From: Oscillospiraceae bacterium
Lineage (GTDB): Bacteria; Bacillota; Clostridia; Oscillospirales; Ruminococcaceae
DNA length: 58,716 bases
Direction of reading: 5' to 3'
NCBI GenBank assembly: GCA_017848115.1
Contig: JAGAKZ010000036.1
Coordinates: 1-58,716, forward strand
Positions 1 through 58,716 of the stretch are shown one piece after another. The notes below the pieces were generated by a model. The model saw only the letters and a list, made by a program, of their open reading frames with translations. It did not search any database and was not told where the DNA came from. Position numbers and translations under genes: made by a program. Position 1 is the stretch's first letter. Each line of letters starts with the position of its first letter.

Positions 1-3000
1 GAATTTGCAGACAGATTTGCAAATTACACCGGAAAAGTAGATGTATATCATCAGTATGCAGAGGGTAAAGAACCACTTGCAGTAGGTACAGTAGAAAGAG
101 TATTTGAAAATGGAACTATCAGGTATGCAGACGGAAAGTTTGTACCGGTGGGTAATTTCCATACAGATATTCAGAATGCTGAACTTGAGGTAAATACCGG
201 AGCAAGTGAAGAGTGTGTACTCAAATACTATAATGAAACAATCGGCGAAGGTTATTACTTTACAAATGCTGATAACAGTGGTGATACAAAGAAATATACT
301 GCAGAAGAAGTAAGCGAACTTGCAAAGAGCGGACCTGTAAACTTCAAAGCATACTATGCAGTAGCTGAAGAAACTTATGAACTTGGAGTAGTACACTCAG
401 AAGTAAAAGCAAGTGTAGCATATGATAATACAACTGATAAATACACAGTAACAGCAACAGTTACATTGAAATCACCTGATAACAGCATTGATATAACCGA
501 AGAAGTCGGAGTATATGATGCAAGCACAGGAAAAGGCTACTACTTTGAATTTACAGACGATAAAGGAACAAAGTCAACTCAGGAACAGCTTAATAACAGA
601 TTTGAAGGCTTCACAGGCAAGGCAGAAATCTACTACCAGTGTGAAGACGGAAAGACTGTTGTTAAAGCCGGAGAAGTTGAAAGAATACTCGAAAGTACAG
701 AACTTACATATGAAAATGAAGTATTTGTACCAAAGGGAACATTCCATACAGAAGTAAGAAGCCTTGATGGAAGTCAGTCACTTGAAACTATTTACACAAG
801 CACAAGTGAAAATGATGTACTTTCTTACTACAACGAAGCACTTGACGAAGGTTACTACTTTGAAGATGCAAGTGGTAATAAGTATACAGCTGAAAACGCA
901 ACAGCACTTATCAAGAGTGAACCATCAAGCTTTGAAGTACATTACAAAGATGGCGAAAATATCGCAGATATAGGAAATGTAGGATCCTCAATCTCTTCAG
1001 CAATAGTAAGAGAAAACAATACATATCCTGTAACATCAACAATCACAGTAAACTACGGAGAAAACAGCTTTACTGTAGATAACACGCCTGTATACTATGA
1101 CGGAACATCTAAGAATTACTACTATTACAAGTGGTCAGATACAAATGATGGAATTATCCCTATAGAAGAATTTGCAGACAGATTTGCAAATTATACCGGA
1201 AAAGTAGATGTATATCATCAGTATGCAGAAGGCAAAGAACCGCTTGTAGTAGGTACAGTAGAAAGAATATTTGAAGGTGGAACTATCAAGTATGCAGACG
1301 GACAGTTTGTACCAATGGGTAATTTCCATACAGATATTCAGAATGATGAACTTGAGGTAAATACCGGAGCAAGTGAAGAGTGTGTACTCAAATATTACAA
1401 CGAAACAATCGGTGAAGGTTATTACTTTACAAAAGCTGATAACAGTGGTGATACAAAGAAATATACTGCAGAAGAAGTAAGCGAACTTGCAAAGAGTGGT
1501 CCTGTAAGCTTCAACGCATACTATGCAGTAGCAGGAAAAGATCAACCGGTTTCTATCGGTGCTGTAGTTTCAACAGTAAAAGCAAGCGTAGCATATGATG
1601 CTAAAACTGATGATTACACAGTAACAGCAACAATCACAATAAATGCTCCCGGCGTAACAGATGTAGTATCCAGGGAAGTTGAAGAATACAATGAAGCAAC
1701 CCAAGAAGGCTACTACTTCGAATTTACAGATAATAAGGGTACAAAGTCAACTAAAGAACAGCTTAATGAAAGATTTGAAGGCTTCACAGGCAAGGCAGAA
1801 ATCTATTATCAGTACGAATCCGGAAAATCACCGATTAAAGCCGGAGAAGTTGAAAGAATACTCGACAGTACAGAACTTGCATATGAAAATGACTTGTTCG
1901 TACCAAAGGGAACATTCCATACAGAAGTCAGAAGCCTTGATGAAAATCAGACACTTAAAACAATCTACACGAGTGCAAGTGAAAATAAAGCATTGTCTTA
2001 CTATGACGCAACTATCAACAAAGGTTACTACTTTACAGCTACAGCAGGTAGTATGTATAATTCTAAAGACGCGACAGGAATTATCAAGAGTGGACCTGCA
2101 AGCTTTGTAGTATGGTACAGAGAAGGCAATACAGACAGTAAAGTAGGAGATGTAGTATCAGTTATTTCTTCTGAAATAGTAAGAGGCAATAACAATACAT
2201 ATCCTGTAAATTCAAATGTCACAATAAATTACAGTGACAGAAACGGTAAACGTGAACTTGCTATAACAAGCAAGCCAGAATACTATAACGAATCCAGCAA
2301 GAAGGGCTATTATTACGAATGGACCAATGCAACAGGCAACAAGATCACACAGCAATCTCTTGCAGAAAGATTTGCAAAGTATACAGGAAAGGTAAATGTA
2401 TACCACAAGCATACAGAAGATCAGGAAGCACTTGCAGTAGGTACAGTAGAAAGAATCTTTACAGGCGGAATTCTTGAATATATAGATGGTCAGTTTGTAC
2501 CAAAAGGTAATTTCCATACAGATATTATTAATTTCAACGGAAAGACCGATATAGGAACAAATGAAACATCTGTACTCGAATACTTCAATGAAACTCTTGG
2601 TGAAGGATATTATTTCACAAACCTTGACGGAAATGATACGAAGAAGTACACAGCAAGAGAAGTAAGCGAACTTGCAAAGAACGTATCAGTAAACTTCAAG
2701 GCATACTATGAAGTAAACGGAAAGACAGTTGAACTCGGTGAAGTAAACTCAGCAATCAGAGCAACTGTTGTAAGAGGATCTTCCAAACATGAATATCCTG
2801 TTGTTTCTCAGATAATAGCTGAATGTATAAGCAACGGCAAGTCCGAAAAATACACATATGATCAGGCAATTAACTATTATAACGAATCAACAAAGACAGG
2901 ATACTATTATGAAATTTCATCACAACCGGGTAAGAGAATTTCACCTGATGAGATCAAAACAAAATTTGCATCATATACCGGAAAGATCGATGTGTACTAT

Positions 3001-5796
3001 CAGTACGAGGCTACAAAATCACCTGTCAAGGTAGGTGTTGTAGAGCAAGTACTTGCTGATACGGATATTGTACATGAAAATGGACAGTATGTACCAAAGG
3101 GAACATTCCGTGATGATATCAGCAATTATGATGAAAGCGGAGTACTTACAGTAACTGACAGAGGAACAAGTGAAACAAGAAATCTTGTATATTACAATTC
3201 CGAAATTGGTGAAGGTTATTACTTTGTAAATAACGAAGACGCTTCACAGAACAAATATACATATGAACAGATATGTGAATCAGTCAATAATGGTATCAGT
3301 GACTATGAACTTTACTATGTACAGTCAGGAACAAGCAGAAAAATCGGTGCTGTAAATTCAGAAATGAAGACAGGAATAAAAGCTGTTTCAAACGGAAACA
3401 ACAATTATAATTATTCTGTAACCGCAAATACAGTTGTAAGTTACGGAAAAACCGGAACAGAAAACAGACATTCCTGGGAAAATGCTATTTCTGAATATAG
3501 TCGAATTTCAGACACAGGTTACTATTTTGAAGATGCAAATGATAGAGGATACCGACTCCCTCAGAATGAAATCAATGATAAGCTCAATAATGGTGCAGTT
3601 ACAATTAATGCTTATTATAAATACAACTCTGAAGCCGAACCGATTTATTGTGGTTCATTAAACTGTGTTCTCGGTGAAATGACAGCTATCTTTAATAATG
3701 GTAACTCTAAAACAACAGACGTATTTCATCCAAATAGCCATATTGTTACAACAGCAGATTATTCTGTAAGTATTGATGATGTTAATTATGGAAATACATC
3801 GTTGTATGATTACAGCAAGAACATAAGACATAACAGCATGTGTGATTACGGAGAAAACGGATACTTCTTATCAGCAAACTCCGGAGACTTTTCTGATGAT
3901 TATGATTGGTTATGTGATGTTCAGGATAATGGTTACACAGGCGATATGTATGTAAATTATAACGATAACGGTAACCAGAGAACAGTGAAATTGTATGTAG
4001 ACATTGTTGTTGAAGAAGAGTTGTCTGATGATGATATTAAGAATAGTAAAATGACAGACTTTGTATATCTTAAGAATGATGATGATACTGTATATATTTA
4101 TGGTTATGTTGGAAATGATACAGATATTGTTATTCCAAGTCAGGTAAAAGGTTACTGGGAAAAGGCAGATGGTTGGTTTGATAATGGATTGCTTGCTGAG
4201 ATTGGTGGAGAACTGTACAAGTATAATAAAACGTCTATAGGCGATGGTGTATGGTTTAAACCTAAGACTTATGAAGTAGTTGGAGTTGGTAATCCGAAGG
4301 CTCAGTCACAATCTGATAATATAAAGTTTGGAAACAAGCTTTGGAAACCTGTACTTTCATCAAAACAAGAGACTATTCGTGGATGCACACCTGGCAACAT
4401 TAAAAGCATTACTTTCAGTAGAGGTATAGAACATATTTATGATTATGCTTTTGCAGGAATAGATAATATCAACGCTGAAATAAATCTCAGTAAAGGTATT
4501 ACTACTATAGGAAAAGAGGCATTCAGAGGCGGTAGAAAATTTAAAGGAAATCTTACTATACCTGAAACAGTAACAAGTATAGGTGCAGACGCATTTGACA
4601 GTTTTGCCGAAGGCGCTTCTGAAAAGGGTACGTTAAGAATTTATGGTTGTAGTGGAACTGAAACTATTACTGAACCTGATGGAACTTCTAAAACTATAAA
4701 TGTAATAGGTCCTGGACTTTTCGATATTGCCGGATTTAAGAATGTAATTATAGGCAAAAATGTAGAAAAGATATCAGACTATGCATTTGGAAGCAACAAT
4801 CATAATCTATTTGGTTCTCTCAGAATAGAAAGTCCTGTTAAGTACATAGGAAACTATGCATTCCAGAATTGCGTAAACATGGAAGGTCAGCTTATTATTT
4901 CGGATACTGTCAGAACCATAGGTGATGGTGCATTCTATAACTGCGAGAGCTTCAAGAGTATGCACTTACCGGTAGGTGTAGAGTATATAGGAAACAGCGC
5001 ATTTGATAATTGTAACGATCTCCAAGGTGACCTTGTTATTCCTGAAACTGTTACATATCTTGGAACAAATGCTTTCAGAAATTACAGTGATAACCGTGAT
5101 GTCAATACTGTCGGCGATCTCATAATAAGAGGCGGAACGAAGGATGAAAACGGAAATATTACAATAAACAAGGGTGTATTTACACAGACAAGATTTATGA
5201 ATGTTACTGTAGGCGGTAATGTAACACATATCGGCGAAGGTGCATTCGAAAACAGTGATCATTACTTTGGCGATGTGATTATCGAAGATTCAGTAAAATC
5301 TATAGGAGCTCGTGCTTTCCAGAGATGTAGTATGATGAACAGTCTCATAATTCCTGAATCTGTTACTTATATAGGTCAGGGTGCTTTTGAAGGCTTTGCA
5401 TCTAACAACAATCCACCTAGAGGAAGCCTCCAGATATACGGCGGTAACCGAGAAGGTGAAGACATCGTAATAAACAGTGGTGTATTCAATCAGTCAAGAT
5501 TCAAAGATGTGATCATAGGCGGAAAGGTAACAAAGATAGCTGATAACGCATTCTCACAGATATATGAAAACTTTATCGGCAGTCTTACTATAAAGTCCCC
5601 TGTAAATTACATCGGAAACAGTGCATTCAGAGATTGCAGAGGATTCTACGGAAAACTTACAATACCTGAAAGCGTGAAGACCATAGGTTCATCTGCATTT
5701 GCAGGCTGTAACAATTTCAGCGAATTTGAACTGAACTATGGCGCAGATACATCAATAGGTCAGGATGCATTCCAGAATTTAAGAATTCCAAATTAA
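1..5796 (+). CDS. Giant repeat surface protein with BspA-type leucine-rich repeats (5' end outside window)
   Basis: The reading frame is open to base 1, so the true start and any signal peptide lie upstream; the GTG at 148 is internal. About 1,931 residues are visible. Bases 1-3690 encode alternating half-units with a YYNE..GEGYYF or YY..S.KxGYYYEW core, and each pair ends in a VPKGNFHTDI-like seam. Seams begin near 151, 736, 1318, 1909, 2506 and 3100, a period of 582-597 bases. A unique stretch follows (about 3690-4380), then leucine-rich repeats of the BspA/LRR_5 type (signatures such as IPETVTSIGADAF and IGNSAFRDC) to the stop. There is no dockerin or LPxTG motif in the visible part. BspA-like repeats are known from surface adhesins, so an adhesion or scaffold role is inferred. 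A strong terminator follows 59 bases after the stop. Confidence 0.85.
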   Translation, partial: EFADRFANYTGKVDVYHQYAEGKEPLAVGTVERVFENGTIRYADGKFVPVGNFHTDIQNAELEVNTGASEECVLKYYNETIGEGYYFTNADNSGDTKKYTAEEVSELAKSGPVNFKAYYAVAEETYELGVVHSEVKASVAYDNTTDKYTVTATVTLKSPDNSIDITEEVGVYDASTGKGYYFEFTDDKGTKSTQEQLNNRFEGFTGKAEIYYQCEDGKTVVKAGEVERILESTELTYENEVFVPKGTFHTEVRSLDGSQSLETIYTSTSENDVLSYYNEALDEGYYFEDASGNKYTAENATALIKSEPSSFEVHYKDGENIADIGNVGSSISSAIVRENNTYPVTSTITVNYGENSFTVDNTPVYYDGTSKNYYYYKWSDTNDGIIPIEEFADRFANYTGKVDVYHQYAEGKEPLVVGTVERIFEGGTIKYADGQFVPMGNFHTDIQNDELEVNTGASEECVLKYYNETIGEGYYFTKADNSGDTKKYTAEEVSELAKSGPVSFNAYYAVAGKDQPVSIGAVVSTVKASVAYDAKTDDYTVTATITINAPGVTDVVSREVEEYNEATQEGYYFEFTDNKGTKSTKEQLNERFEGFTGKAEIYYQYESGKSPIKAGEVERILDSTELAYENDLFVPKGTFHTEVRSLDENQTLKTIYTSASENKALSYYDATINKGYYFTATAGSMYNSKDATGIIKSGPASFVVWYREGNTDSKVGDVVSVISSEIVRGNNNTYPVNSNVTINYSDRNGKRELAITSKPEYYNESSKKGYYYEWTNATGNKITQQSLAERFAKYTGKVNVYHKHTEDQEALAVGTVERIFTGGILEYIDGQFVPKGNFHTDIINFNGKTDIGTNETSVLEYFNETLGEGYYFTNLDGNDTKKYTAREVSELAKNVSVNFKAYYEVNGKTVELGEVNSAIRATVVRGSSKHEYPVVSQIIAECISNGKSEKYTYDQAINYYNESTKTGYYYEISSQPGKRISPDEIKTKFASYTGKIDVYYQYEATKSPVKVGVVEQVLADTDIVHENGQYVPKGTFRDDISNYDESGVLTVTDRGTSETRNLVYYNSEIGEGYYFVNNEDASQNKYTYEQICESVNNGISDYELYYVQSGTSRKIGAVNSEMKTGIKAVSNGNNNYNYSVTANTVVSYGKTGTENRHSWENAISEYSRISDTGYYFEDANDRGYRLPQNEINDKLNNGAVTINAYYKYNSEAEPIYCGSLNCVLGEMTAIFNNGNSKTTDVFHPNSHIVTTADYSVSIDDVNYGNTSLYDYSKNIRHNSMCDYGENGYFLSANSGDFSDDYDWLCDVQDNGYTGDMYVNYNDNGNQRTVKLYVDIVVEEELSDDDIKNSKMTDFVYLKNDDDTVYIYGYVGNDTDIVIPSQVKGYWEKADGWFDNGLLAEIGGELYKYNKTSIGDGVWFKPKTYEVVGVGNPKAQSQSDNIKFGNKLWKPVLSSKQETIRGCTPGNIKSITFSRGIEHIYDYAFAGIDNINAEINLSKGITTIGKEAFRGGRKFKGNLTIPETVTSIGADAFDSFAEGASEKGTLRIYGCSGTETITEPDGTSKTINVIGPGLFDIAGFKNVIIGKNVEKISDYAFGSNNHNLFGSLRIESPVKYIGNYAFQNCVNMEGQLIISDTVRTIGDGAFYNCESFKSMHLPVGVEYIGNSAFDNCNDLQGDLVIPETVTYLGTNAFRNYSDNRDVNTVGDLIIRGGTKDENGNITINKGVFTQTRFMNVTVGGNVTHIGEGAFENSDHYFGDVIIEDSVKSIGARAFQRCSMMNSLIIPESVTYIGQGAFEGFASNNNPPRGSLQIYGGNREGEDIVINSGVFNQSRFKDVIIGGKVTKIADNAFSQIYENFIGSLTIKSPVNYIGNSAFRDCRGFYGKLTIPESVKTIGSSAFAGCNNFSEFELNYGADTSIGQDAFQNLRIPN
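151..3690 (+). repeat. In-gene tandem repeats, about 585-base period with a 1.17-kb higher-order period
   Basis: Six visible seams with the sense GNFHTD / GTFHTE recur at 151, 736, 1318, 1909, 2506 and 3100. The seams alternate in type, so the best match of a unit is two units away (151 against 1318, 736 against 1909). Bases 148-350 and 1315-1517 are almost identical, which points to recent amplification or gene conversion of a two-unit block. The later units (2506 onward) have diverged more. Confidence 0.85.
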
Positions 5797-5821
5797 TTTT
5801 CAAAATGTATCCGCTTTGCAA

Positions 5822-5850
5822 TTGCAATTGACCAAAAACCATGATATAAT
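5822..5850 (+). promoter_or_regulatory. Sigma-A promoter for the S4-domain gene
   Basis: TTGCAA at 5822 and TATAAT at 5845 are separated by 17 bases, and a TG one base before the -10 box adds an extended element. The predicted start site, near 5857, falls inside the left arm of the terminator hairpin at 5855-5890. Confidence 0.6.
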
Positions 5851-5854
5851 AATT

Positions 5855-5892
5855 AAAAGATACCGTAAACCAAAATTTACGGTATCTTTTTT
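5855..5892 (+). terminator. Rho-independent terminator after the surface protein gene
   Basis: A perfect 15-base stem (5855-5869 with 5876-5890) encloses a six-base loop and ends in a T run at 5887-5892. Confidence 0.9.
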
Positions 5893-5923
5893 GGGTAAAA
5901 AAATAAAAAATAAAGGTGAATAT

Positions 5924-6679
5924 ATGAAAGACGAACTTATAAAAAGAAGAATAGAAGATCTTTGTGATAAGTCCTTTAAGAATAATCAGTATACATTTAC
6001 ACCATTTCTTAACGAAGCGGAACTTTCGGAATTTTATGATACAAAGGAATCTTCAATGACAGCGTATTATACGATATACGGAGGAAGAGAAGATGCCGAC
6101 AGAGTAATGATACGCTTTGGAAATGCTGATGAATTCGGGTATGAAGAAGATTTTCCGATAAAGTGCATAAAGATAGAACCTCTTATGAAAAAATTTGCTG
6201 AAAATCTTACACACAGAGATTTTCTCGGAGCTGTCATGAATCTCGGAATAAAACGAGGAGAAACAGGTGATATCCTTGTTGATGATAAAATGGCATATAT
6301 GTTTTGCACTGAGCAAATGGCGGATTATCTCTGCAGAGAGCTTACGAAGATAAAACATACGGTTGTAAAATGTAGTATAGCAAGTGAAATACCTGAAAAT
6401 TTCTGTCTGAAGACACAGGAGGGCGAAGTACAGGTTTCTTCTGAACGTATAGATGGTGTTATTTCAAAGATTTTTCATATTTCAAGAGGAAACTGCGTTG
6501 AACTTTTTCGTACAAAAAAAGTTTTTGTAAACGGAAAATGTACGGAAAACAATAGCTATATGCTAAAGGAAAATGATAAAGTATCCGCAAGAGGCTTTGG
6601 AAAGTTCAGATTTTTAGGTATAGGAAATCTCACACGCAAAGGAAACAAAATCGTAAAATACGAAAAATATGTGGGGTAG
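5924..6679 (+). CDS. ylmH: YlmH-like RNA-binding S4 domain protein
   Basis: This 251-residue protein matches the YlmH family: a globular N-terminal half, then a C-terminal S4 RNA-binding domain (about residues 175-245, with FRTKKVFVNGKCTENN and a KENDKVSARGFGKF segment). YlmH proteins bind ribosomes or RNA and in Bacillus are linked to ribosome rescue; here only the domain is visible. I chose the ATG at 5924, which follows AAAGGTGA; a longer frame from 5816 would run through the terminator hairpin and is unlikely. In many Bacillota ylmH sits in the division (dcw/ylm) cluster, but here it stands with a GIY-YIG gene 12 bases downstream. Confidence 0.8.
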   Translation: MKDELIKRRIEDLCDKSFKNNQYTFTPFLNEAELSEFYDTKESSMTAYYTIYGGREDADRVMIRFGNADEFGYEEDFPIKCIKIEPLMKKFAENLTHRDFLGAVMNLGIKRGETGDILVDDKMAYMFCTEQMADYLCRELTKIKHTVVKCSIASEIPENFCLKTQEGEVQVSSERIDGVISKIFHISRGNCVELFRTKKVFVNGKCTENNSYMLKENDKVSARGFGKFRFLGIGNLTRKGNKIVKYEKYVG

Positions 6680-6691
6680 TACCGTAAAACT

Positions 6692-7033
6692 ATGTATATT
6701 TATATATTACGATGTGAGGACAGATCACTTTATACAGGTATCACAACAAATCTTGTACGGCGAATAAGACAGCATACCGGAAAAATAAAAGGCGGAGCAA
6801 AATATACTGTAAGTCACAAGGTAATATTTATCGAAGCTGTATGGTTTACTGATGACAAACAAACAGCAAGAAAACTTGAATACCGTATAAAAAAACTTTC
6901 AAAAGCATCAAAAGAGAGGCTGATATCTTCTCCGCTTTTAATATACGAGATGATTTCAGATATTTCAGAAAATCCAAAAGAACTTATAAAGCCTTTTTAC
7001 GAATATGAAAAAAATGTTGACAATATACAGTGA
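6692..7033 (+). CDS. GIY-YIG nuclease-fold protein (UPF0213/YhbQ type)
   Basis: This 113-residue protein opens with the GIY-YIG signature (MYIYILRCEDRSLYTGIT), followed by the conserved Arg (NLVRRIRQH) and a Glu in KLEYRIKKL, the usual metal-binding acid. The length fits the small single-domain YhbQ/UPF0213 group. Cellular substrates are not settled for this group; structure-specific DNA cleavage is the fold's usual activity. It follows the S4 gene by 12 bases and probably shares its transcript. The ribosome binding site is weak (GGGG region in the preceding stop). Confidence 0.8.
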   Translation: MYIYILRCEDRSLYTGITTNLVRRIRQHTGKIKGGAKYTVSHKVIFIEAVWFTDDKQTARKLEYRIKKLSKASKERLISSPLLIYEMISDISENPKELIKPFYEYEKNVDNIQ

Positions 7034-7086
7034 GATGGTGTATCATTAAATAAGTTTGAAAATACAGAAGATAATGGTGAATTATT

Positions 7087-7968
7087 ATGAAAAGCAGAAT
7101 AACAAATAAAAATAAGCAATCATTGCCACAACAGTATGAGCAGGAGAGCGAAGTGTTTGCTATGTGGCTTCTTTTTGAAGAGAAACCTAAAAGACCTGAC
7201 GCTGAAGTTTTACATAAAGCTCTTGTTGATAAGTTCGGAGATACCGAAATTATTTCTTCGGGAAATGAGCTTTCAAGCTTTGGTATAAAAAAATATACTG
7301 TTTCTTCCGAAGACGGCAGGATACCTGCACAGATCATTATGGGAAATGTTACTTCTTTTGAACAGAATTTTATTTCTGAAAAGGAAAGAACACAGCTTCG
7401 TGACGTTGAAAATCCTGAAGAATTTTTACGCAGATGTCATTATAAGATGGTCATTTCCGATATGATGTCAGGGCTTGATTTTAAGAGCAGAACATCACTT
7501 CTCATGGACTGGCTTGAAACAGTTGTTGCTCTTATGCCAAAGTGCATAGGTGTATGGATACCGACAGGCGGAAAGCTTATATCGGCTGATTTTATCAGAA
7601 ACAAACAGATAGATGACGAAGACAGATTTGTATGCTATTGTGTAAATGCAAGATTTTTTAATGTAGTAGCAGGAAAAGAAATGCTTGTTGACACTCATGG
7701 TATGTGTGCTCTCGGAAAACCTGATGTGCAGTGCCATTTTCACACACTTTCTCCGGATAATATAGTAAATTATCTTTATAATATAGCGTCGTTTATATGC
7801 CAGAGCGATGAAAAAATAAAGGATAACGACACTATAGACGGATTTGACGGTGATGAGATATCCGAAGAAGTCCGTTGGGTGTGCAGATATGAAGATTCAA
7901 TGGCACAGCCTATGAGACCTGTAATTGATATAAATCCCGGAAAATATTCAGCCGGAAACAGAGAATAG
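7087..7968 (+). CDS. DUF4261 domain protein, function unknown
   Basis: This 293-residue soluble protein has no signal peptide or membrane segment. The C-terminal third (about 215-285: VNYLYNIASFI, a KDNDTIDGFDG segment and a WVCRYEDS motif) resembles DUF4261. The central part has HKALVDKFGDTE-like and MDWLETVVALMPKCIGVW segments that fit the same family's N-terminal portion. No catalytic motif is evident. It lies 53 bases after the GIY-YIG gene and 15 bases before a DUF4250 gene, so the three may be co-transcribed. Confidence 0.65.
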   Translation: MKSRITNKNKQSLPQQYEQESEVFAMWLLFEEKPKRPDAEVLHKALVDKFGDTEIISSGNELSSFGIKKYTVSSEDGRIPAQIIMGNVTSFEQNFISEKERTQLRDVENPEEFLRRCHYKMVISDMMSGLDFKSRTSLLMDWLETVVALMPKCIGVWIPTGGKLISADFIRNKQIDDEDRFVCYCVNARFFNVVAGKEMLVDTHGMCALGKPDVQCHFHTLSPDNIVNYLYNIASFICQSDEKIKDNDTIDGFDGDEISEEVRWVCRYEDSMAQPMRPVIDINPGKYSAGNRE

Positions 7969-7983
7969 AGAGGAATAGTTTTT

Positions 7984-8157
7984 ATGTTGCCAAATGATCC
8001 TATGATGCTTTTAAGTGTAGTAAATATGAAACTCAGAGATTTTTACAAATCCCTTGGTGAACTTTGTGACGATATGGACGTTTCTGAAAGCGAAATAGTT
8101 GACAAGCTTTCAAAAATAGGATATGAGTATAACGCTTCACTTAACAGATTTCAGTAA
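7984..8157 (+). CDS. DUF4250 small protein
   Basis: This 57-residue gene starts at an ATG preceded by AGAGAGGAA. The peptide begins MLPNDPMMLLSVVNMKLRDF and continues with SLGELCDDMDVSE and a GYEYNASLNRFQ end, which is the DUF4250 pattern common in Clostridia. Function is unknown. It is the last gene before a hairpin terminator shared with the convergent assembly-line gene. Confidence 0.85.
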   Translation: MLPNDPMMLLSVVNMKLRDFYKSLGELCDDMDVSESEIVDKLSKIGYEYNASLNRFQ

Positions 8158-8173
8158 TCATTAAAATCAGCAA

Positions 8174-8216
8174 AAACACCGGAAATGCTTTTAGTACTGT
8201 GGCATTTCCGGTGTTT
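8174..8216. terminator. Bidirectional terminator between convergent genes
   Basis: A 15-base stem (8174-8188 with 8202-8216) has a 13-base loop. On the minus strand it is followed by five T; on the plus strand the arm itself ends in TTT. It lies between the DUF4250 stop and the stop of the minus-strand A-PCP-C gene. Confidence 0.75.
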
Positions 8217-8236
8217 ATTATTTGTGTTTTGATTTT

Positions 8237-11200
8237 TTAAAGTTCTGTATAAGTCAGGTTGATTATTGAAGGAACAAGTGCGTTGTCAGTAGCCTTAGCA
8301 AGATACATAGTGATATCCTCTTTGGTTATATTCTTCGAAACAGTTATATCTGCTGACAGATACAGAACATTATGAGGACCATAGCTCATATATGCATATG
8401 CATCAGAAATATCTTCGTGGTCCATAAGTATTTCTTCAAGTTTGTTGAGATCAAAGAAACGTCTCTTTGTAAGTCCCTCAGACATTACACATCTTCCGCT
8501 GTTTTCAAGGAAGTCAAGTGTGTTGTCACTCATGATTCTTGCAGTAACGCCGTCAACAGGTTCTCCGTTTGCATAAAGATTTCCCCATGCACCATAAGGC
8601 TGTTTGTGTCTGTCATCATCAAGAACAGAGATACTTGCGGAAAAATCATTCTGATGACCTTTGAGCATACTTATATCGGCAATACATTCATTAGGAATGT
8701 ATTCAAGCGGTACACATCTTCTGAGTTCTGATACTTTTTCAGTATTTAACATAGAAGAGAGTATAGCATTATATATATTTACAAATATTTCGAGTTGCTT
8801 CTGATCGTATCTTGTATCAAGGAATCTTAATTCATATTTGTATGTATCACGTATGTCCATAACAATGAAGTGGAACGGATATCCGTCAAGTTTCATCGGA
8901 ACTATCTGAACAGGTTCATTTCCTATGGTTGAAAATTCAAAAAGTTTTCCCTGGTACTGGAAGAACATTTCGTCTGCATGGAAAGTTGAAACATGATGTC
9001 TCATAGTATCGAGTATCTGTGTTGCACCGTTACGGAGCATTTCTGAAACTTTCTGAGTGTTGTCAAAAGTGTATCTGAAATTGTATGTTGAAAATACAGA
9101 ACCAACTGTTCTTGTCCAGCGACTGTCTGTTCTGCCACTGTGTATACTTGTACTGAGAGTATCTTTTCTGTTTGAGAAGATATTTATACAGTAGTTAAAT
9201 GCAGTAAGGAAAAATGTGTTTTCGGATATTGAGTGTTCTTTGCAGTAGCCTTTGAGTCTGTCAATATCAGTGAGTACACCTCTGAGTGTATAGTATTTTC
9301 CCTGATTAAAATCTTCATAACCTTTTTTATTGAGTATACTTCTGTCAAGTTTTAAGCCGTTCATAAGACTGCTAAGATATTCACTGCGTTTTACGGCAGT
9401 CTGAGAATTGCTTTCGGTTGTGTTTTCAAGAATAAGTTCATAGAAGTCATGTTTTTCCTTTTCAACAGTCTGACCGTTATAGAGTTTTTCAAGATCTTCT
9501 ATGATTATATCGAGGCTGTATCCGTCACTTATAATGTGTGCGATATCGATAAGGAGATACTTTGCAGATTCTGTTTTATAGATGCTGATATGATGGAGCG
9601 GTTCTCCCTTGGTGTAGTAGTAGTTTTTGGGAAGAGTTTTAAACTCTTTACCAAAGTCATCATCTGACATCTCAAAGATAGGAATATCAACAGTGAGATC
9701 ATCGTTTCTGATATTCATATATTTTTCGCCAACAGGTTCTATAACATTTTTGAGTATAGGGTGTATCTCGAAGAGCTGTTCGGCTGCTTTCTTCATACGT
9801 TCAAGGTCCACTGATTCTCCGAGTTTGAACATGATAGAAACGTTTGAAGTGGTAGCACCTTTAAGGATGTAAACAAAGAATTTCTGAAGATTTGTAAGTT
9901 CATATGACGGACGTGCGGAAAGGTCTGTTTTTTCCTGTTCTTTTTTGAGCGCAAAAAGATTTTCGAGCATAATGATCGTCGGGTTGCTTACAATGTCATC
10001 AAGACTTATATTTATATTGAGCTTTTCGGCAAGGTCAGTTACGAGCATAGTGCTTCCGAGAGAATCAAGTCCGGCTTCAAACAGATTGTTTTCGATTCCG
10101 AAGTTGCTGTGTCCGAGAATTGATTTTACAGAAGAGTAGATAAGTTTCTGTATGTAGTTTTCAGGAGATTTTATTGAAGAAACAGAACTTGAGAGTATGT
10201 CTTCAGGTTTGCATCTGCGATTTCTTTTTATCTTGTTTGTACCTGTTTTTTCAAATGGTGTTTTTCTTACAACAACACGCATTATTTTTTTATAGGACGG
10301 TACACCGGCATTTACTTTGTTTACAACATGATTTGTTGCAGCTACTACGTCTTTTATCATGTTTACATTTACATAAGTTTTATCCGGGAAGATTTCGGCA
10401 GTAATGATATTTTCATCACCGTGAACGAGACATTCCTGTATCAGCTGATGGTCAAGGAGTTTGTTTTCAAGCTGTTCAGGTGAAACATTTTCACCGTTTC
10501 CAAGTATTATGAGGTTTTTTATTCTTCCTGTGATATGAAGGAAGTTTTCACTGTCAACGTAGCCTAAGTCTCCTGTTCTGAGCCAGCCGTCTTCTGTTAT
10601 AACTTCAGCTGTCTTTTCAGGGTCATTGCAGTATCCCATCATTACAGACGGACTCTTTACCTGAAGTTCGCCGTTGACTATTCTTGTCTGGCAACGTTTG
10701 GCGATTCTTCCGGCAGTATAAGCTTTGTCAGGTCTGCTTGGGTCAGGTGTGGAAATAGTCGGTGAACACTCTGTCATACCGTATCCCTGACAGATAAGGA
10801 TCTTTGCTTCTTTATACTTGTGTACAAGTTCTTCGGGCAGATGTGCACCACCTGCATATATTCCCGTAAGTTTGCTACCGAAAACTTTGTCACGCAACTG
10901 TGCAACAGTCTTGTTTTCCTTTTGAGCAAGAATTTCAAGTTTTGTAAACAGTCCCTGTGCCACCATCGGAACGAGGTTAATGATGGTAGGTTCAAAAAGA
11001 AGTATATTCTGTGCAAGGTCTTTCATATCTCCGTTTATGCATACAGTACTTCCTGTAGCAAATGAAATAAGGAAATCTCCTTTGATGCAAAATGCGTGAT
11101 TTATCGGCAATATATTTAATTTTTTGCTGAATTTTTTGAACTCCGAATTGAATACATTATCTATGAGGTTTCCGTTAGAAAGCATAACGCCTTTTCCTTC

Positions 11201-11743
11201 ACCGGTTGTCCCTGATGTAAAGAGGATAAGAGCGCATTCTTCTTTTTTTGCATCAGATATTACGTCTGTTCCCGAATATTTTGAGCTTATTTCTTCACAC
11301 ATGGAGTTTTCGGGATCGTTCATGATCTTTATATCACTTAAAGTTGAACATCTGTCCAATACAGATTTTTCATTTATCGGAGTGTTTATATCGTAAAGAA
11401 GTATATCAGCTTCTGATTTGTTTATAACAGCACAGATAGTGTCTTCATCTGCCTGAACATCGATAGGGATCGATACACCTCCGCCACATACTACACCTAA
11501 CATGAGTTGCACATATTCAGGATTGTTTTTACCATAAAGAGCAACACGTATTTTATGCCCCTTCTTTTCGCTTTGTTCTTTTACCCAAGCTGTTGTTGCT
11601 TTACAGAACATGGAGAACTGTGTAAAAGTGATCTCCTCTATTTTTCCGTTTTTCAGATACTGCATATATGCAAGATCACCATATTCTACAGCAGACTGTT
11701 CGATAAGCTCGCTTACCGTTGAGATTGTTTCGTAACTAAGCAT
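8237..11743 (-). CDS. Stand-alone acyl-activating A-PCP-C assembly-line protein with a C-terminal adenylation-domain remnant
   Basis: This 1,168-residue protein has an AMP-forming ligase domain (about 8-525) with the P-loop LFTSGTTGEGKGVML, the GYGMTECSP motif, GDLGYVDSENFLHITGRIKN and a late Lys in TGTNKIKRN. It looks closer to fatty-acyl ligases than to amino-acid A domains. A carrier domain follows, with its Ser near residue 560 (FEAGLDSLGS), then a condensation domain (about 625-1030) whose HHxxxDG motif reads AHIISDG: the second, catalytic His is kept. The end (about 1030-1168) matches only the A6-like linker (VLDDDRHKQPYGAWGNLYANG) and the small C-terminal subdomain of an A domain. There is no thioesterase or reductase. 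The ATG at 11743 follows GAAAGGGAGA; a TTG at 11767 overlaps that site. Inferred role: acylation of an amine or amino acid on a carrier; the product is unknown. Confidence 0.8.
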   Translation of the reverse strand: MLSYETISTVSELIEQSAVEYGDLAYMQYLKNGKIEEITFTQFSMFCKATTAWVKEQSEKKGHKIRVALYGKNNPEYVQLMLGVVCGGGVSIPIDVQADEDTICAVINKSEADILLYDINTPINEKSVLDRCSTLSDIKIMNDPENSMCEEISSKYSGTDVISDAKKEECALILFTSGTTGEGKGVMLSNGNLIDNVFNSEFKKFSKKLNILPINHAFCIKGDFLISFATGSTVCINGDMKDLAQNILLFEPTIINLVPMVAQGLFTKLEILAQKENKTVAQLRDKVFGSKLTGIYAGGAHLPEELVHKYKEAKILICQGYGMTECSPTISTPDPSRPDKAYTAGRIAKRCQTRIVNGELQVKSPSVMMGYCNDPEKTAEVITEDGWLRTGDLGYVDSENFLHITGRIKNLIILGNGENVSPEQLENKLLDHQLIQECLVHGDENIITAEIFPDKTYVNVNMIKDVVAATNHVVNKVNAGVPSYKKIMRVVVRKTPFEKTGTNKIKRNRRCKPEDILSSSVSSIKSPENYIQKLIYSSVKSILGHSNFGIENNLFEAGLDSLGSTMLVTDLAEKLNINISLDDIVSNPTIIMLENLFALKKEQEKTDLSARPSYELTNLQKFFVYILKGATTSNVSIMFKLGESVDLERMKKAAEQLFEIHPILKNVIEPVGEKYMNIRNDDLTVDIPIFEMSDDDFGKEFKTLPKNYYYTKGEPLHHISIYKTESAKYLLIDIAHIISDGYSLDIIIEDLEKLYNGQTVEKEKHDFYELILENTTESNSQTAVKRSEYLSSLMNGLKLDRSILNKKGYEDFNQGKYYTLRGVLTDIDRLKGYCKEHSISENTFFLTAFNYCINIFSNRKDTLSTSIHSGRTDSRWTRTVGSVFSTYNFRYTFDNTQKVSEMLRNGATQILDTMRHHVSTFHADEMFFQYQGKLFEFSTIGNEPVQIVPMKLDGYPFHFIVMDIRDTYKYELRFLDTRYDQKQLEIFVNIYNAILSSMLNTEKVSELRRCVPLEYIPNECIADISMLKGHQNDFSASISVLDDDRHKQPYGAWGNLYANGEPVDGVTARIMSDNTLDFLENSGRCVMSEGLTKRRFFDLNKLEEILMDHEDISDAYAYMSYGPHNVLYLSADITVSKNITKEDITMYLAKATDNALVPSIINLTYTEL

Positions 11744-11819
11744 TAAATTCTCCCTTTCATAAAACAATTAATAATACTGATTTGATTAGCATTCAGTCTA
11801 AAATGAAAATCATGTCATT

Positions 11820-11848
11820 ATTATAACATTTATTTATTTCAAATTCAA
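11820..11848 (-). promoter_or_regulatory. Sigma-A promoter of the A-PCP-C gene
   Basis: Read on the minus strand, TTGAAT (11848-11843) and TATAAT (11825-11820) are 17 bases apart. The leader to the ATG would be about 70 bases. Confidence 0.65.
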
Positions 11849-11932
11849 CATTTTTTATATAAAAAATTATAAAACTGTCAGGTACGTGCTTTTAAAAGTT
11901 GTAAAACTATTATTTTTGTATATTAAAATTTC

Positions 11933-11961
11933 TTGCATTTAAAGTTGAAGTAGTGTATAAT
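11933..11961 (+). promoter_or_regulatory. Sigma-A promoter of glmM
   Basis: TTGCAT at 11933 and TATAAT at 11956 are separated by 17 bases. The ATG of glmM follows at 12030 after AAAGGAGAA. Confidence 0.65.
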
Positions 11962-12029
11962 AAAATTATCTGTTATCGTTAGATGAGTAATCTTATTTAA
12001 AATTTTTATATAAAGGAGAATCAGGTAAA

Positions 12030-13382
12030 ATGTCAAAATATTTCGGAACTGATGGTTTTCGTGGAGAAGCGAATAAAAATCTCACGGTAGATCATGCTTT
12101 CAGAGTAGGAAGATTTCTCGGCTGGTATTATGGCCGTGATTGTGAAAAGTGCAGAATAGTTATAGGTAAAGATACAAGAAGAAGTTCATACATGTTTGAA
12201 TATGCTCTTGCAGCAGGTATAACTGCTTCAGGTGCAGATGCGTATCTTCTTCATGTAACAACTACACCAAGTGTTGCATATATCACAAAGACTGATGGTT
12301 TTAACTGCGGTATAATGATTTCGGCAAGTCACAATCCTTATTATGATAATGGTATAAAAGTCATAAATGAAAAAGGTGAAAAGCTTGAAGACGCTGTTAT
12401 TGAAAAAATTGAAGAGTATATAGACAGCGATCCGGACAGTATACCTCTTGCAACAGGTGAAAAAATAGGAAGAACTGTTGACTACAGTGCAGGAAGAAAC
12501 AGATATGTAGGATTCCTTATCTCACTTTCAACACGTTCTTTTAAAAATATAAAAGTAGGAATAGACTGCTCAAACGGAAGTGCGTCTGCTATTGCCAAAA
12601 ATGTGTTTGATGCTCTTGGTGCTCAGACTTTTGTTATAAACAATACACCTGACGGAACAAATATCAACAATGACTGTGGTTCTACCCACCCCCAGCAACT
12701 TCAAAAATTTGTAGTTGATAATTCTCTGGATATAGGTTTTGCTTATGACGGCGATGCTGACAGATGTTTTGCAGTAGATGAAAACGGAAGACTTATAGAC
12801 GGCGATCTTATACTTTACGTATGCGGAAAATATCTCAAGGAAAAAGGTCAGCTTGATAAAAATACAGTTGTTACAACTATCATGTCAAATATCGGTCTTT
12901 ATAAAGCATTTGACAGTGAAGGAATATCCTATGAAAAAACAGCTGTAGGCGACAAGTATGTTTATGAAAATATGTCCGCAAACGGCTATAAACTCGGCGG
13001 TGAAGAATCAGGTCATATTATTTTCGGAAAATATGCTTCTACAGGTGACGGTATCCTTACTTCACTTATGATAATGGAAGCTGTTCTCGGTCAGAAATCA
13101 ACTCTTGCAAAACTTGCTGAACCGGTAAAAATCTATCCTCAGCTTCTTAAAAATGTAAGAGTTACAGATAAAAATGTTACAATGGAAGATGCTGATGTTC
13201 TCGAATCAGTGAAGAAGGCCGAGCAGGAACTCGGAAGCAACGGAAGAATACTTGTAAGAGGAAGCGGTACAGAGCCTCTGGTAAGAGTTATGGTTGAAGC
13301 AGAGTCGGACGAAGTATGTGAAAAGTATGTAAATTCTGTTATTGAAGTTATAAAGAATAAGGGGTATGCAGTTTCATCATGA
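12030..13382 (+). CDS. glmM: Phosphoglucosamine mutase GlmM
   Basis: This 450-residue enzyme converts glucosamine-6-phosphate to glucosamine-1-phosphate for cell wall precursor synthesis. It has full family length and all core motifs: the FGTDGFRG start, the active-site phosphoserine loop GIMISASHNPYYDNGIK, the metal loop AYDGDADRCFAVD, the sugar-binding GGEESGHIIF and the phosphate-binding GSGTEPLVRVM. Its stop overlaps the next gene (ATGA at 13379), so the zinc-ribbon membrane protein is translationally coupled to it. Confidence 0.97.
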   Translation: MSKYFGTDGFRGEANKNLTVDHAFRVGRFLGWYYGRDCEKCRIVIGKDTRRSSYMFEYALAAGITASGADAYLLHVTTTPSVAYITKTDGFNCGIMISASHNPYYDNGIKVINEKGEKLEDAVIEKIEEYIDSDPDSIPLATGEKIGRTVDYSAGRNRYVGFLISLSTRSFKNIKVGIDCSNGSASAIAKNVFDALGAQTFVINNTPDGTNINNDCGSTHPQQLQKFVVDNSLDIGFAYDGDADRCFAVDENGRLIDGDLILYVCGKYLKEKGQLDKNTVVTTIMSNIGLYKAFDSEGISYEKTAVGDKYVYENMSANGYKLGGEESGHIIFGKYASTGDGILTSLMIMEAVLGQKSTLAKLAEPVKIYPQLLKNVRVTDKNVTMEDADVLESVKKAEQELGSNGRILVRGSGTEPLVRVMVEAESDEVCEKYVNSVIEVIKNKGYAVSS

Positions 13383-14182
13383 AAAGAACTTGTAAACAGT
13401 GCGGAAAAGAATTTGTGATTTCCGGTTCGGAAATAAATTTTTATAAGAGTAAAAATTTAAGTATTCCGAAAAGATGCAAGGAGTGCAGAGATTCAAACAA
13501 GGGTAAGAATAATAAATCTGATAAAAAATCAGAAAACAATAATATTAAAAATACTAATACAAACATCGGTAAACCTCAGACAGAACCTAAAAACGATACT
13601 GCACAGAAAGTTGAACAGATCGTAACAACTGTTTCAGAAAAATCCGGAATAAAACTTCCCAAGTGGCTTATCGGCGGAGCTGTTGCGGTAATAGGTGTTG
13701 TCGGAGGAGCTTTAGGTTTATCAGGAATGGGTGACGGTCAAAATGATACTCCGTCACAGTCGGTATCGGTTACCACTGTAGCAGAGCAGACAACTACATA
13801 TGAAGAAACTAAAGCAGAAGAAACAAAAACAGAAAAAACCACTAAAAAAGAAACTGAAAAAGCTGTTGTTACAGAAGCAACCAAAAAAGAAGAAGCCGAC
13901 TACGATTCTCAGACAGCATACGAATTCAGAAACAGCGATCTTCTCATATCTCATTATGAAAAACACGGAATAGATATGGGATTTGCTTCAGCAGAAGAAT
14001 ATGAAGATGCCGCATCTGACGTTGTAAATTCTGAAGATGCTCTTTACAAAACTGAAAGCGAAGACGGTGATCATGTTTATTACATAGAGGAAACAAATGA
14101 AATTGTAGTTGTATCTGTTGATGGTTATATACGAACATACTTCAATCCAGCTGATGGCATGGAGTATTTTGAAAGACAGTAA
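13379..14182 (+). CDS. Membrane protein with N-terminal zinc ribbon and C-terminal BECR-like (toxin-type RNase fold) domain
   Basis: This 267-residue protein begins with a zinc ribbon (CKQCGKEF ... CKECRD, residues 4-40) of the probable zf-trcl type. A Lys/Asn-rich stretch follows, then one membrane helix (about 97-120, WLIGGAVAVIGVVGGALG) and a long Thr/Glu/Lys-rich linker. The C-terminal 80 residues (HYEKHGIDMG, SAEEYEDAA, then DGYIRTYFNP) resemble the end domains of polymorphic toxins and phage proteins with the Barnase/EndoU/Colicin/RelE (BECR) fold; His and Arg-Thr are candidate catalytic residues. The topology probably places the ribbon in the cytoplasm and the end domain outside. The start overlaps the glmM stop. 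The toxin-like reading comes from motif memory alone. Confidence 0.6.
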   Translation: MKRTCKQCGKEFVISGSEINFYKSKNLSIPKRCKECRDSNKGKNNKSDKKSENNNIKNTNTNIGKPQTEPKNDTAQKVEQIVTTVSEKSGIKLPKWLIGGAVAVIGVVGGALGLSGMGDGQNDTPSQSVSVTTVAEQTTTYEETKAEETKTEKTTKKETEKAVVTEATKKEEADYDSQTAYEFRNSDLLISHYEKHGIDMGFASAEEYEDAASDVVNSEDALYKTESEDGDHVYYIEETNEIVVVSVDGYIRTYFNPADGMEYFERQ

Positions 14183-14211
14183 GTAAAGTTTTGTAAAAAA
14201 CTGAATATTTT

Positions 14212-14242
14212 TTGATTCTCCGGATATTACTATTAGTATAAT
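14212..14242 (+). promoter_or_regulatory. Possible ldh promoter inside the terminator hairpin
   Basis: TTGATT at 14212 and TATAAT at 14237 are 19 bases apart, which is long. The -10 box lies in the loop of the hairpin at 14218-14254. A start near 14249 would leave a leader of only about 13 bases carrying GGAGG. Confidence 0.4.
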
Positions 14243-14261
14243 AGATATCCGGAGGTTTTTT
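14218..14261 (+). terminator. Hairpin terminator that also holds the ldh ribosome binding site
   Basis: Arms 14218-14227 and 14245-14254 form a perfect 10-base stem, followed by G and six T that run directly into the ldh ATG at 14262. The right arm contains the GGAG of the ldh ribosome binding site, so read-through transcripts would hide it. Confidence 0.7.
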
Positions 14262-15200
14262 ATGAATAAACAAAAATGTGCGATAATCGGTTGTGGATTT
14301 GTCGGTTCATCAATAGCTTTTAATCTTATGAACAGCGGAATGTTTTCTGAAATGGTGCTTATAGATGTATGCAAAGAAAAGGCGCAGGGAGAAGCTATGG
14401 ACTTAAATCATGGTATTTCTTTTACAAGTCCTATGAAAATATATTCGGGAGATTACAGTGACCTTGCTGACTGTTCTATCGTTATAATAACAGCAGGAGC
14501 AAATCAGAAGCCCGATGAAACACGTCTTGACCTTGTAAGTAAAAATATAGCCATATACAAGAAGATAATACCGCAGATAGTAGAGGTAAATAAAGAGTGC
14601 ATACTTCTGATAGTATCAAATCCTGTAGACATACTGACATATGCAGCAATAAAGATTTCAGGATTTGACAGTAGCAGAGTGATCGGTTCGGGTACGGTAC
14701 TCGATACTGCAAGGCTGAAGTATCTTTTAGGAGACCATCTCGGAGTTGACAACAGGTCGGTTCACGCATTTATAATCGGTGAACACGGTGACAGTGAACT
14801 TGCAGTATGGAGCAGTGCAAATGTTTCAGGCATAGATCTTGATGATTTCTGCGAGATTTCCGGAAAATGTCATGACAGTACATTCAGAAAACTTTTTGAA
14901 GAAGTACGTGACAGTGCTTATAGCGTAATAGAGAAAAAAGGCGCTACTTACTATGCAATAGCAATGGCAGTACGTCGTATAGTAAAAGCAATAATACGTG
15001 ACGAAAATTCAATAATGCCCGTATCATGCATGCCAAGAGGTCACTATGGTATAGATGATGTATGTATAGGTATCCCGGCAGTAGTCGGAGCAGGCGGAAT
15101 AAAAGAAATCCTTGACATACGCCTTGACGAGTCCGAAAACAAACAACTTGCAGAGTCGGTTATGAAGTTAAAAAGTGTTATTGCGGATATAGGTTTTTAA
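14262..15200 (+). CDS. ldh: L-lactate dehydrogenase
   Basis: This 312-residue NAD-dependent enzyme reduces pyruvate to lactate during fermentation. The dinucleotide fold opens with IIGCGFVGSSIAF. The substrate loop reads AGANQKPDETRLD, with the Gln typical of lactate rather than malate dehydrogenases. NPVDILTY and the catalytic His in IIGEHGDSE are present. The length is normal. GGAGG lies 7 bases before the ATG, inside a hairpin arm. Confidence 0.95.
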   Translation: MNKQKCAIIGCGFVGSSIAFNLMNSGMFSEMVLIDVCKEKAQGEAMDLNHGISFTSPMKIYSGDYSDLADCSIVIITAGANQKPDETRLDLVSKNIAIYKKIIPQIVEVNKECILLIVSNPVDILTYAAIKISGFDSSRVIGSGTVLDTARLKYLLGDHLGVDNRSVHAFIIGEHGDSELAVWSSANVSGIDLDDFCEISGKCHDSTFRKLFEEVRDSAYSVIEKKGATYYAIAMAVRRIVKAIIRDENSIMPVSCMPRGHYGIDDVCIGIPAVVGAGGIKEILDIRLDESENKQLAESVMKLKSVIADIGF

Positions 15201-15229
15201 AAATATTTTCAGTAAGTAATTTTATGCTA

Positions 15230-15268
15230 TCAAAGTAAATGCAACATTTCTTGTTGTGTTTACTTTGA
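15230..15268 (+). terminator. Hairpin after ldh
   Basis: An imperfect inverted repeat (TCAAAGTAAA ... TTTACTTTGA with an inner CAACA/TGTTG) lies 30 bases after the ldh stop. It has no good T run, so it could be a weak terminator or a leader element of the SUKH gene. Confidence 0.45.
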
Positions 15269-15300
15269 ATGTTATAAAATAGAAAGAGGTAAATCTGTCT

Positions 15301-15792
15301 ATGAATATTAAAGAACTAATTGATAAAATAAAAACTTTACCGGATTGTAAGGTGTATCCGCCAAATGGATTACCAAAGTTAGATAATACAAAGCACAAGT
15401 TACCCGATGATGTTATAGAATTTTATCAACATTGTGGAGGAGTTACGTTATTTAATTCAGAAAGTTACATATCAGATATTGTTTCACCCGATAAATTTAT
15501 ACTTGCAAATCCTGTTATCGTGGGTGAATTGTGTGAAGAAGATATTACATCAGAGTGGTATATTATTGTGAATGATGGAAACGGTGACTATCTGACAATT
15601 GATTTATCTGATGAGAGGTCCGGAAGATGTTATGACAGCTACTGGGACAGGCATGGTGTAGTCGGAGAATGTCCTATTATAGCCCGAACATTTACAGAGT
15701 TACTGGAAAATCTGGTGTTAAACAAAGGTGAACAATGTTATTGGTTAAGAGATGATTTTATAACTATAGGTGATGCTTATGATGATATTTGA
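15301..15792 (+). CDS. SMI1/KNR4 (SUKH) family protein
   Basis: This 163-residue soluble protein shows the SUKH pattern: KLPDDVIEFYQHCGGVTLF near the N-terminus, then a WYIIVNDGNGDYLTIDLS strand pair and a late FTELLENL helix. SUKH proteins are often immunity proteins of polymorphic toxin systems, though many are orphans. The ATG at 15301 follows AGAGGT. Here it sits 1.1 kb downstream of a gene with a toxin-like C-terminal domain, with ldh between them; a link is speculative. Confidence 0.75.
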   Translation: MNIKELIDKIKTLPDCKVYPPNGLPKLDNTKHKLPDDVIEFYQHCGGVTLFNSESYISDIVSPDKFILANPVIVGELCEEDITSEWYIIVNDGNGDYLTIDLSDERSGRCYDSYWDRHGVVGECPIIARTFTELLENLVLNKGEQCYWLRDDFITIGDAYDDI

Positions 15793-15875
15793 AAATTTTG
15801 AGGTACAATTGTTATAAAATCGATAGTGACTGGAATATTTCTTGGAAAATATATAATAATAACCCTACTATTTTA

Positions 15876-15904
15876 TTGACAAAAACGAAAATATATTATA
15901 TAAT
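15876..15904 (+). promoter_or_regulatory. Consensus sigma-A promoter of the Ter operon
   Basis: A perfect TTGACA (15876) and a perfect TATAAT (15899) are separated by 17 bases. It lies in the 261-base gap before the VWA gene and gives a leader of roughly 140 bases. The rest of the gap is AT-rich with nothing else recognised. Confidence 0.85.
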
Positions 15905-16053
15905 AAATAAAATTTGTTTTGAGTGTATTTTTATGTCTTGTTATCGGTTCGTAAAAACTGATTATCAGTTCATAAAATCAGCAAGAAAACAAGACAGGCA
16001 ATACACAAAAAAATAAAGGAAATATATAAGAAACAACAGGAGATGAATAGGGA

Positions 16054-16695
16054 ATGTCAGATTACACCAGAAGATTACCGGTTTATTTATTACTTGATAC
16101 ATCAGGTTCGATGAACGGAGAACCGATAGAAGCTGTGCGACAGGGTGTAAAAGCTTTGCTTATGGAACTCAGAAGTGATCCGCAGGCATTGGAAACAGCA
16201 TATTTATCGGTTATAACATTTGACAGTATTGCAAGACAGGTTTGTCCTCTTACAGAACTTATGGAGTTTGAAGAACCGGAACTTGAAGCAAGTGGTATAA
16301 CTTCACTTGGAGCGGCTTTAAGACTTCTTGCCGAATGTATCGAAGATGAAGTAAGAAAGACAGGTCCGAATCAGAAAGGCGACTGGAAACCGCTTGTTTT
16401 CATTCTTACAGATGGTACACCAACTGATGAATGGGAATCGGCAGTCAGAGAACTTAAAGCAGCAAAGCCTGCAAATATTATAGCTTGTGCGGCAGGTGCT
16501 CAGGCGGATACATCAGTTTTGAAGAAAATAACAGACAATGTACTTATGATGAACAGTCTTTCAGCAGGAGATCTGGCACAGTTCTTTGCATGGGTGTCAG
16601 GTTCGATAAAAATGTCTTCGGGCAGTGTGGACGCATTACCGGGACAGCCTATAGAATTGCCACCGCCACCGCAGGGATTTGTTATAGTTCCGTAA
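16054..16695 (+). CDS. VWA domain protein, TerY type
   Basis: This 213-residue protein is a single von Willebrand A domain. The metal site motif DTSGSMNGEP is near residues 15-24, a Thr/Ser loop follows (SGITSLGAAL), and the Asp of the third element is in FILTDGTPTDEW. TerY-type VWA proteins act with a PP2C phosphatase and a kinase as the TerY-P triad in Ter stress systems; those two genes follow directly. It has no signal peptide and is presumably cytoplasmic. The start follows AGGAGATGA. Confidence 0.88.
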   Translation: MSDYTRRLPVYLLLDTSGSMNGEPIEAVRQGVKALLMELRSDPQALETAYLSVITFDSIARQVCPLTELMEFEEPELEASGITSLGAALRLLAECIEDEVRKTGPNQKGDWKPLVFILTDGTPTDEWESAVRELKAAKPANIIACAAGAQADTSVLKKITDNVLMMNSLSAGDLAQFFAWVSGSIKMSSGSVDALPGQPIELPPPPQGFVIVP

Positions 16696-16718
16696 GTTTA
16701 TAAGTGGGTGAGCATAAG

Positions 16719-18047
16719 ATGAATAAGGAAGACGGTAAGGTTTTATCAGGTGACGAAGTTATAATAGATATCGATTCGTCACAGCTTAAATCTGTTTCTG
16801 AAGAGGAGTTAAAAAAATATCTGGAGGGTAAACCCGATATACCTAAAAATGAAAACGACAAACAGGAACTTATGGATAAGTCGGCATTTTTATGGCAGTA
16901 TAAACCGGTAAATGATGAAGAACCGGAACCTTTTGAAGAGTATATATCTTCTCATTACATAAACGGAGATATCAGAATAACCGGAGCAAGAGTAAGAGGT
17001 AAAAAGCATAAGCATGACGGTACAAATTGTGATGACTGGTTTGAATATGATACAGTAGGTGAATGGACTATAGCGGCAGTTTCAGACGGTGCAGGTTCAA
17101 AAAAGTTTTCACGTATAGGTGCTATGGTGTCATGTAAGGCAGCTATTGCTCATATGAAAGAAGAACTTGAAAAAGTAGATAATGAAATCGTGCAGAAGCT
17201 GTCACTTCCTATATCCGACCCGGAGTTTATGTCAGGTTGCGGTTGCTTTGCATCTATAATTCAGGACGCGGTCATAAAAGCATATGACGCTGTTAAAGAT
17301 GCTTTTGAAGACAGAAAAACAAAATATGAGTATCTTAAAGTCATTGATAGAGATATGGAATTCAAAGACTTTTCGGGAACTTTGCTTCTTTCGGCTGTAA
17401 TTCCTGTTATGGTCTCAGAAAAAAAAGAATATTTTGTAGTTGCTTGTCAGATAGGTGACGGAATGATATGTTCTGTTGACAGAAATCAGCCGTTTGACAA
17501 AGCGCTCAGATTGCTTGGTGAAGCAGACAGCGGTGCTTATTCTGGAGAAACAGATTTTCTGACGTCCGAGTCAATGAGAAAAAAAGAAAATCTTATGGGA
17601 AAGACAAAAATAATGAGAGGTGCTTCTTCAGCTGTTATTCTCATGACAGATGGCGTGGCAGACGATTATTTTCCCAATTCGCCTCAGTTACTCAGACTGG
17701 TGCTTGACCTTGAACTCAACGGTGTTCTTAGCAGTCCTGCTACGGATAAATCATGTGAAGAGGAAATACGTTGTAAGATCCCTGAACCTATATGTTATCC
17801 GTGGGTAAATGACAATGAAAAAATGATCGCTGTGCAGTATGCATCAAGGATATCAGATTGTACAGGTTGCACGATTGCACAAATGTGGGATGATCCATCA
17901 CTGATATCAGAATCATCGCTGTGTAACTTTGAAGACGAGCTTCCGGAAAGCGAAGAAGAATTACTTCTCAGATGGCTTGACAATTATGTCGAAAGAGGCT
18001 CTTTTGATGACAGAACACTGCTCATTTTAAGTGTTGACGGAAAATGA
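16719..18047 (+). CDS. PP2C-like protein phosphatase of the TerY-P triad
   Basis: This protein of about 442 residues carries a PP2C-family core from about residue 85: ARVRGKKHKHDG with a downstream DDWF, the metal Asp and Gly in AAVSDGAGSKKFS, a GCGCFASI segment, QIGDGMICSV, and LMTDGVADDYF with a late DDRTLLILSV. This set matches the PP2C_2 branch. It presumably reverses phosphorylation by the kinase encoded next. The ATG at 16719 is preceded by GGGTGAG at a good distance; a GTG at 16704 would overlap that site. It lies 23 bases after the VWA gene. Confidence 0.85.
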   Translation: MNKEDGKVLSGDEVIIDIDSSQLKSVSEEELKKYLEGKPDIPKNENDKQELMDKSAFLWQYKPVNDEEPEPFEEYISSHYINGDIRITGARVRGKKHKHDGTNCDDWFEYDTVGEWTIAAVSDGAGSKKFSRIGAMVSCKAAIAHMKEELEKVDNEIVQKLSLPISDPEFMSGCGCFASIIQDAVIKAYDAVKDAFEDRKTKYEYLKVIDRDMEFKDFSGTLLLSAVIPVMVSEKKEYFVVACQIGDGMICSVDRNQPFDKALRLLGEADSGAYSGETDFLTSESMRKKENLMGKTKIMRGASSAVILMTDGVADDYFPNSPQLLRLVLDLELNGVLSSPATDKSCEEEIRCKIPEPICYPWVNDNEKMIAVQYASRISDCTGCTIAQMWDDPSLISESSLCNFEDELPESEEELLLRWLDNYVERGSFDDRTLLILSVDGK

Positions 18048-18057
18048 GGGGTGTAAT

Positions 18058-19533
18058 ATGGAGAAAATAGCAAAAGCACTGCTTTCAGACGGCAGTGAGA
18101 TAGAATATGTTATAACGGATAATCCTCCGAGAGGAGGAATGAAGTATACATACTTCACTCCCGACAAAGCATATGTTGTACAGTTTTTTAACGATCCGGC
18201 CAATGCCAATGATCCTAAAATGCAGGATCGAATAAAAGCAATAATAGGCAGATATAATCCGACTATACCGGAAGAAGAGGGCGGAGCAAACGGAAATGAT
18301 GTTTATACAGCGTCTTACTTTGCAAAACGTTTTTGCTGGCCGGTAGCAATAGTGGTAAAGCCTGAGTTTGGCATTGTAAGTCCGTCATACCCTAAAAATT
18401 TCTTTTTTACGGCAAATGCTTCGCAGATTTTGAAACTTGAAGGAAAAGATAAAAAAAGTAACTGGTTTACCGGGAAAAACAGAAAATATCTTAATGCTTC
18501 GGAGCTTGGAGATTTCAGAACAACACTACAGATGTGTATTCTGCTTTCAAGATCTTTAAGACGAATGCATCAGGCAGGTCTGGCACATTCTGATCTCTCT
18601 TTTAACAATGTACTTACAGATCCGAAGACAGGTACTTGTGTTATCATAGATATCGATTCACTTGTAGTACCGGGACTTTTCCCGCCGGAAGTAATCGGAA
18701 CGAGAGGTTATGTTGCACCTGAAGTACTGCAGACTCTCGGAATGGAAAGAAGTAAACGTAAGTATCCGGGTGTGCAGACTGATCTTCATTCGATGGCTGT
18801 TCTTATGTATGAATACATTTTTTTAAGACATCCTATAATAGGTCCGAAAATATATTCAAGAGATGCCGAAGAAGATGATTTTCTTTGTCTTGGTGAATGT
18901 GCTACATTTATCGAAGATCCCGATGATACTTCAAATCGTCCGCCTGATCTTAAGGTGACTATCAAAGATCTCGGACCGTATCTTGAAAAATTATTTCTTG
19001 ATGTTTTCTCAAAGGGGCTTCATTCTCCTGATAAAAGACCTTCTGCAATGGAGTGGGAAAGAGGTCTGGTAAAGACATGGAATATGCTTCATAGTTGTTC
19101 AAATCCCAATTGTGAAAAGCGTCATTTCATACTTTACGATATACAAGATCCTGTCTGTCCTTTCTGTAGCAAAAAAATAAAAGATAAGAAAATCTTAAAA
19201 CTTGTATTTATGGCTCAGAGAAAAGGGTATACAGGAAGGTGGTTTAAAAGTTCTGAACTTATTGCTGAAAACAATACACCACTATGTATGTGGAATCTTT
19301 ATTCCAATATATTTCCCGATGAAAAGGCTCATGACAGGGAAGTAAAAGCGTATATAAAACAAAAAGATGACAAATATTATCTTGTAAACTTAAAACTTGA
19401 TAATTTATTGTCACCCGATGGAAATACAGTGCCTAAGGGTTATGCTTTTGAACTTTCAGAAGGTATGGCTTTCAGGCTTGTAAGTGACGATAACAGTCTG
19501 CTTTTAAAAGTGGAACTGTTTGATAATATATAA
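18058..19533 (+). CDS. Ser/Thr protein kinase-like protein of the TerY-P triad, with zinc ribbon
   Basis: This 491-residue protein has a eukaryotic-type kinase fold. The catalytic loop reads AHSDLSFNNVL (Asp and Asn kept) and the metal loop IDIDSLV replaces DFG by DID. GTRGYVAPEVL is a clear APE region, and QTDLHSMAVLMYE matches the following helix. A classic Gly-rich loop is not obvious. After the kinase domain come two CxxC-type pairs (CSNPNC and CPFC, about residues 350-375), likely a zinc ribbon, then a beta-rich tail. The ATG at 18058 follows GAGGGG, 10 bases after the phosphatase stop; a GTG at 18031 is less likely. Confidence 0.85.
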   Translation: MEKIAKALLSDGSEIEYVITDNPPRGGMKYTYFTPDKAYVVQFFNDPANANDPKMQDRIKAIIGRYNPTIPEEEGGANGNDVYTASYFAKRFCWPVAIVVKPEFGIVSPSYPKNFFFTANASQILKLEGKDKKSNWFTGKNRKYLNASELGDFRTTLQMCILLSRSLRRMHQAGLAHSDLSFNNVLTDPKTGTCVIIDIDSLVVPGLFPPEVIGTRGYVAPEVLQTLGMERSKRKYPGVQTDLHSMAVLMYEYIFLRHPIIGPKIYSRDAEEDDFLCLGECATFIEDPDDTSNRPPDLKVTIKDLGPYLEKLFLDVFSKGLHSPDKRPSAMEWERGLVKTWNMLHSCSNPNCEKRHFILYDIQDPVCPFCSKKIKDKKILKLVFMAQRKGYTGRWFKSSELIAENNTPLCMWNLYSNIFPDEKAHDREVKAYIKQKDDKYYLVNLKLDNLLSPDGNTVPKGYAFELSEGMAFRLVSDDNSLLLKVELFDNI

Positions 19534-19558
19534 AATTCTTTACGCAAAGGAGCAAATA

Positions 19559-22279
19559 ATGGAAAATTCAAATGAAAAGAAATTCGGCTTGACCACTCAG
19601 CAAGTCGAAGAGTCCAGAGCCAAGAACGGTTCTAACAAGCTGAGTGAAGTTGAGGGAGAAACTTTTTGGGACAAGCTTAAAGGTAACTTTGGCGATCCTA
19701 TGATCAAGATTCTCTGTGTTGCATTGCTCGTAAACGTACTTATTTTTGTACTCGGTGCAACAGGTGTTCTCAAAGATGTTGACGTAGAATGGTATGAACC
19801 GGTTGGTATCGCAATAGCTATTGCGCTTGCAACACTCGTTTCAACATTTTCAGAGTTCAGAAATGAAAATGCATTCCAGAAACTTCAGGAAGAAGCTTCA
19901 AAGATCACATGTAAGATCTACAGAGATTCAGCTATCAAGGAAATTCCGATCGATGATATAGTTGTAGGCGACTGTATTCTTCTCCAGTCAGGTGACAAGA
20001 TTCCTGCTGACGGTGTTATCGTTGACGGTGAAATCAAAGTTGACCAGTCTGTTCTTAACGGTGAATCAAAGGAAGCAAAGAAAATCGTTGTTCCTGAAAA
20101 TTATTCAGACGAAGGCGAAGCAATGGACTTCCTTAATCCTTACAAGGTATTCAGAGGTTCTGTAGTATGTTCAGGTAACTCAGTAATGAAAGTTACTGTA
20201 GTAGGTGACAAGTCTGTTTATGGTCAGATCGCTAAGGAACTCCAGCAGGACGACGATCGTGAAAGCCCACTTAAAGTAAAGCTTTCAAATCTTGCAGGCG
20301 GTATCAGTAAGTTTGGTTATATCGGCGGTGTGGCTATTGCGATTGCATTTATGATAAGACAGATCCTTTCAATAGACGGTGGCGCAAGTGCTTACTTTGC
20401 ACAGGGAATTGCTCCGATACTTGCTGACTTCCTTGATGCTATTATTCTTGCAGTTATCATCATCGTTATGGCAGTTCCGGAAGGTCTTCCGCTTATGATC
20501 GCTCTTGTTTCAGCTATGAACATGGGTAAGATGCTCAAGGATAACGTTCTTGTAAGAAAGATAAACGGTATTGAAACAGCCGGAAGTCTTAATATCCTCT
20601 TCAGTGATAAGACAGGTACTATCACAAAGGGTAAACTTGAAGTAGTTACATTTATAGACGGTGCTCTTAATGAATGTTCAAAGGCAGAAGAAGTTAAGGG
20701 CGGTCTTTCAAAGATAATGTCAGTTGCTATTCATCACAATACAACATCTATCATCTCAAGAGAAGATGGTCAGGTAAAGGTTGTAGGTGGTAACGCAACA
20801 GAAAAGGCAGTTCTCGGATTTGCAGCCGATGTTCTTCCGGAAGGTGTAAAGGTAGAAAAGATCACTTCTATTCCTTTCAACAGTACAAACAAATATTCTG
20901 CTACACAGGTTAAGGGTGACTTTAACTATACTCTTATCAAGGGCGCTCCTGAAAAGATGCTCTCAAGATGTAAATATTACTTTGATGAAAACGGCAATAA
21001 GTGTGAACTTACAAATGCGAAAGCTCTTGATGACAAGATAAATGAACTTGCAAACAGAGCTATCCGTGTACTTGCACTTGCAGTAGCTGATGAAGATCTC
21101 GGTGAAGAATCACTTCCTGACGGCGAATGGACACTTATCGGTCTCCTCGGTATCCGTGACGAAGTACGTCCTGAATCTGTTACAGCTATCCATGAAGTAC
21201 ACCAGGCAGGCGTACAGGTTGTAATGATCACAGGTGACCGTAAAGAAACAGCGGTTGCTATCGCAAAAGAAGCAAATCTCCTTACAGCAGATACAGATGT
21301 TGTTCTTACATCTGATGAACTTCAGAAAATGTCTGATGACGAAATAAAGAAGATCCTTCCGAATATCAGAGTTATTGCCCGTGCTCTTCCTACAGACAAG
21401 AGCCGTCTTGTAAGACTTGCACAGGAACTTGAACTCGTTGTAGGTATGACAGGTGACGGTGTTAATGACTCACCTGCACTCAAGAAAGCAGACGTTGGTT
21501 TTGCTATGGGTGGCGGTACAGAAGTTGCTAAGGAAGCAAGTGACATCGTTATTCTCGATGATAACTTCAACTCAATTGACAAGGCTATCCTTTACGGACG
21601 TACAATCTTCAACAGCATAAGAAAGTTTATCGTATTCCAGCTTACAATTAACGTTGCAGCTGTTCTTATCTCATTTATTTCACCACTTCTCGGTATCAAT
21701 GAACCACTTACAGTTATTCAGATCCTCTGGGTAAACCTCGTAATGGATACTCTTGCAGCTCTTGCATTCGGTGGAGAACCGGCACTCAAGCGTTTCATGA
21801 AGGAAAAACCGAAGAAACGTTCAGAAAGTATCGTAAGCAAAAATATGTGGGCAAGTATTATCACAGGAAGTTTGTGGATGGTACTTCTTGGAATAATTCT
21901 TCTTATCCTTACTCCTGTACAGAAAATTTTTGTTGACGGAGCTTCAACAGACAAGCTTTTCAGTATTCCTAATTTCAGTGATGATAATTATCTCGTTCTT
22001 GGTACAGCATTCTTTGCATTCTTTATCTTCTCAGCAGTATTCAATGCATTCAATGCAAGAACAGATAAGATAAATCTTTTTGAAAACATCAACGGAAATA
22101 AGGGATTCTTAAAGATCCTTGCTATCATAGCAGTTATACAGGTAGCTATGACATATCTTGGCGGTTCTATCCTCCGTTGTCATGGCCTTGACGCTGTACA
22201 GTGGCTTGTAGTTCTCGGAATGGCTATTTCTATTATTCCGGTAGATCTTTTAAGAAAAGTGATAATGAAAAACAAATAA
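19559..22279 (+). CDS. P-type cation ATPase, calcium-transporting type (IIB-like)
   Basis: This 906-residue membrane pump shows all P-type hallmarks: the actuator loop LNGES, the transmembrane-4 motif MAVPEGLP, the phosphorylated Asp in SDKTGTITKG, the nucleotide site LIKGAPEKML, MITGDRKETA and the hinge MTGDGVNDSPALK. The sequence resembles PMCA/SERCA-like calcium exporters. The ATG at 19559 follows AAAGGAG. Its position between the TerY-P triad and two calcium-binding TerD proteins suggests that the operon couples calcium movement to the Ter response. No TerC is present; the pump may take that membrane role. Confidence 0.92.
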   Translation: MENSNEKKFGLTTQQVEESRAKNGSNKLSEVEGETFWDKLKGNFGDPMIKILCVALLVNVLIFVLGATGVLKDVDVEWYEPVGIAIAIALATLVSTFSEFRNENAFQKLQEEASKITCKIYRDSAIKEIPIDDIVVGDCILLQSGDKIPADGVIVDGEIKVDQSVLNGESKEAKKIVVPENYSDEGEAMDFLNPYKVFRGSVVCSGNSVMKVTVVGDKSVYGQIAKELQQDDDRESPLKVKLSNLAGGISKFGYIGGVAIAIAFMIRQILSIDGGASAYFAQGIAPILADFLDAIILAVIIIVMAVPEGLPLMIALVSAMNMGKMLKDNVLVRKINGIETAGSLNILFSDKTGTITKGKLEVVTFIDGALNECSKAEEVKGGLSKIMSVAIHHNTTSIISREDGQVKVVGGNATEKAVLGFAADVLPEGVKVEKITSIPFNSTNKYSATQVKGDFNYTLIKGAPEKMLSRCKYYFDENGNKCELTNAKALDDKINELANRAIRVLALAVADEDLGEESLPDGEWTLIGLLGIRDEVRPESVTAIHEVHQAGVQVVMITGDRKETAVAIAKEANLLTADTDVVLTSDELQKMSDDEIKKILPNIRVIARALPTDKSRLVRLAQELELVVGMTGDGVNDSPALKKADVGFAMGGGTEVAKEASDIVILDDNFNSIDKAILYGRTIFNSIRKFIVFQLTINVAAVLISFISPLLGINEPLTVIQILWVNLVMDTLAALAFGGEPALKRFMKEKPKKRSESIVSKNMWASIITGSLWMVLLGIILLILTPVQKIFVDGASTDKLFSIPNFSDDNYLVLGTAFFAFFIFSAVFNAFNARTDKINLFENINGNKGFLKILAIIAVIQVAMTYLGGSILRCHGLDAVQWLVVLGMAISIIPVDLLRKVIMKNK

Positions 22280-22322
22280 TTAATTAAAATTAAATTTTAA
22301 CTGAAGGGAAGGTACAAAAATC

Positions 22323-22904
22323 ATGGCAGTAAATTTACAAAAAGGACAGAAGGTAGATCTCACTAAGGGAAATGCCGGTCTGAAGAAGGTAACAGTCGGT
22401 CTTGGCTGGGACGAAGCACAGAAAAAGGGGCTTTTTAGCAGAGTACAGGACATAGACTGTGATGCTTTGGCTATCGTTCTTACAGATGATAAGCTTACAA
22501 GCAAAAATGATGTTATTTTCTATAATAATTTAAGACACAGCTCAGGTTGTGTAATACATCAGGGGGATAATCTCACAGGCGGCGGCGACGGCGATGATGA
22601 ACAGATCATGGTATATCTGAGCGACCTTCCCCAGCAGTATACAAAGGTCGTTTTTGCAGTTACTATCTATCAGGCGTATCAGAGAAATCAGCACTTCGGC
22701 ATGATAAAAAATGCATTTATCCGAATAGTTGATTCAGATACAAGACAGGAACTTTGCAGATACAATCTGACTGATAACTATGACAATCAGACAGCAATGG
22801 TATTTGGTGAGCTTTACAGAAGAAACGGCGAATGGAAGTTCAACGCTGTTGGTGAAGGTACAAGCGACGACGGTGTTTCACAGCTTATAAAGAGATTTTT
22901 ATAA
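22323..22904 (+). CDS. terD: TerD family protein 1
   Basis: This 193-residue protein begins MAVNLQKGQKVDLTKG and has the TerD calcium-binding segment GDNLTGGGDGDDE plus VTVGLGWD, FYNNL and the closing WKFNAVGEG. It differs from its downstream neighbour: a longer, less acidic N-terminal part (RVQDIDCDALAI instead of [10 protein letters not shown]), and its last third is more diverged. TerD-type proteins are calcium-binding stress proteins. GAAGGGAAGG precedes the ATG, 43 bases after the ATPase. Confidence 0.9.
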   Translation: MAVNLQKGQKVDLTKGNAGLKKVTVGLGWDEAQKKGLFSRVQDIDCDALAIVLTDDKLTSKNDVIFYNNLRHSSGCVIHQGDNLTGGGDGDDEQIMVYLSDLPQQYTKVVFAVTIYQAYQRNQHFGMIKNAFIRIVDSDTRQELCRYNLTDNYDNQTAMVFGELYRRNGEWKFNAVGEGTSDDGVSQLIKRFL

Positions 22905-22951
22905 AATCTTTTTAGGATAATTTCAATGATATTTCAGGGAGGTATATGACA

Positions 22952-23536
22952 ATGGCAGTAAGTTTATCAAAAGGACAGAGAGTTAGTCTTGACAAGGGAA
23001 TAGTAAAGGCTCTTGTAGGTCTTGGTTGGGATACCAACAAGTATGACGGCGGTTATGATTTTGACCTCGATGCGGCAGCATTTCTTCTCGGTGACAACGG
23101 AAAGGTTACATGTGATGAAGACTTTATCTTCTACAACAATCTTTCAAGCAGAGATGATGCTGTAGTTCATACAGGTGACAATCTCACAGGTGATGGTGAT
23201 GGTGATGATGAAGTTATCATGATCGACTTCACTAAGATACCAAGCAACGTTTCAAAGATCGCTATAACAGTTACTATTCATGATGCTATCAACAGAAAGC
23301 AGAATTTCGGACAGGTTTCAAATGCTTATGTACATGTTGCTAAAATGGCAAGTGATGCTGATACAACAGGCGAAGAAGTTCTGAGATTTGACCTTGTTGA
23401 AGATTTCTCTATAGAAACAGCTATTGTGGTTTGTGAGATCTACAAAAACGGAAATGACTGGAAATTCAATGCTGTTGCAGCAGGATACCAGGGTGGACTC
23501 GAAGCACTTTGCAGAAGTTTCGGAGTAAATGTCTGA
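22952..23536 (+). CDS. terD: TerD family protein 2 (canonical)
   Basis: This 194-residue protein is a standard Ter[22 protein letters not shown], the acidic [21 protein letters not shown], the calcium segment [13 protein letters not shown], and [15 protein letters not shown] chose the ATG at 22952, which gives the family's MAVSLSKG start with GGAGG 9 bases upstream; the ATG at 22946 is only 3 bases from it. It is the last gene of the operon and is followed by a strong terminator. Confidence 0.93.
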
Positions 23537-23551
23537 TTAATTAATCAAAAT

Positions 23552-23585
23552 AAAAAAGCTGTATCGTTTTCGGTACAGCTTTTTT
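23552..23585. terminator. Terminator of the Ter operon (works in both directions)
   Basis: A 15-base stem (23552-23566 with 23571-23585, one G-U pair) encloses a TTTT loop and has A and T runs at its two ends. It separates terD from the convergent YdjM-like gene. Confidence 0.9.
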
Positions 23586-23591
23586 AATATA

Positions 23592-24242
23592 TCAGAAATT
23601 ACTCATAAAATTTTTTACGATATCTATAAAATGTTTTGAATTTATATAGATTATAAAACCGATCTGAGCAACACATATAAATGTTCCTATATAAAACATA
23701 AGCTTATTTACAAGCCCGTCAGAGTAACAAAGGTTAAATCCTACTCTGACTTTTTTTAACGGATATAACAGTCGTATTTTCTTTTTATTAAGCATATCAA
23801 TAAGTATATGAGAACACATTGCTACAGCCATATAAGGAGCGGTGACCGGAAATATGATCGCTGTACCTATAGTAATAAGTATCACGCCGGGTACTGAGTG
23901 CATAAACGAACGATGCGGACAATGCGCGCCGAATATACATACAGCCAGTATAAACATAAATCCGCCAAGAAGGCGTACAATATTCTTATCATTTTTAAAT
24001 CTTGCGACTATATCGGTGCCAAGAAAAATATCACCGATAAAAATCAGAATTATACAGACGGTGACTATAGCCAGGACTTTTTTGAAACCTTTTTTGCTTT
24101 CCGAGGAGGCGATATCAATGTCACTTATAACAGAACCAACAGAAGAAATGCCAAGACAGAGAAGTAGATTTCTTGGAGTAGCAGGTTGTGTTATAAGCAG
24201 AGATGTGGCACAACCTATAGCGAGATGTGTTTTTGCAGTCAT
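23592..24242 (-). CDS. YdjM/DUF457-type membrane metal-dependent hydrolase
   Basis: This 216-residue membrane protein starts MTAKTHLAIG and has His and Asp motifs of the YdjM family: THLAIG, GSVISDIDIASS, HRSFMHS and HILIDMLNK. About four or five membrane helices alternate with these motifs. Members are predicted membrane-bound metal hydrolases; in E. coli YdjM is LexA-regulated. Substrates are unknown. The start follows AAAGGA at about 10 bases, and it is convergent with the Ter operon. Confidence 0.8.
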   Translation of the reverse strand: MTAKTHLAIGCATSLLITQPATPRNLLLCLGISSVGSVISDIDIASSESKKGFKKVLAIVTVCIILIFIGDIFLGTDIVARFKNDKNIVRLLGGFMFILAVCIFGAHCPHRSFMHSVPGVILITIGTAIIFPVTAPYMAVAMCSHILIDMLNKKKIRLLYPLKKVRVGFNLCYSDGLVNKLMFYIGTFICVAQIGFIIYINSKHFIDIVKNFMSNF

Positions 24243-24399
24243 TATTTTAAGAATCCTTTCATTAATTTTGATATAATATAATTATACAATTTTTTTGTTT
24301 AAAAATCAATAAAATATAACTAATGGGTAAGAAAAAGAAGATAACATTTATAATAAAAAAAATTTTTTTAATTTTTCAAAAAAAAAGTCAGATAAATTA

Positions 24400-24428
24400 T
24401 TGCCTTATCATAAAAAATAGTTTATAAT
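24400..24428 (+). promoter_or_regulatory. Sigma-A promoter before the DUF951 gene
   Basis: TTGCCT (24400) and TATAAT (24423) are 17 bases apart. Transcription would start near 24435, which argues against the GTG at 24434 as a start codon. The 190-base gap upstream is AT-rich with nothing else recognised. Confidence 0.65.
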
Positions 24429-24460
24429 ATAGAGTGCGTACTTTGAAAGTGGGTGAAATT

Positions 24461-24667
24461 GTGGATATAAGACCAAATGATACATTGAAAATGAAGAAAA
24501 AACATCCATGTGGAAATGATGAGTTTTTTGTTATAAGATCCGGGATAGATTTCAGATTGAGATGTGTCAAGTGTTCCAGAGAATTTATGATCCCAAGAAA
24601 CAAAATAGAAAAGAGTATAAAACAGGTTATACGCGGTCAGAAAGAACCGGAACGTGATGATAAATAA
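24461..24667 (+). CDS. DUF951 small zinc-ribbon-like protein
   Basis: This 68-residue protein matches the DUF951 pattern: MDIRPNDTLKMKKKHPCG, then FRLRCVKCSREFMIPR. Two Cys after the first HPCGN-type Cys could bind metal. I chose the GTG at 24461: it gives the usual family N-terminus and follows GGGTGA, whereas a GTG at 24434 coincides with the predicted transcription start. It lies 27 bases before prfA and probably shares its transcript. Function is unknown. Confidence 0.8.
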   Translation: MDIRPNDTLKMKKKHPCGNDEFFVIRSGIDFRLRCVKCSREFMIPRNKIEKSIKQVIRGQKEPERDDK

Positions 24668-24694
24668 TTTTATAATAATGAAGGATGTAGATAT

Positions 24695-25771
24695 ATGTTT
24701 GAGAAGTTAAGACTTACAGCACACAAGTATGATGAAATAAATCAGAAGCTTTCTGACCCTACGGTAATTAACAACAATACTCTGTATACTCAGCTCATGA
24801 AAGAGTATAAATCTCTTACCCCTATCGTTGAAAAATATAATGAATATCTAAAGGCAAAGTCTGATTTTGAAGAAGCAAAAGAACTTCTTGACGCAGGCGG
24901 TCTTGATAAAGAAATGAAGGAAATGGCTCAGCTTGAATATGAAGAGCAGAAAGAAAAAATAGATACATTTACAAATGAGCTTAAAATACTGCTTCTTCCT
25001 AAAGATCCGAATGATGATAAGAACGTTATTATCGAAATACGTGGCGGAGCAGGCGGAGAAGAAGCGTCATTGTTTGCAAATTCACTGTATAGAATGTACA
25101 CTATGTATGCCGAGTCAATGGGATGGAAACAGGAAGTTCTCAACTCAAACGAAACAGAACTCGGTGGTTTTAAGGAAATCAGTTTTTCAATAGAAGGTGA
25201 CGGTGCGTATTCAAGATTCAAGTATGAGAGCGGTGTTCATCGTGTACAGCGTGTTCCTGAAACTGAATCACAGGGAAGAATACACACATCTACAGTTACT
25301 GTAGCAGTACTTGTTGAGGCTGATGATGTAGAACTTGAAATAAATCCTACTGACCTCAAGATAGACGTTTTCCGTGCCAGCGGTGCCGGCGGACAGCATA
25401 TCAATAAGACTGAATCAGCTGTACGTATTACACATCTTCCTACAAATACAGTTGTTGAATGTCAGGACGAAAGAAGCCAGCATAAAAACAAGGAAAAGGC
25501 AATGAAGATCTTGCGTTCAAGACTTTATGAAGCACTGCAGCAGGAACAGAACGACAAGATCGCTTCTGAAAGAAAGATGCAGGTAGGTACAGGTGACAGA
25601 TCTGAACGAATCAGAACTTACAATTATCCGCAGGGAAGACTTACAGATCATCGTATCGGTCTTACTCTTTATAAGCTCGACGATATAATGAACGGTCATA
25701 TAGAAGAAGTAATAGATGCTCTTGCAACGGCTGACCAGGCTGCCAAGCTTGCTATGCAGAGTGAGTCATAA
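24695..25771 (+). CDS. prfA: Peptide chain release factor 1
   Basis: This 358-residue protein ends translation at UAA and UAG codons. It has the peptidyl-tRNA hydrolysis motif [15 protein letters not shown], the preceding [13 protein letters not shown], and the tail [16 protein letters not shown]. The codon-recognition tripeptide region lies around [13 protein letters not shown]. Length and architecture are normal. Confidence 0.97.
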
Positions 25772-25860
25772 GTCTGCACTTGTCTGATTTATTATGAAAG
25801 TTTAATTTTAATATAGAAGGAGAATTAGATTCACATAAGCGAATCGAAAAAAATTAACAG

Positions 25861-26892
25861 ATGAAGGAAATAAAATATTTGACAAACAGTGACAGTGATC
25901 TGGAAATAGCAGCTTTACTCCTTAAAGACGGTCAGTTGGTGGGTATGCCTACAGAAACAGTTTACGGACTTGCAGCAGATGCTACAAATGCAGAAGCAGT
26001 TGAAAGAATTTTTGAGGCTAAGGGAAGACCTTCTGACAATCCTATGATAATTCATATTTCTGATATAGATATGTTAAAAGAATATACAGAGGATATACCG
26101 AATGTAGTTTATAAACTCGCAGAAAAATTCTGGCCGGGTCCTCTTACAATGGTTCTTCCTAAAAGAGGAAACGTTCCGAGCATTGTTACAGCAGGACTTG
26201 ATACAGTAGCTGTAAGAATGCCTGCAAATGAATGTGCAAGAAAAATCATAGAACTCGTAGGGAAACCGCTTGCAGCACCTTCTGCAAATGTTTCAGGATA
26301 TCCAAGTCCTACAACTGCACAGCATGTTATAGATGATATGAACGGAAAAATATCCGCTGTTGTTGATGACGGTGTTTGTAATGTAGGCCTTGAATCTACT
26401 GTTATATCATTTGAAGGATATGATTCCATAAGAATATTGAGACCGGGATATATTACTCCTGAACAGCTCAAAACAGTTGTAGACGATGTAGTTATTGATA
26501 AAAATGCAATAAGTGACGAAGCAGTAGTTACAGGTGAAGTTCGTTCACCGGGAATGAAATACAAGCACTATTCACCAAAGGCAAAAGTTGTCCTTGTCCG
26601 TGAAGGTCTTGAAATGTTTAAGAAATATGTTGCAGAATATGCAAATGATGCAGATACTTGTTGTCTTATTTTTGATTATGATGCTGCGGATTTCCCATAT
26701 AAATATATGACATACGGAAATACTCCTGAAGAACAGGCACAGCAGATATTTGCAAAACTTCGTGAAGCAGATAAGAAGGGAATAAAAAATCTTTTTGTTC
26801 GTGCTCCAAGGAAGGAAGGCGTAGGGCTTGCTGTATATAACAGGCTTATAAGAGCATCGGGATATGAGGTGGTAGAGTGTGAACAATCTTGA
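25861..26892 (+). CDS. ywlC: L-threonylcarbamoyladenylate synthase (Sua5/YwlC type)
   Basis: This 343-residue enzyme makes threonylcarbamoyl-AMP for the t6A modification of tRNAs. The YrdC-type catalytic domain (about 10-205) has GMPTETVYGLAADA, KGRPSDNPMIIHI, VRMPAN and APSANVSGYPSPT. The Sua5 C-terminal domain begins at SPGMKYKHYSPKAKVV, so this is the two-domain form. It overlaps the next gene (coaE) by 14 bases. The 89-base gap after prfA carries GAAGGAGAA, but at about 35 bases from the ATG, so the operative ribosome site near 25861 is weak. Confidence 0.93.
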   Translation: MKEIKYLTNSDSDLEIAALLLKDGQLVGMPTETVYGLAADATNAEAVERIFEAKGRPSDNPMIIHISDIDMLKEYTEDIPNVVYKLAEKFWPGPLTMVLPKRGNVPSIVTAGLDTVAVRMPANECARKIIELVGKPLAAPSANVSGYPSPTTAQHVIDDMNGKISAVVDDGVCNVGLESTVISFEGYDSIRILRPGYITPEQLKTVVDDVVIDKNAISDEAVVTGEVRSPGMKYKHYSPKAKVVLVREGLEMFKKYVAEYANDADTCCLIFDYDAADFPYKYMTYGNTPEEQAQQIFAKLREADKKGIKNLFVRAPRKEGVGLAVYNRLIRASGYEVVECEQS

Positions 26893-27520
26893 TGGAGTAA
26901 TGGTTGTCGGACTTACCGGACAAACAGGTTCCGGAAAAACTACCACATGTAAGATTTTCAGAGAAAACGGTTTTGCTGTAATTAATGCTGATCTGGTTGC
27001 AAGAGATATCATGGAACCTGATACAGTATGCCTTAAAGAAGTTACAGAGTTTTTTGGAAATACAATACTCAACGATGACGGCTCTCTTAACAGACAGAAG
27101 CTTGCAGATATCGTTTTTAATGACAGCAAAAAACTTGAAGGATTAAACAGTATAACATATCCTCATATTACTTCAGAAATTCTGGCGCTTATACGTAAAA
27201 ACTCAGAAAACGGAAAGAAACTTATACTTCTCGATGCGCCGACACTTTTTGAAAGCAGAGCAGATGATTTTTGTGAGATAATTATTTCTGTTATCGCAGA
27301 TGAAGACATACGTCTTAAGCGTATAATGAATCGTGATTCTCTTGACGAAAATCAAGCCAGAAGCAGAATGAATGCACAGCATACGGAAAAATTTTTTGTT
27401 GATAATTCAGATTTTATTATAAAAAATAATAATAACATAGAAAATCTTGATGACATAGTAAAAGAAATGTCTGACAAAATAAAAGGCTATTATAACAATA
27501 AATTTAAAGATATGGAGTAA
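26879..27520 (+). CDS. coaE: Dephospho-CoA kinase
   Basis: This 213-residue enzyme performs the last step of coenzyme A synthesis. It has the P-loop GLTGQTGSGKTT, the acceptor-side NADLVARDI, and LLDAPTLFES followed by RIMNRDSLDENQARSRM, the CoaE lid region. The GTG at 26879 follows GAGGTGG; an ATG at 26900 would also leave the P-loop intact. The start lies inside the end of the Sua5/YwlC gene, suggesting coupled translation. Confidence 0.93.
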   Translation: MNNLDGVMVVGLTGQTGSGKTTTCKIFRENGFAVINADLVARDIMEPDTVCLKEVTEFFGNTILNDDGSLNRQKLADIVFNDSKKLEGLNSITYPHITSEILALIRKNSENGKKLILLDAPTLFESRADDFCEIIISVIADEDIRLKRIMNRDSLDENQARSRMNAQHTEKFFVDNSDFIIKNNNNIENLDDIVKEMSDKIKGYYNNKFKDME

Positions 27521-27528
27521 AAACTGAA

Positions 27529-28944
27529 ATGAGCAAGAAAGATTCAAAAACAAAAGAACTCAAAGAAAAACTGTTTTACAAGAAGAAAAATATATACAAA
27601 CTTGTAAATGACGATGTTGTAAGCAAAGCATATGATTTTTGTGACGGATACAAAGCTTTTCTTGACAGTTCAAAAACTGAAAGAGAAGCAGTAAAGTATG
27701 CTCTTGAAAAAGCAAAGGCAAATGGTTTTCGTGAGTATAAAGCAGGTATGAAACTCAAAACAGGAGATAAGATATTTGTAAATAACAGAGGAAAAGCTGT
27801 TATTCTTGCTGTTATAGGTAAAGAACCACTTGAAAACGGTGCGAAAATCTGTGCAGCTCATATTGATTCTCCAAGACTTGACCTTAAACAGTGTCCGCTT
27901 TATGAAGACAATGAGATAGCACTTTTTAAAACTCATTATTACGGCGGAATAAAAAAATATCAGTGGACAGCTATACCGCTCGCACTTCATGGCGTAGTTG
28001 TTCTCGAAGACGGAACAACTGTTGAAGTGAACGTTGGTGAAGATGAAAATGATCCTGTATTTGTAATAAGCGATCTTCTTCCTCATCTTGCATCAGAACA
28101 GATGAAGAAACCGGCTACACAGATCATAACAGGTGAAGAACTCAATATAATCGTCGGATCAAGACCTTTTAAAGAAGATGAAGAAAGTGAACTTGTAAAA
28201 CTCAATATACTTTCTATTCTCAACGAAAAGTATGGTATAAATGAAGAAGACTTCCTTTCAGCTGAACTTGAGGCAGTTCCTGCATTCAAGGCTTCTGATA
28301 TAGGTTTTGACAGAAGTATGATAGGTTCATACGGTCACGATGACAGAGTATGTGCATATCCTGCTCTTGAAGCTATACTGAATTTAAGTGATACACCTGA
28401 TAAGACTGCAGTCACTGTTCTTACTGACAAAGAAGAAACAGGAAGTGACGGAAATACAGGCTTGTGTTCATCATATCTCAAGTATTTCTTTGATGATATC
28501 GCTTGTGATACAGAAGGTTCAAAAACAAGAGGAACAGTTATTCTCTCAAATTCCGAATGTTTGTCAGCTGACGTAAATGCTGCATTTGATCCTACTTTCC
28601 CAAGTGTTGTGGAAAAGAAAAATACAGCATATATCAACTATGGTGTTGTAGTAACAAAGTTTACAGGTTCAAGAGGAAAGTCAGGTACATCTGATGCATC
28701 TGCTGAATTTGTAGGAAAGATACGTACACTTCTTAATAAAAATGAAGTTGTATGGCAGACAGGTGAGCTTGGTAAAGTAGATGGTGGCGGTGGCGGTACA
28801 GTTGCTGCATATATAGCAAATCTCGACGTTGACACTATAGATGTAGGAGTACCTGTTCTTTCAATGCACGCACCGTATGAAGTAGTTTCCAAGATGGATG
28901 TATATATGGCGTACAAGGCATTTGAAGTATTTTTTTGTGACTGA
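27529..28944 (+). CDS. M18 family aminopeptidase
   Basis: This 471-residue zinc aminopeptidase has the family's metal ligands: the His in AAHIDSPRLDLK, the Asp after GHDDRVCAYPAL, and LTDKEETGSDGNTG with its catalytic Glu pair. The late MHAPYEV carries another His ligand. The length is normal for bacterial M18 enzymes, which are cytoplasmic and release N-terminal residues from peptides. It starts 8 bases after coaE and closes the operon before a hairpin terminator. Confidence 0.92.
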   Translation: MSKKDSKTKELKEKLFYKKKNIYKLVNDDVVSKAYDFCDGYKAFLDSSKTEREAVKYALEKAKANGFREYKAGMKLKTGDKIFVNNRGKAVILAVIGKEPLENGAKICAAHIDSPRLDLKQCPLYEDNEIALFKTHYYGGIKKYQWTAIPLALHGVVVLEDGTTVEVNVGEDENDPVFVISDLLPHLASEQMKKPATQIITGEELNIIVGSRPFKEDEESELVKLNILSILNEKYGINEEDFLSAELEAVPAFKASDIGFDRSMIGSYGHDDRVCAYPALEAILNLSDTPDKTAVTVLTDKEETGSDGNTGLCSSYLKYFFDDIACDTEGSKTRGTVILSNSECLSADVNAAFDPTFPSVVEKKNTAYINYGVVVTKFTGSRGKSGTSDASAEFVGKIRTLLNKNEVVWQTGELGKVDGGGGGTVAAYIANLDVDTIDVGVPVLSMHAPYEVVSKMDVYMAYKAFEVFFCD

Positions 28945-28960
28945 TAAGTAAAGAATATAT

Positions 28961-29003
28961 AAACGATTGGATTTTACAGATGTAAAGTTCAATCGTTTTT
29001 TTT
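28961..29003 (+). terminator. Terminator after the M18 peptidase
   Basis: A long hairpin (outer arms AAACGATTGGA and TTCAATCGTTT, inner arms TTTACA and TGTAAA) is followed by an eight-T run at 28996-29003. Confidence 0.85.
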
Positions 29004-29037
29004 ACTTTAATTTTTGACAATTTTTTCCTTGTAATTT

Positions 29038-29046
29038 TGATATAAT
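29038..29046 (+). promoter_or_regulatory. Extended -10 promoter element before spoIIGA
   Basis: TGATATAAT is an extended -10 box. A TTGACA lies at 29014, but the spacing of 21 bases is too long, so recognition may rely on the TG element or on another sigma factor. Confidence 0.35.
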
Positions 29047-29068
29047 CAATATAGGGTGGTGATTTGTT

Positions 29069-29908
29069 CTGGAGATAATTTATGTAGATGTGCTTATTGT
29101 ATTAAATATTTATGTTACTTTTTTTCTGATTAAAGCAACGGCGAGATTTACCCATTCACCGCTTTTGTCAGCAAGGCTTATCGTTTCTTCTGTAATCGGA
29201 AGTCTTTTTTCGTTGGTTATGCTGTTACCTAGAATTAATTTTCTTTTGCTTTTTACAGTAAAAGTTTTGGCGGCGTTCATTATAGTACTGATTGCTTTTG
29301 AAAAGAGAAGGCCAAAAGAGTATGTTAAGCTTTGCATTTATTTTTACATAATGAATTTTGTTTTTTCAGGTGTTATAATGGGTTTTAAATATTTGTTCAG
29401 ACCTGATTATATATCAGTAAAAAATACTTTTGTATATATAGACACATCTCTTATGAGCTTTGTAATATTTACAGCTATAGCGTATTTTATAATATGTGTG
29501 GCACGTTTGTGGCTTGATAACGGAAGCAGTGCAGACGGAAATTATTCTGTAATAATTAAAAATAAAGAAAAAATAATATCGCTTGATGCACTTGCAGATA
29601 CAGGAAATTCTATGACAGATGTTTTTAGCGGAAAGCCTGTGATAATATGTCCCGGACATATTTTACAGCAGATAATAGGTGAAGAGCCGTCGTGTGAAGA
29701 AGTTTATGATAAAATGGCATCGTCAAGTGTAATAAAAGGAATCCGTCTTGTCCCGTATTCGACAATAGACAAGACGGGTATGATACCTGCATTTATTCCT
29801 GATGAGATAATTATAAGAAAAAATGATAATTATCATAAAGTTGATGCACTTATCGGAATAAATCAGGGAAAAAACATGGCAATATTTAATCCTAAGCTTT
29901 TATATTAA
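29069..29908 (+). CDS. spoIIGA: Sigma-E processing peptidase SpoIIGA
   Basis: This protein of about 279 residues processes pro-sigma-E in the mother cell during sporulation. The N-terminal half has about five membrane helices, and the cytoplasmic half carries the aspartic protease motif LADTGNSMTD and late PYSTIDKTGM and GINQGKNMAIFNP segments. The family begins with an IYVDVL-like segment, which lies in frame before the first ATG/GTG (29090); an in-frame stop at 29060 limits it. The only plausible start is the CTG at 29069, with GGGTGGTGA 7 bases upstream. No sigE gene follows, unlike the usual spoIIGA-sigE pair. Confidence 0.85.
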   Translation: MEIIYVDVLIVLNIYVTFFLIKATARFTHSPLLSARLIVSSVIGSLFSLVMLLPRINFLLLFTVKVLAAFIIVLIAFEKRRPKEYVKLCIYFYIMNFVFSGVIMGFKYLFRPDYISVKNTFVYIDTSLMSFVIFTAIAYFIICVARLWLDNGSSADGNYSVIIKNKEKIISLDALADTGNSMTDVFSGKPVIICPGHILQQIIGEEPSCEEVYDKMASSSVIKGIRLVPYSTIDKTGMIPAFIPDEIIIRKNDNYHKVDALIGINQGKNMAIFNPKLLY

Positions 29909-29945
29909 AAAAGATCGCTTTTACAATGAGCGATCACTTTTTTTT
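29907..29945. terminator. Bidirectional terminator between spoIIGA and the YlbJ-like gene
   Basis: Arms GATCGCT (29913-29919) and AGCGATC (29929-29935) are flanked by an A run and an eight-T run. The end of the YlbJ-like reading frame lies inside it. Confidence 0.75.
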
Positions 29946-31006
29946 ACTGAAAATCCTATTAACATAACAGTCATAATAATTAACAGATAAGACGGAAGAA
30001 CAGAATTGCTTTCTGAATATATTTTTATGGTTGATGCAGTAACAGCAATATCTTTTAAAAAAATGCCACACAAAATCCTGCTTATTATAAATGAAAGAAT
30101 TGAGGCAATGGCACGGTATTTTAAGAACATACATATATCTGCTCCTGATCTTAAAATTGAAAATATCTGTAATACAACACATATACCGCCTGTTGCGAAT
30201 ATTGCACTCATAGCAGATATGATATCAGGGTCACAGGTAGCAAGAGAAGTGATATTTGTTATTTCAAAAAAGGAAAGTATAAGTGTAAAACAGTCATTTT
30301 CTGAAAAATTACTTAGTTTTGATATCACTCCTGACAGTATTTCGATTGCTCCTGTACTTGTGAGAAATACTTTAAAAACAGAAAAAGCTACTATCATAGT
30401 ACACATCTGAAACATTCCCGATGATGCATTTGAAACAGAGTTTACGATGATTTGGGTAAAAGGTTTTTGTTTTTCCTGATAAACCGGTTTTTCAGGTATG
30501 TCAGATTTTATTCCGCAAAAAAATGCAAGAATAAGATTAGCAAGCGTTGTTGATAAAAATATTATCATTGAAATATTTTCGCTTCCGTATATTCGGCATA
30601 CTGCTGCTCCCGAAACAAAAGCGGGACCTGCAGAAAAACAAATACAACAGTACCTTTTTAACTGTTTATCAGTGATATTGTTGTTTGTTCTGAGTGTCTG
30701 AAGAAGCTTGGCTCCTACAGGATATCCTGAAATATTTGAAAGAATAAATACAGAAAAAATTTCTGAGGGCATCTTAAAGATAAATCTTGAAACAGGAGAA
30801 AAAACTTTACCGATAAGACGATGAAGATTGCTTTCTGTTACTATACAGGCTATTATCATCGAGCCGTACAGTGATGGTATTATTTCTTTTATACATTTTT
30901 CAAGTGAATAAGAGGTTTGGGTTATAAGTGATCTATAGTTTATAACAGATGGCAGAATGATGGATATTATTAAAATTACTGTTGCAAATTTACGGAATTT
31001 ATTCAT
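29921..31006 (-). CDS. YlbJ-like sporulation membrane protein
   Basis: This 361-residue integral membrane protein has about nine helices and the nucleoside-recognition (gate) type repeats seen in YlbJ: EIIPSLYGSMIIACIV, SNISGYPVGAKLL, CFSAGPAFVSGA, and a second half with MVAFSVF and SFFEITNIT. YlbJ is a sigma-E-dependent protein needed for spore cortex formation in Bacillus; here the call comes from the sequence pattern and the sporulation neighbours. The ATG at 31006 follows AAAGGAGTG; a longer frame from 31033 is unlikely. Confidence 0.75.
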   Translation of the reverse strand: MNKFRKFATVILIISIILPSVINYRSLITQTSYSLEKCIKEIIPSLYGSMIIACIVTESNLHRLIGKVFSPVSRFIFKMPSEIFSVFILSNISGYPVGAKLLQTLRTNNNITDKQLKRYCCICFSAGPAFVSGAAVCRIYGSENISMIIFLSTTLANLILAFFCGIKSDIPEKPVYQEKQKPFTQIIVNSVSNASSGMFQMCTMIVAFSVFKVFLTSTGAIEILSGVISKLSNFSENDCFTLILSFFEITNITSLATCDPDIISAMSAIFATGGICVVLQIFSILRSGADICMFLKYRAIASILSFIISRILCGIFLKDIAVTASTIKIYSESNSVLPSYLLIIMTVMLIGFSVKKSDRSL

Positions 31007-31110
31007 ATATGTACACTCCTTTTGAAAGTTCACTATAATTTATATGAATTAACTGTAAAAGTTATTAATATAATTTTAGTAGTCTATCATATGAGAGGAG
31101 TATTATTTCA

Positions 31111-31377
31111 ATGGGCAGGTTATATGAAAAAACCAAAAAGGTATTTGCGCTTCAGACCAGCACACAGATATATGATAACAATCAGCTGATTTTAAGTAAA
31201 TGCAGAAGGATATATGAGTACAATGACATATATCTTAAAGCAGATGCAGGCAGTGTTATTGTTGAGATCTGGGGTAGTGATCTTTCTATAGATGATTTTG
31301 CAAATGAAGGTATAGCTGTTTACGGAAAAATAGATTCTGTATCGTTTACTGAAAATAATAAAAGGGAGGATAAATAA
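31111..31377 (+). CDS. yqfC: YqfC/YabP family sporulation protein
   Basis: This 88-residue protein fits the YabP/YqfC family: LSKCRRIYEYNDIYLKADAG, then VEIWGSDLSIDDFANEGIAVYGKI. YqfC is made in the mother cell under sigma-E in Bacillus. The ATG follows GAGAGGAG. It is directly followed (4-base gap) by yqfD, the conserved pair order. Confidence 0.88.
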   Translation: MGRLYEKTKKVFALQTSTQIYDNNQLILSKCRRIYEYNDIYLKADAGSVIVEIWGSDLSIDDFANEGIAVYGKIDSVSFTENNKREDK

Positions 31378-31381
31378 AATA

Positions 31382-32542
31382 ATGGGTGTAAGGAGAGTAG
31401 TATCTTTCAGAGCAAGGGGAAACAAGCTGATGGGATTTGTAAATGCGATACGTCACAGTGATATAATATGTTTTTCTCAAAAGTACAGTATGGAAGAATA
31501 TACGGGAAAAATCTATATATCAGATCTTGAAAGACTGAAACTCCTTGCTGAAAATATGAAAATAGATCTTTTTGTCGAAGAATATCAGGGTAAAATGTTC
31601 ACAGTATTAAAATACAAGGCAAGATACGGGCTTTTGATAGGTTTTATATTTATGGTTGCTTTTGTATTTGTTATGTCAAATATAGTTGTAAAGATAGAGA
31701 TAAACGGAAATGAAAATATAAAAGATGATGAGATACTTTATGTGCTTTCAGAGATAGGAATAGAAAAAGGAACGTTTATACCATCGCTTGATATAGAAAA
31801 TTGTGAGCTGAAAATGAAAACAAGACTTGGAAATGCGTCATGGGCAGCGATAAGAACTCAGGGCGGAAGAGTTATAGTTGATATTCATGAAGGTATACCT
31901 GTTCCGCGCACTGTTCACAATAATATTCCGTGCAATATAGTTTCAGAACGTGATGCGATAGTGACAGACGCACAGGTGATGCAGGGAACACTTAAAATAG
32001 AGCGTGGATATTCTGTAGGTAAAGGAGATCTTCTTGTGAGCGGTGTAGTTGAAAACGGAGCAGGGAATTATATGATAGTTCATGCACTTGCAGATATAAC
32101 AGGCGAATATATGGAAAAAGAGACTTTTGTTCAGTATTTTGAAAGCAGTCAAAAAGAATATGAAGAGAAGGTGCAAAAAAGAAGTCTTGAATTTTTCGGA
32201 TTCAGAATTCCGCTGGGATTTGAAAAAAAATATTCCAAAAGTGCAGATTATAAAGAAACCACAGATTATTTTTCTGTGTTAGGGATAGAAATACCGATAG
32301 GACTTGTTGTAAGTGAATATACAGATTATGAAATGAAAAATATAACTTATACCTTAACAGAAGCCGAAGAGGAGATACAAAAGAAAATCAGTATCTATGA
32401 AAAAAATTTTTACAGCGACAAAGAAATAATAAAAAAAGATGTGAAAAAAAATGAGTATGAAGACAGAGTAGAATATGAAGTTACATATACGATAAGAGGT
32501 AAAATAGGCGTTGAAAAGGAACTTTTTATAAGTAAGAACTGA
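31382..32542 (+). CDS. yqfD: Sporulation protein YqfD
   Basis: This 386-residue protein has one N-terminal membrane helix (about 80-100, LLIGFIFMVAFVFVMSN). A POTRA-like segment (VKIEINGNENIKDDEILYVLSEIGIEKG) follows, then a beta-rich extracytoplasmic part with WAAIRTQGGRVIVDIHEG and KGDLLVSGVVENG, typical of YqfD. In Bacillus yqfD is followed by phoH and era-region genes; here a regulator gene in the same direction begins 194 bases later. It supports a working or recently lost endospore program. Confidence 0.9.
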   Translation: MGVRRVVSFRARGNKLMGFVNAIRHSDIICFSQKYSMEEYTGKIYISDLERLKLLAENMKIDLFVEEYQGKMFTVLKYKARYGLLIGFIFMVAFVFVMSNIVVKIEINGNENIKDDEILYVLSEIGIEKGTFIPSLDIENCELKMKTRLGNASWAAIRTQGGRVIVDIHEGIPVPRTVHNNIPCNIVSERDAIVTDAQVMQGTLKIERGYSVGKGDLLVSGVVENGAGNYMIVHALADITGEYMEKETFVQYFESSQKEYEEKVQKRSLEFFGFRIPLGFEKKYSKSADYKETTDYFSVLGIEIPIGLVVSEYTDYEMKNITYTLTEAEEEIQKKISIYEKNFYSDKEIIKKDVKKNEYEDRVEYEVTYTIRGKIGVEKELFISKN

Positions 32543-32605
32543 TGTTTTTCAGGTTTATTTACTGTGAAAAATAACTAATTATATAAAAAAATATTCTGTA
32601 ATTTG

Positions 32606-32634
32606 TTGCACAACGATTGATAATATGGTATAAT
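32606..32634 (+). promoter_or_regulatory. Sigma-A promoter of the sensor-EAL gene
   Basis: TTGCAC (32606) and TATAAT (32629) are 17 bases apart. Transcription from near 32641 gives a leader of about 96 bases that contains a long hairpin. Confidence 0.7.
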
Positions 32635-32651
32635 ATATGTTGAGAGATTAT

Positions 32652-32706
32652 ATTTACAGTTGATGAAAATTTCTGACCGGATCAAGTGATTTTATCAGCT
32701 GTAAAT
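32652..32706 (+). promoter_or_regulatory. Leader hairpin before the sensor-EAL gene
   Basis: ATTTACAGTTGAT at 32652-32664 pairs with ATCAGCTGTAAAT at 32694-32706 (12 pairs and one G-U). The loop of 29 bases could hold a second element. It lies between promoter and ribosome binding site and has no T run, so it is not a terminator. Confidence 0.55.
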
Positions 32707-32736
32707 TTACATTATTGTGATAGAGAGGTGTTACAA

Positions 32737-35700
32737 GTGGGAAGAAGAAAGATTGGACTCTTACTCGGACAATCAGAAGAAAATTATCAGAAATCATTTA
32801 TAGAAGGATTTTTAAAACAAATATTTACATATGATATAGATGTGTGTGCATTTGCGATGTATAACAAATATCAGAAAACAACTGCAAGGGAAATAGGAGA
32901 AACTACAATATTCTCTCTGATAAACTATGATATGTTTGACGCTTTTGTTGTGCTTCTTGATACAATACAGACTCCCGGTGCTGCAGACAACATTGAAGAA
33001 AATTTAAAAAAATATTTTAACGGTCCGGTATTGTGTGTTGATAAGGAAAGTAAATATTTTTCTACGATACATACTGATAGTTATTCGATAGTTAAAAAAA
33101 CAATATCTCATCTTATAGAAGTGCATGGGTATACAGATATAGCTTATTTGACGGGCAAAAAATGGCACCCTCATTCTCAGGCAAGATTGAAGGCGTTTAT
33201 TGATTGTATGGAAGAACACGATCTTCCGATAAAAGAAAACCGCATTTTCTATGGGGATTTCTGGTATAGTAGCGGAGAAACAATGGTTGAGGAGCTTTTG
33301 CAGTCAGGTGGAAGTATGCCAAGAGCCATTGCCTGTGCAAATGACTGTATGACTATAGGTGTAGCACAGTCACTGGTTGCAAAGGGGTTTCGTATTCCTG
33401 AAGATGTTGCAATAATTTCCTATGATTCTATAGAAGAAGGACGAACAAGTCCCAAACCGGTAACATCTGCACCTATTCCGGCAAAATCATGCGGAACTCA
33501 TGCTGCGATTACAATAAAATCTATGCTTGATAATGAGCCTGTTCCTGATTTTGAGACAGATGTTGAATTATTTATCGGAAGTAGCTGTGGTTGTAACTTT
33601 GATAATAAAACAGTTGAAGTAAAACTACGTGAAAAGTGGGAAACAGATGATTCGGGTGAAAGTTTCTTTTCACGCTTCAATCTTATGATGGAGGACCTGC
33701 TTTCAAAATCAGAATTTAATGACCTGATGAATACTGTTTTCACATACAGCTATCAGATAAAAGGTTTTGAAAGTTTTACTATATGTCTTAATTCTCAGTG
33801 GAAAAATCGTGAAACCATGCATAACAGTGATATTAAGTGGAATGCTTATACAGAACAGATATTACCCGTGTTAAGATGTACAAATGATAATTCGGTAAAT
33901 CCTCTGAACTATGATGAAACTTTTCATAAAAGCCTTTTGATTCCTGATTTGCATGAAGAAAGAGATGTTCCGAAGGCTTTCTTCTTTACACCTTTGCATT
34001 TTGAAGAACGCTGTCTTGGTTATGCAGTTATAAGTTACGGAAATAAGCCTGTTTGTTATGATGATATATACTGGTTCTGGCTTAGAAATGTAATGCAGGG
34101 GCTTGAGTGTTTCAGACGTATTGATGCATTAAGACAGAGTAATAAGATTCTCCAGGCAAGCCAGACACGTGATTCGTTGACAGGACTTTATAATTATCAG
34201 GGTATGCTTGCACAGTGTGAAAGCTATTTTGGTCATTATGTCGGGGCACTGGCAGTTGATATAAAGGGTCTGTCGCAAATTAATGAAAAGTACGGCAGAG
34301 AAGAGGGAAATCATGCTATAAACACGATTTCTCATATAATGAACAACCTGATGGAAGATGGTATGTGCTGTCGTCTTGGTAACGGCGAGTTTGTCGGTGC
34401 TATCATATCAGATGATGATAAAAATTTCATTTATGAACTAAAGAAACTCCTTCTTGATAAATTAAAATCAGCAGATGGCTTTGCTTATGAACTGTCTGCT
34501 TATCTTGGAAGTGAAATTTCTGAGATCTCAGGTCGTGAAGATTTTGAGCGTCTTATTAATACCGCTGTTTCACAGAAAAACGGAAATAAGATAAATGAAC
34601 GTAAGACTCAGAACAGAGAAGAGCTTACAGAAGAAGAGAAAAAGGAATCTACGATAGTAAGTGATATACTCGATCAGAACCGTTTTCTTTATCATTTTCA
34701 GCCTATCGTAGATGCGAGAACAGGTGAGATATATTCATATGAAGCTTTGATGAGAGCCGATGTGACACCTTTTATATCGCCTCTTAAAATATTGAAATAT
34801 GCTGAATATCTTCATCGTTTGTATGACGTTGAGCGTCTTACTTTCTTCAATGTTCTTGATCGTGTAAAAGACGAAAAAGTTTTTAAGGAAGGCAAAAAAG
34901 TTTTTATAAACAGTATTCCCGGAAACAGACTGCATGGTATTGATGCCATGACTCTTGAGAATAAGATAAAGACATTTTCGGGCAGTGTTGTAGTTGAGCT
35001 TACAGAGCAGGCGGAATTACCTGATGATGAACTTACTGCTATGAAAGAACTTTATGCAGGAATGGGGATAGAAACGGCTGTTGATGATTACGGAACAGGA
35101 TATTCAAATATAACAAATCTGCTCAGATATATGCCAAATTACGTTAAAATAGACCGTATGCTTCTTTCAAAAATACAGGAAAGTCCGCAAAAACAGCATT
35201 TTGTGCGTGAAATCATAGAATTTGCCCATAACAATGATATAAAAGCTCTTGCAGAAGGTGTGGAAACCACAGAAGAATTACAGATGGTTATTCATCTTGG
35301 TGCAGATCTTATACAAGGTTATTATACTGCAAAGCCATCTCCTGAAATTATTCCTGAAATAAGTAAGGAAATAAAAGAAGAAATAGTAAAATTCCATCAT
35401 CAGCAAGTAATGAGTAATGATAAAAAAGTTTATACTGCAGGTAAAGAAGGCAGGATATATCTTGCAAAACTTGTTTCTGAAAAATATGCAAGTATCAATA
35501 TTGTTTCAGGAAAAACTATATACAAAGATGTTACTATTACAGGTGTACCCGGATTGCTGACGGATATCACACTGAATATAGAGAGCGGATATCAGGGAAG
35601 AATAGTACTTGAAAACGTAGGATTTTCAAGTAAAAAAGGTGCTAGTTGTATAACTCTTGGTGAAAACTGTGAAGTTCTTCTTATTCTCAAAGGGGAAAAC

Positions 35701-36501
35701 CATCTTGAAGGCGGAGGAATATGTGTTCCTGAAGGCTCCAGGCTCATATTTGAAGGAGACGGCGGTCTTATTATAAATATGAATCATGATGATTTTTATG
35801 CCATAGGAAATGATTTTAAATCAGGAAACGGTTCTATAATTTTCGGACAGGACGGCTGTATCGAGATAAATTGCAGTGGTGACCGTGGTATCGGTATCGG
35901 TTCAGGAAAAGGCGGAGAAATAGTTATCAAAAAAGGTAAGTATGAAATAGAACTGATAGGCGAAGAAGGTATAGGCATAGGTTCATACGAAGGAGATGTT
36001 GATTTGTCAATTTCAATGTGCAATATGAACCTTAATATGAACTCAACAGTTAATGTCGGAATAGGCTCTGTATACGGTTCTGTAAATCTCAGCATATCGC
36101 ATATTATGCTCAAAAATATTTCAGGCGGAACTGAAAGTGCAGGTATTGGTACTTTAAAAGGAAGTCGCTGTTTGGTAAATGTAAAAAATTCAAATCTGAA
36201 TCTGAATATGCGTTCAAATAAATTAGTGATTATCGGACAGGCAGAAGATGAATCACTGATAGATATGACTGAAGTCGGAGTTACTCTTAAAGGAGAAGGT
36301 AAAGAAGCAATGTCTCTGGGTAACTTTAAAGGTAACGGAAAAATCAGATTTTCTAACTGTGACTTAAGGTCTATTATCAGATCAAATATTGCTTCTGATA
36401 TAGGGGCTCAAAAATCAGATATTCATTTCTATAATGGTCGTGTTTATTTTGAACTTAACGGATCTGAAATAGAAAGAGAAGTAGAATACGGCGATCTCTG
36501 A
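32737..36501 (+). CDS. LacI-like sensor / middle sensor / degenerate GGDEF / EAL / beta-helix fusion protein
   Basis: This protein of about 1,254 residues has no signal peptide or membrane helix. A LacI-type periplasmic-binding-like sensor (about 4-285) ends in IGSSCGCN. A middle sensor (305-465, AFFFTPLHFEERCLGYAVIS) matches the two AraC regulators nearby. A diguanylate cyclase-like domain (477-622) keeps DSLTGLYN but reads RLGNGEF instead of GGDEF, so it is probably inactive. The EAL domain (649-882) keeps YEALMR, INSIPGN, ELTEQ, DDYGTGYSN, KIDRML, EGVETTEE and QGYY, so it probably hydrolyses cyclic-di-GMP. The last 350 residues are a Gly/Ile-rich beta-helix (GIGIGSGKGG, GIGIGSYEGD, AGIGTLKG) resembling carbohydrate-binding Cthe_2159-like domains. 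The GTG at 32737 follows GAGAGGTG; a GTG at 32686 is less likely. Confidence 0.85.
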   Translation: MGRRKIGLLLGQSEENYQKSFIEGFLKQIFTYDIDVCAFAMYNKYQKTTAREIGETTIFSLINYDMFDAFVVLLDTIQTPGAADNIEENLKKYFNGPVLCVDKESKYFSTIHTDSYSIVKKTISHLIEVHGYTDIAYLTGKKWHPHSQARLKAFIDCMEEHDLPIKENRIFYGDFWYSSGETMVEELLQSGGSMPRAIACANDCMTIGVAQSLVAKGFRIPEDVAIISYDSIEEGRTSPKPVTSAPIPAKSCGTHAAITIKSMLDNEPVPDFETDVELFIGSSCGCNFDNKTVEVKLREKWETDDSGESFFSRFNLMMEDLLSKSEFNDLMNTVFTYSYQIKGFESFTICLNSQWKNRETMHNSDIKWNAYTEQILPVLRCTNDNSVNPLNYDETFHKSLLIPDLHEERDVPKAFFFTPLHFEERCLGYAVISYGNKPVCYDDIYWFWLRNVMQGLECFRRIDALRQSNKILQASQTRDSLTGLYNYQGMLAQCESYFGHYVGALAVDIKGLSQINEKYGREEGNHAINTISHIMNNLMEDGMCCRLGNGEFVGAIISDDDKNFIYELKKLLLDKLKSADGFAYELSAYLGSEISEISGREDFERLINTAVSQKNGNKINERKTQNREELTEEEKKESTIVSDILDQNRFLYHFQPIVDARTGEIYSYEALMRADVTPFISPLKILKYAEYLHRLYDVERLTFFNVLDRVKDEKVFKEGKKVFINSIPGNRLHGIDAMTLENKIKTFSGSVVVELTEQAELPDDELTAMKELYAGMGIETAVDDYGTGYSNITNLLRYMPNYVKIDRMLLSKIQESPQKQHFVREIIEFAHNNDIKALAEGVETTEELQMVIHLGADLIQGYYTAKPSPEIIPEISKEIKEEIVKFHHQQVMSNDKKVYTAGKEGRIYLAKLVSEKYASINIVSGKTIYKDVTITGVPGLLTDITLNIESGYQGRIVLENVGFSSKKGASCITLGENCEVLLILKGENHLEGGGICVPEGSRLIFEGDGGLIINMNHDDFYAIGNDFKSGNGSIIFGQDGCIEINCSGDRGIGIGSGKGGEIVIKKGKYEIELIGEEGIGIGSYEGDVDLSISMCNMNLNMNSTVNVGIGSVYGSVNLSISHIMLKNISGGTESAGIGTLKGSRCLVNVKNSNLNLNMRSNKLVIIGQAEDESLIDMTEVGVTLKGEGKEAMSLGNFKGNGKIRFSNCDLRSIIRSNIASDIGAQKSDIHFYNGRVYFELNGSEIEREVEYGDL

Positions 36502-36519
36502 TTTATATTGTGATATTAA

Positions 36520-36562
36520 AAAAATAGTGAAATTCAAAATAAATTCGGCTTTCACTATTTTT
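36520..36562 (+). terminator. Terminator after the sensor-EAL gene
   Basis: Arms at 36520-36532 and 36550-36562 form a 13-base stem with a 17-base loop, ending in a T run. Confidence 0.8.
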
Positions 36563-36598
36563 GTTACTAAAATACTTTGCAAATAAGATTATATGTAA

Positions 36599-36627
36599 TT
36601 GATTATTTTTGATATGTGATATATAAT
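36599..36627 (+). promoter_or_regulatory. Promoter of the GH43 gene (TTGATT-N17-TATAAT)
   Basis: TTGATT (36599) and TATAAT (36622) are 17 bases apart, and GTATTTGTAAAA follows the -10 box. Both PL11 genes have the same -35 hexamer, spacing and -10 hexamer. Confidence 0.7.
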
Positions 36628-36670
36628 GTATTTGTAAAATTAAATTTTATATGTCAGGAGTAGAAAATGT

Positions 36671-39055
36671 ATGAAAGTAAAGAAAATAATTGCATCGGTA
36701 TTATCGCTTTTGATAGCATCATATTCTTGTTTGTCTTACGTTAAGTGTGATATAAACGCTGTTACTTCAGAGTATGTTGCACAAAAATCACGTGTTTCGG
36801 TACATGATCCGTCTGTTATAAAGGATAAAAACGGAATGTACTATATATTCGGTTCTCATGTGGCGGCAGCCAAATCATCAGATCTTCAAAGCTGGAAATC
36901 ACTTGTAAGCCGTGAATATCAGGATATGACATCTTCAAATCTTCTTTTTGGAAACGCTCACGAAAATCTTAAAAAGTCATTTGACTGGGCAGGAGAGGAT
37001 ATGCAGGACTGCAAGGGCGGTTATGCTATATGGGCACCTGATGTTTACTGGAATGAGGATTATGTAAATGATGACGGAAGCAAAGGTGCATATATGATGT
37101 ACTACAGTGCAAGCTCAACATATATGCGAAGCGTCATAGGACTTGCAGTTTCCAAAAATATCGAGGGTCCGTATATTTTTAAAGAAAATGTTATTTATTC
37201 AGGATTTACAAAAGGTGATAAAAAAGTAGGTATTTCTACAGGAGACAGTTCAACCAGAGATATAAATATAAAGTATACAAGTACAAATATTGACGAACTT
37301 GAAAAAAACGGAGAAATATCTTTTAATAACAACTGGTTTACAGATAAGGGAGAGTATAACAATTTTGATTTTCCAAATGCCATAGACCCGACTCTTTATA
37401 CAGATACTGACGGAAATCTCTGGATGTGCTATGGTTCATGGTCAGGCGGTATTTTTACACTTCAGGTCGATAAAAAGACAGGAAGTCTTATACATCCGAA
37501 ATCAGGTACTACATCTGACGGAAGAATGGTAGACAGTTATTTTGGTACAAATATATCAGGAGGCAGATATCTTTCGGGTGAAGGTCCGTTTATTGAATAC
37601 AATAAAGATACAGGTTACTATTATCTGTATGTAACATATGGCGGACTTTTATCAGAAGGCGGTTACAATATGCGTGTATTCCGTTCAAAGTCACCTGACG
37701 GACCTTTTGTTGACAGTACAGGAAGAAGTGCTTGTTTTGGAAAGAGCGACCGTACAAATGAATATGTCGGAACAAAGGTAATGGGAAACTACAAGTTCAG
37801 TTGTAACGAAACAGCGTATATGGCTTGCGGACACTGTTCATTTTTCAGAGACGATGACGGAAAGTCGTATCTTATTTATCATGCAAGATTTGATGATAAT
37901 ACAGAATATCATGAGGTAAGAGTTCATCAGCTTTATTATAACGAACAGGGCTGGCCGATAGCCGCACCTTACGAATACAGCGGTGATGAAATAAGTCAGA
38001 GCGGATATTCCAAAAATGATATGGCAGGTACATATGAGTTTGTATGGCATGGAACTGATAACGGAACCACACCGATAGCTTCAAAGGAAATTACATTAGG
38101 TATAAACGGCAAAATAAGCGGTGACGTAACAGGTACATGGTCTGCCAAATCAGAGTCGCCATATTGCACTATAAATATAGATGGTATAGAATACAGCGGA
38201 TATTTTCTGAAGATGCACGATGAAAGCAAGAGCGGAAAACAGGTCATGACTTTTGCGGCAACAGGAAATAATAATATAGTTATATGGGGAAGTAAGACAA
38301 AAGATGCCGAAGTTATAGAGGCAACTCCTATACTTAATAATGCTACCTATACATTTGAGTGTAAGTTCAGTTCGCTGGTACTTGATATACCTGACGGAAA
38401 AGCTCAGGAAGGGATCGGTATACAGCAGTGGGGAACGAATGGCGCTACTGCACAACAGTGGAAAGTAACCGAAGTTTCAGACGGATACTACAAGATAGCA
38501 TCTGTTATAAACGAAGAACTTGTTCTTACTGTAAAATCAAACGACAGTTCAAATGGTTCTGCTATTGTTTTAAGTAAATATACAGGTGCCGACAACCAGC
38601 TTTTCAGATTTGAAGAAGACGGAACAGGGTATTATGGAATTACTAGTAAATGTTCCAAAAACAAATCTGCCCTTGATGTATATGACTGGTCAACCGAGTA
38701 TGGCGGAGTCATAAATCAATGGGAGTACTGGGGCGGAGATTGCCAGTTGTGGAAAGCAATACTTGTAAAAGAACCTCAGGTAACACAGACAACAACACAA
38801 ATAACAACGCCAACAACTGTTACAACTACGGTAACTGCAACAACCGAGCCGACGTTTATGTACGGCGACCTCAATGATGACAAAATAGCAGATCTTACTG
38901 ACCTGACTCTTTTGAGTCTTCACCTTTTAAGCGACAAAATTCTTGAAGGCGCAAAACTTAAAGCAGCTGACGTAAATGCTGACAGTAAAGTTGATATCGC
39001 CGACCTTGCACATTTTAAACAGTATATTTCACATGATAATGTAGTACTGGGATAA
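36671..39055 (+). CDS. Secreted GH43 arabinanase-like enzyme with ricin-like lectin module and dockerin
   Basis: This 794-residue protein starts with a signal peptide (about 1-33). The GH43 five-blade domain (about 44-430) has the catalytic base in VHDPSVI, the Asp in AIDPTLYTDTDG and the acid Glu in SGEGPFIEY. The pattern and the following lipocalin-like domain (about 445-550, YEFVWHGTDNG) resemble endo-1,5-alpha-L-arabinanases, which cut arabinan side chains of pectin. A ricin-type CBM13-like domain follows (about 552-698, with QQW motifs), then a Thr-rich linker and a dockerin (about 730-794) with two calcium repeats (GDLNDDKIADLTDL and ADVNADSKVDIADL), so it docks on a cellulosome scaffold. 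Exact substrate is inferred. Confidence 0.88.
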   Translation: MKVKKIIASVLSLLIASYSCLSYVKCDINAVTSEYVAQKSRVSVHDPSVIKDKNGMYYIFGSHVAAAKSSDLQSWKSLVSREYQDMTSSNLLFGNAHENLKKSFDWAGEDMQDCKGGYAIWAPDVYWNEDYVNDDGSKGAYMMYYSASSTYMRSVIGLAVSKNIEGPYIFKENVIYSGFTKGDKKVGISTGDSSTRDINIKYTSTNIDELEKNGEISFNNNWFTDKGEYNNFDFPNAIDPTLYTDTDGNLWMCYGSWSGGIFTLQVDKKTGSLIHPKSGTTSDGRMVDSYFGTNISGGRYLSGEGPFIEYNKDTGYYYLYVTYGGLLSEGGYNMRVFRSKSPDGPFVDSTGRSACFGKSDRTNEYVGTKVMGNYKFSCNETAYMACGHCSFFRDDDGKSYLIYHARFDDNTEYHEVRVHQLYYNEQGWPIAAPYEYSGDEISQSGYSKNDMAGTYEFVWHGTDNGTTPIASKEITLGINGKISGDVTGTWSAKSESPYCTINIDGIEYSGYFLKMHDESKSGKQVMTFAATGNNNIVIWGSKTKDAEVIEATPILNNATYTFECKFSSLVLDIPDGKAQEGIGIQQWGTNGATAQQWKVTEVSDGYYKIASVINEELVLTVKSNDSSNGSAIVLSKYTGADNQLFRFEEDGTGYYGITSKCSKNKSALDVYDWSTEYGGVINQWEYWGGDCQLWKAILVKEPQVTQTTTQITTPTTVTTTVTATTEPTFMYGDLNDDKIADLTDLTLLSLHLLSDKILEGAKLKAADVNADSKVDIADLAHFKQYISHDNVVLG

Positions 39056-39072
39056 AAAACAATATCCGAATA

Positions 39073-39114
39073 AAAAATTTCAGCTCCATATTTTATGGGG
39101 CTGAAATTTTTTTT
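39073..39114. terminator. Bidirectional terminator embedded in the end of the downstream regulator
   Basis: A 15-base stem (39073-39087 with 39097-39111, one G-U) ends in a T run to 39114. Its right arm encodes the last residues of the minus-strand AraC protein and its loop holds that gene's TAA. Confidence 0.85.
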
Positions 39115-40880
39115 GAATTGTTTTTTCTGTATTCTGCAGGTGAAATATTTTTAATTGTTTTAAACTGTTTTGAAAAATAGCTGTATGAAGTATAGCCGCA
39201 TTCAAGAGCGATGTCATTTATTGTTTTATCGGTATTTATCAGCATATCTGAAGCCTTTTCTACACGAAAATCTATCAGGTCTTCAATAATCCCCTTGTCA
39301 AAACAGTCTTTGTATAACTTTTGCAGATAACTTCGGCTCAGGAAGAGATCTGAGGCTATGTCTTCGATTTTCCATTCATATTCGGGATTATTGATCATTT
39401 TTTGCCTTAATATTTCGAGTTTCTTTATATGTGGATTTTGTCTTATTGTTTTCTGCTCAGGAGATGACAGTTTATTTATCATATTTTTTAGTATAGTCGT
39501 TTCCATAAGTTTGTGCAAAGATATATTTACATATCTTATCCAGTGCAAATACAGTTTTTCAAATGATTCAGGCCGTTTCCCAAAAGAAAGTGCCGCATAA
39601 CCAAAGTGATTTTTGTTAAAATGCAGAGGAGTAAGATAATATGCTACAGGAAACTTTTGATTTATAAATTCATCAGGCAGAATATCATTTAACTTAAAAG
39701 TAGTCTTGGTAGATTCTTTTATTTTGTTATATGATCTGTTAAGAAAAATTTTCATGTTTGTCGAATTATCAAGAGTAAGTTCTCTCTGAGTATCTTCTTT
39801 TAAAATTTTTTCAAAATCTTCCGAAAGGCATATAAGTATGTTATGGACTTTATTGATAAGATAGGCGTGCATACCGATATTGAGCATCAATTCTTCAAGT
39901 GATTCACTGTCACATACTTCTATCGGCATATCGCTGTAAAGATGTTTGGTTTCAAGAGTTTCAGATACGGTCATAGAATGTCTCTGAGCTGAATCAGGCT
40001 TTGATATATCAGTGCAACCGCAACTGTTTCCGATAATAAGATTATTACGTTTGTTTGGGATATGACTGCATATATTTCCGGTAAGTGTTCTGTAAATATG
40101 GCGAAAAGCTTCGGCACCATAGCGGAAATTTTCACGTCTGTAAGTTGTTATCTCAACTTCACGGCAAAGATTTTTTTCAAAACCATCGTAACCTGTTATG
40201 GCAATATCTTCGGGGACACGTATTCCGTTATGTATAAGTTCCGAACATAAAAAAGCAGCAGAGTGGTCGTTTGCACATACTATAGCATCAGGCCTGGAAA
40301 TTTTTTGTTCTGTTATTTTATGTGCAAGTTCTACAGCGGCATCTTTAAAAAAATCGCCGTAGAAGTAGTAGGAATCATCAAAGTGCAGACCATGCTTTTT
40401 CATAGAACTCATATATCCGTTAAGTCTTTCTGCTGATGCAATATTTTCTTTCGGACCTGTAAGGCAATATATTTTTTTATACCCATGTTTTTCAATCATA
40501 TGATCAGTGATTTTTTCAAAAGCATCGTGTTCATCAAGATAGATATTTTCAAAAAATTTATTTTTGTTAGTTCCGAGAACGAGAACAGGTTTTTTTGATT
40601 TTTCACATAGTTTATCAATATATGTGATCACTTCATCATGATAGAAAGCTTCTCTGTCATAAATAAAACCATCAAATTTATCGGCTAAAATAATGTCATA
40701 GATTTTCTTTTCATGAAAAGTATGTTCTGTTGAAGGATACAGATAGCGGTGAAGTGAAGTAATAAATATTACGTTGCAGGAAGCTTTAAAAGCTTGTGAT
40801 ATGATACCTTTGTACAGTTCTGTTTCGTATTTGGAATAACATTCAACCGTTATTACTCCGATAGTAAGTCTTTTTTTCAA
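39093..40880 (-). CDS. AraC-type regulator with LacI-like sugar-sensor domain (second gene of pair)
   Basis: This 595-residue regulator has a LacI-type sugar-binding-like domain (about 5-290, with PDAIVCANDHSAAF and VPEDIAITGYDG) ending in IGNSCGCTD. A middle sensor follows (about 325-465, AYYLTPLHFNKNHFGYAALS), then a C-terminal AraC DNA-binding domain (about 500-590) with two helix-turn-helix units (ASDLFLSRSYLQKLYKDCF and IALECGYTSYSYFSKQFK). XylR of E. coli has a comparable sensor-AraC layout. It begins with TTG after GGAGGG and lies 27 bases downstream of its paralogue in one transcript. By position it probably controls the pectin genes on both sides. Confidence 0.88.
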   Translation of the reverse strand: MKKRLTIGVITVECYSKYETELYKGIISQAFKASCNVIFITSLHRYLYPSTEHTFHEKKIYDIILADKFDGFIYDREAFYHDEVITYIDKLCEKSKKPVLVLGTNKNKFFENIYLDEHDAFEKITDHMIEKHGYKKIYCLTGPKENIASAERLNGYMSSMKKHGLHFDDSYYFYGDFFKDAAVELAHKITEQKISRPDAIVCANDHSAAFLCSELIHNGIRVPEDIAITGYDGFEKNLCREVEITTYRRENFRYGAEAFRHIYRTLTGNICSHIPNKRNNLIIGNSCGCTDISKPDSAQRHSMTVSETLETKHLYSDMPIEVCDSESLEELMLNIGMHAYLINKVHNILICLSEDFEKILKEDTQRELTLDNSTNMKIFLNRSYNKIKESTKTTFKLNDILPDEFINQKFPVAYYLTPLHFNKNHFGYAALSFGKRPESFEKLYLHWIRYVNISLHKLMETTILKNMINKLSSPEQKTIRQNPHIKKLEILRQKMINNPEYEWKIEDIASDLFLSRSYLQKLYKDCFDKGIIEDLIDFRVEKASDMLINTDKTINDIALECGYTSYSYFSKQFKTIKNISPAEYRKNNSKKISAP

Positions 40881-40907
40881 TCTGATTCCCTCCTTCTATA
40901 AAAATAA

Positions 40908-42686
40908 TCAGTAAATTATTAGTTTTTTTCTGTATTCTGCAGGTGATATACTTTTTATTGACTTGAATTGTTTTGAAAAGTAACTGTAAGAAGTATATCC
41001 GCATTCTGTAGCTATGTCATTTATACTTTTATCGGTATTTTTAAGCAGGTTTACGGATTTTTCTATTCTGAAATCTATAAGCTCTTCGATGATACCTTTG
41101 CCAAAGCAGTCTTTATAGAGTTTTTGAAGATAGCTTCTGCTTAAAAAAAGTTCGCCTGCCATATCCTCAACTTTCCATTCGTATTCGGGATTGTCGATCA
41201 TTCTCTGTCTTAAAGCACTTAGTTTTTTGATATGCGGATTTTGTCTGCCAAAGTCATTGTCAGGGTCAAAAACCTTGTTGAGCTTATTTTGCATGATTTT
41301 CATTTCCATAAGTTTTTGCAAAGATACATTTATATATCTTATCCAGTGCAGATAATTTCTTTTAAATGATTCAGGATTTTTACCAAAAGAAAGTGCTACA
41401 TAGCCAAAATAATTTTTATTAAAATGCAATGGTGTTATATAGTATGCTATCGGAAATCTGAGATCGGTATATTTATCAGGAAGTATGTCATTTACCGAAA
41501 ATGGTTTATCATCACATTCTCTGATCAAAGTAAAAGTTCTGTCTAAAAAAACTTTCATATTTTTAGTATTATCAAGAGTAAGTTCAGGCTGCAAGTCACC
41601 CTTTAATGCATTTTCGTAGTCCTCGCTAAGACATATCAGTACATTATGAACATTATTTATCATATATGCATATAAGCCTATGTTCAGCATAAGTTCTTCG
41701 ATAGAATTACTGTCACAGACATCTGTAAGCATATCGCTGTACAGAAGTTTGTTTTCAAAATTTTTATCAACGGTGTTCTGACGTTTTTCTTTTGGCGTGA
41801 GTTGTGTAGGAGTTATACAGCCACAGCTTTTTCTTATTATCAGATTATCTCGTTTATATGGGATACTACCACATGGAGTTCCGGTTATCATTCTGTAAAT
41901 TTGTCTGAATGCTTCTGCTCCATAGCGGAAGTTTTCACGTTTGTATGTAGTGATTTCGATTTCCTGACAAAGATTGTTTTCATATCCGTCATAACCTGTT
42001 ACTGAAATATCTTCCGGAACTTTTATGCCTTGGTGTATAAGTTCTGAACATAAAAATGCGGCTGAATGGTCATTTGCACACAGTATTGCATCAGGCTTTG
42101 AGATCTGATTATCAGCGATCTGACGGGCGAGATTTACAGCAGCGTCCTTGTAAAAATCTCCGTAAATACAGTAAGAATCATCAATGTACAGATTATGTTT
42201 TTTCATAGAACTTATATATCCGTTGAGTCTTTTTATAGAGATTTCCTGATCTTTTGGTCCGGTAAGAAAATAGATTTTTTTGCAGTTATGATGTTCGATC
42301 ATATGATCAGTGATTTTTTCAAATGCCTCATGTTCATCAAGTTTCAAAGTCTTAAAATTATTATTGTTATTGTTGTTTTCAAGAACTATGATCGGTTTTT
42401 TTATTTTCTGGCATAGTTTATCGATATACGATGTCATTTCTTTATGATAAAAAGCTTCTCTGTCGTATATAAATCCATCAAATTTATCAGCAAGAATGAG
42501 GTCATAGATTTTTTTGTCATATACAGTATGTTCATTATATATATGTGGATATCGGTGAAGAGCAGAGATAAATATTACATTGCATGATGCTTTAAAAGCC
42601 TGTGCTATTATACCTTTGTAAAGTTCGGCCTGATATTTTGAATAACACTCAATTGCTATTACACCGATAGTAAGTCTTTTTTTCAA
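40908..42686 (-). CDS. AraC-type regulator with LacI-like sugar-sensor domain (first gene of pair)
   Basis: This 592-residue protein is a close tandem paralogue of the next gene: MKKRLTIGVIAIECYSKY start, a sensor domain with ILCANDHSAAF and VPEDISVTGYDG ending in IRKSCGC, the middle sensor AYYITPLHFNKNYFGYVALS, and an AraC domain (MAGELFLSRSYLQKLYKDCF, IATECGYTSYSYFSKQFKSI). It also uses a TTG start, after AAGGTGGTGA. Its promoter lies divergent to the first PL11 gene, the classic place for a local regulator. Differences from the paralogue in the sensor half suggest different ligands. Confidence 0.88.
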   Translation of the reverse strand: MKKRLTIGVIAIECYSKYQAELYKGIIAQAFKASCNVIFISALHRYPHIYNEHTVYDKKIYDLILADKFDGFIYDREAFYHKEMTSYIDKLCQKIKKPIIVLENNNNNNNFKTLKLDEHEAFEKITDHMIEHHNCKKIYFLTGPKDQEISIKRLNGYISSMKKHNLYIDDSYCIYGDFYKDAAVNLARQIADNQISKPDAILCANDHSAAFLCSELIHQGIKVPEDISVTGYDGYENNLCQEIEITTYKRENFRYGAEAFRQIYRMITGTPCGSIPYKRDNLIIRKSCGCITPTQLTPKEKRQNTVDKNFENKLLYSDMLTDVCDSNSIEELMLNIGLYAYMINNVHNVLICLSEDYENALKGDLQPELTLDNTKNMKVFLDRTFTLIRECDDKPFSVNDILPDKYTDLRFPIAYYITPLHFNKNYFGYVALSFGKNPESFKRNYLHWIRYINVSLQKLMEMKIMQNKLNKVFDPDNDFGRQNPHIKKLSALRQRMIDNPEYEWKVEDMAGELFLSRSYLQKLYKDCFGKGIIEELIDFRIEKSVNLLKNTDKSINDIATECGYTSYSYFSKQFKSIKSISPAEYRKKLIIY

Positions 42687-42724
42687 TCAGGTCACCACCT
42701 TGTATTAATGCTTTCTCTATTAAT

Positions 42725-42753
42725 ATTTTAACATTATTGTGATGTTTTTTCAA
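42725..42753 (-). promoter_or_regulatory. Promoter of the two AraC regulators
   Basis: On the minus strand, TTGAAA (42753-42748) and TAAAAT (42730-42725) are 17 bases apart. The divergent PL11 promoter is about 120 bases away; the gap between is AT-rich and may hold operators. Confidence 0.6.
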
Positions 42754-42870
42754 TATTATAAAGTTGTTTTGTACATATAAATATGTAGAATAATCTCATA
42801 GATTTAATAGAATAATACATATGCGTTTTAGTATATAATAAAATCTGATATAAAAAAGTAAAATAATGTA

Positions 42871-42899
42871 TTGATTGTGATTGTAATATTGTTTATAAT
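42871..42899 (+). promoter_or_regulatory. Promoter of the first PL11 gene (TTGATT-N17-TATAAT)
   Basis: TTGATT (42871) and TATAAT (42894) are 17 bases apart, giving a leader of about 80 bases. Confidence 0.7.
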
Positions 42900-42986
42900 T
42901 ATAGACGAACAAAGTTGATAGTTAGTGTGCATATGATTGTAAATTGTATAAAAATTTAGTTTGGAATTTATGAAAGGTTGATTAAG

Positions 42987-45737
42987 ATGAAAAAAAATTT
43001 AAAGAAGGTTATGACTTTTGTGTCAGCGTTGGCATTAGTTTCTTCAACAGTATTCGGTATGTCTGTTACAAATAATGATATATTGGTCAAGGCGGCAACA
43101 GGATCAAGTATTGTTGAAAATCTTGACAGAGGTATTACAGCTGTAAATACAGGAAAAGGAATGCTTGTAAGCTGGAGATATCTTGCCAATGACAGTGATA
43201 CTGCAGAATTTAATCTGTATCGTGATGATAAGCTTGTTTACACAAGTAAATCCGGAGATGCTACCTGTTATCTTGACAGTAGTGGCAGTAGCAGTTCAAA
43301 GTACAGGGTAGATTATGTATCCGGTGGTAAAGTTATATCTTCTGAAAACTGTAACTTCATAACAAATAAAAGTTATTTTGATATACCGCTTAGTGTTCCG
43401 ACAGCTTCGGGTTGTACATACAGTGCAAATGACTGTGCAGTCGGTGACGTAGACGGTGACGGACAGTATGAGATCTTTTTGAAGTGGGATCCTTCAAACT
43501 CCAAGGATAACTCACAGGAAGGTGTTACGGGAAACGTTTTTATTGATTGTTATACACTTGAAGGTAAACGTTTGTGGAGAGTGGATCTCGGTAAAAATAT
43601 TCGTGCAGGTGCACATTATACACAGTTTCTTGTTGCCGATTTTGACTGTGACGGAAAGGCTGAGATGACTTGTAAGACTGCTGACGGTACAGTTGATGGT
43701 ACAGGTAAAGTAATAGGTGATGGCAGTAAAGATTACAGAAATAGCAAAGGATATATCCTTTCGGGTCCTGAATATTACACACTTTTTGATGGCGCTACAG
43801 GTAAGGCACTTGATACAGTTGAATACGCTTTTCCAAGAGGCAAGGTAAGCGACTGGGGTGATAATTACGGAAACCGTGTTGACAGATTTTTAGGTGCTGT
43901 GGTTTATTGTGACGGTGTAAAGCCAAGTGCTGTTTCAGTAAGAGGCTATTATACAAGAATGACAGCTGTTGCATATGACGTAGTTGATAAAAAGCTTGTT
44001 GTACGCTGGAAATATGATTCAGGAAATGATCCTAAGAAGGGCTATCACAACGGAAATCATAACTGTATGCCTGCTGACGTTGATAACGACGGTAAACAGG
44101 AACTTGTACTCGGCTCAACAGCTATCGATGACAACGGAAATCTTCTCTGGTGTAACAATCAGGGACATGGTGATGCAATGCACCTTGGTGATTTCCTTCC
44201 TGACAGAGCAGGTCTTGAACTCTGGATGTGTCATGAAAATTCTCCGTATGGCGTATCTCTTATAGATGCTAAGACCGGTAAAAATATATTCCATAAAGAT
44301 CATACCAAAGACACAGGAAGAGCTTGTTGCGGAAATATACTTGCAAGCAATCCTGGTGCTGAATTCTGGGGTGCAACAGGAAATGATATATTTGATGCAA
44401 ACGGTAAAACAATAGCTACAAACAAGCCGGCTCAGAACTTTATGATCTACTGGGACGGAGATCTCGAAAGAGAAATTCTTGACGGCACAAAGATCGACAA
44501 ATATGTAAGCTCCAGCAAAATAAACAGACTTCTTACAGCTGACGGCTGTGCTTCAAATAACAGCTCAAAGTCCAGTCCATGTCTTGCAGCAGATATTTTT
44601 GGTGACTGGCGTGAAGAACTCTTGCTCAGAACAAGCGACAGCAAATATTTAAGAGTATATTCCACAACATATGATACAGATGTACGTCTTACTACACTTA
44701 TGCATGATGTACAGTATCGTACACAGGCAGCAGGAGAACAGAACTGTTATAATCAGCCTGCACATCCAAGCTTCTATCTTGGCTCAGATGAAAAGCTTCC
44801 TTCAAGACCGGCTGTAACAGTAAACGGAAGTTCCGGTAATAATCAACCTTCAGAACCACAGGTTACAGAACCTCCTGTTACTACAGTTTCCACACCTGTA
44901 CAGACAACGGTTTCAACACAGGGAACACCTGACACATCGGGTCTCAGGGAAGGCGTTACATACAGAATCAAAAATGCAAACAGCGGACTTTATCTTGATG
45001 TAGCAAACGGTGAGTCAGCAAACTCAGCAAATGTTCAGCAGTGGACAGGCGGTGATCGTGATGCAGTTTCATGGCAACTCAAATCAGCTGGTGACGGATA
45101 TTACTATATAGTTTCACAGGTTGGTGACAAGTCATATACACTTGATGTAAGTGCAAAGAAAACAGAAAACGGTACAAATGTTGAGATATACACAATGAAG
45201 GAAGGCGAGAACCAGAAGTTCAAGTTTGTTCCTAACAGTGACGGTACATTTAAGATATTGACAAAGATATCAGGTGATAAATCATGCGTAGAAGTAGCAG
45301 ACGGCAGTAAAGAGCAGGGGGCAAATGTACAGCAGTGGGAAGTAAACAATGCAAGTTGTCAGAACTGGTATGTAGAAAATACTGACGGAAGTATAGTTAC
45401 TCCTCAGGGAACAGTTGTTACAACAACAGTTACAACTGCAGCACCGCTGGTAACATCCGCAACACCGCAGTCATCTGTAGCACCACCTGTGACATCTGTA
45501 ACGTCAACTACTGCAAATAATCAGACAAATGTTGTATACGGTGATCTTGATACCAATAAAGAAATTGATATTACCGATCTTACAATTTTGAGTCTTTACC
45601 TTCTCAGTGATGTCAAACTTAACGAATCACAACTAGAAGCTGCAGATGTAAATGCAGATGGCAAAGTTGATATCGCAGATCTGGCACATTTTAAACAATA
45701 TATTTCCAAAGATAATGTTATATTAGGAAAAAAATGA
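42987..45737 (+). CDS. Secreted PL11 rhamnogalacturonan lyase with ricin-like lectin module and dockerin
   Basis: This 916-residue protein has a signal peptide (about 1-38) and a PL11 domain (about 40-610), with NLDRGITAV, VSWRYL, the calcium-loop-like GDVDGDGQYE, LGKNIRAGAHYTQFLVADFD, KTADGTVDGTG and DLEREILDGT. These resemble YesW/YesX-type enzymes that cleave the rhamnogalacturonan I backbone by elimination. A ricin-type CBM13-like domain follows (about 650-799), then a Thr-rich linker and a dockerin (848-916, GDLDTNKEIDITDL and ADVNADGKVDIADL). I chose the ATG at 42987, with AAAGG 9 bases upstream; a TTG at 42978 overlaps that site. Endo or exo action cannot be told from the sequence here. 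Confidence 0.92.
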   Translation: MKKNLKKVMTFVSALALVSSTVFGMSVTNNDILVKAATGSSIVENLDRGITAVNTGKGMLVSWRYLANDSDTAEFNLYRDDKLVYTSKSGDATCYLDSSGSSSSKYRVDYVSGGKVISSENCNFITNKSYFDIPLSVPTASGCTYSANDCAVGDVDGDGQYEIFLKWDPSNSKDNSQEGVTGNVFIDCYTLEGKRLWRVDLGKNIRAGAHYTQFLVADFDCDGKAEMTCKTADGTVDGTGKVIGDGSKDYRNSKGYILSGPEYYTLFDGATGKALDTVEYAFPRGKVSDWGDNYGNRVDRFLGAVVYCDGVKPSAVSVRGYYTRMTAVAYDVVDKKLVVRWKYDSGNDPKKGYHNGNHNCMPADVDNDGKQELVLGSTAIDDNGNLLWCNNQGHGDAMHLGDFLPDRAGLELWMCHENSPYGVSLIDAKTGKNIFHKDHTKDTGRACCGNILASNPGAEFWGATGNDIFDANGKTIATNKPAQNFMIYWDGDLEREILDGTKIDKYVSSSKINRLLTADGCASNNSSKSSPCLAADIFGDWREELLLRTSDSKYLRVYSTTYDTDVRLTTLMHDVQYRTQAAGEQNCYNQPAHPSFYLGSDEKLPSRPAVTVNGSSGNNQPSEPQVTEPPVTTVSTPVQTTVSTQGTPDTSGLREGVTYRIKNANSGLYLDVANGESANSANVQQWTGGDRDAVSWQLKSAGDGYYYIVSQVGDKSYTLDVSAKKTENGTNVEIYTMKEGENQKFKFVPNSDGTFKILTKISGDKSCVEVADGSKEQGANVQQWEVNNASCQNWYVENTDGSIVTPQGTVVTTTVTTAAPLVTSATPQSSVAPPVTSVTSTTANNQTNVVYGDLDTNKEIDITDLTILSLYLLSDVKLNESQLEAADVNADGKVDIADLAHFKQYISKDNVILGKK

Positions 45738-45870
45738 TTAAATAGATTTGAATACATCATGTAAATGTTCAAATAGTTCATAAATTCAATGTGTTGTATG
45801 CTGTAAAGTACGAAATAATTGAATAAAATCAAATAAATCAAAAACATCATTAAAATATTCAAATTACTCA

Positions 45871-45899
45871 TGGATATAGAATACTATTTATTATATAAT
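45871..45899 (+). promoter_or_regulatory. Possible promoter of the first double-CE12 gene
   Basis: The -10 box TATAAT is at 45894 and is followed by ATATTTGTAAAGAGTGATAAA. Parts of this recur after the GH43 -10 box (TATTTGTAAA) and the second PL11 -10 box (GAGTGATAAA). The -35 (TGGATA at 45871, N17) is poor. It lies 270 bases before the ATG. Confidence 0.4.
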
Positions 45900-46058
45900 A
45901 TATTTGTAAAGAGTGATAAATACAAATATAAAATATTAAAAAATATATTTATATTGATGTTTATAGTAAATAATCAAGTAATATTAATATTTATATAGTT
46001 TTGTATTTCATTGATATTTCTTTCTTAATAACAATTCACATACATGACGATTTGATTA

Positions 46059-46095
46059 ATGAAATATCCACTGTAAAGTGTGGTGGATATTTCAT
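46059..46095 (+). promoter_or_regulatory. Inverted repeat in the leader of the first double-CE12 gene
   Basis: Perfect 13-base arms (ATGAAATATCCAC at 46059 and GTGGATATTTCAT ending at 46095) enclose 11 bases. The following bases (AATTGGG) are not a T run, so a leader structure or operator is as likely as a terminator. Confidence 0.5.
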
Positions 46096-46170
46096 AATTG
46101 GGTCGTTTTGAAGATGAAAGTGTATTAAAAGAACATAGTTCTTAATATAAATAATAGAAGGGAAGTTTTT

Positions 46171-49100
46171 ATGAATAAAGTATTGAAAAATGCTGTATCA
46201 ATGCTTACAGCGCTTCTCGTTGCCGCTTCTTCATCAATGCCTATGATGAAAAACAGTATAGTGGATAACACAAGTACAGTTTATGCAGCTGCGAGTAATT
46301 ACAAATTTGACTTCGGCGGTGGCGGAACAGCAAACGGTTATACCGGTGTTTCTGCTAAAGATGCGTACAGTGCTTCAAAAGGATATGGATTTGTAAGCAC
46401 AGGAAATGTATCAAACGTTTCAGCCAAAGGTTCAGGTGCTTATTCTGATGCGGTTCAGTTCAACAATGCGTCAGCCAACAATGTATTCAAGGTTGATTTA
46501 CCAAAGGGCGCCTACAATGTAAAGGTTGTAACAGGAAACGTATCACGTACATCTATCAAGATGGAAGGTATGCTTCAGATGATAAACCTGACAGGTAACA
46601 ATGCTGTAGAAACAATACAGATACCTGTTACAGACGGTAGTCTTGAGATTCAGGCGTGTGCCGGAAAATCAGGTACAGCATATTCAATTTCAGCAGTTGA
46701 AATTACGCAGGTAAATACAACAGGACAAACTGATCCGACAATATGGATATGTGGTGACTCTACAGTTTGTAACTACTATAATTCATCAGACAGTTCACAG
46801 CATGGTTGGGGTCAGTTCCTTGAAGATTATATCGATGAAGATTACTGGCAGGTAAGAAATATGGCTGCCTCAGGTCAGTATGCAAAAGGCTTCGTGGACG
46901 CAGGTCAGTTCAAAGCTATTGAGTATTACGGTAAAAAAGGTGACGTATATATTATCTCGATCGGTATCAACGATACAAACTATTCTGATAAAGATGAATA
47001 TTATAAGACAGTTACCGACATGGTAAAGAAATCTAAAGCCAAGGGCGTTGAGGTTATCCTTGTTAAACAGCAGGGACGTCGTAGTGACTTACAGAAAAAT
47101 CCTCTTCTCAACAGCCGTTGGTTTGCAGGACAGCTTGATCAGGTTGGTAAAGAGCAGAATGTTGAAGTTATGAATCTGTTCAAAGCATGGCAGGATTTTG
47201 GTGTAGGTGTAGGATATGCAAAAATGGCTGACTACTACGCTATCAAAAATGGTGGCGGTAATGATGACCTCCATCAGAGTATGAAGGGAGCCAAGAAACT
47301 TGCTGAACTTGTAGCAAAGCTTCATGATTTCAAGGCAACAGGCGGTACAGCAAATCCTCCTGCTACAACACAGGCTCCGGTTGTAACAACACAGACACCA
47401 TCAAGTTCACTTACAGCTGAAGTTTTTGATGAAAGTGCTACATATACTTTTAAGAACGTAAACAGCGGACTTTATATGGAAGTTGCTGAAGAAAATGCCC
47501 AAAGTGGTGCAAATGTACAGCAGTGGACCAAAAACGGAGAAGCTAAGCACAATGTATGGAGGCTTAAATCAGCAGGAAACGGTTACTACTACATCTATTC
47601 CGGACTTTCCGATACAGTTGTTCTTGATGTTTCAGGAAACAAGGCGACAAACGGACAGAATGTCGGAATGTACAATATGAAAGAAAGTAATAACCAGCAG
47701 TTCAAGTTTACAAAGAACGCTGACGGTTCATACAAGATCCGTACAAAGGTTTCAGGTGACGCTTCAGTAGTTGAAGTTGAAAGTGGTTCTACAAATACAG
47801 GTGCAAATGTACAGCAGTGGGAAGCAAATGGCTCCAAGTGTCAGGACTGGTTTATTGAACCGGTTACATCACAGCAGCCAATAGTAACAACACAGCCAAC
47901 ACAGCCAACACAGCCAGTAGTGACAACTACACCTGTAGTTTCATCAGGTCTTATTTACGGCGATTTTACAGGGGACGGAGTAGTGGAACTTACAGACCTT
48001 ACACTTCTTAGTCTTCATCTTCTTGGCGACAAGATGATAAACTCAAATATACTTGCAGCAGCCGATGTAAACGGAAGTGGTTCTGTTGATATTGCAGATC
48101 TTGCTACACTTAAGCAGTATATTTCAAAAGAGAATGCCGGTCTTATAGGACAGCCGATAAATGGAGGACAGACACCAAGTCAGCCTTCTCAGACACAGCC
48201 GGTACAGACACAGCCAGCACAGACACAACCTGTGCAGACACAGCCTTCACAGCCACAGCTTAATGTTTATCCTGCAGTTGATGCAACTTTAAATAAGGCT
48301 GCTTCAGAAGATACAAATGCAGGTTACGAAAGCAAAGCATATGTAAATCTTGATAATGAAAAGGGAAGCTCAATAGAGTGGACAGTAAATGTACAAAGCA
48401 ATGGAAACTATCTCGTTGATTTCAGAGTAGCAAACGGAAGTGCAAACGACAGAGCTATGAAGATTGAAGTGAATGGTGATACAACAAATTACTGGATACA
48501 GCCATTCCTTACAACAGGCGAATGGACTAAGTGGGAAACAAGAGGTATAGTTCTTCCACTTAAAGCAGGCGCAAACAAGATCAAAGCAATTTCAAATACT
48601 AACGAGGGCGGACCAAATATTGACTATATAACACTTGAACTTACAGATGAACCAATAGCTGAAATATATCAGCCGGAACAGACTCCAAGTTATCCACAGT
48701 CAGATAACCCTGTAGTATATATAGCAGGTGACTCAACAGTTCAGAGCTACAAAGCAAGTTATGCTCCTCAGCAGGGTTGGGGTTATTACCTCGGAAACTA
48801 TTTTAACAAGAATGTTTCAGTATCAAATCAGGCTATAGCAGGCAGAAGTTCAAAGAGCTTTTATGATAACGGCAGACTTGATACTATACTCAAAGATATG
48901 AAGAAGGGTGACTATCTTCTTGTTCAGTTCGGTATAAATGATGCTGCTTCTAACAAGGCTGAAAGATATGCACCGGTAAGCGGTTCGGTTACAAATGCCA
49001 AGAATGGTTCTTTTGAATACTACATGAAGAAGTATATTGAAGGTACTATTGATAAAGGTGGTACACCGATACTCGTTACAACAGTTATAGGACTTAAAGC

Positions 49101-49383
49101 TTATTCAGGCGGAAAGTTCGTAAATTCTTACACAGGTTACTGCAAAGCAATGAAGGATCTTGCAGCTTATTATAAAATACCATGTATCGACCTCAATACT
49201 CTCATGGTAAATCATTATAATTCTATAGGATACAATAAAGCTAAGCTTTATCATCTCCATGGTGTAGTGAGCGGTTCTAACGACATGACTCATTTCAGTG
49301 AAGAGGGAGCTAATGCAGTAGCAAAGATAGTAGCAAATGCTATCAAGGGACTTAATATTCCTCTTTCAGATTCAGTTAAGTAG
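46171..49383 (+). CDS. Secreted double CE12 rhamnogalacturonan acetylesterase with lectin, internal dockerin and CBM35
   Basis: This 1,070-residue protein has a signal peptide (about 1-40) and an N-terminal beta-sandwich (42-180, KFDFGGGGTANGYTGVSA) of the type found in YxiM-like acetylesterases. The first SGNH esterase (188-390) has CGDSTVCNYY, AASGQY, GINDTN and a DxxH in NDDLHQS. A ricin-type CBM13-like domain follows (417-567), a dockerin (592-660), a TQP-rich linker, a CBM35-like domain (698-827) and a second SGNH esterase (846-1070, AGDSTVQSY, AGRSSKS, GINDAA, NDMTHFS). Both esterases keep the Ser/Gly/Asn/His set. They should remove acetyl groups from rhamnogalacturonan I so that lyases can act. 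The ATG follows GAAGGGAAG. Confidence 0.9.
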   Translation: MNKVLKNAVSMLTALLVAASSSMPMMKNSIVDNTSTVYAAASNYKFDFGGGGTANGYTGVSAKDAYSASKGYGFVSTGNVSNVSAKGSGAYSDAVQFNNASANNVFKVDLPKGAYNVKVVTGNVSRTSIKMEGMLQMINLTGNNAVETIQIPVTDGSLEIQACAGKSGTAYSISAVEITQVNTTGQTDPTIWICGDSTVCNYYNSSDSSQHGWGQFLEDYIDEDYWQVRNMAASGQYAKGFVDAGQFKAIEYYGKKGDVYIISIGINDTNYSDKDEYYKTVTDMVKKSKAKGVEVILVKQQGRRSDLQKNPLLNSRWFAGQLDQVGKEQNVEVMNLFKAWQDFGVGVGYAKMADYYAIKNGGGNDDLHQSMKGAKKLAELVAKLHDFKATGGTANPPATTQAPVVTTQTPSSSLTAEVFDESATYTFKNVNSGLYMEVAEENAQSGANVQQWTKNGEAKHNVWRLKSAGNGYYYIYSGLSDTVVLDVSGNKATNGQNVGMYNMKESNNQQFKFTKNADGSYKIRTKVSGDASVVEVESGSTNTGANVQQWEANGSKCQDWFIEPVTSQQPIVTTQPTQPTQPVVTTTPVVSSGLIYGDFTGDGVVELTDLTLLSLHLLGDKMINSNILAAADVNGSGSVDIADLATLKQYISKENAGLIGQPINGGQTPSQPSQTQPVQTQPAQTQPVQTQPSQPQLNVYPAVDATLNKAASEDTNAGYESKAYVNLDNEKGSSIEWTVNVQSNGNYLVDFRVANGSANDRAMKIEVNGDTTNYWIQPFLTTGEWTKWETRGIVLPLKAGANKIKAISNTNEGGPNIDYITLELTDEPIAEIYQPEQTPSYPQSDNPVVYIAGDSTVQSYKASYAPQQGWGYYLGNYFNKNVSVSNQAIAGRSSKSFYDNGRLDTILKDMKKGDYLLVQFGINDAASNKAERYAPVSGSVTNAKNGSFEYYMKKYIEGTIDKGGTPILVTTVIGLKAYSGGKFVNSYTGYCKAMKDLAAYYKIPCIDLNTLMVNHYNSIGYNKAKLYHLHGVVSGSNDMTHFSEEGANAVAKIVANAIKGLNIPLSDSVK
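48172..48261 (+). repeat. Short in-frame CAGACACAGCC-type repeats (TQP linker)
   Basis: Repeated CAG-ACA-CAG-CC units encode a QTQPVQTQPAQTQP linker between the dockerin and the CBM35-like domain; a similar short run occurs at 47893-47918. It is coding, not a CRISPR array. Confidence 0.85.
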
Positions 49384-49436
49384 GAAGAAGATTCCTCCTT
49401 AAGACTTAATCACTTAAAATCCAAACTAAAACAAAG

Positions 49437-49476
49437 ACAAAAACTCTGACAGGTTAAATCTTGTCAGAGTTTTTGT
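49437..49476 (+). terminator. Terminator after the first double-CE12 gene
   Basis: A 15-base stem (49437-49451 with 49462-49476) with a 10-base loop includes and is followed by T-rich DNA. Confidence 0.85.
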
Positions 49477-49562
49477 TTTGTAATTGTAATAAATAAAAAT
49501 ATTTTATGTTTTTTTGTGCAATATAACAAATCAATATAAAGAAAATATATAAAAATTAAGAA

Positions 49563-49591
49563 TTGATTATTATCACTAAATTGTTTATAAT
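49563..49591 (+). promoter_or_regulatory. Promoter of the second PL11 gene (TTGATT-N17-TATAAT)
   Basis: TTGATT (49563) and TATAAT (49586) are 17 bases apart. An inverted repeat, TCACTAAAT at 49573 and ATTTAGTGA ending at 49602, flanks the -10 box and could be an operator. Confidence 0.65.
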
Positions 49592-49680
49592 ATATTTAGT
49601 GAGTGATAAAGTTAGGATAAAAAATTAGAAAAAAGTGTATGGTTAAAAATGTGAATCGCTTTTGGAAAGGAATGTTTAAA

Positions 49681-52368
49681 ATGAATAATTTGAAAAAAAC
49701 AGTTGCGGCTGTACTTTCGCTTGCTTTAGCAACGGGAGGTGTCAGTGGTGCAGGTAACACACGTATTGTGGATGCCGCATACGGAACAGGAAAGAACATA
49801 GTTGAGTATCTCAACAGAGGTATATCAGCTGTAAAAACCGGTTCAGGAATGCTTGTTAGCTGGCGTTATCTTGCAAGCGACTCAGATAATGCGGTATTTA
49901 ATCTATATCGCGACGGAAACCTTATCTACACAAGTGAGGCAGGAAAAGCAACCTGTTATCTTGACAAATCCGGAAATGCGTCTTCAAAATATCGTGTAGA
50001 TACTGTAGAAGGCGGTAGTGTTGTGTCAAGTGAAGACTGTTACATTCAGTCTGGAAACGATTACTTCGACATAAAACTGGATGTTCCGAATGGGAATGAC
50101 TGCACATACAGTCCAAATGATTGCTCTTTTGGTGATGTAGACGGAGACGGTCAGTATGAGATCTTTGTAAAATGGAATCCTTCAAATGCAAAAGATAACT
50201 CACAGAGTGGATATACCGGAAATGTGTATATTGATTGTTATACACTGGGAGGACAGAAACTCTGGAGAATAGACCTCGGAAAAAATATACGTGCAGGAGC
50301 ACATTATACACAGTTCCTCGTTGCAGACTTTGATTGTGACGGATATGCTGAAATGACTTGTAAGACAGCTGACGGAACGGTTGACGGAACCGGTAAGGTA
50401 ATAGGTGATGCAAGTAAAGACTACAGAAACAGTTCAGGATATATTCTTTCAGGACCTGAGTATTATACGCTTTTTGACGGTAAAACAGGTAAGGCACTCG
50501 ATACTGTTGATTATGAACATCCAAGAGGAAACTCACTAAAATCAACATGGGGCGATGATTACGGAAACCGTGTTGACAGATTTTTAGGAACAGTAGCTTA
50601 TCTTGACGGAGAACGTCCGAGTGCAGTTTCTGTAAGAGGATATTACACAAGAATGACAGCAGTAGCTTATGATGTAGTGAATGATAAGCTTGTTAAACGC
50701 TGGGCTTTTGATACAGGAACAAATTCATCGGCACCTGGCTGGGGTGACGGAAATCATAACTGTATGCCTGCCGATGTGGACGGAGACGGTAAACAGGAAA
50801 TAGTTCTTGGTGCTACTTGTCTTGATGACAACGGAAAAGTACTCTGGTGTACAAATCTTGGACATGGTGATGCTATGCATCTCGGAGATCTTCTTCCGGA
50901 CAGATCGGGACTTGAAGTTTTTGTGTGTCATGAAGATAAAAACTCAGGCTGGGGTGTCAGTCTTATAGATGCTAAAGACGGAAAAATTGTTTTCCATAAA
51001 GATCATACAAAAGATACCGGACGTTGTTGCGCAGGAAATATTTATGCCGAAAATCCCGGCGGTGAATTCTGGGGCGCTACATCAAATGATATATTTGACG
51101 GAACAGGAAAAACAATAGCTTCAAATAAACCCGGACAAAACTTCCTTATTTACTGGGACGGCGATCTTGAAAGAGAAATACTTGACGGTACAAAGATCTC
51201 GGCTTATGATGGACCGGATAAAATATCTGTACTTTTAAATCCGAGCGGTGTGCAGTCCTGTAACGGTACTAAGGCAACACCTTGTCTTTCAGCTGATCTT
51301 TTTGGTGACTGGAGAGAGGAACTTGTTCTTGCAACCAGCGATAATAATGCTTTAAGAGTATTCTGTACACCTTATACAACGGATTATCGTCTGACAACAC
51401 TTGAACATGACGTACAGTATCGTACTCAGGCGGCTACAGAACAGAACTGTTATAATCAGCCACCGCATCAGAGTTTCTATCTTGGCTCAGACAAGTCGCT
51501 TCCGGAAAGACCGGCAGTAAAACTTAACGGAAAAGGTTCGTCACAGACTCCGTCAGGTCCTGCAGTTACTACACCTCCTGCAACTGATGACCTCAACACA
51601 GACGTTCTTTATATGATAAAAAATGTAAACAGCGGTCTTTATCTTGATGTTGAAGATGGTGTATCAAACGTTGCACAGATGACAGCAAACAGTGGTGCAG
51701 ACGGAACAAATACATGGAAGCTTGTTCCTACAGGTGACGGATATTATTATCTGTATTCACAGACATCTGAAAATATGGTACTTGATGTTGCTGGAAAGAA
51801 AACAGATAATGGTACAAATATTCTGATATATACATACAAGGGAACAGAAAATCAGCATTTTAAACTTGTAAAGAATAATGATGGTTCATACAAGATATGT
51901 ACACGTATTTCAGGAGATAAATCATGTGTTGAAGTAATCAATGGACTTAGTACAGAAGGAGCAAATGTACAGCAGTATGAAATCAACGGTTTCAATTGTC
52001 AGGACTGGTACTTCACACCTGTTGAAAATAAGCCTGAACAGACAACAACTCAGGCACCTGTAACAACAACAGTAACAACAACCACAACTACTACGGTTGC
52101 TACTGCACCTGCACCTGTAACATCAATAACAACAACTACTACTGTGTCACAGGAACAGAATGTAGTTTATGGTGATATAAATTTTGATGGTGAAGTAGAT
52201 CTTACAGACCTTACTTATCTTAGTTTGTATCTTCTTAATGACAGACAATTTGATGATATGCAACTTAAAGTTTCTGATGTAAGTTTTGACGGTGTTATTA
52301 ATGTCGGGGATCTGGCATATCTTAAACAGTATATTTGTCTTGATCCGATAATACTTGGACCACAGTGA
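49681..52368 (+). CDS. Secreted PL11 rhamnogalacturonan lyase with ricin-like lectin module and dockerin (second copy)
   Basis: This 895-residue protein has the same build as the first lyase: signal peptide (1-30), PL11 domain (about 35-617: YLNRGISAV, GDVDGDGQYE, RAGAHYTQFLVADFDC, KTADGTVDGTG), ricin-type CBM13-like domain (637-783), a linker of Thr runs and a dockerin (827-895). The second dockerin repeat reads SDVSFDGVINVGDL in place of ADVNADGKVDIADL, so its calcium loop or partner specificity may differ. The lectin part is closer to that of the next gene than to the first lyase. I chose the ATG at 49681, with AAAGGA 9 bases upstream, over an ATG at 49639. Confidence 0.92.
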   Translation: MNNLKKTVAAVLSLALATGGVSGAGNTRIVDAAYGTGKNIVEYLNRGISAVKTGSGMLVSWRYLASDSDNAVFNLYRDGNLIYTSEAGKATCYLDKSGNASSKYRVDTVEGGSVVSSEDCYIQSGNDYFDIKLDVPNGNDCTYSPNDCSFGDVDGDGQYEIFVKWNPSNAKDNSQSGYTGNVYIDCYTLGGQKLWRIDLGKNIRAGAHYTQFLVADFDCDGYAEMTCKTADGTVDGTGKVIGDASKDYRNSSGYILSGPEYYTLFDGKTGKALDTVDYEHPRGNSLKSTWGDDYGNRVDRFLGTVAYLDGERPSAVSVRGYYTRMTAVAYDVVNDKLVKRWAFDTGTNSSAPGWGDGNHNCMPADVDGDGKQEIVLGATCLDDNGKVLWCTNLGHGDAMHLGDLLPDRSGLEVFVCHEDKNSGWGVSLIDAKDGKIVFHKDHTKDTGRCCAGNIYAENPGGEFWGATSNDIFDGTGKTIASNKPGQNFLIYWDGDLEREILDGTKISAYDGPDKISVLLNPSGVQSCNGTKATPCLSADLFGDWREELVLATSDNNALRVFCTPYTTDYRLTTLEHDVQYRTQAATEQNCYNQPPHQSFYLGSDKSLPERPAVKLNGKGSSQTPSGPAVTTPPATDDLNTDVLYMIKNVNSGLYLDVEDGVSNVAQMTANSGADGTNTWKLVPTGDGYYYLYSQTSENMVLDVAGKKTDNGTNILIYTYKGTENQHFKLVKNNDGSYKICTRISGDKSCVEVINGLSTEGANVQQYEINGFNCQDWYFTPVENKPEQTTTQAPVTTTVTTTTTTTVATAPAPVTSITTTTTVSQEQNVVYGDINFDGEVDLTDLTYLSLYLLNDRQFDDMQLKVSDVSFDGVINVGDLAYLKQYICLDPIILGPQ

Positions 52369-52390
52369 GTATATTGATTTTTTGATAAAT

Positions 52391-52425
52391 AATATCCATC
52401 TGAAATAACTCAGATGGATATTTTT
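52391..52425 (+). terminator. Terminator or attenuator between the second lyase and esterase genes
   Basis: A perfect 13-base stem (52391-52403 with 52410-52422) with a six-base loop runs into TTTTT. The next gene starts 29 bases later with no clear promoter of its own, so partial read-through is likely. Confidence 0.75.
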
Positions 52426-52453
52426 AAATATGGATTTTAAGGAGGAAATTTTA

Positions 52454-55060
52454 ATGAAAAAGGTATTGAGGAGGGTAATCTCCACGCTTACAGCGATGAT
52501 GATGTCGGCGTCAGTATGCTTATCAGATTTTGATGGGAAGAAAACTGATAATATTGTGTCGGCAGCAATGGCGGATTGTAAATTCGATTTTGGAAATGGC
52601 GGAGTACAGAACGGATTTATCGGAGTATCTGCAAATCAGGCATACGATTCTTCAAAAGGATATGGTTTTAATACACCGGCATATATGTCTGATACAAATG
52701 CCTCAGGTTCCGGAGAATTAAGCGATGCGGTTGTTTTCAAAAGCACGGACAGATCAAATACATTTAAGGTGGATCTTGAACCCGGTCTTTATAAGATTAC
52801 TGTACATCTTGGAAATACAACAAGAGCAAGCGTGGTTGCCGAAGATGTACTTCAACTTATAAATCTTACAGGAAATAATGCAACAGATTCATTTACCATT
52901 CCTGTTACAGACGGTCAGTTAAGTCTTATGGTTACAGAGGGAAAAGCGAATACAGTATTTTCATTAAGTTCTCTTGTCATAGACAAGATTTCTGATGATA
53001 CTACTCTTCCGCAGACAGTATGGCTTTGCGGTGATTCAACAGTATGTAACTATTATCCGCTTGAAACTTCACAGAGAGTAGGCTGGGGACAGGTTTTAGG
53101 CGAATTTATCAGTTCAGATCTTATGATAAGAAACCTTGCGGCAAGCGGACAGTATGCGGCAGGATTTGTAAATGCAGGACAGTTTGATCCTGTTTTGAAA
53201 TATGGTAAAAAGGGTGACTACTATATAATCTCTATAGGAATAAATGATACAAATTATTCTAACAGAGAAGAATACTATAATGTAGTCAGTGATATGACAA
53301 AAAAAGCAAAAGAAAAAGGTATTACCGTTATTCTTGTAAAACAGCAGGGACGTTCTGATGATATATCAAGAGATCAGCTCCTTACAGGAAGATATTACGG
53401 AGAACAGCTTGACAAGATCGGTCAGGAGCAGAATGTTCAGGTAGTTGATCTTTTCAATCTTGCTCAGAATCATTTTCTTTCAATAGGTCAGACTGCTACC
53501 ACAGCACTTTATGACAATGATAAAGTTCATTTTAACAGAAGTGGTGCAAGAGTTCTTGCAAAACTGGTAAGTTCAGATATTTCATTTTCATCTTCAGGTC
53601 AGGATCAGACTCAACCACCTGTAACTGATGTTACTCCTCCGGCTTCGGAGTCTGAATTTGATGGACTGTATATGATAAAAAATGTAAATAGTGGTCTTTA
53701 TCTCGATGTAGATACAACTGATTCAAATGTTTATCAGATGCCTGCAACAGCACCGGGTGCTACTAATCAGTGGAATGTTGTAAGTGCAGGTGACGGATAT
53801 TACTATTTATATTCCACGACTGCTGAGGACAAGGTTCTTGACGTAGCAGGAAAGAAAACTGTAAACGGTACAAATATCCTTATTTATAACTACAAAGGTG
53901 CAGACAATCAGCAGTTCAAACTTCTTAAAAATCGTGACGGTTCATACAAAATATGCACCAAGATAACTGCAAATGCATCATGTATTGAAATAGTTGACGG
54001 ACTTACAACAGCAGGTGCAAATGTACAGCAGTATGAAATCAACGGTTTTAATTGTCAGGACTGGATATTTGAAAAGGTAACAGGACAGCAGAATCCGGTT
54101 ACACCTTCAGTAAAGCTTATATATGGCGATCTTGATTCAAATGAAATAGTTGATCTTACAGATCTTACTATTTACAGCCTTTACCTTCTCGGTGACAGAC
54201 AGCTGAGTGATGAGATACTTCCTGCTGCTGACGTTGACGGAAGCGGAAGTGTTGATATTGCGGATCTGGCTACTATGAAACAGTATGTTTCAAAAGAAAA
54301 TGTCGGACTTATAGGTACAGAAGTGAAAAATAACCAGAATACAGATCCTCCTGCACAAGTTCCCGATACTCCGGTTCAGGAAAATCCTACAGTATATATA
54401 GCAGGTGACTCAACAGTACAGAGTTACAAAGCAAGTGCCGCTCCTCAGCAGGGTTGGGGATATTACATAGGTAATTATTTTAACAGTAATGTTACAGTAG
54501 CAAATCATGCTATAGCAGGAAGAAGTTCAAAGAGTTTTTATGACAATGGCAGACTTGATACCATACTTGGTCAGATAAAATCAGGAGATTATCTCTTCGT
54601 ACAGTTTGCAATAAATGATGCCGGATATACAAATGCAGACCGTTATGCACCTGTATGCGGTTCTGTTACAAATCCGACTGATGGTTCATATGAATTCTAC
54701 ATAAATAAGTACGTAGAAGGTGCATTAAGCAAAGGTGCTACTCCTGTTCTTGTTACTACTGTAATAGGTCTTAAGGCATACTCAGGAGGAAAATTTGTAA
54801 ACTCATATGAAAATTATTGTCAGGCTATGAAAAATATAGCCGCTCACTACAAGATCCCTTGTATAGATCTCAACAGTCTTATGGTGAGCCATTATAATTC
54901 AATAGGCTATGATGCCGCAAAACTGTATCATCTTCATGGGGTAGTGAGCGGTTCAACAGATATGACACATTTTAGTGAACAGGGTGCAGATGCTGTTGCA
55001 AAAATCGTGGCAAATGCCGTAAAAAATCTTGGCATTCCGCTTTCAAAATATGTAAAGTAA
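52454..55060 (+). CDS. Secreted double CE12 rhamnogalacturonan acetylesterase with lectin and internal dockerin (second copy)
   Basis: This 868-residue protein has a signal peptide, an N-terminal beta-sandwich (41-180, KFDFGNGGVQNGFIGVSA), a first SGNH esterase (188-376, CGDSTVCNYY, AASGQYAAG, GINDTN, DKVHFN), a ricin-type CBM13-like domain (400-540), a dockerin (555-620, GDLDSNEIVDLTDL and ADVDGSGSVDIADL) and a second esterase (645-868, AGDSTVQSY, AGRSSKS, AINDAG, TDMTHFS). It lacks the CBM35-like module of its paralogue. The second esterase has AIND where the other has GIND; the Asn is kept. The ATG at 52454 follows AAGGAGG. Its stop lies 3 bases from the stop of the convergent DUF4129 gene. 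Confidence 0.9.
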   Translation: MKKVLRRVISTLTAMMMSASVCLSDFDGKKTDNIVSAAMADCKFDFGNGGVQNGFIGVSANQAYDSSKGYGFNTPAYMSDTNASGSGELSDAVVFKSTDRSNTFKVDLEPGLYKITVHLGNTTRASVVAEDVLQLINLTGNNATDSFTIPVTDGQLSLMVTEGKANTVFSLSSLVIDKISDDTTLPQTVWLCGDSTVCNYYPLETSQRVGWGQVLGEFISSDLMIRNLAASGQYAAGFVNAGQFDPVLKYGKKGDYYIISIGINDTNYSNREEYYNVVSDMTKKAKEKGITVILVKQQGRSDDISRDQLLTGRYYGEQLDKIGQEQNVQVVDLFNLAQNHFLSIGQTATTALYDNDKVHFNRSGARVLAKLVSSDISFSSSGQDQTQPPVTDVTPPASESEFDGLYMIKNVNSGLYLDVDTTDSNVYQMPATAPGATNQWNVVSAGDGYYYLYSTTAEDKVLDVAGKKTVNGTNILIYNYKGADNQQFKLLKNRDGSYKICTKITANASCIEIVDGLTTAGANVQQYEINGFNCQDWIFEKVTGQQNPVTPSVKLIYGDLDSNEIVDLTDLTIYSLYLLGDRQLSDEILPAADVDGSGSVDIADLATMKQYVSKENVGLIGTEVKNNQNTDPPAQVPDTPVQENPTVYIAGDSTVQSYKASAAPQQGWGYYIGNYFNSNVTVANHAIAGRSSKSFYDNGRLDTILGQIKSGDYLFVQFAINDAGYTNADRYAPVCGSVTNPTDGSYEFYINKYVEGALSKGATPVLVTTVIGLKAYSGGKFVNSYENYCQAMKNIAAHYKIPCIDLNSLMVSHYNSIGYDAAKLYHLHGVVSGSTDMTHFSEQGADAVAKIVANAVKNLGIPLSKYVK

Positions 55061-55063
55061 GTC

Positions 55064-56383
55064 TTATTTAAGATTTTTACGAAGTTTATCAAGTGCAGTA
55101 TTCATAACGTTTATGTTGTGGGTACTGCATTTTTTATCTCCATATCTTATAGGATTATAGATATCCGTAACTTCTGAAATATCATATTCTTCAAATTTAT
55201 ATGCCATTTCATCGGGAGTGTCACATTCGGTTATATTTTTATTTTTCATTCGACAGAAAAATGTTATAAGCATATATCCAAATCTGTATTTTTCATTGCT
55301 TTCATTCATTGTATGATATTTTTTCAGATTTTTCTTCCACTGACGTATGCAGTCTTTTTTTGTATTTTTTTCATTTGTTTGTTTTCTTTCAATAGTTTCA
55401 AAATAATCGGTATAACCTGTAAAATCTGATTTTTCGGTTTTTTTCTTGCTCCTGAATACTGAAGCTATTGCATTTATAATGTCTGTGAGAAGATCTTTGA
55501 AAAATTCTGCGATGGCACGACGATATCTGATAACAAGGGCAATTATAATGCATATCATTATCAACATAAATATCTTATTTAAAAGACGGTTATCAGAAGT
55601 TATTATTTCGACTTCCTGTTGATGTTCAGAAATTTCAGAATCAGCCGGGAGCATTTCTTCAGGTTCGCTGTCGCTTATAATAAGTTCTAAGATAAACTTT
55701 ACGATTTTTTTTATTATTTTCCATATAAAATCAAGTACAGCGTTTATCTGTTTTTGAAATAGCAGTAAAAGCGAAGAAATGATACATATTATGACAGTAA
55801 AGTTTCTGTTTACTTTTCTTGTGGATTTCGGGAGATATTCCTTGCTGTAGTTTCTTTTTTCCATAAGTACGTTTATATTTTTGTGATTGTAAAGAATCAT
55901 AAAAAGGCATACTGTTATAAGGAAAATTAAAGGTATTTCTTTAAAACGCTGAATATCTGAATTTTTATTTATAAAATGAAGAGTAATTTCTGTAACGATA
56001 TAACCTGTTACAGATACACCAAAATACCATGGATTTATTGTTTCATTAAAAGAGTGTATATAGATTCGTAAACCTGCTATATACAGTATCATGAAAAATA
56101 TATTTTCTGCGATGATATTGACTTTAAGAAACAATAAACTGCAAAGCAGTGAAACGACTGCACCTGAAAGTATCTCTGCACATGCAGTGATTTTTTTATG
56201 TTTATTTTCAAAGCGGTACATAAAAAAACGTACACAATATCCTGACATTAAAAGAATAATCATAACAGGCAGAAATGATACCGCACTTTGATATACAAAG
56301 CCCTGTGTATTTATAAATAAGGATAAAAATACAGCAACGGGGTAAAAAAGGAGCATTCTCCAGATAAGAGACAAAATACTCAT
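55064..56383 (-). CDS. Membrane protein with C-terminal DUF4129-like domain
   Basis: This 439-residue protein has about eight hydrophobic segments and a cytoplasmic C-terminal domain (about 335-439) with YRFGYMLITFF, TPDEMAYKFEEYD and YNPIRYGDKKCS, resembling DUF4129. It is the third gene of the MoxR-DUF58 set and overlaps the DUF58 gene by 4 bases. In related operons this place is often held by a transglutaminase-like membrane protein with the same end domain; no such catalytic triad is visible here. Confidence 0.7.
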   Translation of the reverse strand: MSILSLIWRMLLFYPVAVFLSLFINTQGFVYQSAVSFLPVMIILLMSGYCVRFFMYRFENKHKKITACAEILSGAVVSLLCSLLFLKVNIIAENIFFMILYIAGLRIYIHSFNETINPWYFGVSVTGYIVTEITLHFINKNSDIQRFKEIPLIFLITVCLFMILYNHKNINVLMEKRNYSKEYLPKSTRKVNRNFTVIICIISSLLLLFQKQINAVLDFIWKIIKKIVKFILELIISDSEPEEMLPADSEISEHQQEVEIITSDNRLLNKIFMLIMICIIIALVIRYRRAIAEFFKDLLTDIINAIASVFRSKKKTEKSDFTGYTDYFETIERKQTNEKNTKKDCIRQWKKNLKKYHTMNESNEKYRFGYMLITFFCRMKNKNITECDTPDEMAYKFEEYDISEVTDIYNPIRYGDKKCSTHNINVMNTALDKLRKNLK

Positions 56384-57447
56384 GCAATTTCACCTCCGCT
56401 TATATCAGGTACGATTATCCGTATATTCGGAAAAATATATTGGAGTGATGAAATGCACTCATTTGAATACGGTGAAATAATAATAATTTCGGGAGAATTT
56501 ATCGTTGGAATGATTGCTTCAAGATATTTTTCAAAAACTGATGAAATTTTATATGAAAGATTTGCCAAAGCTCTGAGCGATGACATATAATCTGTACATA
56601 CTATATCAGCAGGTGTATCTCCGTTTTCAAATACTGTATTTGAAAGAATTCTTACATTTATTCTGTTATCAAGAAATGCCTTTAAAAGAGATGTGCAGGT
56701 TTTTATGCATATTTCTGTGTTATTAATAAATACCGATTCGGTCATATCATATGAGGTTGATTGTATATTAAGGATTATGGTGATAGTTCTGTTGGTGGTA
56801 AAATCATTTCGGTTTACCATAAGTTTTTGTTCTTTTGCAGTTGCAGACCAGTTTATTTTCTGAAAACTGTCTGTTGTATTGTAGTCACGCACACCATTTA
56901 TATAAAAAGGATCGGATATTATATGATTTTTTATAAATATATCTCCTATATTATTTTTTTGATGCGGGTCATCGTCATTATAATCAGGAGGTACAGGAAG
57001 AACAGTTAATTTTGTTTTCAGAAGATTTTCTTTACTTACAGAATTTGAGGATATATTGATCCCGAAAAAATCCGATGCAACTATCATAATACTGTTGAAA
57101 TCATAGCAACCTCTTTTTAAACATTTTACCTTCCATACACGTCTTGTTTTACTGTAACTTTTAAGTGTAAAAAAGCTGGCTGAAAATCTTGATTTATCTG
57201 AAACAACAGACTGAAATTCTGCAAAATCAAGCCACTTTGATGTGGACAGTTCTGATTTTATCCAGGGTATAGGCAGAAAATTATCATTTATGAGTTCTTC
57301 TGTAAATTCTATTTCATCTCCTTCAAAAGCTTCGTCTGTTGAGAAGAAACAGTTGTAGGAAAAGTTTTTCATCATGTTTTCGTTGTATATTTTTGTTATG
57401 ATGAGAAATATAGACAAAAAAACTATAATTATAATAAAGACGCTCAT
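56380..57447 (-). CDS. DUF58 domain protein
   Basis: This 355-residue protein has an N-terminal membrane helix (MSVFIIIIVFLSIFLIIT), a beta-rich part (about 40-160) and the DUF58 core (about 180-260). The core has the family motif GVRDYNTTDSFQKINWSATA followed by a L.VNRND segment, and the VWA-like domain continues with ITIILNIQS. DUF58 proteins work with MoxR ATPases as membrane-side partners, with a chaperone role suggested in several bacteria. It lies 3 bases after moxR and overlaps the next gene. Confidence 0.9.
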   Translation of the reverse strand: MSVFIIIIVFLSIFLIITKIYNENMMKNFSYNCFFSTDEAFEGDEIEFTEELINDNFLPIPWIKSELSTSKWLDFAEFQSVVSDKSRFSASFFTLKSYSKTRRVWKVKCLKRGCYDFNSIMIVASDFFGINISSNSVSKENLLKTKLTVLPVPPDYNDDDPHQKNNIGDIFIKNHIISDPFYINGVRDYNTTDSFQKINWSATAKEQKLMVNRNDFTTNRTITIILNIQSTSYDMTESVFINNTEICIKTCTSLLKAFLDNRINVRILSNTVFENGDTPADIVCTDYMSSLRALANLSYKISSVFEKYLEAIIPTINSPEIIIISPYSNECISSLQYIFPNIRIIVPDISGGEIA

Positions 57448-57450
57448 GTT

Positions 57451-58395
57451 TTAAAATATCCTTTCAGACGGAACAGGCACTTGTGAAATGAGTTTTTCTG
57501 TTATATTTCTGTTTTCAGTTGTTTTATCAGTGAAAAATCCGTTTAATATTATTCGGTGGGAAATTACGTCACAAGCAACAGCTTTTACGTCATCGGGAGT
57601 TACATAGTCTCTGCCGTTTATACCTGCATTTCCTTTTGATGCATTCATAATTGCTATTGTTCCTCGTGGACTGACACCAAGTTTTATTTCCTTTGTATTT
57701 CTGGTAAGTGAAACTATATCTGTTATATATCCTGCTATATCGTCCGAGATTTTTATTTGTCTTATTTCACTTTGCGCTTTTATGATATCCTCTTTTGTTA
57801 CAACAGGGGAAATATTTTCGAGAGGATTTTTATCTTCATAACGTTTGAGTATGTTTATTTCACTTTCACGGTCCGGATATCCCATTGAAAGTTTCATAAA
57901 AAATCTGTCGAGCTGTGCCTCTGGAAGCGGAAAAGTTCCCTGTGTTTCTACAGGGTTCTGTGTTGCGATTACAAGAAAGAGTTTTTCAAGTTCATATGTA
58001 GTACCGTGGTCACTTACCTGTTTTTCTTCCATACATTCGAGCAGACTTGATTGTGTACGAGGAGTTGCTCTGTTGATTTCATCGGCAAGGAGTATATTGG
58101 TGAAAACAGGACCTTTTGAAAACACAAATTCGCTTTGTTTCTGGTCAAAGTATCTTATACCGGTAAGCTCGGAAGGAAGAAGGTCTGCTGTAAACTGCAT
58201 TCTTTTAAAGTCACCGTCAACAGAACGTGCAAGTGTCTTAGCCAGCGTAGTCTTTCCGGTTCCCGGTATATCCTCAAGGAGTATATGCCCTCCGCATAGC
58301 ATACAGATAACTATTTTATCAGCTATTTCTTCTTTACCGATAATTGTTTTACAGATGTTTTCTTTTAATTTTGTGTATATTTCCTGAATGTTCAT
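57451..58395 (-). CDS. MoxR-type AAA+ ATPase
   Basis: This 314-residue AAA+ protein has Walker A (EDIPGTGKTTLAKTLA), Walker B (ILLADEINRATPRTQSSLLE), the sensor-1 region ATQNPVETQGTFPLPEAQLDRF and a sensor-2 Arg in GVSPRGT. MoxR ATPases act as chaperone-like remodelers with DUF58 proteins, as encoded next. The ATG at 58395 follows AAAGGAAA. A consensus-like promoter lies about 45 bases upstream. Confidence 0.92.
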   Translation of the reverse strand: MNIQEIYTKLKENICKTIIGKEEIADKIVICMLCGGHILLEDIPGTGKTTLAKTLARSVDGDFKRMQFTADLLPSELTGIRYFDQKQSEFVFSKGPVFTNILLADEINRATPRTQSSLLECMEEKQVSDHGTTYELEKLFLVIATQNPVETQGTFPLPEAQLDRFFMKLSMGYPDRESEINILKRYEDKNPLENISPVVTKEDIIKAQSEIRQIKISDDIAGYITDIVSLTRNTKEIKLGVSPRGTIAIMNASKGNAGINGRDYVTPDDVKAVACDVISHRIILNGFFTDKTTENRNITEKLISQVPVPSERIF

Positions 58396-58436
58396 ATCTA
58401 TTTCCTTTACAAATTAAATTTTAAATTATAACCTAA

Positions 58437-58465
58437 ATTATAGCATGGTTTATATAATAGTGCAA
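58437..58465 (-). promoter_or_regulatory. Sigma-A promoter of the MoxR operon
   Basis: On the minus strand TTGCAC (58465-58460) and TATAAT (58442-58437) are 17 bases apart. Confidence 0.7.
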
Positions 58466-58519
58466 TAAAAATTTCGTGAAAATAGGGTTTCAAGCCTTAA
58501 TAGTTGTAATAAAAATCCC

Positions 58520-58548
58520 TTGAAAATAAAGTATAAATATGATAAAAT
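58520..58548 (+). promoter_or_regulatory. Sigma-A promoter near the right edge
   Basis: TTGAAA (58520) and TAAAAT (58543) are 17 bases apart, divergent from the MoxR promoter. A GGAG ribosome site follows at 58578. Confidence 0.55.
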
Positions 58549-58591
58549 TTTAGTAGGGAATATACTTAAGTTTATAAGGAGTACAATAAAA

Positions 58592-58639
58592 ATGAACAGA
58601 ACAGACAACAACAGAAACGAAGGAATGAACCGTATATAG
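58592..58639 (+). CDS. 15-codon open frame at the right edge (possible leader peptide)
   Basis: An ATG at 58592 follows AAGGAG and opens a frame reading MNRTDNNRNEGMNRI before TAG at 58637. With a promoter just upstream, this is either a leader peptide of a gene beyond the window, a short peptide gene, or the broken start of a longer one. The remaining 77 bases to the edge show nothing else I can name. Confidence 0.3.
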   Translation: MNRTDNNRNEGMNRI

Positions 58640-58716
58640 AAACAAATAAAAGCTATCATAAATACAGCAGTTTACAGCAGAAAGCCCCTACACCGAGATG
58701 CATATGTTTTTATAAC

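Follow-up and report, generated by a model that had tools for sequence, protein, structure and literature searches.

The window analysed here is a stretch of 58,716 nucleotides of an Oscillospiraceae bacterium (contig JAGAKZ010000036.1) in which a single long gene encodes a multidomain protein, hereafter the window protein, whose features and neighbours are collected in Table 1. The GTG codon at 32737 was retained as the better start because it is preceded by GAGAGGTG, which resembles a ribosome-binding site, and because relatives start at the corresponding place. A promoter-like site lies upstream of the gene and another precedes the GH43 gene, both being consensus matches only; nine such sites were found in the region against a mean of 19.1 in shuffled sequence. 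The hairpin located between the two genes was not listed by a terminator scan of the region, and no Rfam family was found within the window. As described in an earlier note made from the sequence, the gene borders a pectin locus. The GH43 enzyme, the two RGL11 lyases and the two GDSL esterases are encoded downstream, and all five carry dockerins.

Pfam models recognised, in this order, a LacI-type binding domain, a weak GGDEF domain and an EAL domain, and no family matched residues ca. 893-1254. Together with residue checks and AlphaFold prediction, this bears out the layout proposed in the earlier note, namely a LacI sensor, a middle domain, a GNGEF motif, an intact EAL domain and a beta-helix tail. 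That note had seen neither signal peptide nor membrane segment, and a simple hydropathy scan of the protein likewise found no membrane or hydrophobic segment, so that export of the tail is not supported.

Table 1. Features of the gene and of its surroundings in the window
Feature	Position	Strand	Basis
Upstream promoter-like site: TGCACA and TATAAT spaced by 16 nt, TG extended	32607..32634	+	Consensus match only
Whole gene, 1254 aa, GTG start	32737..36501	+	ORF; start positions of relatives
LacI-type sugar-binding sensor domain without DNA-binding head	32746..33585	+	Pfam Peripla_BP_1, Peripla_BP_3; PDB LacI/CcpA/PurR matches
Middle domain (bounds approximate), also in the two downstream LacI-AraC regulators	33604..34146	+	27% identity over sensor and middle domain
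Degenerate GGDEF domain, motif GNGEF at 34378-34392	34168..34572	+	Pfam; motif alignment
EAL domain, 12 signature residues	34663..35337	+	Pfam; residue spacing
C-terminal right-handed beta-helix tail (predicted); better conserved half ca. 35413-35922	35413..36498	+	AlphaFold, structural comparison, alignment
A+T-rich hairpin (13 outer pairs) separating the gene from GH43; may be a terminator	36520..36562	+	Folding, -11.7 kcal/mol, z -4.4
GH43 with ricin-B lectin and dockerin domains	36671..39055	+	Domain annotation
Two LacI-sensor/AraC regulators, 69% mutual identity	39093..42686	-	Domain annotation, comparison
Four dockerin-bearing enzymes: two rhamnogalacturonan lyases (RGL11), two GDSL esterases	42978..55060	+	

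The sensor scores 84.9 bits against Peripla_BP_3 (cut-off 26.5) and 47.6 bits against Peripla_BP_1 (cut-off 22.2). It resembles LacI, CcpA and PurR domains by family match and by sequence similarity to solved structures, but differs in having no DNA-binding head and in being coupled to an EAL output. In 70 of the 77 N-termini compared, that of the window included, a LacI-type sensor was detected with an E value no worse than 0.01. Candidate pocket positions were chosen by eye with LacI as a guide; in ungapped rows, R150 (70/70), D174, W176 and N202 (70/71 each), D203 (71/72), D75 and Q78 (69/70 each) are nearly constant, whereas D230 (61/73) and W143 (53/70) vary. The several near-constant positions hint at a common ligand for ca. 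70 relatives having varied neighbours, and the window sensor probably binds a sugar or a sugar-like metabolite. A 2022 review (PMC8846402) describes periplasmic-binding-protein sensors as prevalent with GGDEF and EAL domains and states that LacI-like sensors may bind sugars. The middle domain matched no Pfam family above cut-off, a single sub-threshold match being to ORC4_C. The sensor and the middle domain together correspond to the N-terminal part of the two downstream regulators, with 24-27% identity over ca. 465 residues (E 1e-45 for the 27% pair), while these regulators differ by an AraC DNA-binding output and have neither EAL nor tail. Relatives bearing the LacI domain without such neighbours mostly show 37-64% identity to the window protein in the N-terminal part.

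The GG(D/E)EF motif of active diguanylate cyclases is absent from the window protein, which reads GNGEF instead. A GGDEF domain was recognisable in 24 of 77 N-ends (window included), and the motif reads GNGE- in 24 and GTGE- in one of the 25 sequences with this region, which argues for a fixed family trait rather than for recent decay. The EAL domain reaches 167.8 bits against Pfam (cut-off 31.3) and is nearest by sequence, among solved EAL structures, to 6ifq. All 12 metal, substrate and catalytic residues of the RocR type, which we take to be Q161, E175, R179, N233, E265, E268, D295, D296, K316, E352, E355 and Q372, were identical in 81 of 81 sequences when matched by spacing, so that cyclic di-GMP phosphodiesterase activity is likely. 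R179, E352 and E355 are named, together with the ExL motif and loop 6, in PMC12943098. The window protein shares the EAL signature residues and the GGDEF-EAL order with enzymes of the RocR, PRK10060, GepA and DosP type but is distinguished from them by the C-terminal beta-helix, the GNGEF motif and the LacI-type cytosolic sensor; its GGDEF-EAL part scores 118 and 113 bits with the PRK10060 and GepA models, far under their respective cut-offs of 782 and 1200.

AlphaFold predicts the tail as a long, regular right-handed beta-helix (pLDDT 95.7), i.e. the fold that the earlier note had expected and not an unrelated shape, and the predicted structure matches solved right-handed parallel beta-helices. 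The best of the 50 structural matches listed is the L. reuteri SRRP, which belongs to a class of surface adhesins according to PMC6973325. Cthe_2159 structures are not among these 50 matches, an observation that bears neither way. When EAL and tail were modelled together (pLDDT 91.4, pTM 0.60), both domains came out firmly but their mutual placing did not; a hinge may lie between them, of which a pTM of 0.60 is no proof. No Pfam family matched more than two of 76 tails, and a PDB search with the tail profile returned only two arginase matches near E 1, a single tail giving none.

The tail evolves faster than the EAL domain, with mean identities of 36% and 57%, respectively. Within the tail, the mean is 45% for the first half and 28% for the second, the distal half and the C end being least conserved. 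Polar residues R14, D39, E67, Q146 and N349 are constant at 82-100%, a set that also includes a histidine at position 139 where the window protein has N. Many other conserved residues are glycines or likely core positions that may only hold the fold. Pairwise distances correlate between EAL and tail (r 0.815), sensor and tail (0.799) and sensor and EAL (0.768), values that do not single out the EAL-tail pair.

The combination of EAL and tail was found to be widespread. Scanning named genomes for both retrieved at least 559 relatives among at least 594 pattern matches. The best 80 of them, which were kept for comparison, all extend from the EAL domain into the tail (the shortest reaching residue 503 of 632) and are labelled as Lachnospiraceae, Ruminococcus flavefaciens, R. 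albus and other Clostridia, chiefly of rumen or gut, two being labelled as Bacteroidales/Bacteroides. That scan used EAL patterns and cannot show that the tail needs an EAL domain, a question that a tail-only profile can address. With the tail alone, matches were found in 19 of 198 genomes (own genome included), and for 20 of the 23 matches an EAL domain is encoded in the same gene; of the remaining three, L019 and L023 are stumps at contig ends, and one is a further fragment of a protein counted before. At the 20 loci from other genomes, the EAL domain stands directly ahead of the tail in 19, the remaining one (L043) being truncated where its contig ends. Across 394 genomes of the order, the tail profile gave 29 matches, of which 18 span most of the tail and 11 are partial, and across 398 genomes of the phylum it gave four, three of them spanning most of the tail. 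Matches covering at least 235 of the 361 tail positions carry the EAL motifs DDxGxG and QG in 18/18 cases in the order set (ExL pattern in 17/18) and all three motifs in 4/4 in the phylum set, two of which are shared with the order set.

These data indicate that the pairing of EAL and beta-helix tail is no one-off but recurs as a fixed unit among Clostridia of the rumen and gut. Its N-terminal inputs vary and consist of a LacI sensor, of ca. 50-100 residues only, or of a pair of membrane segments; with the latter, detected at 4 of the 20 loci, EAL and tail would still face the cytosol. Among the immediate neighbours of the relatives (135 found, 123 scanned), 118 families were recorded, and the first 25 listed show no dominant partner, the counts being 12 for DUF4236, 10 for GGDEF, 10 for endonuclease/phosphatase and 9 for EAL. 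No PilZ domain, a reader of cyclic di-GMP, was found in the own genome, which is 81% complete.

As to the origin of the tail, the tail profile also detected 12 proteins with weak matches to parts of tail residues 18-195, all of them lacking the EAL motifs ExL and DDxGxG. Judged by eye, 10 of the 12 begin with an export-like segment; of the other two, one has no N-end (L169) and one has a wall-anchor-like C-end (L176). For these secreted beta-helix surface proteins with GIGGG repeats we use the label GIGGG, coined here after the motif. Seven proteins of this type aligned with the first half of the tail in hhalign at 98.8%, with 31% identity over 148 columns, against 11% for the reversed sequences, although these proteins had largely been picked by the tail profile itself. 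A plain HMMER test reported 5 of 16 sequences and none of the 16 reversed ones, but missed L166 and L167, the strongest weak relatives in the tail-profile search. The evidence for homology between the first tail half and the secreted GIGGG proteins is good but not beyond doubt.

The earlier note had placed the tail in the style of Cthe_2159, which holds for the fold and probably for a remote relationship; hhalign puts the secreted GIGGG proteins nearer, and no PF14262 match was found for the window tail. In hhalign, Cthe_2159-type proteins scored 92.9% (reversed, 1.2%) with six members, two of which were assigned by eye and had been picked by the tail profile, and 62.6% with the four Pfam-assigned members. 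Neither the window protein nor its tail matches PF14262 over the curated cut-off and only one of 76 tails does at all (E 0.032), so that membership in this family was rejected. Within the own genome, a single full tail is detected by the tail profile, besides a partial and weak match (E 0.0014) to one of the Cthe_2159 proteins; the four PF14262 proteins of this genome are separate genes and look secreted by eye, whereas the window protein has no hydrophobic segment for secretion. Cthe_2159 proteins are beta-helices, and the family binds cellulose and polygalacturonate according to PMC6712302. Given the likely homology to secreted GIGGG proteins and, more remotely, to Cthe_2159, the tail looks like a surface module that was recruited into the cytosol.

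We propose, with about an even chance of being right, that the protein is a cytosolic sugar-gated cyclic di-GMP phosphodiesterase whose beta-helix docks to a partner. On binding a sugar or sugar-like metabolite, the LacI-type domain would close, and this motion would pass by way of the middle domain and of the GGDEF domain, catalytically dead and possibly GTP-binding, to EAL domains that cut cyclic di-GMP as a dimer. The beta-helix, drawn from the secreted GIGGG/Cthe_2159 stock, would form a rigid rod on a hinge and serve as a docking or targeting module, its conserved first half, beside the EAL domain, binding a cytosolic partner (protein or glycan) that would restrict the enzyme to one place or pool.

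The tail most likely serves for docking to a cytosolic partner, oligomerisation and glycan binding being live rivals. Beta-helices of bactofilins stack into cytosolic filaments, and the ends or edges of the tail might similarly stack into assemblies or filaments on which activity depends. This rod-like role, which we rate as rather unlikely, would suit the long regular fold that is predicted, the conservation of the first half and the fact that EAL enzymes act as dimers (PMC12943098), but end-to-end stacking needs conservation precisely in the distal half and C end, where it is lowest. Less probable is that the former surface carbohydrate-binding helix now reads an intracellular polymer or glycan, such as a glycogen-like store or an imported oligosaccharide, and thereby steers the phosphodiesterase, sugar being sensed at two points, the LacI domain and the tail; the surface-type beta-helices among its relatives, the ligands of the Cthe_2159 family and the SRRP match all point this way. 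That the tail is a loosely constrained cap or passenger without a specific partner agrees with its faster change and with conservation falling largely on glycine and core positions, yet this is very improbable, as the first half retains its mean identity, the polar residues and the histidine at position 139 are kept, and tail-led searches, in whose scope tail-less EAL genes do not fall, met no EAL-tail unit broken other than by contig ends.

The earlier note had further seen in the protein a phosphodiesterase gated by pectin sugars that switches between adhesion and pectin feeding, which we consider less likely again than glycan reading by the tail. It is favoured by the adjoining pectin genes, by the two neighbouring AraC regulators with the same sensor layout and by a c-di-GMP-I riboswitch located, in the same genome, upstream of a dockerin/transglutaminase gene, from which cyclic di-GMP may govern part of the cellulosome. 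The case against it rests mainly on the relatives, as homologues of the pectin enzymes of the window occur in the flanks of 0/80 of them, these flanks being up to ca. 6 kb long (at least 3 kb downstream in 62 and 5 kb in 58), which in the layout of the window would take in the GH43 gene and the regulators yet stop short of the lyases, which begin 6.5 kb downstream. Pectin enzymes were likewise found at 0/20 further loci (in a 99% relative, L024, the contig ends just past the gene), and a pectin gene neighbourhood is not supported as a conserved feature within these flanks. The hairpin standing between the gene and GH43 and the several pocket positions that stay nearly constant across unlinked relatives also argue against a pectin-specific gate. 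What is supported of the earlier reading is that the protein is a phosphodiesterase of the cytosol that probably senses sugar, that its cyclase motif is dead and that its beta-helix has secreted relatives; the pectin-specific gate is not supported.

Cyclic di-GMP enzymes are, in our judgement, a heavily surveyed signalling class. Titles and abstract starts of the open-licence literature, searched for EAL with beta-helix, LacI, Ruminococcus or carbohydrate-binding, contained no description of the EAL-tail unit, which is real, recurrent and undescribed in that literature, and a variant of EAL phosphodiesterases. If the tail reads an intracellular polymer or glycan, an EAL enzyme would be steered by a beta-helix solenoid, for which no example was found in the same literature, and cyclic di-GMP breakdown would be tied directly to the food eaten or stored. 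The unit also offers a testable case of a fold of the extracellular adhesin type turned into a cytosolic control part. Gut and rumen bacteria, in which it recurs, could use it to control whether they live attached or free. The tail defines a domain, an EAL-associated beta-helix, that could be added to databases. Finally, the own genome contains 14 EAL and 39 GGDEF matches.

Two c-di-GMP-I riboswitches were detected in the genome to which the window belongs, each on a different contig (C103 and C42; see table). The one on C103 precedes a gene encoding a 683-aa transglutaminase-dockerin protein and, because of this position, a cellulosome-type protein of this genome may be under cyclic di-GMP control. 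The second riboswitch is followed ca. 560 bases downstream by a mannose-6-phosphate isomerase gene, after which comes a gene of the ROK family.

Riboswitches of the window's own genome and other genes of the window
Feature	Location	Strand	Details
c-di-GMP-I riboswitch	C103:22901-22984	minus	73.4 bits; within L183 (G000:C103:16000-23400)
Second c-di-GMP-I riboswitch	C42:57204-57321	plus	58.1 bits; within L184 (G000:C42:56800-64000)
Non-ribosomal peptide synthetase-type protein, 1176 aa	window, 8237-11767		adenylation, carrier and condensation domains
370-aa protein	window, 29921-31033		no Pfam match
Two LacI-sensor/AraC regulators	window, 39093-42686		in tandem; 69% identity to each other

In the pectin locus, the tandem LacI-sensor/AraC regulators both carry a sensor and a middle domain of the same kind as those found in the EAL protein, and the pair is likely to have arisen by duplication within this locus.

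Among the 123 neighbours scanned in the flanks of the best 80 of at least 559 relatives matched by EAL plus tail (L054-L133), 12 matched DUF4236 and 10 an endonuclease/exonuclease/phosphatase family. Two close EAL-tail relatives, with tail identities of 44% (L059) and 42% (L060), occur in records titled Bacteroidales/Bacteroides, which may reflect either mislabelled bins or transfer. In two loci (L107 and L028), a LacI-type sensor is encoded upstream of the EAL-tail gene in a frame of its own; these may correspond to split genes or to assembly frameshifts. Finally, a tail-led locus of another genome (L043) encodes a relative of the window's 370-aa protein (28% identity); the beta-helix tail of the EAL protein is present there as a stump, along with a relative of YqfD.
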